From a virus: a stretch of 43,730 bases of DNA. The position numbers and the translations under genes are program-made. Shown here one piece after another: positions 1-43,730 of the stretch. Every line of letters starts with the position of its first letter. The stretch's first letter is position 1. Below the pieces are notes generated by a model, which searched no databases, was not told where the DNA came from, and worked only from the letters and a program-made list of their open reading frames with translations. The DNA is taken from IMG/VR virus record IMGVR_UViG_3300003885_000027, positions 1-43,730 of that record, one strand, 5' to 3'.

Positions 1-45
1 CACCGCACCCGTTCTGCGAAAGCGATGGCGGATGCCGTTGTGTAG
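1..45 (+). CDS. possible 3' end of a rightward gene cut by the window edge
   Basis: Frame 1 is open from the first base and stops with TAG at 43-45, giving 14 residues ending KAMADAVV. The next rightward gene starts at 97, so a truncated upstream partner is plausible, but 14 codons cannot prove coding and no family can be named. Confidence 0.25.
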   Translation, partial: HRTRSAKAMADAVV

Positions 46-52
46 CATCCGC
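28..52. other. perfect 8-bp inverted repeat (hairpin)
   Basis: GCGGATGC at 28-35 pairs with GCATCCGC at 45-52 around a 9-nt loop. It overlaps the stop codon at 43-45. No T-tract follows on either strand, so it is at best a weak terminator or processing hairpin. Confidence 0.4.
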
Positions 53-96
53 AACATCAACCTCAGAAAAGCCGAAACAACGACTGGAGATGCGAC

Positions 97-330
97 ATGA
101 ACCTGGAAGCGTTTACGCTGGACGAGCTCGCCGAACTGCTCAAGGCGACGTACAAAGGATCTGAGAGGAAGCCGATCGTTCAGGAGATAGTAAAGAGGCA
201 AAAAGCCGGGGAAGCGATGAAGGAATCGCACGTGACTCAGGAAGAAACATCAAGCATGCTGCTGTTCTTTGGGATCGTCATCACCCTGGCGGCCGTCGCG
301 GGCATCTGCATTATGGTTTTGATTCTGTAG
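97..330 (+). CDS. small membrane protein, unknown function
   Basis: A 77-residue protein with a charged, helical N-terminal half (about residues 1-50, Lys/Glu-rich) and one strongly hydrophobic segment at about 54-76 that reaches the C-terminus. This predicts a single-pass, tail-anchored inner-membrane protein with its N-terminus in the cytoplasm. A GGAG motif 7 nt before the ATG supports the start. It is the only rightward gene at this end and converges with the leftward tail operon six bases further on. No family recognised; a small regulator of lysis or superinfection would fit but is only a guess. Confidence 0.6.
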   Translation: MNLEAFTLDELAELLKATYKGSERKPIVQEIVKRQKAGEAMKESHVTQEETSSMLLFFGIVITLAAVAGICIMVLIL

Positions 331-336
331 CTAGAA

Positions 337-696
337 CTAAGCCTTGTTCGGGTTGGGCTTGACCTTCATGATACCGATCGATACCACCGCTTCGTCCCCC
401 GCGCTGTCCACCGCGTCCACAATAAACGGATAGTCGCCGTTCAACCTGGCACTGTCCGCTGGGTTTACCGTGAAGCGAATCCCATCATCGGTCCCGTCCA
501 CATCCACAAATGAGATGTCACCCCCGCTTTTTTTGAGAACAACTTCCGGCTTCGGACTCTCTAGAGATCGGTAGGCTCCGAAGGTCGCGGTGCCTCCGGT
601 CATGGCCTTGGCAGCACCAGCGGAATCGTCCGTGTTGACCGTAACCTCTTTGGTCTCGCCCTGATATAGTTCGAAGTCCTGCGCGGTCTTGGTCAT
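337..696 (-). CDS. Ig-like/BppU-N-like phage structural domain protein
   Basis: 119 residues, predicted all-beta. Motifs such as QGETKEVTVNTDD, IRFTVNPADSARLNGDYPFIVDAVDSAGDEAVVSIG and KVKPNP resemble the small beta-sandwich domains seen in baseplate/tail accessory proteins (BppU N-terminal type). It is the last gene of the leftward late operon, overlaps the gene upstream by 4 nt (ATGA), and has a GGAGAG ribosome site. A virion decoration or tail-tip role is inferred from position and fold only. Confidence 0.55.
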   Translation of the reverse strand: MTKTAQDFELYQGETKEVTVNTDDSAGAAKAMTGGTATFGAYRSLESPKPEVVLKKSGGDISFVDVDGTDDGIRFTVNPADSARLNGDYPFIVDAVDSAGDEAVVSIGIMKVKPNPNKA

Positions 697-1835
697 AGTA
701 TCTCTCCGTTCAAGCTGACTGCCGTGTCAAATTCGCCGAGCAAGGCTTGAGCAGCATCAAACTCCCCAGCCAATGCCTGAGCGGTGTCGAATTCACCGAG
801 CAATGTCACAGTTCCTACGATGTCGAAAGCCGCTGCCACCGAAACCGTAGGCGCAAAGCCCGTTAATGTTAGAGAAGCTACTCCAGGGGTTACAGCCGTA
901 TCGGCTATCGCGCTCGGGGCGAAGCCACTCAATGTCAAAGATGCTGCTGGAATCGTTATGCTTACATTGGCCGTCGCAGTGACCGTCGGCGCAAAGCCCA
1001 TTAATGCCAGCGAAGCTACCGGGACGATGATTTCCTGATTGCCGGATACCGTTATCGTCGGTGCAAATCCCGTAAGCGTCAAAGACGCTACTGGAACTTC
1101 TACCGACACGTGGGCTGTCGTGGTTACGGTCGGCGCGAATCCGGTTAGTGTGAGACTGGCTACTGGAACTGTGACCGATTGATTGCCAGTCGCCGTTATC
1201 GTCGGAGCGAACCCGGTGAGAGCCAGGCTCGCTACCGGAACCTCCACCGATACACTTGCTGTGGTTGTGACGGTTGGCGCGAATCCTGTCAGGGTGAGCG
1301 AAGCTGCTGGAACCTCTACCGATACGTTCCCCGTGGCTGTAATGGTCGGAGCAAGCCCCGTTAAGGTCAGGGATGCGACCGGAACGGTAACTGATACGGG
1401 TGTTTGAACCGTTGGCGCATAGCCGGTCAATGTGAGACTGGCTACCGGGACCGTAATTAATTGATTGCTTGAAACCGTGACCGTCGGCGCGAATCCGGTT
1501 AGCGTCAGAGACGCAACGGGCACCGTGACCGACACCGGCGTTTGGATTGTAGGTGCGTAGCCGGTTAAAGTCAGGGAGGCTGCCGGAATGGTGATTGAGA
1601 CGTTGGCGGTCGTCGTGACTGTCGGAGCGTAGCCAGTGAGGGTTAGTGAGGCGACCGGAACTGTTACTGAGACGTTGGCCGCTGATGCCTCCGCGTAGTC
1701 CGACCACGTAATTCTGTCCGTTATCCATGCGTCAAAATTCCCCGTATCTTCATTGGCTGACGCCGGTGGCGCGACCCGGAACGAAATCCGGTCCGTGATC
1801 CAAATATCAAAGTCGAATGGGTCATCGTAGGCCAC
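693..1835 (-). CDS. tandem-repeat beta-strand protein, probable tail/fibre surface protein
   Basis: 380 residues built almost entirely of repeats; GTG start at 1835. Residues 1-50 contain a duplicated FDxWITDRI motif. Residues about 55-336 are twelve copies of a 21-25-residue unit with core VPVASLTLTGFAPTV. The last about 44 residues are four copies of an 11-residue GEFDTAQALL-like unit. No enzyme motif or signal peptide. The regular Val/Thr/Leu pattern suggests a solenoid or fibre. Its place at the end of the tail operon, between the tail-spike and Ig-like genes, suggests a virion surface role. The high DNA repetitiveness makes copy-number change by recombination likely. Confidence 0.6.
   Translation of the reverse strand: MAYDDPFDFDIWITDRISFRVAPPASANEDTGNFDAWITDRITWSDYAEASAANVSVTVPVASLTLTGYAPTVTTTANVSITIPAASLTLTGYAPTIQTPVSVTVPVASLTLTGFAPTVTVSSNQLITVPVASLTLTGYAPTVQTPVSVTVPVASLTLTGLAPTITATGNVSVEVPAASLTLTGFAPTVTTTASVSVEVPVASLALTGFAPTITATGNQSVTVPVASLTLTGFAPTVTTTAHVSVEVPVASLTLTGFAPTITVSGNQEIIVPVASLALMGFAPTVTATANVSITIPAASLTLSGFAPSAIADTAVTPGVASLTLTGFAPTVSVAAAFDIVGTVTLLGEFDTAQALAGEFDAAQALLGEFDTAVSLNGEIL
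828..1673 (-). repeat. twelve tandem ~69-bp coding repeats
   Basis: Each unit encodes a variant of VSVTVPVASLTLTGFAPTV plus a short variable spacer of the type TTTAN, QTP, TATGN or VSSNQ. Two spacer classes (TxTxN and QTP) alternate irregularly, so the array grew by unequal duplication rather than a single expansion. Confidence 0.85.
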
Positions 1836-1836
1836 A

Positions 1837-3216
1837 TCAAGTCACGGCGAGATCATCAAAATAGGTCGCGTAGCTACCAGATGTCGCGGTGTTCAAACTC
1901 CGCAGTATAGCAATTACATAAGGTGGATTGGCCGCGGGAGTCAGGGTCGTGGTCAGTTGGTTCCACGTACTGACTGCGCCCGCGTCCGTCGTCACGTCGT
2001 CAGCCACACCGGGCTGTCTGATGATTAGCTGAGGATTGGTCCCCGCGTAGTTAGCTTCTCTATTCACATAAACCTCGAAGGTTGTTGAGGCATTTGTCAC
2101 GGGAATGATTATCTGGTGATCCCCTGCATCGGCCAGCTTGATACTTGCCGCGCTTGAACTGCGTGTCGTGGTTGTCTCTCTTGCACCTTCCCGAAGCTGG
2201 ATCGGACCCCACGACTTCTTGGCGCTTGTAGCAGGGCGGGTAATGCCGAACAGGTCGTCGGTGGCTTCGCTGTTGCCAGCAATGCGGGCAATCTGTGACC
2301 ATTGCGACAATTCTCCCATTTGCCAGGGCAACTTTAGTCCATCAACTAGAATAGGCGACACATAGATTGCGGGGTATGTCAGGCTATTAGCTCCAACATT
2401 GACATTGCTTCTATCTGTTCCATTTGCAAAAAATGTGTTGTAATCTTCATCAAACTCTGCGGTGGTTGTTGCCTTGACGCCAGTTACAAGACCCTGAAAA
2501 ATGCAATTTCTAACTGTGAGATTTTGCCCTACGGTTAGTGCGGTCTGTACCCGCACTCCTGTATTGCCAATGAACATCGAGTTTTTTACGGTAACGCCCC
2601 CAACGCGGTCACAACGTATCGCGGTAAAGTTACCGCCACCTACGAAAAGACAATTTTCAATAAGATCATTCGCGTTATCGTGCGTCGTCGAGTGTGTAAT
2701 TTGCATTCCTCCCCAATAGGTATTCAGGAATAAACACCTACGGATTATCAAATTCACCCCGGTGCTAGAAATTACCGTTCCCCAACCGCCAATACCCGTA
2801 AAAAAGCTGCAATCTTCTATTGTCAAGTCATCACAATTTGAGATGTTTATCCCTTCTCCGTTAGAAGTGAACGAATCAAAAGAGAAACCGCGAAAAGTCC
2901 GATAATCTTTTGCGGTTGCCGTTATGCCGTTATTCCTCGTCGTGCTGGTGTCATTATCGCTACCTGTGATCCGAACAATCCCGCCTACGCTGTCGGTGTT
3001 CTCTCCAGTGACATCTGCGATGTAGGTAATCGGATTCCCCGATGTGCCCGAAACATCGACGGTCAACGTCTCCCGATAAGTCCCTGGCCCTACATCTACG
3101 GTATCGCCCGGTACTACTGGAATATCCTCTGCGCCATTGAGGGTAAGCTTCCTCAGCGCCCACGTTAGACCGCTGTTTGCGTCTGAGCCGCCTTTTCCAA
3201 CAAACCGGGTAGTCAT
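1837..3216 (-). CDS. right-handed beta-helix tail spike
   Basis: 459 residues. The N-terminus (about 1-45) carries the GGSDANSGLTWALRKLTL pattern common in virion-attached parallel beta-helix proteins. Residues about 45-290 show repeated short strands with Asn/Asp ladders, such as GINISNCDDLTIEDCSFF and NLIIRRCLFLNTYWGG, typical of pectate-lyase-like right-handed helices. The C-terminal ~115 residues look like a beta-sandwich carbohydrate-binding module ending YATYFDDLAVT. Probable role is host polysaccharide binding or cleavage at the tail tip; substrate and catalytic residues cannot be assigned. It overlaps the upstream short gene by 4 nt. Confidence 0.8.
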   Translation of the reverse strand: MTTRFVGKGGSDANSGLTWALRKLTLNGAEDIPVVPGDTVDVGPGTYRETLTVDVSGTSGNPITYIADVTGENTDSVGGIVRITGSDNDTSTTRNNGITATAKDYRTFRGFSFDSFTSNGEGINISNCDDLTIEDCSFFTGIGGWGTVISSTGVNLIIRRCLFLNTYWGGMQITHSTTHDNANDLIENCLFVGGGNFTAIRCDRVGGVTVKNSMFIGNTGVRVQTALTVGQNLTVRNCIFQGLVTGVKATTTAEFDEDYNTFFANGTDRSNVNVGANSLTYPAIYVSPILVDGLKLPWQMGELSQWSQIARIAGNSEATDDLFGITRPATSAKKSWGPIQLREGARETTTTRSSSAASIKLADAGDHQIIIPVTNASTTFEVYVNREANYAGTNPQLIIRQPGVADDVTTDAGAVSTWNQLTTTLTPAANPPYVIAILRSLNTATSGSYATYFDDLAVT

Positions 3217-3416
3217 ACGTGGGTGTCCTCGCTAAAGCTCGCGCCCAGAAGGAACCCAAAAAGTTGTTTGGGGCTTATTTCTATTGGGTCCGTATAAACC
3301 TTATCTCCGGCCTTAACGGGAATGTTCTCGATCCCATCTAGGGTCAACTTGCGCTCAGCCCAGGTGTGGCCGCTATTGCTGTCTGAGCCTCCAGTACCCA
3401 TATAGTAAGTAGCCAT
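3213..3416 (-). CDS. truncated paralogue of the tail-spike N-terminus
   Basis: 67 residues. The first ~45 match the start of the adjacent spike gene nearly position for position (GTGGSDSNSGHTWAERKLTL versus GKGGSDANSGLTWALRKLTL). The match is then lost, and the protein ends in unrelated residues EDTHV. It is flanked by translationally coupled junctions, so it may still be made. It is either a remnant of a duplicated spike gene whose beta-helix was lost, or a standalone attachment domain. Confidence 0.55.
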   Translation of the reverse strand: MATYYMGTGGSDSNSGHTWAERKLTLDGIENIPVKAGDKVYTDPIEISPKQLFGFLLGASFSEDTHV

Positions 3417-3616
3417 CAGGCGTCGGGATCCTGTGTTCGGAGAGTAATGGTGCTAGGACGCGCCCTTGCGGCAGGACCGTGCTTCAACTCTAAATAGTCT
3501 TCAGCATGTTTCTCGATCCATGCCCTTATATCTTTGTCTATTTCAGAGGAAGTAGCACGGCGTATTTTTAAGTACGCCCCACATATACAGTGATATTCTC
3601 CAGTTGTTCTAGTCAT
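3416..3616 (-). CDS. small hypothetical protein with CxC pair
   Basis: 66 residues, start MTRTTGEYHCICGAYLKIRR. One Cys-x-Cys pair is visible but no second pair, so a full zinc ribbon is not supported by one chain. The central part is helical and the C-terminus reads QDPDA, like the C-terminus (EDPDA) of the gene just upstream. The stop sits directly beside the start of the downstream spike-like fragment. Function unknown. Confidence 0.5.
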   Translation of the reverse strand: MTRTTGEYHCICGAYLKIRRATSSEIDKDIRAWIEKHAEDYLELKHGPAARARPSTITLRTQDPDA

Positions 3617-3873
3617 GCGTCAGGGTCCTCGTCTATCCCCTGCTGGATGCGAAGCTCGTTCAGGATGATCTCCTCCATGTATCTGCGAATGCGTTTCAGA
3701 GGCACGCCGGCCAGAACATTCGGGAAGGTCTTTGTCACGCTCACGGTCCCCGGCGTCCCGTCCTGCTTGGTCCAATTGACCGTGATGTCAACTGACCATT
3801 TAGGAACAGGAGCAGTAGCACCAAGATTGGTCCAGTTGCCGATAAGGATCTGATCTACGTTACGGGCAGGCAT
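3613..3873 (-). CDS. small hypothetical tail-region protein
   Basis: 86 residues. The N-terminal half is beta-rich (WSVDITVNWTKQDGTPGTVSVTKTF); the C-terminal half is an amphipathic helix (LKRIRRYMEEIILNELRIQQG) ending EDPDA. It overlaps both neighbours by 1-4 nt, so it is translated in the same late operon. No family recognised. Confidence 0.55.
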   Translation of the reverse strand: MPARNVDQILIGNWTNLGATAPVPKWSVDITVNWTKQDGTPGTVSVTKTFPNVLAGVPLKRIRRYMEEIILNELRIQQGIDEDPDA

Positions 3874-4325
3874 TAAGTCGCTATCGTGAAGATGCCCGAT
3901 GCGTTCATGGCGATCGTCAACGTATTGCCGTCGGTCGCGGTGACATCAGCCGGAGCGTTGTCCAACAGCGAGTAGCAAACTAATGGATCAGCCACGGGAG
4001 TCGTCACGGTGTCGTCGTCGATCACCGCGAAGCGGCAAGTAATTGAACCGCCAGAGGCCGTGAAGACCTCGTCTGCGCTGTCGAAGGTCGTGGTTCCTCC
4101 TGAGCGCGCCCAGGTCACAGAGGCAAGAGCCGAGCCCGGCTGTGTGTAGCCGTTCGCCGTGGCGTGCTGGTTTGTCAGCGCCGCGCGCCCGGAGGTGGTC
4201 AACGTCGCCGCGTTGGACGTACTCAGGTACAGTCCCAGGTTGAACGTATCGGCATCCAGATCAATCGTCCCATCCCCAATGTATTCCGTGAACTCGTTGT
4301 AGAAATCCCATGCGTTAGCTGCCAT
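3873..4325 (-). CDS. phage structural protein, small tail/fibre-like beta protein
   Basis: 150 residues with pattern NAWDFYNEFTEYIGDGTIDLDADTFNLGLYLSTSNA, then alternating polar/hydrophobic strands. This N-terminal pattern (a product over a defined time or length, then an assay-like beta domain) recurs in phage minor structural proteins, but I cannot name its exact position in the virion. Translationally coupled to the small coiled-coil gene upstream. Confidence 0.6.
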   Translation of the reverse strand: MAANAWDFYNEFTEYIGDGTIDLDADTFNLGLYLSTSNAATLTTSGRAALTNQHATANGYTQPGSALASVTWARSGGTTTFDSADEVFTASGGSITCRFAVIDDDTVTTPVADPLVCYSLLDNAPADVTATDGNTLTIAMNASGIFTIAT

Positions 4326-4482
4326 CGTCTTCCGCCTTTCCCAAAGCCGTTTTTTCTCGAATTATGTTGGCGATCACGTGCCGAAATTTCCGAATTTCGG
4401 CAATCTCACCCGCCAGTCGGTCGCTCTCGGCTCGCAATTCAGCGACTGTCAATTTACTCATCGGCTTACTTTTTGTGCCCAT
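4315..4482 (-). CDS. small coiled-coil protein
   Basis: A 55-codon frame starting ATG at 4482, one base before the stop of the zinc-ribbon gene, and ending TAA at 4315-4317 inside the start of the next gene. The protein is Glu/Arg/Lys-rich with heptad-like spacing (LRAESDRLAGEIAEIRKF), predicting one long helix or coiled coil. The exact interlocking with both neighbours is the main argument that it is real. Function unknown. Confidence 0.55.
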   Translation of the reverse strand: MGTKSKPMSKLTVAELRAESDRLAGEIAEIRKFRHVIANIIREKTALGKAEDDGS

Positions 4483-4743
4483 CTAAAATCCTTTCCTTGC
4501 TAAAGTCTGTTTCGCCTTGTACTCAACAATCACTCCCAAATCTTTCCCTGCTGTCAAGAAATCGATCTCATCTATTGCAAAGTTGTAGCCACAGTTCTGG
4601 CAACTATATCCCTTCCAGCTCATCGTCTTCCATTCCCAGAACATGAAATTCCCAAGGCACTTAGGACACCTGAAGCCCGACAACTTTCTGTTGGAGGCTC
4701 CTCTATTTCCGTTACTGGGCACCAATTTTTCTCCATCGGTCAT
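4483..4743 (-). CDS. zinc-ribbon protein
   Basis: 86 residues from MTDGEK (an in-frame start six codons earlier is possible). Two pairs, CPKC and CQNC, about 24 residues apart around FMFWEWKTMSWKGYS form a classic zinc ribbon. The C-terminal half contains AIDEIDFLTAGKDLGVIVEYK. Overlaps the upstream gene by about 30 nt. A nucleic-acid or protein-binding role is likely; the target is unknown. Confidence 0.6.
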   Translation of the reverse strand: MTDGEKLVPSNGNRGASNRKLSGFRCPKCLGNFMFWEWKTMSWKGYSCQNCGYNFAIDEIDFLTAGKDLGVIVEYKAKQTLARKGF

Positions 4744-5149
4744 AGGCCACAATAGCCGCAACAGTCAGAGCATGTAATTCGCCGGCTCCGTTCGGCACTT
4801 CTACACGCACGCAGTGATCCATCTTTCGCCCGTTCAGCTCTAGTTCCTCGTAATCGGGGCCAAGCACGTACACTGCTTTCGCCGGATGCTTGAAGTCCTG
4901 TAGCGCGGTCACGGGTCGGGCCGGTTTTCCCGGAGCCACCAGAAACACCCATTCCACGCCCTCCACCTGCTCCTGCGCGTGTTCGATGGACGGGAACAGC
5001 CGATCTACCGGTGGCTTCTTGCTCAGCCCGTTGCCGTTCGTGTACGCCATAAGATCCAAAGCGTAGCTCTTGGCCAGCAATTCCCACTGCGCCATCCACT
5101 TGCCATTCCTGCGATGCTGGCTGTTGAAGTTGAACAGCAACGCGCTCAT
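4712..5149 (-). CDS. SPOUT/SpoU-like RNA methyltransferase-fold protein (tentative)
   Basis: 145 residues. The second half has the order of motifs seen in TrmH/SpoU-type trefoil-knot methyltransferases: LQDFKHPAKAVYVLGPDYEEL, then DHCVRVEVPN, then ALTVAAIVAYDRWRK, where SpoU enzymes have lVlGpE, v-IP and SLNVavAasI-lYd. The canonical SLN is changed to ALT, and the N-terminal substrate-binding part differs. GGGAGG lies 9 nt before the ATG. If active it would methylate RNA; a structural role for the fold cannot be excluded. Unusual company among tail genes. Confidence 0.45.
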   Translation of the reverse strand: MSALLFNFNSQHRRNGKWMAQWELLAKSYALDLMAYTNGNGLSKKPPVDRLFPSIEHAQEQVEGVEWVFLVAPGKPARPVTALQDFKHPAKAVYVLGPDYEELELNGRKMDHCVRVEVPNGAGELHALTVAAIVAYDRWRKIGAQ

Positions 5150-5154
5150 TCAAG

Positions 5155-5469
5155 TCAGCCTCCCCCGGCAATAATTTGAGCAATCATCAAGCCGGCAATC
5201 AGCATCACTATGGGAAGCAGGGCATTCTGCGCAAGCCATTTGAATGTGATCGGCTGGCCCGGACCTGGAGCGGGCTCGGAGGTCTTGCCGATCTTGAGTT
5301 CGTTCTTGGCAATGTCGCTCGTGTTGCGCTCAATTTGTGAGGTATGCAGCTTTACGTCGCCCTCGATGCGAGCGATTGCAAGAGCACTGTTCTGCACCGC
5401 GAGATGCGTGGCCTTGCCGTCTTTCTTGATCTCCTTGACCTCTTTCAGGATCTGATCTTCTACAGTCAT
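5155..5469 (-). CDS. XhlA-like haemolysin/holin-associated membrane protein
   Basis: 104 residues. The N-terminal ~65 form a coiled coil with regular polar heptads (IARIEGDVKLHTSQIERNTS), followed by a short Pro/Gly linker. One transmembrane segment at about residues 82-101 (LLPIVMLIAGLMIAQIIAGG) ends the protein. This is the architecture of XhlA/holin-accessory proteins. The adjacent gene encodes a TIM-barrel lysozyme candidate, which supports a lysis or membrane-anchoring role. Overlaps that gene by 4 nt. Confidence 0.65.
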   Translation of the reverse strand: MTVEDQILKEVKEIKKDGKATHLAVQNSALAIARIEGDVKLHTSQIERNTSDIAKNELKIGKTSEPAPGPGQPITFKWLAQNALLPIVMLIAGLMIAQIIAGGG

Positions 5470-6374
5470 ATTTCTCTCACCGTCACATCCACCTTTCCTG
5501 TCGGAACGCGCAGTTCAATCCCTAGCTTTTCGGCTGGAGGTTCAGGTGGTGGTTCAACACCCGGCCAGGTGAATCCTCTGATCGCCTCAAGCTGGCTGGC
5601 GTTCGCCTGTGGCAGATCCCAGACAGAGATTCCCGCACACCCAATCTCTACCGCGCGCTGAAAGAAATTGGTCAGCTGCAATCTAGTTGCGGTCCAAGGC
5701 CCAGCCGCGATGTAGGTAGGTGCAATTCCTACATAGGGCAACCGCCGAATGACATCGTAGTGATTTTCTTTCGATCGCTGTAGCTGGATGGCTCCACCAT
5801 CCGCCCGGTTGTCGCCAAGGAAATAAACCTGTGGCGCCCATCCGTTCTGGAAAGGTGCAAAGGCCTCTACCGGGAATGCAGGCTGTGCGGTTCTCGGGAA
5901 ACGGTAGCTGGCCAGCAGCAGGTTGACATTCGGAGCTACGGATCCAAACCCCTCACAAAACGCAATCGCGCTCGGTTCCATGCCAGTTCGGTTGTACTGG
6001 ACCTCAGCGTCAATCAGGTAATCCTTCATCCCATATTTCACGCAGAGCTTTCCGGCGAGCTGACCTTCCGCTCGGGCAATGTCAGCATTTGGTCGGAAGA
6101 GTCGGAATCGGACGCTGCCGGATCCGCCATACGTCCAGCCCCAACCAGTGACCTCGATGCCGGCACCTTGCAGTGCGGGAACGGTGCTTGGTAGCAGGTC
6201 TGCGTTCTGATTGTTCCGGCTGCCCTCCCAGCGCTCCTGGCGGCCGTCGTTGATCTTGATGCTCACGCTCTGCAGGCCGAGCTCTAAGGCTTGCAGGACC
6301 TGTCCAACCGGATCTCCGCCCATCCAGCGACGAAGCTGCCAGACCATTGCCCCAACTCCAGCAGATGCAATCAC
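5466..6374 (-). CDS. TIM-barrel glycoside-hydrolase-like protein, candidate lysozyme
   Basis: 302 residues, GTG start overlapping the upstream stop (GTGA). Strand-like segments VSIKIND, IEVTGWGWTY, KDYLIDAEVQY, VNLLLASYRFP, PQVYFLGDN and GCAGISVWDLP follow the spacing of a beta/alpha barrel. The IDAE motif resembles the Asp-x-Glu catalytic pair of GH25 muramidases. A Pro-rich linker precedes a short C-terminal beta tail. It follows the XhlA-like gene, so an endolysin role is likely, although sequence agreement with GH25 is limited. Alternative: a tail-associated host-surface glycosidase. Confidence 0.55.
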   Translation of the reverse strand: MIASAGVGAMVWQLRRWMGGDPVGQVLQALELGLQSVSIKINDGRQERWEGSRNNQNADLLPSTVPALQGAGIEVTGWGWTYGGSGSVRFRLFRPNADIARAEGQLAGKLCVKYGMKDYLIDAEVQYNRTGMEPSAIAFCEGFGSVAPNVNLLLASYRFPRTAQPAFPVEAFAPFQNGWAPQVYFLGDNRADGGAIQLQRSKENHYDVIRRLPYVGIAPTYIAAGPWTATRLQLTNFFQRAVEIGCAGISVWDLPQANASQLEAIRGFTWPGVEPPPEPPAEKLGIELRVPTGKVDVTVREI

Positions 6375-6919
6375 CGGAGGTAGTACCCAATACTGAGATT
6401 AAGCGTTTTGCCGGATCCCCACGCAAAGGGATTATTCCGACTGAAGCCCTTGTTGTCCTGAAAGATGCAGCGCAGGCCCCACGTCAACTGCCCGCCAACC
6501 TTGCTCCACCAGCACTGTCCGCCGACCTTCAGATCCTTTCCATCCCAGGCCCGCGCGCTCCCAACTGGAATGATTGCAAGTGAGGCATCGAAGTCCGGCA
6601 TCAAGTCTTTCGGTTGCAAGTACCAGTATTGCGTTCCCGGCCCATAGGTCGTGCTGCTTCCCATTCCAATAAACACATCCAGATTGACCAGCTTCCCAAT
6701 CACGCTGGCGACCCCAGTCAAATCCCCGTTGCCGATCTTGGGGTGCGCATCAGTCGCGGCGCTCTTTTCTTTCCAGAGAATCGGAGTGAAGAACGGCGCG
6801 ACCGGGATACCGGTTGGCGGCGGATCCACCGGAGGCGGCTGGACAACCCCATCTTCAATAATCATCTTGCCCGTCATTGGGCCGTCGAACACTAAGCTGA
6901 AATCAACTTCCTTCGGCAT
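6371..6919 (-). CDS. hypothetical virion protein with Pro-rich linker
   Basis: 182 residues. An N-terminal ~27-residue beta segment (FSLVFDGPMTGKMIIEDG) is followed by a proline-rich stretch, then an aromatic-rich beta domain with FIGMGSSTTYGPGTQYWYLQPKD and GLRCIFQDNKGF. No enzyme motif recognised. It lies upstream of the lysozyme candidate and downstream of the DUF115-like gene; a minor virion protein is the best guess. Confidence 0.5.
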   Translation of the reverse strand: MPKEVDFSLVFDGPMTGKMIIEDGVVQPPPVDPPPTGIPVAPFFTPILWKEKSAATDAHPKIGNGDLTGVASVIGKLVNLDVFIGMGSSTTYGPGTQYWYLQPKDLMPDFDASLAIIPVGSARAWDGKDLKVGGQCWWSKVGGQLTWGLRCIFQDNKGFSRNNPFAWGSGKTLNLSIGYYLR

Positions 6920-6928
6920 GTGACTCTC

Positions 6929-7696
6929 CTAATCGAACAACTCTTCCAATTCTACTCTCGGGTAGACGTCCAGCTGACCGCCTACGCCAGCGTTGAACAC
7001 CTGTACGCCCAACTTCCTGCAGCTTTTGTAGGCAATCTGATGTCCGTAACTTAATTTCGAATTTGTCTTCTCCGCGTACTGTGCGGTCATCCCGATGTTG
7101 CTCCGAATACCTGGGGCTCGGAACACATAATCCGGGTGCATGTGATTGGGATCCGGGCCCTCATTTGGCATCTCAACGTAGCCCAAATCGCAGCCCAGCA
7201 GATAGATCGGGTTGTATCCGAGCATTACCGCGATCTGCATTCCAACGAATAAGCCTGATGCAAATTTGCAGTAAGTCGGCAAATGCCATTCCTGCGGTGC
7301 TTTCGGACTCGTGTAGTTCCCCCCGATGTGCCCCAGCTTGTCGCAAATCTTCGGGAAGTGAACATTGTCCGGCTGATGCTTCTCGCTTTGCAAAGTCTTC
7401 AAAGTCTTCTCGCGCATGAACTTGTCGATGTAGACCTGCTCGCCGGCCCGGATGTGCGATTTCACTTCCTGCATCACAAGCGGGATCGGCAGCGTGGTCT
7501 GGAAATCCACGAAGATGTAGTGGCTTGGGCGCCATTTCCACAGGTCATAGCGCAGATGGACGCGGTTCATAGCGAAGGTCGTCTCTCCGATCAGCAAGTC
7601 CATCGGCGTATATTCAAGGCTCGGGCCATTCCCGATTACAAAAGCCCGCCCCGCGCCAGTCCGCGGACTGCTCAATCCCTTCACGGATCCGTTCAC
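6929..7696 (-). CDS. DUF115/MptE-like or sialyltransferase-like Rossmann-fold enzyme
   Basis: 255 residues. The opening RAFVIGNGPSLEYTPMDLL followed by TTFAMNRVHL is the signature of the DUF115 (MptE-like)/CST-like group, in which IGNGPSL binds a nucleotide moiety. A later GYNPIYLLGCDLGY is also typical. Members act in glycan or surface-sugar transfer or in pterin metabolism; next to a methyltransferase in a tail operon, glycan modification is the more likely role (inference). GTGA/ATGA-type overlap with the methyltransferase gene suggests coupled translation. Confidence 0.65.
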   Translation of the reverse strand: MNGSVKGLSSPRTGAGRAFVIGNGPSLEYTPMDLLIGETTFAMNRVHLRYDLWKWRPSHYIFVDFQTTLPIPLVMQEVKSHIRAGEQVYIDKFMREKTLKTLQSEKHQPDNVHFPKICDKLGHIGGNYTSPKAPQEWHLPTYCKFASGLFVGMQIAVMLGYNPIYLLGCDLGYVEMPNEGPDPNHMHPDYVFRAPGIRSNIGMTAQYAEKTNSKLSYGHQIAYKSCRKLGVQVFNAGVGGQLDVYPRVELEELFD

Positions 7697-8379
7697 CCGT
7701 GCAGCTCCTTATCGTGCAGTGCCATCAGTTCAGCCCTCATCCCTATCAGCTTGGCCGGCAACCCCGCCAGCCCCATCGCTTTCTGCAGTGCTCTTATGCT
7801 GAAGTCCGTCACGTGCGGCCAGTAGCGGGCTCCCGACAGCGGCACAGCCACGCACACCTGCCCAGTCGCCAGCGGCTCGATCTGCCTCAGAAAGGCCATT
7901 GGGTTGGATACGTGCTCCAGTACGTGGAAGCATGTGATCAGATCGAAGGTCCCTTCGGCTTGGTCGATCGATTTCAGCGCGCCGTATTCCTGCCCCCACG
8001 GGCCCGGCTCCACACCGATGCTCTCGCCGATTCTCCGCGCGGCCGCCACCGCTTCCAGTGTCTTGCCCCAGGCCGAGCCAATATCCAAGTGTCTCTCCGC
8101 ATCCCGTATGTGTGGAAGCCAGCGTTCTACCCGCCGCTCCATCCCATCGCGGTCCTGCTCGGTGATCGACTGTGAGGGAATATGCGCGCGGCCCGTTGTG
8201 TCCAGCACTTCTCTTCGGTATTCCCCGCTGGCGTAATAGCGAGCCAGATCCTCCGGTATCGGATGCACCTGCGCGAAGTCGCACTCGTCGCAGCGGAACC
8301 AGCGCGTGGCGCGGCGCATGTACTGCGTCCCGTCGTAGTGCGTTAGTTCTCCGCAGATCAGGCATTCCGGTTCGTGCAT
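7693..8379 (-). CDS. class I SAM-dependent methyltransferase with N-terminal zinc ribbon
   Basis: 228 residues. Cys pairs CLIC (about residues 7-10) and CDEC (about 30-33) form a zinc site. A Rossmann methyltransferase follows: motif I HLDIGSAWGKTLEAV, acidic loop GVEPG, and FDLITCFHVLEHVSNPMAFLR (methyltransf_23 type). This zinc plus methyltransferase layout is typical of sugar C- or O-methyltransferases acting on surface polysaccharide. It pairs with the DUF115-like gene. Substrate unknown. Confidence 0.75.
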   Translation of the reverse strand: MHEPECLICGELTHYDGTQYMRRATRWFRCDECDFAQVHPIPEDLARYYASGEYRREVLDTTGRAHIPSQSITEQDRDGMERRVERWLPHIRDAERHLDIGSAWGKTLEAVAAARRIGESIGVEPGPWGQEYGALKSIDQAEGTFDLITCFHVLEHVSNPMAFLRQIEPLATGQVCVAVPLSGARYWPHVTDFSIRALQKAMGLAGLPAKLIGMRAELMALHDKELHG

Positions 8380-8391
8380 TCCTTCCTGTCC

Positions 8392-9552
8392 TCATGCGAT
8401 GATGATGGCTTGGGTCATTCCGCCGCCGAAGCTATAGAGCACTTCCAGCCAAGTGTTTGAAAAGCGCGCTGTACGCGTGATGTTTCCCGTGTTGTAAAAA
8501 CCAAACTCGAGTGAGTCCAATAGCGCGGCAGTCCAAGCCGCTGCATCTGGGTCGGTATCGCGCACTATGCCTTGCCATTGAAAAATAGTGCTTGAGGGCT
8601 GCATTGTTGACTCGTTGATGACGGTGCTCCCCTGCCTCCATCTCAACCCAGTGTTTGCTACGCTACTTGCAGACCATCGAGAGTGAAGATTGACCTGGAC
8701 AGAGTGAATAGTTTTCACTTGCGAAGTAAGCTGTGCCGTTCCCGTATGGACGAAGGTCGAATTGGATGGGTCGGGCGAATTGTCTGATTGCACGTAGGTA
8801 GTGTTGCCATCATTCGGAAACTCATCAACATCAGAGAAGACTCCGCTGTCCTGGTCAGTGTCGGCACCCGCGCCGGTTGGCACGATCGGGTTGATCGCGA
8901 GCCGGCTGGTTCCGTAATCGTCAAATGGATTCTGGCTCAAGCCGCCCGTTTGAACCATCACGTTGTCGATCTGGTATTTGCCAGTCGATGTAGTGATCGG
9001 TCCCAGAAACGTTTCGTGCGGGGCTCGCTTCTCCCCCGTGTAAGCAATCGTATCCACGATCAGGTCGGTGTCCGTGTCGTAAATCTTCACAGTAGTTCCA
9101 TTGGTGGTGTCTTGAAATACGACGATGAAGTACCACGTACCCGTACTCAGCGCGGAGGACGTGTCTCGAATAGTCCCTCCAGAATCAACGATCTCAAGCT
9201 GCCCGCTGTCGTTAATTCGACATCTTCCATGATTGACCGAGGTATCCTGGTTGCGGAACAGGTACATAAATAAACCCGAAGTAGGTAGGGTTTCTATGTT
9301 GAGGTGGAACGCGAAGCTGATCGCGTTGTTCTCTGTCCCACCCCACCGGCCAGCCGCGGTGATGTCTGCGTGCATTTCCACGTGGGCGGTTGCTGCGCTC
9401 ATGTTGAACTCCAGCGCGTAAGCACTGTGGAAGGTCGGCGTTGTGACGTAGGAGTACGTCCCACTATCCAACCACCACTTGCCTTCATTGATCTGGTCAG
9501 CATTGGCCTCTCGGTCCTCGAAGCCGGCCAGAAAATCAGGGGTAAATGCCAT
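8392..9552 (-). CDS. LamG/concanavalin-like receptor-binding or tail protein
   Basis: 386 residues. Residues about 30-210 look like a laminin-G/concanavalin A beta-sandwich: ISFAFHLNIETLP, GTWYFIVVFQDTTNGTTVKIYD, and KYQIDNVMVQTGG. The C-terminal ~170 residues form another beta domain (FSNTWLEVLYSF). The family commonly occurs in phage tail-tip or fibre proteins that bind host glycans. Sits between surface-modification enzymes and tail hub genes. Confidence 0.65.
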   Translation of the reverse strand: MAFTPDFLAGFEDREANADQINEGKWWLDSGTYSYVTTPTFHSAYALEFNMSAATAHVEMHADITAAGRWGGTENNAISFAFHLNIETLPTSGLFMYLFRNQDTSVNHGRCRINDSGQLEIVDSGGTIRDTSSALSTGTWYFIVVFQDTTNGTTVKIYDTDTDLIVDTIAYTGEKRAPHETFLGPITTSTGKYQIDNVMVQTGGLSQNPFDDYGTSRLAINPIVPTGAGADTDQDSGVFSDVDEFPNDGNTTYVQSDNSPDPSNSTFVHTGTAQLTSQVKTIHSVQVNLHSRWSASSVANTGLRWRQGSTVINESTMQPSSTIFQWQGIVRDTDPDAAAWTAALLDSLEFGFYNTGNITRTARFSNTWLEVLYSFGGGMTQAIIIA

Positions 9553-10014
9553 CTAACTCCTCGTCACATCCAGACTCACCAGCACCCATGTCACACTGGC
9601 AGGTGCAGGTGAGGCATCCACGTTGTAATAGAGAATATCGCCATCCGCGATGGCCGTCGTCCAGCCAGTCAGGGTCGTATCCTCGCTTTTGGCCACGGTC
9701 GCAAGGTTCGGAACCGCGCTCGACGTAATGCTGTCCGCGTCCGTGGGCGGATAGTTGGCATAGGTATCCTTCCAGATGTCCACCTGAATAGTCCCCGCCT
9801 GATCCGCTAACAGCCGAACCGCGCCGATATCGCACTTGAATGGAACTTCAAGAACACCCTTAACGCCAGTCGTAATGACCGCTCCGCCCCCGTCGATGAA
9901 GAACTCGATCCCGGCAGGGGTAAGCGCGATGGGATTGTTGACTACATCGCTGTTCCAAATCGCGGCGGTTATAAGGTCGCCTGTGGACCTAGTTGTGGGA
10001 GAGACCCATGCCAC
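9553..10014 (-). CDS. small tail fibre-like protein
   Basis: 153 residues with GTG start. N-terminus WVSPTTRSTGDLITAAIWNSDVVNNPIAL is a recurrent attachment motif of phage fibre or trimeric tip proteins; the remainder is a jelly-roll-like beta domain (CDIGAVRLLADQAGTIQVDIWKD). It starts only 73 bp from the start of the oppositely oriented endonuclease gene. Confidence 0.6.
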   Translation of the reverse strand: MAWVSPTTRSTGDLITAAIWNSDVVNNPIALTPAGIEFFIDGGGAVITTGVKGVLEVPFKCDIGAVRLLADQAGTIQVDIWKDTYANYPPTDADSITSSAVPNLATVAKSEDTTLTGWTTAIADGDILYYNVDASPAPASVTWVLVSLDVTRS

Positions 10015-10072
10015 CTTGGCCGCCCTTCATAATCGGGGCGAAGTCGTTACGCCATCCGATCTGCAAGCAGGA

Positions 10073-10081
10073 TGTTATAAT
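10073..10081 (+). promoter_or_regulatory. extended -10 promoter of the endonuclease gene
   Basis: TGTTATAAT is a perfect extended -10 element (TGn followed by consensus TATAAT at 10076-10081). Six bases separate it from the ATG at 10088, so transcription would begin at or next to the start codon and give a leaderless mRNA. No good -35 lies 17 bp upstream, as expected for an extended -10 promoter. Confidence 0.6.
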
Positions 10082-10087
10082 CACACC

Positions 10088-10834
10088 ATGCGATCCTGCC
10101 GTAATTGCGGAGAAAGACTCACTCGCCAGAAGAAATATTGTTCTAATCGCTGCACGCAACTTCATCGCGGTCCGCGGGGAAAACAGTTGGATCTTGTCTG
10201 TAAAGAATGCGGAGAACCATTCAAAACCTACTACAGCTCGAATAAGCACTTCTGCAACCGAGATTGCTATTTCGCTTGGCGCACAGGTCGACCCAGTTTG
10301 CACCGCCGTGTCCCCGGCCACAGTGCTGGTATCGGCGGGTTTCGAGCCGACATCGGAATCTATGTGCGTTCGCGCTGGGAGGCAAACTACGCCCGTATTC
10401 TGAAACATCTCGGCAAGTCGTTCACTTATGAATTTCAACCATTTCTGATTACGTTGGAGGACGGCACTGAATCGTCTTACTGTCCTGACTTCCTCGTCGA
10501 CGGCGAATTCGTCGAAATCAAAGCTTATTGGCGAGCAGGTCGACGGGAGCGCGAGAGAATGGAGGCCTTTCAACGCCAATATCCCGAGAGACCGCTTCGT
10601 CTGATTAATGCCGCTACCTATGCGTTGTTGGAGAAACAATACGCATCTCTCATCCCAGAATGGGAACATCCAGGAGATCCCCGCCCTCCCAGGTCGAGAC
10701 GAAAATGTGCCATCTGTAGCAAGCCAGTCCGAAGTCCGCTTCTTACTGCAAAGTATTGCTCGCGGCAATGCGCGGGCATCGCCAAACGTACTCCTGGATC
10801 TCCCTATAGCGAACCCGAACGCTGGCGTTCCTGA
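10088..10834 (+). CDS. zinc-finger PD-(D/E)XK homing-endonuclease-like protein
   Basis: 248 residues from ATG at 10088; a longer frame upstream lies antisense to the tail gene. Two N-terminal zinc knuckles (C4-C7/C18-C22 and C38-C41/C56-C60) and a similar C-terminal one (CAICSK...CSRQC) surround a nuclease core: SRWEANYARILKHLG (Glu98), YCPDFLVDG (Pro133-Asp134) and FVEIKAYW (Glu142-x-Lys144). This is the PD-(D/E)XK arrangement of Vsr/I-Ssp6803I-like homing or very-short-patch endonucleases. It is the only rightward gene in a 41-kb leftward block, fits exactly between two genes without breaking either, and has its own promoter, all typical of a mobile endonuclease. Confidence 0.75.
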   Translation: MRSCRNCGERLTRQKKYCSNRCTQLHRGPRGKQLDLVCKECGEPFKTYYSSNKHFCNRDCYFAWRTGRPSLHRRVPGHSAGIGGFRADIGIYVRSRWEANYARILKHLGKSFTYEFQPFLITLEDGTESSYCPDFLVDGEFVEIKAYWRAGRRERERMEAFQRQYPERPLRLINAATYALLEKQYASLIPEWEHPGDPRPPRSRRKCAICSKPVRSPLLTAKYCSRQCAGIAKRTPGSPYSEPERWRS

Positions 10835-10839
10835 TCTCA

Positions 10840-11424
10840 TCAGCCCTCCCGCTCCACCGCTATCGCTGGCGGTAACGAATGTTTGAGATTCTCGGCTTTC
10901 AAATCTGCAACAGTCTCTGCTTTGCCGGTCGCCAGTCCCTGCGCGTCCCAAGCCCGGTTCACAGGGTTAGGCCTCGCCAGTAGTGTCTCTTCAATCTTTT
11001 TCATCTGCCCTGCTGGCGGGAATTTCACCGGCCGCGGATAGTGCCCATTCACGATGTTCAGGCAGACGGTGTTCAGACAAACGAATCCCGGTTGGTCCCG
11101 GCTCACCACTTCCTGACCAGTAAGACAATCTGGGCAGCGCGCCACCCATCGCCCGTCCAATACAAAAGCAAACACCGGATCTCCCTGCGGCTTCCCGTTC
11201 ACCAGCCTGGTCAAGGTCTTCTCGTCGCCGGTCATGTTGCGGGCCTGCATCAAGACAAATTCTTTTCGCGTCGCGCCCTCTTTCCCCACGAACCACATCC
11301 AATGATCTTTACCGTCTGTCAACCGATCCAGCGTATACATCTGATAAGGGTTCACGTGCTTGCGCAACGCACGCTTCATCTCGGCTGCACTTAACGCTAC
11401 CTGGGGATCCTTCTGCCGATACAT
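10840..11424 (-). CDS. hypothetical protein with zinc-ribbon motif
   Basis: 194 residues from ATG 11424 (TTG at 11430 also in frame; AGGA lies 8 nt before the ATG). A helical N-terminus (MKRALRKHVNPYQMYTLDRL) is followed by a beta region with CPDC and, about 18 residues later, CLNTVC, forming a zinc ribbon, then a polar helical tail. It lies between tail hub genes and the endonuclease insertion. Role unknown; possibly a tail assembly or regulatory factor. Confidence 0.55.
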   Translation of the reverse strand: MYRQKDPQVALSAAEMKRALRKHVNPYQMYTLDRLTDGKDHWMWFVGKEGATRKEFVLMQARNMTGDEKTLTRLVNGKPQGDPVFAFVLDGRWVARCPDCLTGQEVVSRDQPGFVCLNTVCLNIVNGHYPRPVKFPPAGQMKKIEETLLARPNPVNRAWDAQGLATGKAETVADLKAENLKHSLPPAIAVEREG

Positions 11425-11426
11425 GC

Positions 11427-12158
11427 TCAAAATCCTAGTTTCGTGGTGGTCCCTAATTCGCTGCTTCCCACCGTCCCCAATAACCAGAACGCTTCTGTGG
11501 AAGCGGGCGTCACCCAGTAGGTCCAGATAATCGCTGCACCGTTCGGAGTCGGCCGCAGGAACATCTCAGTGCCGTTTATGAAGAACTCTTCGCTGATCCC
11601 GCTCACGCTTTCACTGACGTCGATACGGTCGCCGGGTTCCAATGCCAAACCTGCATCCAGCATGGCCTGGGAACGATGTCCCGGAATGCTGAAAGTCTCC
11701 AGTCGCGTTTTCGGGGCTGAGCGCCGGCTGAGTACGTTATCTGCGAAATCCTGCCCCACCAATGGGTCGTCCTGATAGCTCAGCCGCAATCGCTCGGTAC
11801 GCATGAAATGATCGGACTGGGATTGAAGATCCTCAGCGGTGGACTCCACCGGGTCGTAGATACGGATGGCATCTCCACGGGCCTGCAGAATCGTGATGTG
11901 GCCGGTCGTACCGCCGCTGTTCGTCAGAACATATTCCACGGTGGTCGCACCGTAAGTAGCCGTGATCGTCAAATCGTCGTTCAGGTCGCCTCCGCCACCA
12001 GTGCTGCTGCTGAACTCGTAATCGGTTCCCTTCAAGGGGGTGATCATGTTGTCGCCCGCTATACGCGCATCCCGGTTGCTCGGATCACTGAACTTGCCTT
12101 TGATGGTGCGCGTCTCGGTGGGGTTGATCTGGATCGTGGTCTGCAACGTGTAGAGCAC
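11427..12158 (-). CDS. phage tail protein, C-terminal part (probably continues from the upstream frame)
   Basis: 243 residues from GTG at 12158. Text such as LYTLQTTIQINPTETRTIKG, GDNMITPLKGTDYEF and HITILQARGDAIRIYDPV is typical of the second half of minor tail/hub proteins, not of a protein start. The frame is open upstream to 12207 and adds residues YPQQSGSDE before the GTG. The upstream 501-residue protein loses sensible sequence exactly where this begins, so the two probably form one ~730-residue protein through a -1 frameshift or a sequencing error. A GGAAG motif 7 nt before GTG leaves independent initiation possible. Confidence 0.65.
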   Translation of the reverse strand: MLYTLQTTIQINPTETRTIKGKFSDPSNRDARIAGDNMITPLKGTDYEFSSSTGGGGDLNDDLTITATYGATTVEYVLTNSGGTTGHITILQARGDAIRIYDPVESTAEDLQSQSDHFMRTERLRLSYQDDPLVGQDFADNVLSRRSAPKTRLETFSIPGHRSQAMLDAGLALEPGDRIDVSESVSGISEEFFINGTEMFLRPTPNGAAIIWTYWVTPASTEAFWLLGTVGSSELGTTTKLGF

Positions 12159-13564
12159 TTCATCGCTTCCACTCTGTTGCGGATATTGCGCTCGCTGCGT
12201 GGGGCTTTCATGGCAATCAGGTCCGCCTGCACAAAGGTCTTTTCAACGGTCTGATTCTTTACGCGCTCGTGCCGATCCTGCCATTTCAGCAACCCACCCT
12301 GATCTGTATCTCCGATCACAAAACAGTAGCCAAACTCGCTCAACATGACCCGGCTCATCCCGGCAAAGGCCGTGACGCGCTCGTCCCGCAAATCGTCACC
12401 GGCATAGGCAAAGGTTTCCTGTCCTACCGCAAAGCTGCGCTTAACGGGTCCCATAGCCACGTTGTCAACGATGCTTCCCATGAACACATCGCTTCGGACG
12501 TTCTTGCCAAGTGCCAGCAAGCTCATCTTGTGTAAGGTAGCTGCGGCCATCCAGTCCAGGCTCTGCACTTTTACCCTTCGGGTGCGTTTTATACCTGGCT
12601 CTGGGTCGATCAGATTGATGCGCCCCCGATGCTTTACGTAGCTGGTGGCACCCTCGGTGAGCTTCAGCCGGGTTTCAATGCCGATCTCAAATCCGGTGCG
12701 GGCGTTGGCGTGGTCCGGCGAGTAGTAGCCCTCCAGCCCTCCGCTGTTGCTGTCATCGTTCTTGAGCCAGAATTCCATGCTGCCGGTCCCGCCTATCCGG
12801 TCGCCCTCCTCCTGTCCCATGATTCCGTATCGGTTGCGGATGCCTTCTCGCTTTCGCACGTCCGCCAGGACATCGGTCCAGAACGGACCTCCGGCTGTGA
12901 GCCAGGATGCACCCGTGATCGTGCCATCCGCCGTTCCTCCGCTCTTGCTGTCGTTGGCGGTCGTGCCACTGCCTTCATCCAGCTTCCAGTAACCAGCCAG
13001 GTTGGCCTCATTTCCAACCAACTCGACCTCCATGTTAGCGAGTACCTCTGCAGCGGATCGAGCATCACTCCACAGCCGCACATCGCGGATCTTCCCGTCG
13101 AAATAGAACTGCGTTCCCTCTTTGTCAGCTCCGATGCTAAGAACCGCCGCGTTGCCGACCGGATCCCCGGTGACGCTAGTGTTCTGTCCAACCTGCCCTC
13201 CGTTCCAATAGAGAGTGACCGTGTTAGCGGTTGTATCGAACACACCTGCTACATGCTGCCAAATTCCCTTTTCCAGCGTTGCGCTACTGTCCAAGGTCGT
13301 TGTCCCCAGGTCCCGCGTCGTCATTCGAATGGTACGTGCCGCGCTGGCTCCAATAGACAATGCCCAGCCCGCGCTGCCAGTGTCCTTAGAAAATATACGC
13401 ATCTCAGTACCGGGCAGGAGGTCCGGCTTGATCCAGGCCTCAATGCTGAAGCTACTGGTTTGATCCAGCACATCCCCCATATCGACTTCATCGTTCGTCC
13501 CGTCGAAGTCAAGGATGTCATCCTTGAGCCTCAGATCCAGCGTGACGGTATCTGGGAATGCCAT
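12059..13564 (-). CDS. LamG-containing phage tail hub-like protein, N-terminal part
   Basis: 501 residues as read. About residues 15-190 are a LamG/concanavalin domain (FDGTNDEVDMGDVL, FSIEAWIKPD, GKIRDVRLWSDARS). Residues about 235-465 are a tail hub-like region (WLKNDDSNSGGLEGYYSP, RVKVQSLDWMAA, FGYCFVIGDTDQGGLLKWQD). The last ~33 residues (KCSTRCRPRSRSTPPRRAPS...) are Arg/Ser/Pro-rich and unlike the rest, as expected for out-of-frame translation. The next frame continues with normal tail protein sequence. It follows the tape measure gene directly, where distal tail and hub proteins are encoded. Confidence 0.7.
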   Translation of the reverse strand: MAFPDTVTLDLRLKDDILDFDGTNDEVDMGDVLDQTSSFSIEAWIKPDLLPGTEMRIFSKDTGSAGWALSIGASAARTIRMTTRDLGTTTLDSSATLEKGIWQHVAGVFDTTANTVTLYWNGGQVGQNTSVTGDPVGNAAVLSIGADKEGTQFYFDGKIRDVRLWSDARSAAEVLANMEVELVGNEANLAGYWKLDEGSGTTANDSKSGGTADGTITGASWLTAGGPFWTDVLADVRKREGIRNRYGIMGQEEGDRIGGTGSMEFWLKNDDSNSGGLEGYYSPDHANARTGFEIGIETRLKLTEGATSYVKHRGRINLIDPEPGIKRTRRVKVQSLDWMAAATLHKMSLLALGKNVRSDVFMGSIVDNVAMGPVKRSFAVGQETFAYAGDDLRDERVTAFAGMSRVMLSEFGYCFVIGDTDQGGLLKWQDRHERVKNQTVEKTFVQADLIAMKAPRSERNIRNRVEAMKCSTRCRPRSRSTPPRRAPSKASSVIRATGMRV

Positions 13565-16266
13565 CAGCTCTGGAAGTCCGCGGTCTGCAGACCCTCATTC
13601 ACTGCCTGAGCCATGTCGAATGCCGTCCCCTGATCCTGCAACACCTGCCTGATGTCCTCCAATAGCAGTCGGATTTGCTCAGCCGATAGATTCTGATCAC
13701 GGATCAGCGTCCGTAGCTGTTCGGTTTGCGAGCGGGTCATTCCCAGGATTTGCGTCCCCAGCCCGGCTGTAGCCGCCCCGATAACGGCTGCGGTTTCTTC
13801 GGCGATTTGTTGTGTGGCAGTCGTCACCGCGCTGGCCGTGGCTGCTACCGTTTGCGTAATCGTGGCTCCGCCGCCGCCACCGATGTCTCTGCGTTCGGCT
13901 TCTGCTATGCGTCGCTGGGTTTCCCGCGCGATATCCGAACTTCTTTGTTGGCGTCGTCCCTGCTCTACGATCCGTCGCTGCGTACCCGATGAAACGATGC
14001 TCCCGCCTCCGCCTCCGTCTGGTATGAGCGCAAACGCCTGATCCGGTCTAAGGCCGCCCGCCATGATCTTGCGGCTGGTGGATGCGTCCAGCACCGTCCC
14101 CCAAGGCGTGATAAGTTCGGCACCGGCTTCACCTACCAATGTCCAGGCACCCAGGTTCAGCGGGCCGCCGGTCTGTCTCTTTTCGCCACCCTTGCGTTTC
14201 CCACCCCCACCGCCTCCTCTACCTCCGCCACCTCCACCGCCTCCGCTACCAGGGCGCGGACGGCCGGCTATGTCGGCTAGCTCTTCAGGTGATATGCCAC
14301 CGAAATCAAAGTTCACACCAACGCTGATGTTGTAATCTCGACTCAGTACGTCGAGGAACATTTGTAGATTTCCACTTTCCAGAAAGGCCGCCAATGCCGA
14401 GTCGGCGATCTGCATAGCCTCCTGCGTTTTGGGGCCGATGAGATCCCATTTTCCAGCCAATTCCCTGAGTGCCGCAAATTGGTCTTCAAATGGCAGGTCA
14501 GACATTGCTAGACGCTGGGCTATCATGTTGAAAATTATCTGCCGTGTCTGGATGTCGTGTTCTCGGGTGACATCCGAGATGGCGCCGCGCACCTCTCCAA
14601 GCTGGGTACGTAGTGCGCTGAGTTCTTCCTCCTGCGCGTCACTCAGCCAGGTCTTCGATTCAAGCTCCTCAATATCCTCAATGAGTTCTCTCTCTTCTTT
14701 TCTCAAATCACCGATACGATCCTTGAACTGCACAAAGGAGCTGTCTAATGGCCCAGAGATCATGGTATTCAGGTCATCCAGCCCGCGTTTCGCCTCCTCT
14801 TGTGCGTCTGCCAGAGCAAGCGTCGATTCCGCCAGTCCCTGACTCACTGCCTCTGCAATAGCTGCCTTCTCGGCCGCGGTCTGCAGGGATACTGCCCACC
14901 CATCTGTGGCACTCTCGGCCTCCCGCATGCTTACAAGTGCCTGCTCACCGAAGAAATTTATGTCCAGAGCAGCCGCTACGGCCTCCTCGCCACCCTCCCG
15001 CATCAGCCGGTTGAACTTTGCCTGGCCCAGATTGAAGCCCCCTACATCTCGAATAACGCGCCGCATTTCTTTATCGTAGACCTGGAAACTAACGCTGGAT
15101 TTGCGGAGTTCCTTTTCGTGTTCTTTCGTAAGATCAATCAGCGTCTTCTGCTTGTCGTTCAGGTCCACTATGAAATTGACCAACATCCCAATCGCTACCG
15201 CCAGCGCAATTACAGCTGTAGCGGCTATCGCGGCCACCGCCAGCGCACCAAGCGCAGGCGCCAGGTTCGATAGGAGCCTCGTCGCGGATCCAGCGGCGAC
15301 ACCCGCTGCGCTGACATTAGCTCCCAGATTGAAGAACACCGTACCCACCGCGCTCATGCTGCTGATAATGCCTGGGGCTTTGCTGGCCAGGATCAGCAGC
15401 GGACCGGTTATTGCCGCAAAGGCCGTCCCAGCCGCAATGCTGTACCCGATCGTCTTCTGGATCGCCGGGTTCAGGCTGTTGAACGCCTTGAATGCTGCGC
15501 TGACTGCATCGATCACCTGCACGAAAGCAGGCAGGAAGGCCTGCCCCAGCGCCAGCTGTGCTTCCTCAGCTAGTCGGGCGAGGGAGAACATGCGCTTGTT
15601 AGCAGTATCCATAGCCGCTTCGTAGCTGCCGGCAATTGCGACGCCAGCTTCGAGTACTTCATTGACCGCGATCTGCTTCTTGGTCAAGGAGTCAATCTCT
15701 TCGACTGCGATGCCCGTCGTCTTGGCATAGTCGCCGTAGGCCTGTTCGAGCGAAATAGTGATTCCCATCGTCTTGAGGATCAGCGGATTCAGCCTGTTGA
15801 TGCCGTCTACGATACGCTCGAACGCTTCAGAGGAGTTGATTCCCCCGATCACAGCCGCGTCTTGTGCGACACGTGCCAGCTTGCTGGCATTGCTCAGGTC
15901 GATGTTGGCCTGAATCAGCTTGATGAGCGAGGAGCGCGCGACCTGGGTGGTGATACCCATATCCCGCACGCCTTTCTCGAAGTCCGCCATCTCATCCGCA
16001 GTGAAACCGGCCGTCTTCCCGACCTGGTTCATCACAACACCGAGGGTTTCCACGCGGGATGCCAGTAAAGTGGTCTTGACAATGAGCGCCGTCCCGATCA
16101 CCCCAAACCCGGTCAGAGCCATGCCCACTCTGCGCATCGCACGGTTGGCCTTCTCGAACTCCTGCGCGACCTTGCCGGCGCTCCTGCGCCCGTTCCGCTC
16201 GAATTCCTGAAACGCCCTTGCCGTCTCGTTCTTGGCCGTCAGGCGTATGCCAGCTTCAATTGCCAT
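13564..16266 (-). CDS. tail tape measure protein
   Basis: 900 residues, the longest tail gene. Helical and coiled-coil throughout, with hydrophobic segments near 270-365 (IAATAVIALAVAIGMLVNFIV). N-terminal pattern of a lambda/TP901-type tape measure: ARAFQEFERNGRRSAGK, and repeated AFERIVDGINRLNPLILKTMGI and LGQAFLPAFVQVID. A poly-Gly hinge (about 680-700) precedes LVGEAGAELITPWG, a motif frequent near tape measure C-termini. It sets tail length: at the usual ~1.5 A per residue this implies a tail of roughly 135 nm (estimate from family rule). Overlaps the chaperone fusion frame, as expected. Confidence 0.95.
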   Translation of the reverse strand: MAIEAGIRLTAKNETARAFQEFERNGRRSAGKVAQEFEKANRAMRRVGMALTGFGVIGTALIVKTTLLASRVETLGVVMNQVGKTAGFTADEMADFEKGVRDMGITTQVARSSLIKLIQANIDLSNASKLARVAQDAAVIGGINSSEAFERIVDGINRLNPLILKTMGITISLEQAYGDYAKTTGIAVEEIDSLTKKQIAVNEVLEAGVAIAGSYEAAMDTANKRMFSLARLAEEAQLALGQAFLPAFVQVIDAVSAAFKAFNSLNPAIQKTIGYSIAAGTAFAAITGPLLILASKAPGIISSMSAVGTVFFNLGANVSAAGVAAGSATRLLSNLAPALGALAVAAIAATAVIALAVAIGMLVNFIVDLNDKQKTLIDLTKEHEKELRKSSVSFQVYDKEMRRVIRDVGGFNLGQAKFNRLMREGGEEAVAAALDINFFGEQALVSMREAESATDGWAVSLQTAAEKAAIAEAVSQGLAESTLALADAQEEAKRGLDDLNTMISGPLDSSFVQFKDRIGDLRKEERELIEDIEELESKTWLSDAQEEELSALRTQLGEVRGAISDVTREHDIQTRQIIFNMIAQRLAMSDLPFEDQFAALRELAGKWDLIGPKTQEAMQIADSALAAFLESGNLQMFLDVLSRDYNISVGVNFDFGGISPEELADIAGRPRPGSGGGGGGGGRGGGGGGKRKGGEKRQTGGPLNLGAWTLVGEAGAELITPWGTVLDASTSRKIMAGGLRPDQAFALIPDGGGGGSIVSSGTQRRIVEQGRRQQRSSDIARETQRRIAEAERRDIGGGGGATITQTVAATASAVTTATQQIAEETAAVIGAATAGLGTQILGMTRSQTEQLRTLIRDQNLSAEQIRLLLEDIRQVLQDQGTAFDMAQAVNEGLQTADFQS

Positions 16267-17133
16267 GTTTTCTCAACGTGTCTCGCATGTTCTCAACTGC
16301 ATTAATCAGATCCTGCTGACCTGGGCTCAACTGTTCCAGGTCGGTCGCGTATTGGCGAAAGGCCTCGAATATGAACAGGCTCTCGGAGGCGTGCTTCAAC
16401 TCCAGGCTCGCATCATCCAGATCCTGCGGCAGCTTCTTCCAGTCCAGATTCCGGCAGACGAGGGCCCTCTCCAATATGTAGGGCTCCCACACCGGTCGAC
16501 CGTCATCCGGTGTCAGAGTTGCCCGTTTGTCGGTGCGCTCGCCATCTGCGTCTATGATGGTCTCGGTCAGATGGCCGTACTGACCGTAGTCCGCGATGGC
16601 GATTACGCGTTTGGGCCGAGTGCGCTCGCTACAGAATAGGCAGTCCGATAAGCCGCCCAGAGGAAGCCCGCCAAATATCCATCCAGATCATCCATCGCTT
16701 CGGCATAGCTGGCCTCCAGCCGCCCTTTGGCTCTCGTCCGCTTCCGGCTGTCCAGCGGCAGACCATCCAATTGCTTGCGCATTTCCTTGGGCTTGAAGTA
16801 CACCGGTTCCCCATCCACCGTGAACTTCCAGTCCAGAATACGCTTACAAACGATCTCGGCTAACTTGCTCGTAGACATGGCCTCCTCGTACAGGCGCAGG
16901 TCCTTGAAGCGCCAGCCTTTACGCTGGAACTCGACGTACTCTTCGGGATGATTCTCCTTGTCCTCGACATCGATCCGGATCGGGCCGCCCTTTTCGGCGT
17001 TGGCTGCGATCCGCTGCGCCTGCTCTACCAGCTGTGCCGCTACCTGCTGCACGTCGCCGGGACCAATCGGATCCATCTCGGCTATTGATTCTATGTCCGG
17101 CTTTACACCGACATCTTTTTCTTCATCGCTCAT
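16256..17133 (-). CDS. tail assembly chaperone frameshift product (gpGT type)
   Basis: The 176-residue frame and the frame ending at 16256 are joined by a -1 slip on CCCAAAC. The product has residues 1-175 of the short form plus 117 more (RVIAIADYGQYGHL..., through WEPYILERALVCRNLDW, to the stop), 292 in all. There is no sensible independent start for the second frame with a ribosome site. Position immediately before the tape measure gene and after the tail tube genes is the hallmark of the lambda G/GT pair, which coats the tape measure protein during tail assembly. Confidence 0.8.
16603..17133 (-). CDS. tail assembly chaperone, short form (gpG type)
   Basis: 176 residues. The acidic N-terminal ~70 are followed by a helical domain (RFKDLRLYEEAMSTSKLAEI, RLEASYAEAMDDLDGYLAGF) ending SALGPNA and TAA. 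Length and placement fit the unshifted member of the tail chaperone pair. It is preceded by a terminator-like hairpin, so the pair is probably expressed at a lower level than the tail tube genes. Confidence 0.8.
   Translation of the reverse strand: MSDEEKDVGVKPDIESIAEMDPIGPGDVQQVAAQLVEQAQRIAANAEKGGPIRIDVEDKENHPEEYVEFQRKGWRFKDLRLYEEAMSTSKLAEIVCKRILDWKFTVDGEPVYFKPKEMRKQLDGLPLDSRKRTRAKGRLEASYAEAMDDLDGYLAGFLWAAYRTAYSVASALGPNA
16609..16615 (-). promoter_or_regulatory. -1 programmed ribosomal frameshift site CCCAAAC
   Basis: On the coding strand the 0-frame codons are GGC CCA AAC GCG TAA. The heptamer C-CCA-AAC fits X XXY YYZ exactly, and slipping back one base gives CCC AAA CGC GTA ATC, which enters the long downstream frame. 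The stop codon follows three bases after the heptamer. CGCG at 16605-16608 side and CGCG 14 bases further could pair as a small stimulatory stem. Confidence 0.85.
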
Positions 17134-17152
17134 AATCTGCTCCTATGAAAAG

Positions 17153-17201
17153 GCACGGCGAACATCCAAAGGACATGAAATCCCCCGGTACATCGCCGTG
17201 C
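17153..17201 (-). terminator. terminator/attenuator hairpin after the tail tube gene
   Basis: GCACGGCGA at 17153-17161 is perfectly complementary to TCGCCGTGC at 17193-17201 (9-bp arms, 31-nt loop). Read leftward the stem is followed by CTTTTCA, a short U-tract. Its place between the abundant tail tube gene and the chaperone genes suits a partial terminator that lowers downstream expression. The long loop lowers confidence. Confidence 0.5.
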
Positions 17202-17213
17202 TGTCGCTCAAAT

Positions 17214-17651
17214 CTAGGCCACAGTGCCCCAGGCCGGTGCCGTCGATCCGCTCGGACGCAGGCTGGCAGTCAGAGTGACCTTCCCTTGCGGTGTGGCGCT
17301 GATGTTCATCTTCTGGCACCAGAACTCGCCCTCGAACTCGGGGTCGCCCATCGCTGGCGCGGCCCCCTGTCCAACAGCAACGGTCAGCGTCTTTGCTCCC
17401 TGCCCCACGATGCCATTCAGCACCGTGAACAGTCCTGTGGTCGCCGCCGCGTTGAAGTTCCCGGCGATTTCCACATTGAAGGCCGGCATACCAGCCAGGC
17501 TGTTCACCGATCCATCACTGAAGCCGGTCACATCCAGCTCGCCGTACTCGTCCGGGATGTCGATGCTCTCGACGTCGCTGCTCACGGCCCTTGCGGTGTC
17601 GCCGCTGTCGTCGATAGTTACCGTCAGGTATTGCCCACTCAGTTTTGCCAT
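17214..17651 (-). CDS. major tail tube protein candidate
   Basis: 145 residues, starting AKLSGQYLTVTIDDSGDT. Beta-rich with VESIDIPDEYGELDVTGFSDGSVNSLAGMP, resembling lambda gpV/HK97 tail tube folds (a sheet plus helix and a hairpin). Ends with the pattern FWCQKMNISATPQGKVTLTASLRPSG. Shares its first eight residues and much of this C-terminal pattern with the next gene upstream, so the two are paralogues. Position just before the chaperone pair supports the tube assignment. Confidence 0.7.
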   Translation of the reverse strand: MAKLSGQYLTVTIDDSGDTARAVSSDVESIDIPDEYGELDVTGFSDGSVNSLAGMPAFNVEIAGNFNAAATTGLFTVLNGIVGQGAKTLTVAVGQGAAPAMGDPEFEGEFWCQKMNISATPQGKVTLTASLRPSGSTAPAWGTVA

Positions 17652-17667
17652 CTCAAAACCCTCCTAT

Positions 17668-18405
17668 TTATGTATTGGTGAAAACGATTGCGAAGCCGAA
17701 GCTGTCCCCGGCCGCGCCGGTGCGGGTCACCACCACCCGCCAATATCGGTCCAGACTCGTCGCATCAATTGCGCGCTCGCTGGTCCGCGCTGATCCGTCT
17801 GCAGTGAACGTGATGTAGGTCGCCCAAACCGAATTATTGGCACTGTCCTCGATCACGATGGAATAGGTATCGGTGCTGGTAGGCGTGAAGACCTGCAAAT
17901 AGCCAGTTCCCCCGCCCGAGTACGGTCCGGAAACGCTGTCGTGCGAAGTGGTCGTTGTCGTATTAGTGACCGTCTGGTTGGCCAGCACCGTGCAGAAGTC
18001 TGGTCGAAACGCCGCGCCACCCTCTGGCTTGAAATTCGCCGTCAGCACCAGCTTCTCCTGCGGCGTTCCGCTGAGATTTATCTTGAATTGCTCTGCTGCG
18101 GCCGCCAGAGCCGGATCACTCAGAGTAGGCGCCGCACCATTCCCCAGCATCACCATCAGATGCTGCGCGCTGTGGCTGGCCGGGCTCTTCAACGCATCCC
18201 AACTGCTGTTCGTAGCCGGATCCATGAAGGCGGTCACACTGCCCTCGAACATCGCCAGGCCCGCCTGAGAATTCTCGCTCCCATCCTGAAACGCAGTCGC
18301 GTCCTCCTGTAGGTACTCCACCGCCCAATCGAACTGCCGCGACCGGCCGCTGATGTCGTAGCCCGCGAACAGCACCGCACAATATTGCCCGCTAAGTTTC
18401 GCCAT
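17668..18405 (-). CDS. second tail-tube-like paralogue with C-terminal beta domain
   Basis: 245 residues. The N-terminal ~140 parallel the neighbour: MAKLSGQY start, EDATAFQDGSENSQAG, MLGNGAAPTLSDPALAAA, QFKINLSGTPQEKLVLTANFKPEGG. It then adds ~105 residues of a beta-sandwich (GYLQVFTPTSTDTYSIVIEDSANNSVWA) like an Ig or F5/8-type module. It may be an alternative or decorated tube subunit, or a tail terminator-proximal ring protein. Which of the two forms the main tube cannot be decided from sequence. Confidence 0.6.
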   Translation of the reverse strand: MAKLSGQYCAVLFAGYDISGRSRQFDWAVEYLQEDATAFQDGSENSQAGLAMFEGSVTAFMDPATNSSWDALKSPASHSAQHLMVMLGNGAAPTLSDPALAAAAEQFKINLSGTPQEKLVLTANFKPEGGAAFRPDFCTVLANQTVTNTTTTTSHDSVSGPYSGGGTGYLQVFTPTSTDTYSIVIEDSANNSVWATYITFTADGSARTSERAIDATSLDRYWRVVVTRTGAAGDSFGFAIVFTNT

Positions 18406-18607
18406 CTTCGTCAGCCTCCTTGCCCAGGTCCACGATCACACCTTTTTGGATCCAGTGCTCACGTGTCTCTGCATCAATCCCAGCCCGATGCAGACCATCT
18501 GCGCTGAACCTCTTTCCGGCCTTATGCGGTATTCCCAGCGGGTCTTTTTCCGCATCCTTGACCACATGAATGTCTCTCGCCAGCTGATAACGTTTGTTAT
18601 CCGCCAT
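18392..18607 (-). CDS. small hypothetical tail-region protein
   Basis: 71 residues, charged (KRYQLARDIHVVKDAEKDPLGIPHKAG; end DLGKEADEDGET). Overlaps the next gene by 14 nt and abuts the upstream one. Small proteins at this position sometimes act in neck or tail assembly, but nothing in the sequence identifies this one. Confidence 0.5.
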   Translation of the reverse strand: MADNKRYQLARDIHVVKDAEKDPLGIPHKAGKRFSADGLHRAGIDAETREHWIQKGVIVDLGKEADEDGET

Positions 18608-19117
18608 CTAAACAACCTCCTTCAAAATCTGCTGCAGCTCCACGTAATGCACCAGCACGTCGCTGAACATGCGGAAGTCAAAGCGTGCGCTGGAAACCGG
18701 TGGACCATAGAAGTTCCCGTTAGCCCCGTCCTCCCGATTGCTGCTGTGCAACGTTGCCGCCGCGTCTAGATCAGCTACCAGACTCATGGTCAGCGTGACG
18801 AATGTCTTTTCACTGGCGCTGGCATCGTCCACCGCCATGTATCCGCGTAACCGATAGTCATAGGTCACCTCGACCGTGCCCGCCGCACCAGGTACGCCGA
18901 AGGTCTCCTGCTCGTGCGGCTCGATGGCCGCCAGGCTGATGTTCCAGGCTCGCAACTGCTTCACCACCGGATCGGTCCCGATACTGGCTTGGTAGAGCGA
19001 AATCAATGTATCCCAGTCGTCCGCGAACCTCTCGTAATCATGCGTGGACCCGATATTCGTCACCGCGTCCAGCACGGTCTTTATGGCAGCTCGAGCCAGG
19101 TCCTCGTTGTAGGCCAT
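18608..19117 (-). CDS. tail terminator/completion protein candidate
   Basis: 169 residues with alpha/beta pattern (ARAAIKTVLDAVTNIG, HEQETFGVPGAAGTVEVTYDYRLRGYMAV, ending RFDFRMFSDVLVHYVELQQILKEV). Length and location between an HK97 gp10-like gene and tail tube genes match gpU/tail-terminator proteins. Assignment is mainly positional. Confidence 0.5.
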   Translation of the reverse strand: MAYNEDLARAAIKTVLDAVTNIGSTHDYERFADDWDTLISLYQASIGTDPVVKQLRAWNISLAAIEPHEQETFGVPGAAGTVEVTYDYRLRGYMAVDDASASEKTFVTLTMSLVADLDAAATLHSSNREDGANGNFYGPPVSSARFDFRMFSDVLVHYVELQQILKEVV

Positions 19118-19678
19118 TCAGCGCACCACACTCGCAAATCGCTTCACGGCCTTCACCGGTACGTCGCGCCAGATCTTCTCGATCTTTCGTTTGCCGCCCT
19201 CGTCCCAAGCTCGCTTGAACATGTACGCACCCTTTGTCCCCCGCTGGCCAATCTTTCGGCGCACCAGAAATGTCGTATCTTGAAGCGCCTGCCCCTGTAG
19301 CCCGAACTTCCTCATCACCCACAGCTGGATCGGTCCTTCCGGTGGCCACTTTCCCGGTCGTCTTCCGAACTCGACAAAGTTGGCATAGACATTCGGACTC
19401 GTACCCGCCAGCTGCATCTTCCCGGCTGCAGTCAAGCCCTCCAACACACTCGCCGGACGTCCGCGCACCTCGAAGCCCGTGGGGAACTTGATGCTGCTCC
19501 GAAGGATCCCGAAGTTCACTGGTGTCCGCGCGCTCACCATCGTCGTTAGCAGCATGCCGCTCTCGCTCATAGCGTTGTCGATTTCTTCCTCAACGATGCC
19601 TCCCATGGCTGGCACCGCATCCATCAGCTGCACAACTTCCCGCATGTCGATATCGAAGCGAATTGCCTCACCAGCCAT
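19118..19678 (-). CDS. HK97 gp10-like head-tail joining protein
   Basis: 186 residues. The sequence runs VVQLMDAVPAMGG, EIDNAMSESGMLLTTMVSARTPVNFGILRSS, then NVYANFVEFGRRPG and RKIGQRGTKGAYMFKRAW. The helix followed by ARTPVNFGILRSSI and YANFVEFGRRP is the signature of the HK97 gp10/minor neck family, which links the head completion ring to the tail terminator. Confidence 0.75.
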   Translation of the reverse strand: MAGEAIRFDIDMREVVQLMDAVPAMGGIVEEEIDNAMSESGMLLTTMVSARTPVNFGILRSSIKFPTGFEVRGRPASVLEGLTAAGKMQLAGTSPNVYANFVEFGRRPGKWPPEGPIQLWVMRKFGLQGQALQDTTFLVRRKIGQRGTKGAYMFKRAWDEGGKRKIEKIWRDVPVKAVKRFASVVR

Positions 19679-20902
19679 CTAGCGCGTCCGCTTTCCGTGG
19701 AACAAGTAGTCCCCACCCATCGGTAGCTGTGTGTCGATGTCCATTACGGATGCGCTCGGCAGCGTAATTGCTTCTTTCCCAATGCCCAGCACCCGGTTGT
19801 AGTATTTTCGATAGCGGGTCGCCTGTGATCGGTAAAACTCACCCTGCCGGCTTCTATCAGCTACATCCGCATTCAACGTGCTTGATCGCTTCTGCCCGAA
19901 CTTGCTGGCCACGCGCTCGCAACACAAACTGGCCGCCAGATAGCAGAGTGCCTCGAAGTGCTCAACCGGCGTGTCTATGCTGGGAGTTCCGCCCCGCACC
20001 CACTCGTACGGCTCACTGATGCTGGCACGAATAGTCTCAGTCGTTGATGGACGATGGGCTGGAAAGCGCAGCCACAGCCCTTCCTCGGTGTGGTAGGTTT
20101 CCCACTCGTCGTCTTCCAGGCGATTCGGAGCTTCATCACTACTGACTGCTGCCGCCGGATATTCGACCTCTAACGGCATTCCCATCAAGCTGCGCCAGCC
20201 CGGTGTGGCCGCAGTTACCTCTAGGATCCCCGCACTTGCCGTTCCATAAGCCGTCCAGTCGGTGCCGTCATAAGTACTCACCGTATTCGTCACGCTGCTC
20301 TGATCCACGCCCATGATGACTTCCGTTGTGTTGTTCACATGGTCGTAGCCCGAAGCCGAACCCAGCACCGCGTGATAAGTGCCGGAAGGCAGAGTCACCG
20401 GATCCGCCAGGTTGAAGTGCACCTTTGCATCCCGGTTCTCAGGCGCCCCTTCGTCCCCGTCAATATCGATTTGTAAAGCATCTGCGATCTTGGCATCCGG
20501 CAAAGCGCTGGCATTTGAGTACAGCTCTCCGGTGAGTTCGCCGGCCACGGTCGCGCCAGTTCTCCGAAGGTAGAAGGCGAAACTGCGAATGGTCAACGTG
20601 CGGGCTGTTGTGAATGAAATCGCCAATTTCTGGTCTGCTCCGGCCGCGGAATCTGTCAGATCGATGCCCGCGTCTCGGTCTGCCTCGTCCACGTTCACGG
20701 TCTTGCCGAACAGCAGGTAATATGCTCCAGCATCCCCGACAAACTCGACCACCGTGCGACGCGGCATATCGCCGTTGTACTCCTGCACCGCCTCCTCGAT
20801 CGCCGCATCCCGGTCCAGAGGGGGCAGCGTCGTATCACTGATGCCTTGCAGCAGCGAGTCCACGCGGGCGTTGAACGTACTCAGCAGCGTGCGTATGGCC
20901 AT
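19679..20902 (-). CDS. head-tail adaptor with inserted choice-of-anchor-like domain
   Basis: 407 residues, more than twice a usual adaptor. Residues 1-66 (RDAAIEEAVQEYNGDMPRR, TVVEFVGDAGAYY) and about 236-407 (GMPLEVEYPAAAVSS, HFEALCYLAASLCCERVASKFG, FYRSQATRYRKYYNRV) resemble a gp6/gp15-type connector of the ring below the portal. Between them, about 67-235, lies a beta-rich module (LAISFTTARTLTIRSFAFYL, GELYSNASALPDAK, LPSGTYHAVLGSASGY) like choice-of-anchor/carbohydrate-binding domains of secreted proteins. The insertion would project from the neck. Confidence 0.6.
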   Translation of the reverse strand: MAIRTLLSTFNARVDSLLQGISDTTLPPLDRDAAIEEAVQEYNGDMPRRTVVEFVGDAGAYYLLFGKTVNVDEADRDAGIDLTDSAAGADQKLAISFTTARTLTIRSFAFYLRRTGATVAGELTGELYSNASALPDAKIADALQIDIDGDEGAPENRDAKVHFNLADPVTLPSGTYHAVLGSASGYDHVNNTTEVIMGVDQSSVTNTVSTYDGTDWTAYGTASAGILEVTAATPGWRSLMGMPLEVEYPAAAVSSDEAPNRLEDDEWETYHTEEGLWLRFPAHRPSTTETIRASISEPYEWVRGGTPSIDTPVEHFEALCYLAASLCCERVASKFGQKRSSTLNADVADRSRQGEFYRSQATRYRKYYNRVLGIGKEAITLPSASVMDIDTQLPMGGDYLFHGKRTR

Positions 20903-20905
20903 TGG

Positions 20906-21178
20906 TCAGTCGAAAGCCAGGTCGGCAGTCGGTGTCGTCCCGGTGAAGGCAACGTAGATGCCCTTTCCGAAACTCACCCCACCCTTCGGCGCGTAGCGGT
21001 CGTTGCCTGTGGCTACTGCCGCTAACTTAGCAATGACCGTCCCGCTGGCGGCCGTGTTGTCGTACACAGTTGCCGTCGCGGCATCCGCTCCCGCCGCAAG
21101 ATGAACTTCGTGCAGCACACCTGGGCCGGTCTTGACTATCGCCGCGGTAGCCGCATGGTTGTAGGTATGGGTTGTCAT
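20906..21178 (-). CDS. small head decoration/fibre-like protein
   Basis: 90 residues, beta-rich and Ala/Thr/Gly-rich (GPGVLHEVHLAAGADAATATVYDNTAASGTVIAKL, GKGIYVAFTGTTPTADLAFD). Similar short proteins occur beside capsid genes as head fibres or decoration. It directly follows a strong terminator, so it needs readthrough or an unseen promoter. Confidence 0.55.
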   Translation of the reverse strand: MTTHTYNHAATAAIVKTGPGVLHEVHLAAGADAATATVYDNTAASGTVIAKLAAVATGNDRYAPKGGVSFGKGIYVAFTGTTPTADLAFD

Positions 21179-21192
21179 CTATGCTCCTAACG

Positions 21193-21230
21193 AAAAAGCG
21201 GGCGCAGCCGCAGCCGGTCGCGCCCGCTTT
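21193..21230 (-). terminator. intrinsic terminator
   Basis: AAAGCGGGCGC at 21195-21205 pairs with GCGCCCGCTTT at 21220-21230 (11-bp arms, 14-nt loop). On the leftward transcript the stem is followed by a run of five U. It sits between the capsid-group genes and the neck genes, a common place to limit downstream expression of highly transcribed capsid mRNA. Confidence 0.8.
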
Positions 21231-21253
21231 GTCTCATCATTGTTTGCCCCAGC

Positions 21254-21799
21254 TCAGTCGACGGCTCGCAGTGCTTTCAGCGTTCCCTTGCCGATGCCAC
21301 TGATCGCCAATAGATCATCGTCTTCGGCCTCGGCTATTGAACTCAAACTAGCGTAGCCCGCCTCAATCAACAGCCCACCGATCTTCTCGCCGTAGGCATC
21401 GATAACCTCATTGAGGGTTGGATCGGCTTCTTCGGCTTCCAGCTCAGCAATCGCATCCGCCTCCAGCTTGGCCCGGATCGCCACGATTAGCTTGACGGGG
21501 TTAGGTTTTTCACCCTGTGACGCAACACCGGCTTCCTCAGCCACGGCCTTCAGCTGGTTCATGTCAAGCATTTCAAGCGTAGGCTCGACTTCACCCGCCG
21601 CTACCGCAAGCTCATAATCGCTGGCATCGAAGCTCTTGATCCCTGCGATGCCGAAATCCACCAGAGCTTTCTGCCGACCGTTTCCAGCATGGTCCTCGTA
21701 TGCGGAAGAGCGAAGTACCTTTCCGCCCGTCATGCTCACGTCATGGAAGGCCGCCAGCGCGTTGAGCTGCTCTTTGCTCAGGCTCTTTTCATCGCTCAT
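21254..21799 (-). CDS. helix-hairpin-helix head-region protein
   Basis: 181 residues from ATG 21799 with AGGAGAG before it; a longer frame upstream has no ribosome site. The middle part (TLEMLDMNQLKAVAEEAG, KLIVAIRAKLEADA) resembles the Rho-N/HeH-type helical unit. The C-terminal ~40 (LLIEAGYASLSSIAEAEDDDLLAISGIGKGTLKALRAV) is a classic helix-hairpin-helix with GIGKGT. HhH proteins of this kind recur just downstream of phage capsid genes; a head completion or DNA-contact role is likely. Confidence 0.65.
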   Translation of the reverse strand: MSDEKSLSKEQLNALAAFHDVSMTGGKVLRSSAYEDHAGNGRQKALVDFGIAGIKSFDASDYELAVAAGEVEPTLEMLDMNQLKAVAEEAGVASQGEKPNPVKLIVAIRAKLEADAIAELEAEEADPTLNEVIDAYGEKIGGLLIEAGYASLSSIAEAEDDDLLAISGIGKGTLKALRAVD

Positions 21800-21809
21800 G
21801 GAGTCTCTC

Positions 21810-22148
21810 CTACTCGGAGATGTAGCCCCACAAAGTGATCTCGCCCGTGACGGTGGGGGTCGTGCCACCTGTCAGATTCAGGTCGAGCTCGATGACACTC
21901 CCGGCCTCAAAGCGCACCTGCGTCGCCAGCGTGGTGATGCCGTCGGTCGAGATGTCATGCGCCACTACTGCGTCCGTCCCGTCATCCTGTACATCAATCG
22001 TGGATACCGTCACCGATCCACCGGCGATGGTCACAAAACTGCCAATGTCGGTCAGCAGGAACGCCGGCTTGATGTAGATGCCCGCGACACCGTTGCCAGC
22101 CGCATCGCCGTTGAGGTGAAACTGCAGCGGAATTAGTCGTTCATTCAT
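21810..22148 (-). CDS. capsid decoration protein candidate
   Basis: 112 residues from ATG 22148 with CTGGAGG upstream; the longer frame to 22262 runs into the capsid gene and is not supported. All-beta pattern (RLIPLQFHLNGDAAGNGVAGIYIK, GSVIELDLNLTGGTTPTVTGEITLWGYISE) suggests a small jelly-roll or decoration protein. It is the first gene after the capsid fusion. Confidence 0.6.
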   Translation of the reverse strand: MNERLIPLQFHLNGDAAGNGVAGIYIKPAFLLTDIGSFVTIAGGSVTVSTIDVQDDGTDAVVAHDISTDGITTLATQVRFEAGSVIELDLNLTGGTTPTVTGEITLWGYISE

Positions 22149-22169
22149 GGTTATTCCCTCCAGGTTGTC

Positions 22170-22197
22170 AGGGAGCCAGCCCTGCGGCCAGCTCCCT
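22170..22197 (-). other. hairpin after capsid gene
   Basis: AGGGAGC (22170-22176) pairs with GCTCCCT (22191-22197), and GCC/GGC pair inside the loop. There is no U-tract, so this is more likely an mRNA 3'-end stabiliser or processing signal than a terminator. Confidence 0.35.
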
Positions 22198-22215
22198 TCG
22201 ATTACTTCGTCAGGC

Positions 22216-25116
22216 CTAGACGTTTGACTTGTGCAACGGGCGGAAATCGCCCACAGGCGCACAGTCGTAGGTCGCGCTAAAGCGCTGGCCGAACATCCGA
22301 ACCTTGTAGCGCAGCTCGTCGTTGGTGAACATCGCTCCGGAGCGCTCGTCCTCTGCTGAGAACAGTTCCGGCGTTCGCCGGCCTCGTAGCCAGATCAGGT
22401 AGATCGCCGGGAACTGCGCGGGATCCGCTACCAGCGCCCAGTTGTCGGTGTCAGTCCACTCTGGAACCACCATCGTCTGGAAGCTGTTACGGAGCGTGTT
22501 CGCGGTCTGCATCTGGCCGCCGCTGGTTGCCCCACCATCTTCGCCGGGTACCATCTGGCTCAAGCGGATTTCCTCAGCTGTGTTCTCGGTGTCGGCCGGG
22601 ACCAGTAGGAACTTCGGGCCGATATTGAGCCGCTTGCCGTTGCCCAGGGTCTGGTCGGTCTGCACTCGCATCGCGGTTCGAGCCGTTATGAAGGATGCGT
22701 AGCTCAGAGCCGTGGTCAGCAAGTTAGCGTGTCCGCCAGCCGAGCCAATCGCCGTAGCGTTGAACAGCGCGCCTGTATCTGCCAGCACCGGTCCAGCGGC
22801 CGTGTTGACCGTGAAGACGTTGCTGACTAGGCCGCTGATCTCGTTGTACCAGGCATTCGAGAGCCGTCGCGGGATAGCGCGCAGGATATTGATCTTGTCC
22901 CGCAGGAAAGTCTCCAGCGTCACCCCGATGTAGCCACCGCGCTTCACGAACGCCGCGGTTTCCTCTTCGTCCGCCCACGACAGTTCAGTGTAAGCATCGC
23001 CCTCAGCCATCACATTCAGGCCACCGATCCCATACACTCGGATCAGGGTCGCGTTGTCCAGCGTGTCCACGTCTTCCTGGGTCACGATGGGCTCCCACCA
23101 GCGATGGCGCACCGAATAGTCGGCGGCCAGTAAAAGGTTGACCGCGTTCTTCACAATGCTCGAAACGGAGCTCGTGGTAACTGCCGCTTCGGTCAGACGC
23201 TGGTTGCGCATCTTCCCATCGATAGCCGCGTCCACGTCGCCCATCAGGTCATAGAACCACTCACTCAAACGAACCGGCTTCGGGAAGGCCGGCATGCCAG
23301 CCTCCACATAGCGCCCGATCGCCTCAGAGAATCGCTGAGGGGCATAATGATCCTGCTCCTCGTCCGACTTGCCCTTCTGTTCCTTGGCCGTGGTAACGAT
23401 CTTGCCAAAGCCCGTCGGGCCTGCCAGCAAGCGCAGGAAAGCCATCTCGTACTCATCCCAGGCGGTCACCGGACTGACGTTGATGTTGTGTGCCTCGGGG
23501 ATGCGGACGGTGCCGCTCTTAGATAGCTCGCTCAACATCTCGCGCTGGCTCTTGATCGCAGTTTCAAGGTCCTTCGGCTCATATACCGAGTCCTTGAACT
23601 GCTCTGCGATCACGGTCCGGGTAGGCTTCGGCAGCCCGCTCTCGGCGAGCGTTTCCACCAGCTCGCTCTGTGAGGCCTTGAGAGCCAACGATTTCTCCAG
23701 CTTGGCTGCCCTGGCTGCGGTCGCCTGTGCTTCCTTGGCGGCCTTCTCTGCGCGTGCGACCGCATCCTTCACCGCCTGAGGCGTATCGTCGTCCGTGTCA
23801 TCGTCCTCATCGCCACCATCTTGCGCGTCGATGAAACGCTGCACATCTGCCTCGGTGATCTGGCCTTCGTCACCACTGCCTTCGATTTCAACCTCGGACA
23901 GGTCGATCTCGTTTTCTTTGGCCAGCGCAACGGCTGCTTCGGTGGCCTGGATCTCGTCCTCTTCAGACTCGTCCTCGGCCTCAAGCGCCTCCAGGCGCTC
24001 GGTGAGTGGAGACAGCTTCTCTTCCAATGCCTCACCCAACATCTTCAAAAGTTCTTTCGGTTCCATATCCATTACCTCCTTGTATGGAGTCTGGGCTGCG
24101 ACCAATCGCGCCAGTCGTCCTCCGGCTGCCGGATCTGCGACCACGTCCACAGAAAGGGCCTTGGTGATCTTCTCGACCACCTGCATCACGGTCCCTCCCA
24201 GCGCCTTGATCGCTCGGGTTGCTCCGTCGCCGAGTGCATCGATACTTAGTCCGATTGAGTCGAGCACTTCGGCATCGTATGCTTCCACCAGCTTCTTTCG
24301 CAGCTTTGCGTCAATGACTTTCAGCGTGCCTTTCACAGCGTTGGCCGTCTTGTCCCAAAACGGGTTAATGATGACCCCCACCCACTCCTCTTTGATCGAG
24401 CGCATTCCCTGCTTTGCCTCGAACTCTTCGTCGGTCAGGTGGTTGTCATAAACCTTGACGCCCTCAAACAGTGGCACGCTTTTCTTGAGGCCGTCCGCTG
24501 AGTACAGCCGTCCGTTCTTGCTTCTAACGTATGTCTTGCCTCCCTCTGTCACGACATCGCTGTCGCTGTCCGGGCCGATGATCGTGACTTCCCATTCGGT
24601 CCCACGCTTGTCTTCGTCTTCGTCGTCCGCTTCCAGCAGCTTGAATGCCGCAAGGGCTTCGCTGATCGGGATCTGCTGATACTTCTCCAGCTCCTGCTCC
24701 AATTTCGCCATAGCATCCCCTTCTGCTTCGCGCTGATCTACGACCTTGCCACCCTTGAACATCTTCGCCTTGTTGGCGCTCGCGATCTTCTTGCCCATGA
24801 TCGCCCACTCGGCCGTAGAGTAACCTCCGGCTTTTCGGTTAGCTGGATTATTGAATCGGGTGATGGCGTTGACTGCCCTAGAGGTGGGGCTTAACGGATA
24901 GCGGTAATTTACAGGATCTGCGAACTGACCATCGGAGACGCTGGCATACTTAGACGGCTTTGTGACGTTGCCGCCCTTTTTGATCGCGATGCCGTAGCGA
25001 CCAGCTCGAGCCTTCTGAGCTTTCTTTTCAGCCGCGGTAGCTTCAGCTACATGCTGATGCAACTTTCGCTCGGTGCGGCGATTCTTACGACTGCGGCTTT
25101 TCCTGCGTCTGGCCAA
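22216..25116 (-). CDS. prohead protease - scaffold - major capsid protein fusion
   Basis: 966 residues from TTG 25116; GGAGGTG ends at the right distance for this start, and the GTG at 25122 overlaps the ribosome site. Order: basic N-terminus; a DUF6582-like segment (about 55-115, YASVSDGQFADPVNYRYPL...IMGKKIASANK); a prohead protease (about 175-335) with His226 in YDNHLT and Ser291 in IGLSIDA, plus KALSVDVVADPAAGG; a Glu/Asp/Ala-rich coiled-coil scaffold (about 350-520); then an HK97-type capsid domain (about 550-966). Within the scaffold, LAKENEIDLSEVEIEGSG...GQITEADVQRFI looks like a peripheral subunit-binding domain. Cleavage between scaffold and capsid is expected during maturation. Confidence 0.85.
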   Translation of the reverse strand: MARRRKSRSRKNRRTERKLHQHVAEATAAEKKAQKARAGRYGIAIKKGGNVTKPSKYASVSDGQFADPVNYRYPLSPTSRAVNAITRFNNPANRKAGGYSTAEWAIMGKKIASANKAKMFKGGKVVDQREAEGDAMAKLEQELEKYQQIPISEALAAFKLLEADDEDEDKRGTEWEVTIIGPDSDSDVVTEGGKTYVRSKNGRLYSADGLKKSVPLFEGVKVYDNHLTDEEFEAKQGMRSIKEEWVGVIINPFWDKTANAVKGTLKVIDAKLRKKLVEAYDAEVLDSIGLSIDALGDGATRAIKALGGTVMQVVEKITKALSVDVVADPAAGGRLARLVAAQTPYKEVMDMEPKELLKMLGEALEEKLSPLTERLEALEAEDESEEDEIQATEAAVALAKENEIDLSEVEIEGSGDEGQITEADVQRFIDAQDGGDEDDDTDDDTPQAVKDAVARAEKAAKEAQATAARAAKLEKSLALKASQSELVETLAESGLPKPTRTVIAEQFKDSVYEPKDLETAIKSQREMLSELSKSGTVRIPEAHNINVSPVTAWDEYEMAFLRLLAGPTGFGKIVTTAKEQKGKSDEEQDHYAPQRFSEAIGRYVEAGMPAFPKPVRLSEWFYDLMGDVDAAIDGKMRNQRLTEAAVTTSSVSSIVKNAVNLLLAADYSVRHRWWEPIVTQEDVDTLDNATLIRVYGIGGLNVMAEGDAYTELSWADEEETAAFVKRGGYIGVTLETFLRDKINILRAIPRRLSNAWYNEISGLVSNVFTVNTAAGPVLADTGALFNATAIGSAGGHANLLTTALSYASFITARTAMRVQTDQTLGNGKRLNIGPKFLLVPADTENTAEEIRLSQMVPGEDGGATSGGQMQTANTLRNSFQTMVVPEWTDTDNWALVADPAQFPAIYLIWLRGRRTPELFSAEDERSGAMFTNDELRYKVRMFGQRFSATYDCAPVGDFRPLHKSNV

Positions 25117-25119
25117 GCG

Positions 25120-25126
25120 CACCTCC
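25120..25126 (-). promoter_or_regulatory. ribosome binding site selecting the capsid TTG start
   Basis: GGAGGTG is complementary to the 3' end of 16S rRNA over seven bases. Spacing from GGAGG to TTG 25116 is 5 nt, while the GTG at 25122 lies inside the motif, so TTG is preferred. Confidence 0.65.
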
Positions 25127-25145
25127 CTTCCCAGAAAGCGGCTTA

Positions 25146-25177
25146 AATAAAAAAGCGCCGCCCGTTTTAGGCGACGC
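25146..25177 (-). terminator. intrinsic terminator upstream of the capsid gene
   Basis: Leftward RNA: GCGUCGCC (25177-25170), loop of seven, GGCGGCGC (25162-25155), then UUUUUUAUU. The stem is 8 bp with one G-U pair. It lies about 46 nt after the start expected from the nearer promoter and about 30 nt before the capsid ribosome site, with no promoter in between, so capsid mRNA must read through it. Confidence 0.75.
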
Positions 25178-25195
25178 GTGCGGTTGTGGTCACGT

Positions 25196-25209
25196 GTCCG
25201 AGCTCGGAC
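25196..25209. promoter_or_regulatory. 14-bp perfect palindrome
   Basis: GTCCGAGCTCGGAC is its own reverse complement. It lies about 14-27 bp inside the transcribed leader of promoter P2, where it could be a repressor operator or an RNA hairpin. Confidence 0.55.
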
Positions 25210-25229
25210 TGAGTCCGGCCCTCAAAATG

Positions 25230-25259
25230 ATCTTACATGCAATTGTATGGGTTTGTCAA
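25230..25259 (-). promoter_or_regulatory. promoter P2 (sigma-70 type), leftward
   Basis: On the leftward strand TTGACA (25259-25254), 18-bp spacer, TAAGAT (25235-25230). Its -10 context CATGTAAGATCA is identical to promoter P1, 269 bp away. It is flanked by a palindrome on each side. Confidence 0.6.
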
Positions 25260-25264
25260 GCTGG

Positions 25265-25281
25265 GGTCAGATTATCTGACC
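25265..25281. promoter_or_regulatory. 17-bp palindrome next to the P2 -35 box
   Basis: GGTCAGAT-T-ATCTGACC has perfect 8-bp arms. Its near edge is 5 bp upstream of the P2 -35 hexamer, a typical position for an activator or repressor dimer. Confidence 0.55.
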
Positions 25282-25498
25282 GTCCCAAGGATAGGCGTGT
25301 GCCGATGCCTCGTTTTATTTCCTGCCATCTCTATGGGAACCCCTTCCATACCATCGTATCTCGGGCATCGAGGTAACACCTTTCGGCTAAAGACGGGACT
25401 TCTCGCTATCTCGGATGGCTTATCCGTTACGCGGTCTCACCGGAACGGTTCTCCTTGGGCGGATTCTCTCGCGCGTCAAGCCGCCCAACTACGGATTG
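25282..25498 (-). other. structured leader RNA between P1 and P2 (candidate ncRNA)
   Basis: About 215 bp with no credible gene on either strand. The leftward RNA can form a string of hairpins: TTGGGCGG with CCGCCCAA (18-nt loop); CCGTT-CGGT-GAG-ACCG-AACGG; GGAT-ATCC; AGGT-ACCT; CTCG-CGAG; GGAA-TTCC. Together with P1 and the terminator at 25146-25177 it would define an RNA of about 345 nt, either a capsid mRNA leader or a free small RNA. Confidence 0.45.
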
Positions 25499-25528
25499 AT
25501 CTTACATGCTGAGTGATTCTGTTGTCAA
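25499..25528 (-). promoter_or_regulatory. promoter P1 (sigma-70 type), leftward
   Basis: TTGACA (25528-25523), 18-bp spacer, TAAGAT (25504-25499) on the leftward strand. Hexamers, spacer length and the flanking CTTGACAA and GCATGTAAGATCA are the same as in P2, while spacer sequences differ. This is evidence for conservation of the promoter itself. Confidence 0.6.
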
Positions 25529-25531
25529 GTC

Positions 25532-25651
25532 AGTAGCGGCCTGACCAGGTCGTTCACCAAAGTTCGCGAGCCGAGTGACTAGCTCGGCGCACAACGCTTT
25601 TAAGTCAATCGTTGTGCCGTCGTTTCGGTGCCCTCATTGCAGGCCGCTACT
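25532..25651. repeat. 120-bp inverted-repeat element with nested hairpins
   Basis: AGTAGCGGCCTG at 25532-25543 is perfectly complementary to CAGGCCGCTACT at 25640-25651. Inside lie GCACAACG/CGTTGTGC (25589-25596 and 25610-25617) and CCGAG/CTCGG. The result is a multi-branched fold on either strand, directly upstream of P1. It could be a structured RNA, a terminator for the upstream small-gene operon, or a protein-binding cruciform. Confidence 0.55.
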
Positions 25652-25660
25652 ATGCCATGA

Positions 25661-25674
25661 CTGGAGATCTCCAG
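25661..25674. promoter_or_regulatory. 14-bp perfect palindrome
   Basis: CTGGAGATCTCCAG is fully self-complementary. It lies between the stop of the last small gene (25685) and the 120-bp inverted repeat. Possible operator, or a short 3' hairpin on the leftward mRNA; there is no U-tract. Confidence 0.45.
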
Positions 25675-25684
25675 CAGACGGTAT

Positions 25685-25897
25685 TTATTTTACCTTATCG
25701 GTATTCTCACGCAATCGAAAGCTGTGCAACCCATCCCTGCCTCGGGCCGTCTTCACCAAGTACATTGTATGGCTCCCACCGTTCAAGCTTCGTATCTGCT
25801 GGAGCAGGCTGAACTCCTGTGAGCTCAATGTTACCTGCTGTTCTACTTGCGTCGGATGCTGAGCTTGAAACGTGCTCCCCTGCCACGAACTACGCAT
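25685..25897 (-). CDS. small hypothetical protein
   Basis: 70 residues from ATG 25897, which overlaps the stop of the upstream gene (GATGCGTAG). The sequence VTLSSQEFSLLQQIRSLNGGSHTMYLVKTARG has alternating helix and strand with good coding character. It is the last gene of a seven-gene overlapped run. No family recognised. Confidence 0.5.
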   Translation of the reverse strand: MRSSWQGSTFQAQHPTQVEQQVTLSSQEFSLLQQIRSLNGGSHTMYLVKTARGRDGLHSFRLRENTDKVK

Positions 25898-26153
25898 CCC
25901 GACCACTGCCTCGTTGCTCCAAACCCATCGCTGGCGGGTAAGACGTATACAGAACGTCATGCCCAACGTGTTCCTGTTCCATATGCAGCGCCATCAGAGA
26001 ATCTCCTCCCGGCCCTATCAGTTCCAGTCCACACCAGAAACAGCGCCGCACAGTGAACAGGCGCGCGATGTCGGTTGCTTGAGGAGTGCCCAACCTCGCC
26101 AGCGGCCAGAGCGGTTCATCCCAATGCCAGTCCAAGGTGAAGGCTACACTCAT
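25890..26153 (-). CDS. small protein with C2H2-like zinc motif
   Basis: 87 residues from ATG 26153 (ATGA overlap with the upstream stop). The C-terminal half has CFWCG, 16 residues, then HMEQEHVGH, which fits a CCHH zinc finger. The N-terminal part is Trp-rich (LDWHWDEPLWPLARL). Nucleic acid binding is plausible. Confidence 0.5.
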   Translation of the reverse strand: MSVAFTLDWHWDEPLWPLARLGTPQATDIARLFTVRRCFWCGLELIGPGGDSLMALHMEQEHVGHDVLYTSYPPAMGLEQRGSGRDA

Positions 26154-26365
26154 CCGTCCCAATCAATCGCCTGGCCGCAGCTTGGGCAGTAAGCCCAATG
26201 TGCCAGCAACGGAGCTTCACAAATCCCACATTCGCCTTCGGCATACTCGGAAAGCAAATCTAGGATGACCTTCATCGCCTTCGTCTTCCGCGGAAGTGCC
26301 GCACCGCGCGGGAACACTTGCGTCCGCGATGTGCTCTCGCTGGTCACTTCTATTGGTCGTTTCAC
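26150..26365 (-). CDS. zinc-ribbon protein
   Basis: 71 residues, GTG start overlapping the kinase stop (GTGA). The last ~25 residues carry CGIC...CPSCG, a compact zinc ribbon; the N-terminal ~30 are basic and disordered. It is one of at least five small zinc-ribbon proteins in the packaging/head region. Confidence 0.6.
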   Translation of the reverse strand: MKRPIEVTSESTSRTQVFPRGAALPRKTKAMKVILDLLSEYAEGECGICEAPLLAHWAYCPSCGQAIDWDG

Positions 26366-26745
26366 CGCCAGCCTCCCTCCTCGAATGGATACTCATCGCT
26401 GGCCTCTTTCCCCCCTGCGGCATACACCCAGCGAACCTCGGGCAGGATCTCTTTCCGTATCCGCTTCCGCAGATCCGCGTACGGGCAAATCGTTGCCACC
26501 GCCACGTTGAAGCCCTGAATCCAGAGCAGGCGAGCGATCTTGGCAATACGTAGGTTCTGCTCGTAGCGGTCAGCTTTCGTGAAACCCAGCGTCCAGCACT
26601 CTCGCAGATCGTCCCCGTCCAAGATGATCTTGTTTGGTACATCCAACGTCAGTGCCAGCTTTGTCTTGCCTGATCCGCTGTTTCCATGAAACCAAACAAC
26701 ATCTCCAGGATGGTCGCTGGGAATGACTCGGTGGATTGAGCCTAT
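26362..26745 (-). CDS. APS kinase-like P-loop enzyme (cysC-like), probable ATA start
   Basis: 127 residues if started at ATA 26745, which overlaps the upstream stop as ATAG. Walker A is GNSGSGKT (21-28); IILDGDDLRECWTLGFTKADR (40-60) and NLRIAKIARLLWIQGFNVAVATICPY match the LDGDNxR, LGFSxADR and ENIRR helix of adenylylsulfate kinases in order and spacing. The family phosphorylates APS to the sulfate donor PAPS. The protein is shorter than usual (about 200). The frame is open back to about 26780 but contains no ATG, GTG, TTG or CTG before Walker A; the first is TTG 26646, which would remove the P-loop. AAGGGGG lies 5 nt before ATA. Alternatives: ATT start at codon 8, or a pseudogene. Confidence 0.6.
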   Translation of the reverse strand: MGSIHRVIPSDHPGDVVWFHGNSGSGKTKLALTLDVPNKIILDGDDLRECWTLGFTKADRYEQNLRIAKIARLLWIQGFNVAVATICPYADLRKRIRKEILPEVRWVYAAGGKEASDEYPFEEGGWR

Positions 26746-27146
26746 GACAGCCCCCTTATCTGCCTGGCTAGGCGCTGCCGCTCAGCGATGTCCAGCTCCG
26801 CCAGATCGCGCGTATGCCACACCAACAGCGCCGAATTTGGATTCCGCCCCAGCTTCGCCCGCAGCCAGTCAAGCATCTTCCGCCACCACAGACGTTCTGC
26901 CAGGTTTTGCGCCAGCTGGTACTTCAACTCGAACACCTCATAACGCTCCTGGAGTTCAATCCGGTAAGCGCGCGCCTCGTGGTCGGTCGTGAACTTCTGC
27001 CTGGCCAGTCGGCTACTGCCGTTGATCATCCCGATCACCGCGCCGTAGGCTTTGCCTTGGGCAGTTGTCAACTTCAATACGCCCGTGCGTCGGTTGACTG
27101 TCTTGCGCGGAGCGTAGCTCACGGAACTAAAACTGCTGTTTGACAT
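26742..27146 (-). CDS. hypothetical helical protein
   Basis: 134 residues from ATG 27146 (earlier in-frame start at 27170 lies inside the upstream gene). Basic N-terminus, then long helices (ARAYRIELQERYEVFELKYQLAQNLAERLWWRKMLDW...). Ser/Arg-rich and mainly alpha. Overlaps both neighbours. No family recognised. Confidence 0.55.
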   Translation of the reverse strand: MSNSSFSSVSYAPRKTVNRRTGVLKLTTAQGKAYGAVIGMINGSSRLARQKFTTDHEARAYRIELQERYEVFELKYQLAQNLAERLWWRKMLDWLRAKLGRNPNSALLVWHTRDLAELDIAERQRLARQIRGLS

Positions 27147-27486
27147 AATCCCAAAATGACCCGTCCTCAAAGTCTATTGTCAGCTGGTTGGGCATTGACG
27201 CGGCCCCACGATAGAGCGCCTCACGGAATGTCTCATATTCATCGTGATTAAAAATCAGCCTCCCGTTGTGGGCGCCGTTGAAGAAACAGGAAACGTATAC
27301 ATGTTTGCTGTTCACACGACTAACCTTCACACATAGCCTCTTTGCTTTTACCGAAATTCTCCGAGAACTAGCAATTTCTCCTGCCTTAATAAGACGCCGA
27401 TGAGCCTCTTGCGTTGTCAGCTTTTCTGGCAGAAAGCTATTGATCAGGTCATCAATCAACATTTCATGACTGTGTTTTCGAGACAC
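27127..27486 (-). CDS. hypothetical protein
   Basis: 119 residues with an N-terminal helical region (LIDDLINSFLPEKLTTQEAHRRLIKAGEIA), which could be a small DNA-binding domain, and a C-terminal beta region (RLCVKVSRVNSKHVYVSCFFNGAHNG, LIFNHDEYETFREALYRG). Overlaps the following gene by 20 nt. Role unknown. Confidence 0.5.
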   Translation of the reverse strand: MSRKHSHEMLIDDLINSFLPEKLTTQEAHRRLIKAGEIASSRRISVKAKRLCVKVSRVNSKHVYVSCFFNGAHNGRLIFNHDEYETFREALYRGAASMPNQLTIDFEDGSFWDYVKQQF

Positions 27487-27629
27487 TTTTCTAGCTCTGC
27501 AATGTGTTCTTTGATCGCTTCGTCATACTTCCCATCGCTGTTATCAAAATGCTTTAGGAGAAAGACGAGTGCATGGGCGGCGAAGACGAGATCGTAAACC
27601 TCCTTTGAGATTAGAAATGGTTTAGTCAT
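27456..27629 (-). CDS. small hypothetical protein
   Basis: 57 residues, ATG 27629, stop TGA 27456-27458, overlapping the next gene start by 31 nt. Text EVYDLVFAAHALVFLLKHFDN followed by a charged helix EAIKEHIAELEKCLEN predicts two helices, one rather hydrophobic. First gene of the overlapped run. Function unknown. Confidence 0.45.
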   Translation of the reverse strand: MTKPFLISKEVYDLVFAAHALVFLLKHFDNSDGKYDEAIKEHIAELEKCLENTVMKC

Positions 27630-27676
27630 CGACCTTGTTCAGATCCAAAATGATGACTTCTGTACAACTGGCATGC

Positions 27677-28720
27677 TCATCTCGCCACTCGCAACCTTTC
27701 CGCTTTCTGCGCTCCCATCAGGATCCGCGAACCTTCGTAGCGCACGCGTAAACCTTCCGCCGCGCGCCGCGCCTTTTCACGATCTACCTGATCGTTCAGC
27801 GGGCCGATCAGCTCGTCGACTGGCCCCCAGGACTCGCGATAAGGAACCGAATCGCATCTGCAGTTGATTTGTTCCCGAAGCGGCAATGTAGGATCAAGCG
27901 GACCATCAGCTTCGTGACCTCCCACGATAAACTTCCCGTCTACTGGAACCACCTGGCCGTGCGCGTCGATGTGTGTATCCCGTGTGCGCCAATCTCCTGT
28001 ACTTAACCAAATCTTCTTCAGGTCAGGGAAACGTCCGAGCTCATCCCGCATGCGATCACGCCCCGCCATATTCTGCGCCCTCATCAATTCAGTGCGGAAG
28101 ATACGCTCAGCCTTGGCACTGATGCCCGTGGTTCCGAGCTCCCGGAAGCCCGACAAGTTCCGGATCCCGACGATATGGGTGATGTTCTGCATGGCTTGGA
28201 ATGGAGTCAATTGCCCGATCCAAGCCGCGATCACCTGCCCTCGGATGGCAGCTTGCATTTCCGTAGTCACCGCCACGATACGGTCGAAGGTAAACGCCCG
28301 GTGAACAGCATCCAGCACCACCGGCCGGGCTGGCGGCAGTATCAAAAAGCCCGGCGACGGCGCTGGCTCAAGGAAGAACGGGTCATGTACCCCGCCCGGT
28401 ATCTGCGTTCCAATCTCTAATAGCGCGGCCGTACGGGCCTCGCCAGCCAGCCAGGCCTCTTGATGAGCCTGGACACCCAAACGCTGAATGTCGTTTGCGG
28501 CTTGCAGTACGATGTCGTCGATCTCCGCCAGAATGTCGTCGAGCTCACCCTGCCAGGCTTCGGTGTTGATGGCCCGATTGCGTAGGCTGCGATGGAGTTC
28601 GTCGTAGCGTAGCAGCAATGCTCTGCGCGCATCATCGGTGACGGCATCGCCAGCTGAGAGCAGCCGCTCAAGCTCGCGGCGGAATTCGGCTTCGCTTTGC
28701 TCAGTCAGCCGTTGCGGCAT
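27677..28720 (-). CDS. SPP1 gp7-like minor head morphogenesis protein
   Basis: 347 residues from ATG 28720, which overlaps the upstream stop; the longer frame to 28831 is low quality. Helical N-terminal region (EFRRELERLLSAGDAV, LDDILAEIDDIVLQAANDI), then the signature STGDWRTRDTHIDAHGQVVPVDGKF with LREQINCRCDSVPY of the gp7/Mu F-like domain. These proteins bind the portal and DNA within the prohead. Position after the portal gene is typical. Confidence 0.85.
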   Translation of the reverse strand: MPQRLTEQSEAEFRRELERLLSAGDAVTDDARRALLLRYDELHRSLRNRAINTEAWQGELDDILAEIDDIVLQAANDIQRLGVQAHQEAWLAGEARTAALLEIGTQIPGGVHDPFFLEPAPSPGFLILPPARPVVLDAVHRAFTFDRIVAVTTEMQAAIRGQVIAAWIGQLTPFQAMQNITHIVGIRNLSGFRELGTTGISAKAERIFRTELMRAQNMAGRDRMRDELGRFPDLKKIWLSTGDWRTRDTHIDAHGQVVPVDGKFIVGGHEADGPLDPTLPLREQINCRCDSVPYRESWGPVDELIGPLNDQVDREKARRAAEGLRVRYEGSRILMGAQKAERLRVAR

Positions 28721-28916
28721 CGGACTTTTCCGGGAATGTGACGATCGTGAAATGTGTTTCAGTCGCGTGCAGGGCCGGATGGTACGCCACGGTCGTTCCG
28801 CAATGGTTACAGTAATACACCGCTTTGCCATGCGGCAATTCCTGTTGATTCTGCGGATCGGCCGTCCAGCTGCGTTTCCCGCAGTTTGGGCAAACGCTGT
28901 CCGTTTGTTCAGTCAA
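28701..28916 (-). CDS. zinc-ribbon protein
   Basis: 71 residues; TTG start overlaps the upstream stop (TTGACTGA). CPNCG and CNHCG about 26 residues apart give a typical zinc ribbon, followed by beta strands ETHFTIVTFPEK. Small zinc proteins beside portal genes are common in phages, but the role is not known. Confidence 0.6.
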   Translation of the reverse strand: MTEQTDSVCPNCGKRSWTADPQNQQELPHGKAVYYCNHCGTTVAYHPALHATETHFTIVTFPEKSDAATAD

Positions 28917-29073
28917 GCGTGCCCGCCGGGAAATCCCTCATTAGCTGTTTCCAGATCGGCACGAGCAGATGACGCTTGCCAGACAAGCGTTTCAATTCTC
29001 GCTTAGCCGCGGCCAGAGTCAGCAGTCTGCGCTCTTTACGGGAATAAACTTTGCCGCCCCAGATCACTCTCAC
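28909..29073 (-). CDS. small basic protein
   Basis: 54 codons: GTG 29073 (GTGA overlap with the upstream stop; GGAGG 6 nt before), stop TGA at 28909-28911. Sequence is Lys/Arg/Leu-rich (GGKVYSRKERRLLTLAAAKR), predicting a basic helix that may bind nucleic acid or the membrane. Its precise fit between two overlapping genes supports it. Confidence 0.5.
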   Translation of the reverse strand: MRVIWGGKVYSRKERRLLTLAAAKRELKRLSGKRHLLVPIWKQLMRDFPAGTLD

Positions 29074-29285
29074 GTCGGCCTCCGGTATTCGCTGTCGTCG
29101 ACTGGATGCTGTGGCAGCGAATTCATAATGCGCGCTAACTCCTCAGGTTCCAATACCTCACCGCAATCGCAGAACACTTCCTCATAGCCGGGCTTCCAAA
29201 AATGCTTATGCTCGTGCTTCACGAACGGATTCGTTTCTTGGCTTCCAATCGGCTTGAGCCTTGCGCCTAACCCATCCTTTCCCAT
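29070..29285 (-). CDS. small hypothetical protein with Cys/His cluster
   Basis: 71 residues. HEHKHFWKPGYEEVFCDCGEVLEP has a histidine cluster and a CDC pair that could bind one metal. Directly follows the portal gene with 1-nt overlap. No family recognised. Confidence 0.5.
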   Translation of the reverse strand: MGKDGLGARLKPIGSQETNPFVKHEHKHFWKPGYEEVFCDCGEVLEPEELARIMNSLPQHPVDDSEYRRPT

Positions 29286-31150
29286 TATCCCGCCTCCTCT
29301 GCCGTTGGCTCTGTCATCCCGCCTGGCTCGCGCCCGTTCTCCTCGCCAGCCGGCACGTCCGGAATCTCCCGATCCAGTCCTTTCAACAGGTTTGCCAGAG
29401 CGTTGGTCTCCGCGTCCTTACCTTCCAGCGCGGCTAATCCAGCTTCTACATCAACTTTGACGCCCAACATGTCGGACACAACCGCCACGAGTTCCAGCGC
29501 GGCGCGGGCTGGGATCAGGTTAATTATGTCCAATCGGAAGATCGCTTGAGCCACGCTCTGTAGTGCTTGACTAGCGGCACGCGTATCGCTGATGTTGATA
29601 TCCGGCATCTTGATCTTGAAGGCCTCCCGCGCCAGAACGGTATCTCCAGTCATCTTGCCTTCGTTGTCCAGACGGGAAACTTCTTCAGGTAGCTGTCCCA
29701 GCGCCACCAGCACATCGATCTGGTACTGGCACATCCGCATGAACATACGCTGCACGAACGCCTGTCGTCTGCTCAGCATGCGATGCGTCGGTTCGCCCAT
29801 CTCTCGAGCAGTTGCGCGATTCTGGCTCCTCCCCTCACTTAACCAGTGCTCTGGAACACGCATCCCGCCGGCGATGAAGATCCGCAGCGCTCGTATCATG
29901 ACCTCCACATCCGTTGTCTTCAGGTCCGGGTTCTTGGCACTCAACTTGATGTTCTGGTTGTGAGCGAAGACGCTATTGGGCTTAGCACCGCGCACCTTCT
30001 TGGCCTGGTAACTCAAGTTCTTCTCAGTCTCGGCTGCGCCCTCGGTGCCGCCCTCTACTTCCAAATCCCACACGAAGGTATTTAGTAATTGCACATGCTC
30101 GGCCGCGTCGAAGAACAGCTGGTCGTATCGGTCCAGCCAGTCGATCAGCGGCAGTAGATCGCCACGGCCACGGATGCCCGTACTCAGCTTGTTCACCTGG
30201 AACAGGAAGCACTCTCCATCAAAGACCTCGTCAAGTACCGGCTCCTTTACTTCCATCACTCGACCCGTGCCAGGAATCGGCTTGTTGTCCTTTGTCCTGA
30301 ATTCTGTCAGTCGCCACTCCTTGCCTTCTTTCAGCCGTCGATTGATTTCCTTGCGGTCCAGCGCGGCCTCCGTGATGCGCCCACTAGTACCTTCACCCTC
30401 TTCCCGACCCATCGCCTTTTCGACCCGGTTGACCAGTTTCCGGTATTCCGCCAGGTCCCGCATGCCTTCCTCGGTTCCAGCCGCACTTTCCGCCTTGATA
30501 ACCTTGAAGATCGGGCCGTCGTCTATGCCTCCGGTCGTGCTCTTGAGCCGCACTGCCAGAACGTCTTTGCGATTCAGCGGATGCGTGATGATGCTCGCGA
30601 TCTGATTGGGGTCTACCGGACCCAGCCTGAGCCGGCCATCTGCCACTATTCCAATGTCCACGCCATCCCGCACAAAAGCTAGCAGTAGCTGCTCACCGAA
30701 CAGCGCGAGTTCTCTCACATAGCTCTCGGCCCCGTGGCCGTCGAAGTCGTTGACTGGGTCTTCCCAGAAAGCTCGCAAGGCCTCGGCTACATCTTCGTCC
30801 TCGGCCTGAATGACGGCTCCGTCTCCCAACACGTAGTCAAGGATGATTTCGATCAGTGCCTTGGCTAGCGGGTTGGTGTTCCAGAGCCGATACGCCGCTT
30901 CGTTGGCTTTCTCCTGGCTGAGCGAACTCAGGTCCCGCGGTGTCTGTTCGAGCTGTCGGTAGCCGAGTTTGATCGCCCGCCCGTCGCTGGTGTAAACGAC
31001 TGGCTCGTCCTCTCCGCTCAGGTCATATGCCTCCTGAAAGCCCTGCTTGGCAGCTTCCCGCGCTCGGGCTGCAGCTTCCTCTGCCGGAACACCACCGAAG
31101 ATACGGACCAGCGCGGCTCGTAGCCCTCGTTGTTCAATTGATTCTGACAT
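29285..31150 (-). CDS. portal protein
   Basis: 621 residues. Pattern of a large siphovirus portal: TNPLAKALIEIILDYVLGDGAVIQ, the LFGEQLLLAFVRDG stem/wing region, RGRGDLLPLIDWLDRYDQLFFDA (clip and crown approach), then ALRIFIAGGMRVPEHWLSEG and SQNRATAREMGEPTHRMLSRRQAF before helical barrel segments. Forms the dodecameric DNA channel. Follows terminase large subunit and sulfotransferase genes. Confidence 0.9.
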   Translation of the reverse strand: MSESIEQRGLRAALVRIFGGVPAEEAAARAREAAKQGFQEAYDLSGEDEPVVYTSDGRAIKLGYRQLEQTPRDLSSLSQEKANEAAYRLWNTNPLAKALIEIILDYVLGDGAVIQAEDEDVAEALRAFWEDPVNDFDGHGAESYVRELALFGEQLLLAFVRDGVDIGIVADGRLRLGPVDPNQIASIITHPLNRKDVLAVRLKSTTGGIDDGPIFKVIKAESAAGTEEGMRDLAEYRKLVNRVEKAMGREEGEGTSGRITEAALDRKEINRRLKEGKEWRLTEFRTKDNKPIPGTGRVMEVKEPVLDEVFDGECFLFQVNKLSTGIRGRGDLLPLIDWLDRYDQLFFDAAEHVQLLNTFVWDLEVEGGTEGAAETEKNLSYQAKKVRGAKPNSVFAHNQNIKLSAKNPDLKTTDVEVMIRALRIFIAGGMRVPEHWLSEGRSQNRATAREMGEPTHRMLSRRQAFVQRMFMRMCQYQIDVLVALGQLPEEVSRLDNEGKMTGDTVLAREAFKIKMPDINISDTRAASQALQSVAQAIFRLDIINLIPARAALELVAVVSDMLGVKVDVEAGLAALEGKDAETNALANLLKGLDREIPDVPAGEENGREPGGMTEPTAEEAG

Positions 31151-31159
31151 CGTTACCTC

Positions 31160-31891
31160 CTAAGCCAATTCGCGCTCGGCCAATGTCCGCAGCGGCCCGT
31201 CAAATTCCTGCTCCCAATCACCCACCCGGCCAGCCCTGAACGTCGGACTTCCGCTGGTCAAGATGCTGCCGACCATGTCATCCTCTATTCCCGCTGACCA
31301 CGCTTCCCCGGTACGCTCTCGCAGATACTCAAGAATTCGGATCGCGCTCGCATTCACGGCTCCTCGTAACATGCCGTAGGTCAACGTCAGCACCCACGGC
31401 AATCGCTCCCATGCCGCGTACTGCCGATACCAATCTCGCAGACTCGGCCAGCCGGCGTAGCCCTCTATCACTGCCTGTATTCGGCGCTCATGACTCGGCA
31501 GCGCTCGGTAAGTCCACTTCCGCGGGTGCGGGAAATTCTGATCATCGTCGCTTTCGATATGATAGGCCATGCTCACCGCCACGTCCCGCAAATCTCGGTG
31601 AAGGAAAATCACTGGCCAGCCCATATCTTCCAGGAATCCGGCTACGGACTCGATAGCTGCCAGATGTCCCCAAACCTGCTCGCCATCCTGAAGATCGTTC
31701 AGATCCTTGAGTACATCTGTGTCCGATCTCAGGCCCGGCCCCCAACCTCCGTTCTCATGCGTGGTCATCTGGCGCTCGCTGTAGTAGCCACCGAATAGTG
31801 GACTCGGCTCCGCCAGTGGGCGCATCATCTGCGCCAGCAGGTGCAGGCCGCTCTTAGGGAAGCTCGTGACGATGATCGGTGCTATTGCCAC
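31160..31891 (-). CDS. PAPS-dependent sulfotransferase
   Basis: 243 residues. TSFPKSGLHLL (9-19) is the 5'-phosphosulfate-binding loop; FLHRDLRDVAVSMAYH (96-111) is the 3'-phosphate-binding segment with Arg and Ser in the expected places; FRAGRVGDWEQEF (218-230) is the conserved Rx-G-xx-GDW motif. These three blocks define the sulfotransferase_1/3 family, which moves sulfate from PAPS to hydroxyls or amines of sugars, lipids or peptides. It overlaps the terminase gene by 10 nt and precedes the portal gene by 9 nt, so it is expressed with packaging genes. The acceptor is unknown. Confidence 0.85.
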   Translation of the reverse strand: MAIAPIIVTSFPKSGLHLLAQMMRPLAEPSPLFGGYYSERQMTTHENGGWGPGLRSDTDVLKDLNDLQDGEQVWGHLAAIESVAGFLEDMGWPVIFLHRDLRDVAVSMAYHIESDDDQNFPHPRKWTYRALPSHERRIQAVIEGYAGWPSLRDWYRQYAAWERLPWVLTLTYGMLRGAVNASAIRILEYLRERTGEAWSAGIEDDMVGSILTSGSPTFRAGRVGDWEQEFDGPLRTLAERELA

Positions 31892-33708
31892 GCGCTCTTC
31901 CGCTTCCCGTCGTCGTCCTCTTCGTCCCAGCCAGCTTGTTCGCCGGGTATATCTACCGTCCGCCCTCGTTCTTCTTCATCACCGCCCAGCATCGTGGAAG
32001 TTTCACCTTCCGCCACCGGACCCAGAAGTTCCATCGCCGCTCGACAGTAGATGTCTGCATGCACGTAATGGTCATCGCCGATCCGCACCCAGGTCGCATA
32101 CGGATTTCCTCCGCCGTCCAGGTTCACGACGCGGTTCACTCTCGCGTAGTGCCGGTAGTATTCCGGTACCTGGCTCTCGATGCCTTCGGGGTTGACAATC
32201 TCGCCCGCTAAGTAATCTCCGCGCAACCCGTCGAAGTAGCGCGTCCGATCAATCTCGATCGTGAACTTATCCGATGGCTTTTCGCGAGCCGCTTCGGATC
32301 GTTTGCTGCCCGTCTTGCCGGTCGCGTAATAAGCTACCTTCGCCCGGCCCTCGTGACTCGCGGCCCACTCCATCGCCTTGTGCACTTCAGGTAGCGCGTC
32401 CATGACCGCCAGGCGCACGTCGTACCTCTCAACCAGATCGTCCAGATCATCGAAGCTCGCTTCCCCAATGAACACCGCCTGCCGCACGCGCTGGCCAGTT
32501 GCAGGATCCTTCGCGAACTTACGGATAACGACGTGAAGAACAGCGCCCACGTCTACCCCCATCATACAGCGGTCGTCGCCGATCGGCATCCGGTACGGGC
32601 GTTCAGCCTGTCTCAGCAGCCCTTCATGGAAACCGCCGCCCCTCGGCTGATACGGAAGTCCCAGGTCCTGATTCCACCATTCCTTGCGCTCGGTTTCGTC
32701 GTAGGTCTGGCCCTTCTTGATGAGCTGATAGAGATCGACGCGTGGACTTACCAATCGATTGAGGTGGTAGCCGCGAATGTCGCTGCCCGGGTTGCTCGGG
32801 ATCCATTTCCCGGCTCCAACTCGGTCCAGCTCCTTGCCGCATTTGAGACAGCCGACGAATGGATTTTCTGGACTTCCCTTTTTGTGGAACCACTTCGTAG
32901 GCCGACCTGCGCCGTCAACGTCTGTGATGAGATTGACAAACGGATCGAGAGGCTGCTCGGTGTTGCAGTGACCGCACCTCACGTGCCAGCGGTGGTGGTC
33001 GCTGGCTTGCAACATGGCATCGATCCCAAAATCCGGGAGAGTAGGAGTGCTGATCCAGCGGCGCCACTTCAAAGCGCTGTGGCCTAATCGTTTCTCAGCG
33101 ATGGCTGGAGCACGTCGGTCGATCTCGTCCAGCTCGTCGAAGATGATGAGGTCGATAGCCGCGATTTTTAGGTGCGGTGCTCTGCCGTCCGGACGAACGC
33201 TGGCATGACGCAGGTAGAAGAAACGATTGCGGATTCGTTTCAGTGTGGACCGGTCGCGGGCCGCGGCCCTATAACCTTCACTTCCCACGGTGGATCCGAT
33301 AAGGCCGGCGATATATGCGCTGCCTTCGATTGCCATTCCAATTCGCGCGGTGCTGAAATCTGCAACATCGCCAGTCGATGGCAACAGATATAGAACGTTC
33401 GCCGCCTTCGCATCGCAAGCCCAAATCGCATCGGAAATTGCCCACTCCGAAGCACCTAGCTGACTTGCTTTTGAAATAACAATTTCGGGATGCTCATCCT
33501 CATAAATTGCTTCGAGGTACTGATGGTCTTGAAAGTCGAGTTCGAGATCCGGCCAGAGGTATCTTCGATGTTTACGTACCCAGTCTGCGCGACGGCTTGG
33601 ATGGCCCACACCAGACTCCAACCGTCGCCGAGCTTCGGCCCAAACCTCTACCTTCAACTGGTCCATAGCTCTGGGAGAAAAGGGAAGGTCAGTTGCTGTC
33701 TTCAGCAT
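31882..33708 (-). CDS. terminase large subunit, lambda gpA-like
   Basis: 608 residues from ATG 33708. ATPase part: adenine motif DFQDHQYLEAIYED, a non-canonical P-loop SKASQLGASEW, Walker B LIIFDELDEID, coupling motif STPTLPDFG. Between ATPase and nuclease is a zinc site CGHC...CLKCGKEL as in the gpA family. Nuclease part starts MMGVDVGAVLHVVI (first acidic) with VRLAVMDALPE and YVHADIYCRAAMELL later. It packages DNA through the portal. Exact start uncertain (ATG 33663 is possible). Confidence 0.9.
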   Translation of the reverse strand: MLKTATDLPFSPRAMDQLKVEVWAEARRRLESGVGHPSRRADWVRKHRRYLWPDLELDFQDHQYLEAIYEDEHPEIVISKASQLGASEWAISDAIWACDAKAANVLYLLPSTGDVADFSTARIGMAIEGSAYIAGLIGSTVGSEGYRAAARDRSTLKRIRNRFFYLRHASVRPDGRAPHLKIAAIDLIIFDELDEIDRRAPAIAEKRLGHSALKWRRWISTPTLPDFGIDAMLQASDHHRWHVRCGHCNTEQPLDPFVNLITDVDGAGRPTKWFHKKGSPENPFVGCLKCGKELDRVGAGKWIPSNPGSDIRGYHLNRLVSPRVDLYQLIKKGQTYDETERKEWWNQDLGLPYQPRGGGFHEGLLRQAERPYRMPIGDDRCMMGVDVGAVLHVVIRKFAKDPATGQRVRQAVFIGEASFDDLDDLVERYDVRLAVMDALPEVHKAMEWAASHEGRAKVAYYATGKTGSKRSEAAREKPSDKFTIEIDRTRYFDGLRGDYLAGEIVNPEGIESQVPEYYRHYARVNRVVNLDGGGNPYATWVRIGDDHYVHADIYCRAAMELLGPVAEGETSTMLGGDEEERGRTVDIPGEQAGWDEEDDDGKRKSAWQ

Positions 33709-34288
33709 GTTGATCTGATAACTCTGCGATCGCATTCGCAACCATGTTCTCGAACAATTCCGACGGTGGAACTCCGGCCTGCTCCGCTTCTTGTTTCCAG
33801 GTCATCTCAAAGCCCTTGATCCGTTCACCCATTTCCATAGCAATGTCGTTCAGCGTTTTCCTGTACTGCTCAATAAGCGGGGAATTGAAGCGGACAAGAT
33901 CCACTCTCTCGGCGAACTCGCCAGACCCAATTTGCTTTACGTCTGGCAGCCACCGTTTGTCTTCGGTGTTTAGCTCTTCCCACAAGAGATCTCCAAGTTT
34001 GACAAGCTGCCGGACCCGCTTCGGCCAGAAGGCGAAGCCAGCTTCAATGGCTCCAGCCTTTATGGCCTCGAACTCTGCATGGGCGATTTCCGCCTCTCGC
34101 AGTGCGACTCGATCCTGCCACCGATGCTTTGTCGACCAAGTCTTGAGGGTCCTTAGATTGGATGTCGGCGGTGATTGTTTGGTGTCCTTTTGGCGTTTGT
34201 ATTGCCCTGCTAGGGCAACCAAACTCCGCCCTGGCCCAAGATTGAAGTAGTCCTCAAACGCCTGCTTGGCCTTATTGGTTTCTCGCAT
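33689..34288 (-). CDS. terminase small subunit
   Basis: 199 residues. The N-terminal ~60 have helix-turn-helix character (RSLVALAGQYKRQ, PPTSNLRTLKTWSTKHRWQDRVALREAE), and the phrase WSTKHRWQDRV is common to small terminases. A long central helix suits the oligomerisation ring. It immediately precedes the large subunit, with a 20-nt overlap, and follows an 80-bp period-5 repeat. Confidence 0.8.
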   Translation of the reverse strand: MRETNKAKQAFEDYFNLGPGRSLVALAGQYKRQKDTKQSPPTSNLRTLKTWSTKHRWQDRVALREAEIAHAEFEAIKAGAIEAGFAFWPKRVRQLVKLGDLLWEELNTEDKRWLPDVKQIGSGEFAERVDLVRFNSPLIEQYRKTLNDIAMEMGERIKGFEMTWKQEAEQAGVPPSELFENMVANAIAELSDQHAEDSN

Positions 34289-34300
34289 TGGTTAGATTCC

Positions 34301-34380
34301 CTGCCAAGTCCCGCCGCGTCTCGTCACGTCTGGTCCGGCCCCGTCAAGTCTTAACTCGTCTTGTCCTGTCGCGTCCCGTT
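34301..34380 (-). repeat. 16-unit period-5 GACNN array upstream of terS
   Basis: On the leftward strand every fifth base starts GAC or a one-base variant. Eleven of the sixteen pentamers begin exactly GAC; the others begin AAC, GTT or GGC. The array is 80 bp, fills the whole intergenic space from the upstream stop to 12 bp before the terS start, and is not coding. Confidence 0.8.
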
Positions 34381-34767
34381 TTACAGCAACAGTTTTGACG
34401 GCAAATAATCACAACCTTCCCGAAGGAATGCGATGAATTCCCTTAATTCTGGGGCACACTCAAACCACTCGCCTTGTTTTCTGTACGAATCAAAAACGCC
34501 GTGAATTCGGGCTTCCTCATAAGTCCCTCCAGGATGCCAGGCGAGTAGCCTCAATTCCTCATAGTGCGCAAGCTGAAGATCCTTTAGCCGACGTTCAATA
34601 TTCTCCCGATAATGCGAATAGCCGATTTTGATCGGTCCGTTGTCTCCCCCCGCTTGAATGTAATAGATTGTGCTCTCCCCTCCTCCTTTCAACGCTAAAG
34701 GCACTAAGTAATCCGTCAGAAATTCAGCGATGTAGTCAATCGCATTCATCGGCGTCTCGCCAAACAT
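34381..34767 (-). CDS. T5orf172/GIY-YIG-like nuclease-domain protein
   Basis: 128 residues from ATG 34767 (TTG 34776 and ATG 34749 are also in frame). STIYYIQAGGDNGPIKIGYS, then IERRLKDLQLAHYEELRLL, then EEARIHGVFDSYRKQGEWFE matches the T5orf172/MUG113 branch of GIY-YIG proteins: YY-I, K-G-s, R, E-H-F. Such proteins are often phage DNA nucleases or regulators. Located between the lysis pair and terminase. Confidence 0.7.
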   Translation of the reverse strand: MFGETPMNAIDYIAEFLTDYLVPLALKGGGESTIYYIQAGGDNGPIKIGYSHYRENIERRLKDLQLAHYEELRLLAWHPGGTYEEARIHGVFDSYRKQGEWFECAPELREFIAFLREGCDYLPSKLLL

Positions 34768-34821
34768 GGCTTCCAATGTAGTCTGGATAGTTCAAGGTTT
34801 TCCGGTCCCTCCTGATTGTAA

Positions 34822-34850
34822 CCTCGGGGCCACACCAGGCAGCCCCGAGG
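34822..34850 (-). terminator. GC-rich hairpin after the holin-like gene (weak terminator)
   Basis: CCTCGGGGC (34822-34830) pairs perfectly with GCCCCGAGG (34842-34850), 11-nt loop. Only two U follow on the leftward strand, so termination would be weak or the hairpin protects mRNA ends. Confidence 0.45.
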
Positions 34851-34865
34851 CAAAGCATGTAGTTG

Positions 34866-35225
34866 CTATAGCGCTCCTCTGTCCTTCAAACGCATAAACG
34901 ATAACTGAGCAGCAGCGTAGAACGTAGTCGCAATCACCGTCAGGTTCTGTAACGTCCACGCCATGTCGAATACTTGACCGCTGGCCAGCAGCGCAATTGC
35001 TCCGATAATCCCAGCCACGACATACGTGACCAGCACGGCCGGAACGCCGCCAAGTCCAAGCAGACTCATGATCTTCGCGATCGGCTTTGGCCCAAACCAT
35101 CCCAAGAGCGCAACAATCAGAAACGTGATCGCGCCTTCTGTACCGGCGGTCAACTGCAGCGCCATCGTGAACAGTGCCACCAGGATCAAACCGAACACAA
35201 AAATGTTTCCTCTAAGTGCTTTCAT
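34866..35225 (-). CDS. holin-like membrane protein
   Basis: 119 residues from ATG 35225, which overlaps the lysin stop as TGATG (GGAGGA before it). Three to four hydrophobic segments: IFVFGLILVALFTMALQL, AITFLIVALLGWFG, VPAVLVTYVVAGIIGAIALLA and a C-terminal LTVIATTFYAAAQL. The size and the place beside a transglycosylase gene fit a holin releasing the lysin, though no family was recognised. Confidence 0.65.
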   Translation of the reverse strand: MKALRGNIFVFGLILVALFTMALQLTAGTEGAITFLIVALLGWFGPKPIAKIMSLLGLGGVPAVLVTYVVAGIIGAIALLASGQVFDMAWTLQNLTVIATTFYAAAQLSFMRLKDRGAL

Positions 35226-36055
35226 CATCTTCCTCCAAGCCTTTTCCAATCTCGGACAGTGACGAACAAGCCCACGAACAGCGCGAGCAGGATCGTCAGT
35301 ACAGCAAGTGTCGAAGGACCATCGACCACCTCCTTTGTGGGTAGAGCAGGAATCGGGGTATGAGTGAAGGTCGGAGACGGTGGCATTGTCCTAGTTGCCA
35401 GAGGAATTGAGGGTGTTGCTGTGAGGGGAACCACCGTCTCCGTCGAGGTGGGTATCGGTGTGTAAGTAGCCTTTGGTGGCGCGACTCGTTCAGGAGTAGT
35501 AGTGGGGGTCGGATCCACTAGGCCGGCTTTCACGAGCTCAGCCTGAAACACTGGCAGCCAGTAATCAAGCACGCGGTCCGCGTAGGTGTATCCGCCGAAC
35601 GAATAACATTTCCCTGCGTCCAGACTTTTCTCCCCACAGTTGTAAAGTGCCAGGGCTCGCCGCACCTCGCCCGCTTTCTTGATCGTCGCATCCAGCATCC
35701 GCATCCCGACATAGATGTTGTAGGACGGATTCAATAATTGCGTTTTGGTGCCAGTCCAGCTCCGCGGGATGACCTGCATCAAGCCCACCGAGCTGTACCC
35801 GTCGCCGCTCTCAGCATCAGGAAACCCCTGGCTCTCTTGAGCAATGACCGCCAGGACCAGCGCGTGCTCGAGATCCGGGAAGTCTGGTGACCAGCGCTCT
35901 ATCAGCGGCATCCAGCGCATTGTATTACGAATAAGCCATTGCGGCGGCGGAGCTATGCTAGCCTCTGGTGTTGCTGTCGCTGGCAATTGTTCGGGTGGTG
36001 CTGCACTCAGTGATCCCGCTGCCAGCGTAAGGACCATGAGCGCCCTGACTAGCAG
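35225..36055 (-). CDS. lytic transglycosylase (SLT domain) with C-terminal anchor
   Basis: 276 residues if started at CTG 36055, which follows AGGAGG by 9 nt; the first ATG (36037) is 27 nt from that site. The longer N-terminus LLVRALMVLTLAAGSLSAA is a proper signal peptide with a positive n-region. Mature part: SLT fold with catalytic Glu in VIAQESQGFPD, then GYSSVGLMQVIPRSW and NIYVGMRML...ALALYNCG. A Thr/Pro-rich linker of ~80 residues leads to a single transmembrane helix (LAVLTILLALFVGLFVTV). Cleaves peptidoglycan; probable endolysin, membrane-tethered. Confidence 0.8.
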   Translation of the reverse strand: MLVRALMVLTLAAGSLSAAPPEQLPATATPEASIAPPPQWLIRNTMRWMPLIERWSPDFPDLEHALVLAVIAQESQGFPDAESGDGYSSVGLMQVIPRSWTGTKTQLLNPSYNIYVGMRMLDATIKKAGEVRRALALYNCGEKSLDAGKCYSFGGYTYADRVLDYWLPVFQAELVKAGLVDPTPTTTPERVAPPKATYTPIPTSTETVVPLTATPSIPLATRTMPPSPTFTHTPIPALPTKEVVDGPSTLAVLTILLALFVGLFVTVRDWKRLGGR

Positions 36056-36085
36056 GGCTGTGGACCTCCTGAGTGCGGGCAGTAG

Positions 36086-36130
36086 GCAAAATAAAACACC
36101 GAAGTCAGCACATTGGCTGGCCGCGGTGTT
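36086..36130 (-). terminator. intrinsic terminator
   Basis: AACACCG (36095-36101) pairs with CGGTGTT (36124-36130), with GTCAGC/GCTGGC nested inside. The leftward RNA ends in UUUUAUUUUG. It separates the nuclease/methyltransferase genes from the lysis genes, whose ribosome site lies about 20 bp further on. Confidence 0.65.
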
Positions 36131-36166
36131 CTACACACTCTGCAGGCGCAGAAGCTACTTAGCTAT

Positions 36167-36382
36167 TTAGGTTCCTGAACCCACAGTACCACCGTTCTTA
36201 ATCTTGGTCAAATCAACGGAGGTCCCGCCCTCAATGAAGCGGACCACATGGTTTTGGACCTTGATAGTTATGTCCCCGAACCCGTCTTTCAGCGCCTCGG
36301 CGACTTTCGTCGCTAAGACCTGCTGCTCTTCGCGGGTCAATAGATCAACCAGCGCGGGCGGCGATTTGCTAGGTTCGCTCAT
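36167..36382 (-). CDS. small hypothetical protein
   Basis: 71 residues from ATG 36382 (an earlier start lies in the upstream gene). Helical LTREEQQVLATKVAEALKDGFG followed by a short beta part DITIKVQNHVVRFIEGGTSVDLTKI, resembling DUF-type phage proteins associated with resolvase genes. Function unknown. Confidence 0.5.
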   Translation of the reverse strand: MSEPSKSPPALVDLLTREEQQVLATKVAEALKDGFGDITIKVQNHVVRFIEGGTSVDLTKIKNGGTVGSGT

Positions 36383-36662
36383 CCTGCACCTGTGTGATTT
36401 CCCAATCTGCATACGGAATCTTCACCCAGATCTCCTTCCGCACATTCTTGGGAACCTGAATCTTGCGTAAGTTCTCAACGGCTGCTTTCCTCCTGGCGGA
36501 TGAGGCTTTCACCTGAACTAACACGATGTCGTTCGGGCTGATCGCACATAAATCAAATGGGCCTTTTGATCCGGCTGACCTGATTATCAGGATATATCCG
36601 CGCGAGATCAGCTCGTCCCGTGCCAGGTACTCCAGATTTCGGCCCCGATCGTAGTTGGTCAT
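36369..36662 (-). CDS. Holliday junction resolvase-like PD-(D/E)XK nuclease
   Basis: 97 residues. YDRGRNLEYLARDELISRGYILIIRSAGSKGPFDL, then IVLVQVKASSA, has the archaeal Hjc layout: Arg-Gly-x3-Glu, R-a-G-S-k-G-P-x-Asp, and Q-V-Lys. Members cut four-way junctions, which phages need before packaging. It follows the DNA methyltransferase gene immediately. Confidence 0.75.
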   Translation of the reverse strand: MTNYDRGRNLEYLARDELISRGYILIIRSAGSKGPFDLCAISPNDIVLVQVKASSARRKAAVENLRKIQVPKNVRKEIWVKIPYADWEITQVQDERT

Positions 36663-38216
36663 CTAAAAGAATCCGACGGTTGCTCTCAACCGCGCTTCGG
36701 CCATTTCAATATAGTTCCGCTCCATCTCGACACCGGTAACTTCATCCCATCCGGCCTGCGCGGCACCAATCATTTCACTACCGCTTCCAGAGAACGGGAT
36801 GAGGACACGTCTGGTTTTTCCCTTTTGCTTGGGGGGTAGCGACAGCGTAGACAGGTATCTTAAGAGTTCAAGGGGTTTTACTGTTGGATGGATGCAGCCG
36901 CGCGCACGTTCGCTCCTATCTAGCTGTTCGTACTCGCTCAGACTGATCCGCTCAAATCCATCATCTGTCCGTTTCCACCAGAAGTTTTCAAGTCCCTTGT
37001 CTTTTTCTCCCCGGCTGGCCTTGGCTGTGTAGAAAAAGCGGGAGGGGCCACCAACATCCGCGTAAGTGTCTTGGTTCGTTGCGTTGCCTCCCCAGACACC
37101 AGCGTAGACAGCGTGTTCTGGGCGCGGCGCTCTGGTAGTGCGAGCCTTCATTAAGCCGGACGACAATTCGCCCGCCCGATCGTCCAGCATCCGAACCGGA
37201 CAACCCGGAACGCACGCATATCGATCAACTGTTTCGGGCGGCATCTGCTCCGACTGGTAATCCTCTCCTTCTGCGTTCCCGAACGGCATCATGCCCTGCT
37301 CGAAGCGATTGATCGTCCGGCCCTCGACTTCAACCTCTCCGACTTTCACACAATCGTCCTCATGGCTGAGGATGAAGTTTGCGGGCCAGCGGCCAGAATC
37401 ATGGCGCTCACTACGATACTGGAGCATTCCCGGCGAGGCATTGAACTTTCTCTTCGTGTCAATGCCCTCATTGCTGGTCCCCCACACCCCGGCCCCTTTT
37501 GTTCCTGCAATCCTCGACCCGTCAATGTTCAGTGCCCCGGTCCCAAACTCAGTCGCCAACTGCGCAAAGGTCTTACCATCCCGAGGCGCTCGGCAGAGAT
37601 AGATCGGCTCCCAGGCTGGCTTGAGGGCTGTGCCGTAGCCATTCCAGGTTTCAGCATTCTTGGTAACTGGCCCCGCCGTATCATCGTATTCAGACTGGTA
37701 AACACCAAGACTCTCGGTTTCGCTTGAACCTGCGCCTTTGGCTTTTCCTATGACCTTTCGTTCCTCCCCAGCAATCTTGTCCAGCCCCTTGCTTATATCG
37801 TGCGACTTTGGAAATCCTTGGCCGTAGAGCCAGAGGAGAGTATCCGCGATCTCAAACCCGCCACGTTCCAGCCCAACGCCGAGGTGGTGAAACGTACGAG
37901 TGCCTCCAAAGAACAGGCAAACCGCGCCGGGAAATAAAGCCTTCTCAATTAGGAGCTTGGCCCACTCACTCACCCAATCTTGATAATGCTCCAGCGAGTC
38001 GAATCCGTCCCACTTCTGGCCCATGAAACCACTTGCCAAGCGCGTATAGCGCCCGTCGCTTCCCCCATGTGTAGGCACGCTTCCGTTCTTGCCAAATCGC
38101 TTAGTGATTGAAATCAACGCGTAGGGTGGATCTGAAAGAATCGCGTGAAACCGCGGGCCTTCGTAAGATCGGAGCCATTCAATGAGCTCAGATTCAACGA
38201 TCTGCCAGTTACTCAT
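36663..38216 (-). CDS. DNA methyltransferase (adenine/cytosine-N4, DPPY type)
   Basis: 517 residues. Motif IV ILSDPPYAL near residue 30 precedes motif I RVLIPFSGSGSEMIGA near 475, with HPTVKPLELLRYL (motif X region) just before it, the beta-class order. Between them is a long region with GTGALNIDGSRI and SGRWPANFILSHEDDC, typical of phage site-specific methyltransferases. DPPY suggests N6-adenine or N4-cytosine modification. No restriction enzyme gene is adjacent, so protection from host restriction is the likely use. Confidence 0.85.
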   Translation of the reverse strand: MSNWQIVESELIEWLRSYEGPRFHAILSDPPYALISITKRFGKNGSVPTHGGSDGRYTRLASGFMGQKWDGFDSLEHYQDWVSEWAKLLIEKALFPGAVCLFFGGTRTFHHLGVGLERGGFEIADTLLWLYGQGFPKSHDISKGLDKIAGEERKVIGKAKGAGSSETESLGVYQSEYDDTAGPVTKNAETWNGYGTALKPAWEPIYLCRAPRDGKTFAQLATEFGTGALNIDGSRIAGTKGAGVWGTSNEGIDTKRKFNASPGMLQYRSERHDSGRWPANFILSHEDDCVKVGEVEVEGRTINRFEQGMMPFGNAEGEDYQSEQMPPETVDRYACVPGCPVRMLDDRAGELSSGLMKARTTRAPRPEHAVYAGVWGGNATNQDTYADVGGPSRFFYTAKASRGEKDKGLENFWWKRTDDGFERISLSEYEQLDRSERARGCIHPTVKPLELLRYLSTLSLPPKQKGKTRRVLIPFSGSGSEMIGAAQAGWDEVTGVEMERNYIEMAEARLRATVGFF

Positions 38217-38376
38217 TCAGCTCCCGTTTCAACTTCTTGACTTCCCTCTCCAACCCAGCAACATGCTTCTGCAGGATCTCCGTGTACCTCAAGGCAGTCT
38301 CCGTATTCTTAACGCTCGCCCTTAAGATCGCTACCAGACGGTCGAGGGCTTGAGTGATCGTGATTTCGGAAGTCAT
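38209..38376 (-). CDS. small coiled-coil protein
   Basis: 55 residues, ATG 38376, stop TAA 38209-38211, overlapping the methyltransferase start by 8 nt. Heptad-rich helix LDRLVAILRASVKNTETALR...GLEREVKKLKRELNE. Likely an oligomeric helical bundle. Function unknown. Confidence 0.5.
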   Translation of the reverse strand: MTSEITITQALDRLVAILRASVKNTETALRYTEILQKHVAGLEREVKKLKRELNE

Positions 38377-38427
38377 GGCAACATCCCTGCCTTCCAGGGA
38401 AAGTTCAAGATCTCCATAATCAAAAAA

Positions 38428-38883
38428 TCAAAAACGCGAGGGTTTTTCTTCTTCTGTTTCTTTATCTATATCTGTTTCTTCTCTGCGTAACGAAACGTCG
38501 CGTCTATCGTCACCGAACGTTACGTCGGCTGGCCCATCCCGCATATATTCCGTTACCTGCTGCCTCTGGCGCCACATAGCGGAGCGTTCTGCGCCTGTAG
38601 CCGCCCGCTGTCGTTCCTTCCACTTAGAAATACGCCAGATGCCATCCGTGCTGGCCGTAATTCCATCTTTTTGCAGCTCGATCAGGTCCGACTCGATCTC
38701 CTCTTCAGGGATCCTCAGCTGCCAGCTAATGTCACGCACCGAAGGAATCTCGCCGCCACGATCAAAATCGCCTGCCAGCAAAAAGAACTTCATACAGCGT
38801 CCGAATAGGATCTCGGGCATTCGCATCATCTTAGGGTCATGCAGAATTTCATGGTAGAGCTTGATCCAGTATTTAGACGGCAA
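38428..38883 (-). CDS. replisome organiser/DnaD-like N-terminal domain protein
   Basis: 151 residues. YWIKLYHEILHDPKMMRMPEILFGR, GGEIPSVRDISWQLRIPEEEIESDLIELQKDGI and WRISKWKERQ match the winged-helix phage replisome organiser pattern (LYxEIlxDpKm...). The charged C-terminus is shorter than in full initiators. Likely binds the origin or recruits helicase. Confidence 0.65.
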   Translation of the reverse strand: MPSKYWIKLYHEILHDPKMMRMPEILFGRCMKFFLLAGDFDRGGEIPSVRDISWQLRIPEEEIESDLIELQKDGITASTDGIWRISKWKERQRAATGAERSAMWRQRQQVTEYMRDGPADVTFGDDRRDVSLRREETDIDKETEEEKPSRF

Positions 38884-39166
38884 TTTCTGCCTCCCTCGTA
38901 AACTCCTCAGCCTTCCACTGACGATAAATCACTTCCGTGTGCGCGGCCCACATCTCGTAACCCTCGCCATCCGGTCTCCAGGCCAGAGCGTTGTGCGTAT
39001 GGGCGTGTACCGTCTCATGTGCGTCGGCGAAGGCCCACTTCAGTCGACGCATCCGCGTGGTAGATAGGCCTTCGAGGAGTCTCATGTGTTCGCCTCCAGG
39101 GCTGCCTGGGCGCGGGTAAGATATGACAATCTTGTTCTCTTCCGGAGTAGTGACAGGCTCAATCAC
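38873..39166 (-). CDS. hypothetical protein of the replication region
   Basis: 97 residues, GTG start overlapping the upstream stop. His/Trp-rich (AHETVHAHTHNALAW, MWAAHTEVIYRQWKAEEF). No domain recognised. ATG 39085 is an alternative start with similar coding character downstream. Confidence 0.45.
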   Translation of the reverse strand: MIEPVTTPEENKIVISYPRPGSPGGEHMRLLEGLSTTRMRRLKWAFADAHETVHAHTHNALAWRPDGEGYEMWAAHTEVIYRQWKAEEFTREAEIAV

Positions 39167-39267
39167 TGCGACTCTCCTCTCTTAGACACCACCATCAAGG
39201 ACATGATGAAAATCCCCACCAAGGTCCCTAAGAAAACTCCACAGGTTGCAGCTATTACGATTTCCAT
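39163..39267 (-). CDS. DUF3789-like small membrane protein
   Basis: 34 residues from ATG 39267; AAGGAG lies 8 nt upstream. IVIAATCGVFLGTLVGIFIMSLMVVSKR is a single membrane helix with a glycine pattern followed by a basic end, as in the DUF3789 micro-proteins often encoded by phages next to replication genes. The longer frame upstream is not supported. Confidence 0.55.
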   Translation of the reverse strand: MEIVIAATCGVFLGTLVGIFIMSLMVVSKRGESQ

Positions 39268-39284
39268 CAGAACGACTCCTTCTG

Positions 39285-39539
39285 CTAGGCCTTCTCCATC
39301 TCCTCCGCGTTGGGCTTCTGCTGTGTCGGGAGACGCGCGAGGTCGTCTTCGGGCTCGGGAAAGAACTCCTCGTAATCCCAATTGGTGTAAGACTGAACTC
39401 GCCCGTGTTTCTTGCAGTCGCCGTACACGGCGATGATTCTTTCGTCGCCGGGAGGGCCTTGGGTGCGTGCGAAAACGTTAGCCAAAAATTTCGTGCAATG
39501 CTCACAATGAAACACGCTTCGATTGTTCTCGGTTATCAC
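39285..39539 (-). CDS. small zinc-site protein
   Basis: 84 residues from GTG 39539 (AAGGAGG 6 nt before). FHCEHCTKFLANVF followed by a DCKKHG motif could bind one zinc; the acidic C-terminus (FFPEPEDDLARL) is disordered. Much of the longer upstream frame overlaps the next gene and is rejected. Confidence 0.5.
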   Translation of the reverse strand: MITENNRSVFHCEHCTKFLANVFARTQGPPGDERIIAVYGDCKKHGRVQSYTNWDYEEFFPEPEDDLARLPTQQKPNAEEMEKA

Positions 39540-39555
39540 AACGGTCCTCCTTGGT

Positions 39556-40008
39556 TCACTTCTCCCCCAACACTTCGCGGTAAGCTGAAATGAAACGCTT
39601 GCGCGCAGTGACATCCTCCACTCGCCCGAATTCTTCCCACATCTTGTTCCAGCCACCAAAAAACCTGACCGTCTTACCGACCTCGGGATGACTGAATGTG
39701 GGTTCACCGGCAAAAGCCTTAGAGCGCTGGTTAAGAATTTGGAGCCAGGCATTCGCGGGCATCGGCGGCTCGCTTCTATCCGGCAGCTCTTTTGTGACGT
39801 CGCCCATTTCCCTCAAGCACGCCCAATAGAATCGAGTGACGGGATGCGATCGGCGCGGCTGGCCACGGACCTTGTCTCCGCTTGCCCTGGGCGCCACGTC
39901 TTTAACATCATCTTGGATCGACAATTCAATAGAACGCATTTTTGCAATGCCGAGCTTGTGAACAATCAATTCGCGCTGGTCGGCCGGTAGCTCGTCAATT
40001 AACGTCAT
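39556..40008 (-). CDS. replication accessory protein, paralogue of the upstream gene
   Basis: 150 residues from ATG 40008. Its C-terminal half (FYWACLREMGDV, SHPEVGKTVRFFGGWNKMWEEF, ARKRFISAYREVLGE) matches the end of the neighbouring upstream gene (HPLVTETVKLMGGWNVIGRS, RARFIDAFREMTQE). The N-terminal half differs. Likely related to helicase loader/inhibitor proteins of the G39P type, but shorter. Confidence 0.5.
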   Translation of the reverse strand: MTLIDELPADQRELIVHKLGIAKMRSIELSIQDDVKDVAPRASGDKVRGQPRRSHPVTRFYWACLREMGDVTKELPDRSEPPMPANAWLQILNQRSKAFAGEPTFSHPEVGKTVRFFGGWNKMWEEFGRVEDVTARKRFISAYREVLGEK

Positions 40009-40540
40009 CTGCAAACACGCCGATCGCCTTGTGTGCTTCCCCGCCAATTTGCAATTTGCCGATCTCTTCTTCGCCGATGAACCGTCGAGTCCTGGGAAGC
40101 ATTCTTGCCTTCTGCTTGCGCTCCTGAGTCATTTCTCGAAAAGCGTCAATGAAACGCGCTCGCTCGGAAGGCAGGTTGTTGGATCGGCCGATGACGTTCC
40201 AGCCGCCCATCAATTTGACAGTCTCTGTTACCAGCGGATGGACTTCCTTTCGCCCGTTGAAATAACCCATCACCTGTGACCAGGCGGTATAGACGTTTGG
40301 CTCTTCGTCTCGGTAGCGCAGAAGATCGAGCGCTGCTTCCCGGATGGCGCCGGCCACAGGCATGAATTCTTTGATCTCGGTCAACAGGACGACGATGGCC
40401 TCTTGAAGCAACGCTTCGTCAATGTCAGAAAGGATCATCGCATAGAGCTTCAACGTCTCGCGTTCTGGTTTCCAATTCGGGTACATCGCCACCAACGGAG
40501 CCAGCGTTACAAGCATTTGGTCTGCATCTTTATTGTCCAT
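39995..40540 (-). CDS. helicase loader/G39P-like replication protein
   Basis: 181 residues. MDNKDADQMLVTLAPLVAMYPNWKPE, LYAMILSDIDEALLQEAIVVLL, and FMPVAGAIREAALDLL follow the helical pattern of SPP1 G39P/phage helicase loader N-domains (YP... Y...L.di....l..A...l......FP...eIr..a). The second half carries the HP-LV-TV-GGW-RARFI block shared with the next gene. Probably guides the host or phage replicative helicase. Confidence 0.55.
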   Translation of the reverse strand: MDNKDADQMLVTLAPLVAMYPNWKPERETLKLYAMILSDIDEALLQEAIVVLLTEIKEFMPVAGAIREAALDLLRYRDEEPNVYTAWSQVMGYFNGRKEVHPLVTETVKLMGGWNVIGRSNNLPSERARFIDAFREMTQERKQKARMLPRTRRFIGEEEIGKLQIGGEAHKAIGVFADDVN

Positions 40541-41591
40541 CTTGCAGCATCTCCTTTAATAGTTCGTAGCCGGACTTCTTTCTCCCGGATTGGGCCGAGG
40601 CCGTTTGGCCCGCAGCCAGAGCGGACGCGGTTTTCAAGATGCTCTGGGGTGCCTCGATCAGGAAACCCTTAGAGCGCAAATGTTTGAAAGACTGCTCGAT
40701 CAGACTCTCGGCATCGCGTTGGTTCCAGTTCGCCAGCTCCGCGATCTCTCGGAGGGGTGTCCACCAGCGGACTCTGGCCTCCCCTTTCTGCTTTTCTGTT
40801 TTGGGCATCGGCATTGGGATATTGCTGATATCCGAAAAGTGCCTTTCAAGCTGGCCCCGGATAGCGTTTTTCGCTTTGCCGTTTAGCTGATCGCCCTGGG
40901 GGATTTCTTCGGCGCTCCTGAGATACTCTTCGAGGAATTTGTAAACGCTGTGACAGACTGGGCATTGGATGTGATCCAGAACAGCCCGTCCGTCCGGGGC
41001 GGGATGTCTTGGCGCGGGTTGCGTTTCAGGCTGCCGGGGCATGTCTACGACCTCGACATCCTCTGGAAGCACAGCAGGCTCGAAAAGCTCTTCTTCAATT
41101 GGCTGTTGGCTGGTAGGTTGTGGCGGAGTCTCGTCGTGCGCAGGGTGGGGCTCGAGCGCGTAGAGCCTGGCTTCTACCGCGCGCTTGACGATCGACTGTG
41201 GTGGAGGGGCATCGGATTTGTGCGCGGCCGCGCACATTTCTACGGCGTTTTCCCACGCCTCGGCTCGTTCTTTGGGCGCTTTCAACCGCTTGAGCGGGCG
41301 CACTTGATGTTCATTCTGGGGTAGCACTTTCGCGCCTTGATCTTGGAGCTGGCCACGGATGACATTGAAGTCGATGAGCTGGTAAGCATAACGACGCCCG
41401 TAGCCCCACACATCCAGACAAAGCTCCTCGAAAGTATCGTAATCCTCACGGTACAAACGGCTGTCCCGGATTTCCTCCATCGCAACGCCCATTTCCAATT
41501 GAGCGTGTACGTCCCGCTCGGCGGCATCCTTCACCGCACCTATTAATTGTTCAAATCGCGTTCGTTCCTTTTTGCTGAGGGGTTTTTCCAC
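40530..41591 (-). CDS. phage replication/partition-like protein with zinc motif
   Basis: 353 residues. Residues about 1-120 resemble a ParB/DUF3102-type DNA-binding region (EMGVAMEEIRDSRLYREDYDTFEELCLDVWGYGRRYAYQLI). A Pro/Glu-rich linker follows (150-205), then CPVC (about 219-222) and a winged-helix-like C-domain (TPLREIAELANWNQRDAESLI, LRSKGFLIEAP). The combination suggests an origin-binding or regulatory protein. Starts the replication block downstream of the RHH gene. Confidence 0.5.
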   Translation of the reverse strand: MEKPLSKKERTRFEQLIGAVKDAAERDVHAQLEMGVAMEEIRDSRLYREDYDTFEELCLDVWGYGRRYAYQLIDFNVIRGQLQDQGAKVLPQNEHQVRPLKRLKAPKERAEAWENAVEMCAAAHKSDAPPPQSIVKRAVEARLYALEPHPAHDETPPQPTSQQPIEEELFEPAVLPEDVEVVDMPRQPETQPAPRHPAPDGRAVLDHIQCPVCHSVYKFLEEYLRSAEEIPQGDQLNGKAKNAIRGQLERHFSDISNIPMPMPKTEKQKGEARVRWWTPLREIAELANWNQRDAESLIEQSFKHLRSKGFLIEAPQSILKTASALAAGQTASAQSGRKKSGYELLKEMLQDGQ

Positions 41592-41611
41592 TGGATCTCC
41601 TTAAGAATTGA

Positions 41612-41647
41612 AGGGAGCCCGTGCTTTCCCAAATACACAGGCTCCCT
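41612..41647 (-). terminator. strong hairpin between regulator and replication gene (attenuator)
   Basis: AGGGAGCCCGTG (41612-41623) pairs with CACAGGCTCCCT (41636-41647) over 12 positions with one G-U. Leftward RNA continues UUCAAUUCUU, an imperfect U-tract. Probably partial termination after the repressor gene. Confidence 0.5.
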
Positions 41648-41667
41648 ATACAGAGGAGGGATCTGAC

Positions 41668-41856
41668 CTATCCCTTGCGCCCGTCACTGGAGGGCGTTCT
41701 CATGTAGTTAAGATTCAGCTCGAGGAAGCGGCGCCGGATGAGGACCCGGATCATGTCAGATTGATTGTCGCGTTGCTCATGCTGTTGAATCGCACGCAAC
41801 TTCTCTATGTCTTCCTCTTCCAACCTGGTAGCTATAAGTTGAGATTTCTTACCCAT
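41668..41856 (-). CDS. ribbon-helix-helix (CopG/Arc-like) regulator
   Basis: 62 residues. KKSQLIATRLEEEDIEKLRAIQQH begins with the short beta strand, followed by two helices with DNQSDMIRVLIRRRFLEL, the RHH fold signature. Binds DNA as a dimer through the N-terminal strand. First leftward gene, divergent from the rightward early operon; likely represses its own and the divergent promoter. Confidence 0.75.
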   Translation of the reverse strand: MGKKSQLIATRLEEEDIEKLRAIQQHEQRDNQSDMIRVLIRRRFLELNLNYMRTPSSDGRKG

Positions 41857-41865
41857 GTCGGTATA

Positions 41866-41894
41866 ACTTTATTACAATATGCGGGAAAAGTCAA
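41866..41894 (-). promoter_or_regulatory. leftward promoter of the RHH gene
   Basis: TTGACT (41894-41889), 17-bp spacer, TAAAGT (41871-41866) on the leftward strand. The start would fall only a few bases before the ATG at 41856, giving a very short leader. Confidence 0.55.
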
Positions 41895-41914
41895 CCGCCT
41901 GGATCGTTTGGGTC

Positions 41915-41942
41915 TTGACTTTTGTATAACATTCTATATAAT
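41915..41942 (+). promoter_or_regulatory. rightward early promoter
   Basis: TTGACT (41915-41920), 16-bp spacer, consensus TATAAT (41937-41942). About 20 nt later GAGGA and ATG 41971 follow. It drives the five overlapping small genes and the YqaJ nuclease. Confidence 0.75.
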
Positions 41943-41946
41943 GTAG
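41924..41946. promoter_or_regulatory. candidate RHH operator overlapping the early promoter
   Basis: GTATAAC at 41924-41930 also occurs at 41861-41867 next to the leftward -10. ACATT-N6-AATGT at 41929-41944 is an inverted repeat over the rightward -10. Such paired sites suit cooperative RHH dimers shutting both promoters. Confidence 0.4.
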
Positions 41947-41970
41947 ACATCGGAAAGCGAGGATGCCGAA

Positions 41971-42198
41971 ATGACATACGTAGGCTGGGACGGGTGTGAA
42001 TACGAGGATCTTGAATGGGACAACATGCGCATGCGGCAAATGACTCGTCCGACGCTGGAGAGCCACTGCCCCGCTTGCCTTGAGAATTGGTATGCGCTAG
42101 GCGTAGCGGACCCATGCAGCCATGATCGCGCCAATGATGCCGATTCCGCTCGCTTGATTGATGGCGGCATCACTGATCCTCCCGAATCACGACAATGA
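41971..42198 (+). CDS. small early protein with Cys motif
   Basis: 75 residues; GAGGA 7 nt before ATG. Acidic N-terminus (WDGCEYEDLEWDNM) then CPACLENWYALGVADPC, a possible single zinc site. First gene of the rightward operon, ATGA-coupled to the next. Function unknown; early phage proteins here often target host factors. Confidence 0.55.
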   Translation: MTYVGWDGCEYEDLEWDNMRMRQMTRPTLESHCPACLENWYALGVADPCSHDRANDADSARLIDGGITDPPESRQ

Positions 42199-42407
42199 CA
42201 CCCCAAATAGACACCGTTCGAAGAACGCAGCAGAGCAGCAAAGCCCAGCTCGAGATAATGGTCGAGCCGGTTGAAGAACAGGAATTGGTCGACGCGTTGT
42301 CGGCCTTGGTGCTGCTCGGCAAAGTCGATTTCTATCAGGCCAAGGACTGTACTGAGCGCTCCGACTGGGAACGGGCGCGGCGGTTGATTGAGGAGGCGGA
42401 GGGATGA
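42195..42407 (+). CDS. small early protein
   Basis: 70 residues, predicted helical (EPVEEQELVDALSALVLLGKVDFY, ERARRLIEEAEG). ATGA overlaps on both sides. No family recognised. Confidence 0.55.
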   Translation: MTPQIDTVRRTQQSSKAQLEIMVEPVEEQELVDALSALVLLGKVDFYQAKDCTERSDWERARRLIEEAEG

Positions 42408-42745
42408 GCGAAAAGAATTTGAGCGACATCAGCTTGCGCGACTTGACTGTGCGCCATGTTAAAGCAGGCTATCCGAGCGTATACCAATATGCAATAGCCC
42501 TCGAAGCCAGGCTGGAAGAACCGGCGCGCTGCAACTCTGGCCACGAGACATTACCTCTGAAACTGTGGACTTGCCCGACTTGTCATGAAGAGTTGGAGCG
42601 CAAACTAGAGAGGATGGAGCGGCTACGGGAATACACACATCATATTTACAGCACGTGCACCAGTGCATCGGGCAAGCCCCTGAAATGCCTTTGTGGACTC
42701 GACGCCGCCCTGGCCGCGGCCCAACAGGAAGAGAGCGATGACTAA
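42404..42745 (+). CDS. early zinc-ribbon protein
   Basis: 113 residues. Helical start, then C-GHE...CPTCHEELERK forms a zinc site with the preceding CNSGH, and a second pair CLC near residue 97. Helical tail Ala/Gln/Glu-rich. Coupled to both neighbours by overlaps. Function unknown. Confidence 0.55.
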   Translation: MSEKNLSDISLRDLTVRHVKAGYPSVYQYAIALEARLEEPARCNSGHETLPLKLWTCPTCHEELERKLERMERLREYTHHIYSTCTSASGKPLKCLCGLDAALAAAQQEESDD

Positions 42746-42932
42746 AAAGCACCTAATCGCAGCAGGAACACCCAACTACCTCGCCATCAGTCCGCAATAC
42801 TCGGATGAAGAAGTCCGAGCCTATGTACGCGATTTCTACAAGTGGCAGGAAGTGACCATCGAGCGCAAAGACCACATCATCTTGGTACAGCCGAAAACGG
42901 GAGCGGACAATGGATTTCTTGGGACGTCTTGA
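42738..42932 (+). CDS. small early protein
   Basis: 64 residues from ATG 42738, overlapping the upstream stop by 8 nt. ISPQYSDEEVRAYVRDFYKW then VTIERKDHIILVQPK, a helix plus a beta hairpin. No family recognised. Confidence 0.5.
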   Translation: MTKKHLIAAGTPNYLAISPQYSDEEVRAYVRDFYKWQEVTIERKDHIILVQPKTGADNGFLGTS

Positions 42933-43107
42933 CGATCAAGAATGCACCTGTGGAGATCCGGCGTGCGCCGACTGCAGCCCAATACCACGCCTGAGCAGCG
43001 AGGTTCGTTTCCGAGCGAAGGTCAATGATCGGGTTCCACCACACGAACTTTATGCCTGGGCCGACAAGATCGAGAAGTTAGAGAAGAGACTGAAGGAGCT
43101 GGCATGA
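42910..43107 (+). CDS. small early protein with Cys cluster
   Basis: 65 residues. CTCGDPACADC near the start gives four cysteines in eleven residues, a compact metal site; the end is a charged helix (WADKIEKLEKRLKEL). ATGA coupling to the YqaJ gene suggests a partner role, but nothing more can be said. Confidence 0.5.
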   Translation: MDFLGRLDDQECTCGDPACADCSPIPRLSSEVRFRAKVNDRVPPHELYAWADKIEKLEKRLKELA

Positions 43108-43730
43108 CTGACACAAGCGTACAGGAGAAAACATTACCCCCCGCATCTTATCGGGATCGAGAAGCGTGGCTGAAAGAACGACAGACGGGCATTGGCGGAT
43201 CTGATGCCGGGGTGATCCTGGGAGTCAATCCATTCAAGACCGCGCTCGAACTCTGGAAAGAAAAGACCACCGAAGTTCCCGTTGAAATTGAGATTACCGC
43301 GCCGATGCAACGGGGCATCGTACTCGAGCCCGTAGCCGCTGAATTATATGTCGAGCGAACCGGCCGACAGGTGCGGCGCCAGCCCCTGCGGAGACACGCG
43401 GAACACGATTTTATGATCGGCAATGTCGACCGTCAAATTTTGGCCGTGGGGGATGTTCCGAGTACCGGCGTTCTTGAGATCAAGTGCCCTGGCCTGCGCG
43501 TGATGGCGAACGTCAAGGCGCACGGTTTATCTGATTATATGACTGTCCAAATTCTCCACTACATGGCTGTCACCGGCTACGAATGGGGAAGCTTCTGTCT
43601 ATTCAACGCCGAGAATTGGGACGTGATTTATTTCGACCTTGAGGCCGACCAGGAGTTCATTGGATCCCTTATTGAAAAGGAGCAGGAGTTCTGGCACGAT
43701 AACGTACTCGCTGGGGTCGCGCCGCCCGAG
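43104..43730 (+). CDS. YqaJ/lambda-Exo-like recombination nuclease (5' part)
   Basis: 209 codons, open at the window end. RQTGIGGSDAGVILGVNPFKTALELWKEKT is the YqaJ signature (G-G-S-D/E-a-a-x-l-G-x-s-p); MQRGIVLEPVAAELY supplies the E; IGNVDRQI and VLEIKCPG give the D and E-x-K of the PD-(D/E)XK site; QILHYMAVTG is the following helix. A 5'-3' exonuclease that works with a single-strand annealing protein, probably encoded just beyond the window. Start ATG 43104 overlaps the upstream stop. Confidence 0.85.
   Translation, partial: MTDTSVQEKTLPPASYRDREAWLKERQTGIGGSDAGVILGVNPFKTALELWKEKTTEVPVEIEITAPMQRGIVLEPVAAELYVERTGRQVRRQPLRRHAEHDFMIGNVDRQILAVGDVPSTGVLEIKCPGLRVMANVKAHGLSDYMTVQILHYMAVTGYEWGSFCLFNAENWDVIYFDLEADQEFIGSLIEKEQEFWHDNVLAGVAPPE

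Follow-up and report, generated by a model that had tools for sequence, protein, structure and literature searches.

A sulfotransferase gene in a phage head module and a lidless APS-kinase-like gene in the same leftward block

Introduction

Does a phage that encodes both a sulfotransferase and an APS-kinase-like protein boost its own supply of the sulfate donor PAPS, or do the two genes serve separate ends? The question is raised by two open reading frames in the window, by which we mean the whole 43,730-nucleotide stretch of viral DNA analysed here (IMG/VR record IMGVR_UViG_3300003885_000027). In virome papers, sulfotransferases and cysC appear as loose "auxiliary metabolic genes" whose purpose is unclear. 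The accessible text of PMC10580990, which covers a Sulfotransfer_3 gene, calls the role of sulfotransferase in phages unclear. That gene, which is of another Pfam family than the window sulfotransferase, and the cysC gene of PMC9789665 represent the same enzyme classes as the window pair; the accessible parts of the two papers treat them singly and describe neither head-gene linkage nor lidless kinases.

Results

Gene content of the packaging region

The original prediction described a two-gene sulfation route embedded in the packaging region. Both genes are real and lie where it placed them, on the same strand, 4.4 kb apart with several genes in between:

22216–25122, minus strand: large protease/major-capsid fusion protein (PF25209, NF045541)
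26150–26365, minus strand: small zinc-ribbon-like protein downstream of the kinase gene; homolog in the relative L075, with no kinase before it
26362–26745, minus strand: lidless APS-kinase-like P-loop protein (mini-CysC), 127 aa, ATA start (PF01583, orthologs, AF2, Foldseek)
26743–26745, minus strand: ATA start codon of the kinase gene, overlapping the TAG stop (26742–26744) of the upstream ORF
26751–26757, minus strand: Shine-Dalgarno-like AAGGGGG, 5 nt before the ATA (duplex of −9.8 kcal/mol with the 16S tail)
26742–27170, minus strand: small ORF directly upstream of the kinase gene; none detected in L075
27677–28831, minus strand: head morphogenesis protein, Mu gpF-like (PF04233, phrog_2468)
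29285–31150, minus strand: portal protein (phrog_10963, E 8.3e-36)
31160–31891, minus strand: PAPS-dependent-type sulfotransferase (PF00685), 243 aa, GTG start (HMM, AF2, Foldseek, motifs)
31882–33741, minus strand: terminase large subunit, terL (PF05876, phrog_675, E 4.4e-87)

No ATP sulfurylase was recognised among the window proteins scanned.

The sulfotransferase is intact-looking and belongs to a phage family

The sulfotransferase gene lies between terL and portal, and its 5' end overlaps the end of terL. Its product scored 27.8 bits against PF00685 (gathering cut-off, 22). Of the other sulfotransferase profiles, PF13469 gave sub-cut-off matches only and PF03567 gave none, its control also matching nowhere. 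The AF2 model (pLDDT 92.6, pTM 0.91) has a sulfotransferase fold; the best Foldseek matches were all sulfotransferases (SULT7A1-PAP, E 1.6e-9, TMq 0.66), and the nearest solved structures were PAP/PAPS-bound SULTs. All the PAPS-binding blocks that had been predicted are present: the 5'-PSB FPKSGLH (P12, K13, S14 and G15), the 3'-PB RDLRDVAVS (including R99 and S107) and the C-terminal PAPS loop RxGxxGxW, here TFRAGRVGDW (R219-G221-G224-W226). The catalytic-type His stands in GH76. These elements and the fold are common to cytosolic SULTs of the Sulfotransfer_1 family. Degraded motifs in relatives would have spoken against the prediction; across the viral set, H76 (50/50), R99 (51/51), S107 (51/51), W161 (51/51), R219 (50/50) and W226 (50/50) were invariant, and H76, W161 and the C-terminal motif had played no part in gathering that set. 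From its motifs and model, the window protein is predicted to be an intact-looking sulfate-transferring enzyme of the PAPS type.

The phage family of this sulfotransferase comprises 54 IMG/VR contigs. Among the 53 checked, the gene lay 0.3–3.9 kb downstream of the major capsid protein gene on the same strand in 32, and in the terL–portal interval in 6 near relatives, which together mark it as a head-module gene. In all, 38 of 53 contigs tie the gene to those for the capsid and packaging, a pattern that speaks for a role in assembling the virion or in altering a surface late, rather than in general sulfur metabolism. Viral relatives were up to 48% identical to the window protein, and the cellular relatives found, 25–31%; the family differs from the latter in the shorter window protein and in its placement in phage head modules. 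A phage collection searched for further relatives gave none even at E 10. Among cellular sequences, the nearest relatives are carried by genomes of Bacillaceae and by glycan plasmids of Priestia megaterium, in one of which the relative stands among glycosyltransferase genes with a cysC. A recent host origin was unsupported, since the nearest sequences are from phages and the cellular ones group apart. The sulfotransferases form a real, little-studied phage gene family.

The kinase-like protein lacks the lid of APS kinase

For the second protein, no family or fold scored better than APS kinase, in line with the original prediction. It scored 57.9 bits against PF01583 (cut-off, 21.1), with only profile positions 2–98 of 152 matched, and 59.1 bits against TIGR00455, far below the equivalog cut-off of 138.7. 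Among the best 50 Foldseek matches listed for its AF2 model (pLDDT 91.2), all were APS kinases, PAPS synthases or ATP sulfurylases with an APS-kinase-like domain (best match, E 6.9e-8, TMq 0.71), and its clade falls on the CysC side of the tree. The core fold and the P-loop, LDGDxxR, LGF, DR and IxP motifs are common to CysC; the P-loop reads GNSGSGKT and the LDGDxxR motif LDGDDLR, in agreement with GxSGSGK[ST] and LDGDxxR. In the alignment, the APS phosphosulfate/adenine site retains D45, R48, F55, R60 and I86 (PMC4373884); R48 and R60 were read as counterparts of the phosphosulfate arginines Arg483 and Arg497 of Mtb CysC, and F55, in the LGF loop, as that of its stacking Phe492.

Unlike CysC, the window protein is only about 127 aa long, lacks PF01583 positions 99–152 and has DRYEQ for DRxEN (N to Q). 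An alignment gap covers the entire lid segment in this protein and its family, so that the KGLY and FTGID elements and the residues of RDxKxLY (Arg559, Lys562) and FTG (Phe576) are absent from it. In CysC these three residues hold ATP and APS, as ATP-stacking arginine, catalytic lysine and APS-stacking phenylalanine, and lid closure is essential (PMC4373884). Judged from its sequence, and because it has no lid, the mini-kinase cannot work exactly as a canonical APS kinase does. Its family comprises about 20 viral contigs, and in two members (L174 and L180) the kinase is joined to a cytidylyltransferase-like HxGH domain. The family offers an experiment of nature in which a lid held to be essential has been deleted.

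The kinase frame contains no ATG, GTG or TTG ahead of the P-loop. Ten viral orthologs, 62–71% identical to the window protein, have ATG at exactly the position of the window's ATA, which is unique among 11 close family members; the coordinates are therefore right. The frames and the ATA recur in a second assembly, contig L002, which matches the window at 100% identity along 11,005 bases and perhaps stems from the same reads. Against the orthologs, pS was at least 0.72 (saturated) and pN 0.19–0.26, values that indicate a gene under selection. Two artefacts were considered. A frameshift fusion with the upstream ORF (26742–27170) was ruled out by the orthologs' ATG at the same codon, and a frameshift-cut fragment with its lid further downstream, by the zinc-ribbon ORF in the next frames and the uniformly short close family.

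Kinase and sulfotransferase genes in the same contigs

In the window the two genes are neither adjacent nor fused, and the close relatives at hand, several of them fragments, give no sign of co-inheritance. PF01583 was found in only 1 of 50 sulfotransferase contigs; since most contigs are fragments, its absence from the other 49 is a weak negative. The nearest sulfotransferase phages (records L074–L084, several of them short fragments) had no PF01583 match, and in L075 the head gene and the zinc-ribbon gene both have homologs, but no kinase stands at the corresponding place. Conversely, 9 of the 10 other contigs with close kinase orthologs showed no PF00685 gene.

Pairs do recur in unrelated viruses. 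A PF00685 gene (E ≤ 0.001) was present in 12 of 50 viral kinase contigs, 8 of them over the cut-off, a count that stands without a random-contig background (an attempt with a DnaB query gave five loci only), and in 4 of 20 contigs from the lidless-kinase scan. The genes overlap in L046, L058 and L059 and form one fusion ORF in L070, and in the 8 over-cut-off contigs the gaps between them were shorter than under random placement (Fisher p 0.004). Such pairs, even with other short kinases, suggest that the two proteins may work together after all.

Two neighbourhoods of kinase orthologs were inspected by eye. In marine phage L168, which has no PF00685 match, the ortholog lies amid glycosyltransferase-, sugar-dehydrogenase-, deacetylase- and epimerase-like ORFs; in L162/L163 a nucleoside-deoxyribosyltransferase-like ORF is nearby.

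Discussion

The reading we favour, with a probability of roughly 55%, makes the sulfotransferase a head-module gene, expressed late, whose family circulates among phages. The mini-kinase would be an optional accessory, acquired separately, from a lidless viral family that is conserved. We infer the late timing and a donor drawn mainly from the host's PAPS pool. The enzyme would move a sulfuryl group to a hydroxyl of a virion component or a late-made surface glycan; it could target a small host metabolite instead of the virion. Because the ATP P-loop and the residues that grip the phosphosulfate are retained, the mini-kinase may phosphorylate APS or another small acceptor like it; it would probably be made at a low level from its ATA start and strong Shine-Dalgarno site. 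Of the two-gene route, then, the PAPS-type sulfotransferase in the head module and the recurrence of pairs stand, and the part that falters is the window kinase as PAPS supplier, with its complete lid missing, a weak start and several genes between it and its supposed partner.

If the mini-kinase turned host APS into PAPS for the sulfotransferase, its best family and fold, the retained APS-site residues and the short gaps, overlaps and fusion in other viruses would be explained; we nevertheless hold this to be doubtful, given a lid whose closure CysC cannot do without, the N-to-Q change, the ATA start, the distance between the genes, the nearest sulfotransferase phages without the kinase and a co-occurrence count that lacks a background rate. 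A minority possibility to be kept in view is that the kinase has no role in sulfation and serves glycan or nucleotide metabolism by phosphorylating a sugar, a nucleotide or a nucleotidyl intermediate. It would fit the loss of the acceptor-side lid, the sugar-gene-like surroundings in L168, the deoxyribosyltransferase-like neighbour in L162/L163 and the fusions to HxGH domains, but these domains could equally be ATP-sulfurylase-like, and both the kept phosphosulfate-holding residues and the place in the tree speak against it.

The unique ATA start might also mark a decaying, untranslated copy. We think this unlikely, as the frame is otherwise intact, pN/pS is low and a strong Shine-Dalgarno sequence precedes the codon; AUA starts with extended Shine-Dalgarno motifs are real in S. 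aureus, although expression from them is low (PMC13009471). Sulfotransferase-based modification of phage DNA bases was proposed by Iyer et al. 2013, according to the accessible text of PMC10829341, and the pair could sulfate or phosphorylate a modified base. This is very improbable here: the window proteins scanned include no hydroxymethylase, thymidylate-synthase or TET-like gene, and only an N4/N6 methylase (36663–38216).

A bolder scheme, which we would back only at long odds, is a compact sulfation system belonging to the phages themselves. The head-encoded sulfotransferase would add sulfate to a protein of the capsid or neck, or to the glycan it carries, and would receive its donor from the minimal lidless APS kinase; where that kinase is fused to an HxGH nucleotidyltransferase, as in some viruses, the extra domain could stand in for ATP sulfurylase. 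If true, this would to our knowledge be the first case of a phage sulfating its virion with enzymes that it encodes itself. A haloarchaeal Halostagnicola plasmid likewise places an APS-kinase-like domain, in a CysC-nucleotidyltransferase, beside a sulfotransferase; unlike the window kinase, that protein has a full lid and a fused HxGH domain, and it resides on a cellular plasmid. Elsewhere in the window, the original prediction tentatively assigned two genes at 6.9–8.4 kb to the same surface-modification programme: a DUF115-like gene (PF01973, below its cut-off) and a methyltransferase gene (PF13489, above). Both are real, though of generic kinds.

Sulfotransferase of the head module

The structural genes of the 43.7-kb IMG/VR virus record form a leftward block, in which the positions of the sulfotransferase and the APS-kinase-like gene were verified exactly; 11,005 bases of the window are identical in a second contig, L002.

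31882-33741, leftward, terminase
31160-31891, (-), sulfotransferase, 243 aa
29285-31150, leftward, portal
27677-28831, leftward, Mu-F-like head protein
26362-26745, (-), APS-kinase-like P-loop protein, 127 aa
22216-25122, leftward, protease/major-capsid fusion, 968 aa
13564-16266, leftward, tape measure

In the capsid fusion, an E3-binding (peripheral subunit-binding) domain was predicted at residues 396-428 (PF02817, E 6e-7), an odd feature in a capsid precursor. A Laminin-G/concanavalin-like domain protein (12059-13564) adjoins the tape-measure gene. At 6929-8379, an MptE/DUF115-like ORF (below the cut-off; weak sialyltransferase PHROG match) adjoins a class I methyltransferase, and the two may be a glycan-modifying pair.

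The sulfotransferase matched PF00685 with 27.8 bits (cut-off 22). Its alignment-based AF2 model had a mean pLDDT of 92.6, and the best 50 Foldseek matches listed were all sulfotransferases, mostly PAP- or PAPS-bound (top match E 1.6e-9, TMq 0.66, 18% identity). An alignment-guided scan recovered relatives in 55 viral contigs, including L002, which is identical to the window, and in 18 cellular loci, mainly of Bacillaceae; maximum identity to the window protein was 48% for the viral relatives and 31% for the cellular ones, and nearly all viral sequences separated from those of Bacillota in the tree. H76, R99, D100, R102, D103, S107, W161, R219 and W226 were essentially invariant in 51 viral rows, although conservation in the PKSG and RDxRDV blocks arose partly by construction because the scan patterns covered them; H76, W161 and the C-terminal loop lay outside the patterns.

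The sulfotransferase occupied the terL-portal interval in six contigs (L074-L078 and L084), one of which (L078) starts within that interval. Their portals were 53-55% identical to that of the window, and their terL proteins, where window-like, were 44-58% identical; L074 and L075 carry a different terL type. In 32 further contigs, the major capsid protein gene lay 0.3-3.9 kb upstream of the sulfotransferase on the same strand, and PHROG matches verified upstream major head proteins in L083, L089, L098 and L110. The gene therefore lies in the head module in 38 of 53 contigs, which is our firmest new result. Phage sulfotransferases and cysC are already known, with unclear function (PMC10580990, PMC10829341, PMC9789665). 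A limited literature search, in which absence is weak evidence, found no description of the head-gene linkage or of lidless kinases.

A lidless APS-kinase-like protein

The kinase matched PF01583 with 57.9 bits (cut-off 21.1), limited to profile positions 2-98 of 152. Its AF2 model had a pLDDT of 91.2, and the best 50 Foldseek matches listed were APS kinases, PAPS synthases or ATP sulfurylases with an APS-kinase-like domain. Alignment with full-length enzymes left a clean gap spanning the lid; it opens after strand four and closes at the PFE motif. In Mycobacterium tuberculosis CysC, closing of the lid (552-581) is essential: Arg559 stacks on the ATP adenine, Lys562 contacts the gamma-phosphate and the APS 2'-OH, and Phe576 stacks on the APS adenine (PMC4373884). 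The window kinase has counterparts of the phosphosulfate residues Arg483, Arg497, Asp480 and Ile523, and of Phe492. A dedicated scan found 20 viral contigs apart from L002, all encoding the lidless form except L179, which kept KGLY. The window, L146 and L016 formed one clade on the CysC side of the tree (SH-aLRT 92).

Three of the kinase proteins (L174, L177/L178 and L180) bear an N-terminal HxGH domain, which is PF01467 in L174 and L180. More widely, an HxGH nucleotidyltransferase-like domain is fused, at either end, to many viral APS-kinase-like proteins (L018, L024-L068, L174, L177, L180), and a large viral class with LNADxVR instead of LDGDxxR likewise has no lid. These proteins could be NadR-like or PAPS-synthase-like.

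The frame begins ATA-GSIHRVIP in the window, compared with ATG-GAIHRVIP in ten close orthologs. AAGGGGG ends 5 nt upstream of the ATA and pairs with the 16S tail at -9.8 kcal/mol, the third strongest among ten starts compared; divergence was strongly synonymous (pS 0.72 or more, pN 0.19-0.26). AUA starts with an extended Shine-Dalgarno sequence are documented and result in low expression (PMC13009471). With modest confidence, the gene appears to be weakly expressed rather than dead.

Kinase-sulfotransferase pairing and possible function

The original prediction was a two-gene route in which the kinase makes PAPS and the sulfotransferase uses it; the observation was confirmed and the interpretation partly supported. 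On the positive side, the two ORFs overlap in L046, L058 and L059, and a single viral ORF (L070:2630-3811) encodes both a full-length APS kinase (148.7 bits) and, N-terminal to it, a sulfotransferase-like region whose PF00685 score of 19.6 bits falls below the cut-off. Gaps between the two genes were shorter than under random placement (Fisher p 0.004), and 12 of 50 kinase contigs had PF00685 at E<=0.001, 8 above the cut-off, as counts without a matched random-contig background. The pairing is therefore a real, recurrent viral pattern, of which the window is a loose example. Against the route, PF01583 was found in only 1 of 50 sulfotransferase contigs and in none of the nearest sulfotransferase lineage among them; in L075 the kinase is absent but both flanking genes, head and zinc-ribbon, are present. 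The window kinase has close orthologs in 10 other contigs, of which just G051 carried a PF00685 gene. By eye, the overlapping sulfotransferase/short-kinase genes at L046:2905-4076 and L058:5243-6399 lie within a run of repetitive tail-type ORFs.

Most likely, the sulfotransferase would use host-derived PAPS to sulfate a late product. Its head-module position favours a virion component as target, and the glycan-locus setting of its relatives favours a sugar acceptor. The cellular relatives inspected occur in glycan loci on Priestia plasmids, together with glycosyltransferase and spore-coat genes and, in one case, a full-length cysC. The kinase may phosphorylate APS using an open site, or a different acceptor.

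In the marine phage contig L168 (1830-10650), the ORFs around the lidless kinase, judged by eye, resemble glycosyltransferases, sugar dehydrogenases, deacetylases and epimerases over a long stretch. In two Bacillus genomes (L130 and L131:6741-8753), a related sulfotransferase frame extends to a 670-aa ORF and, judging from its length, may be fused to another domain.
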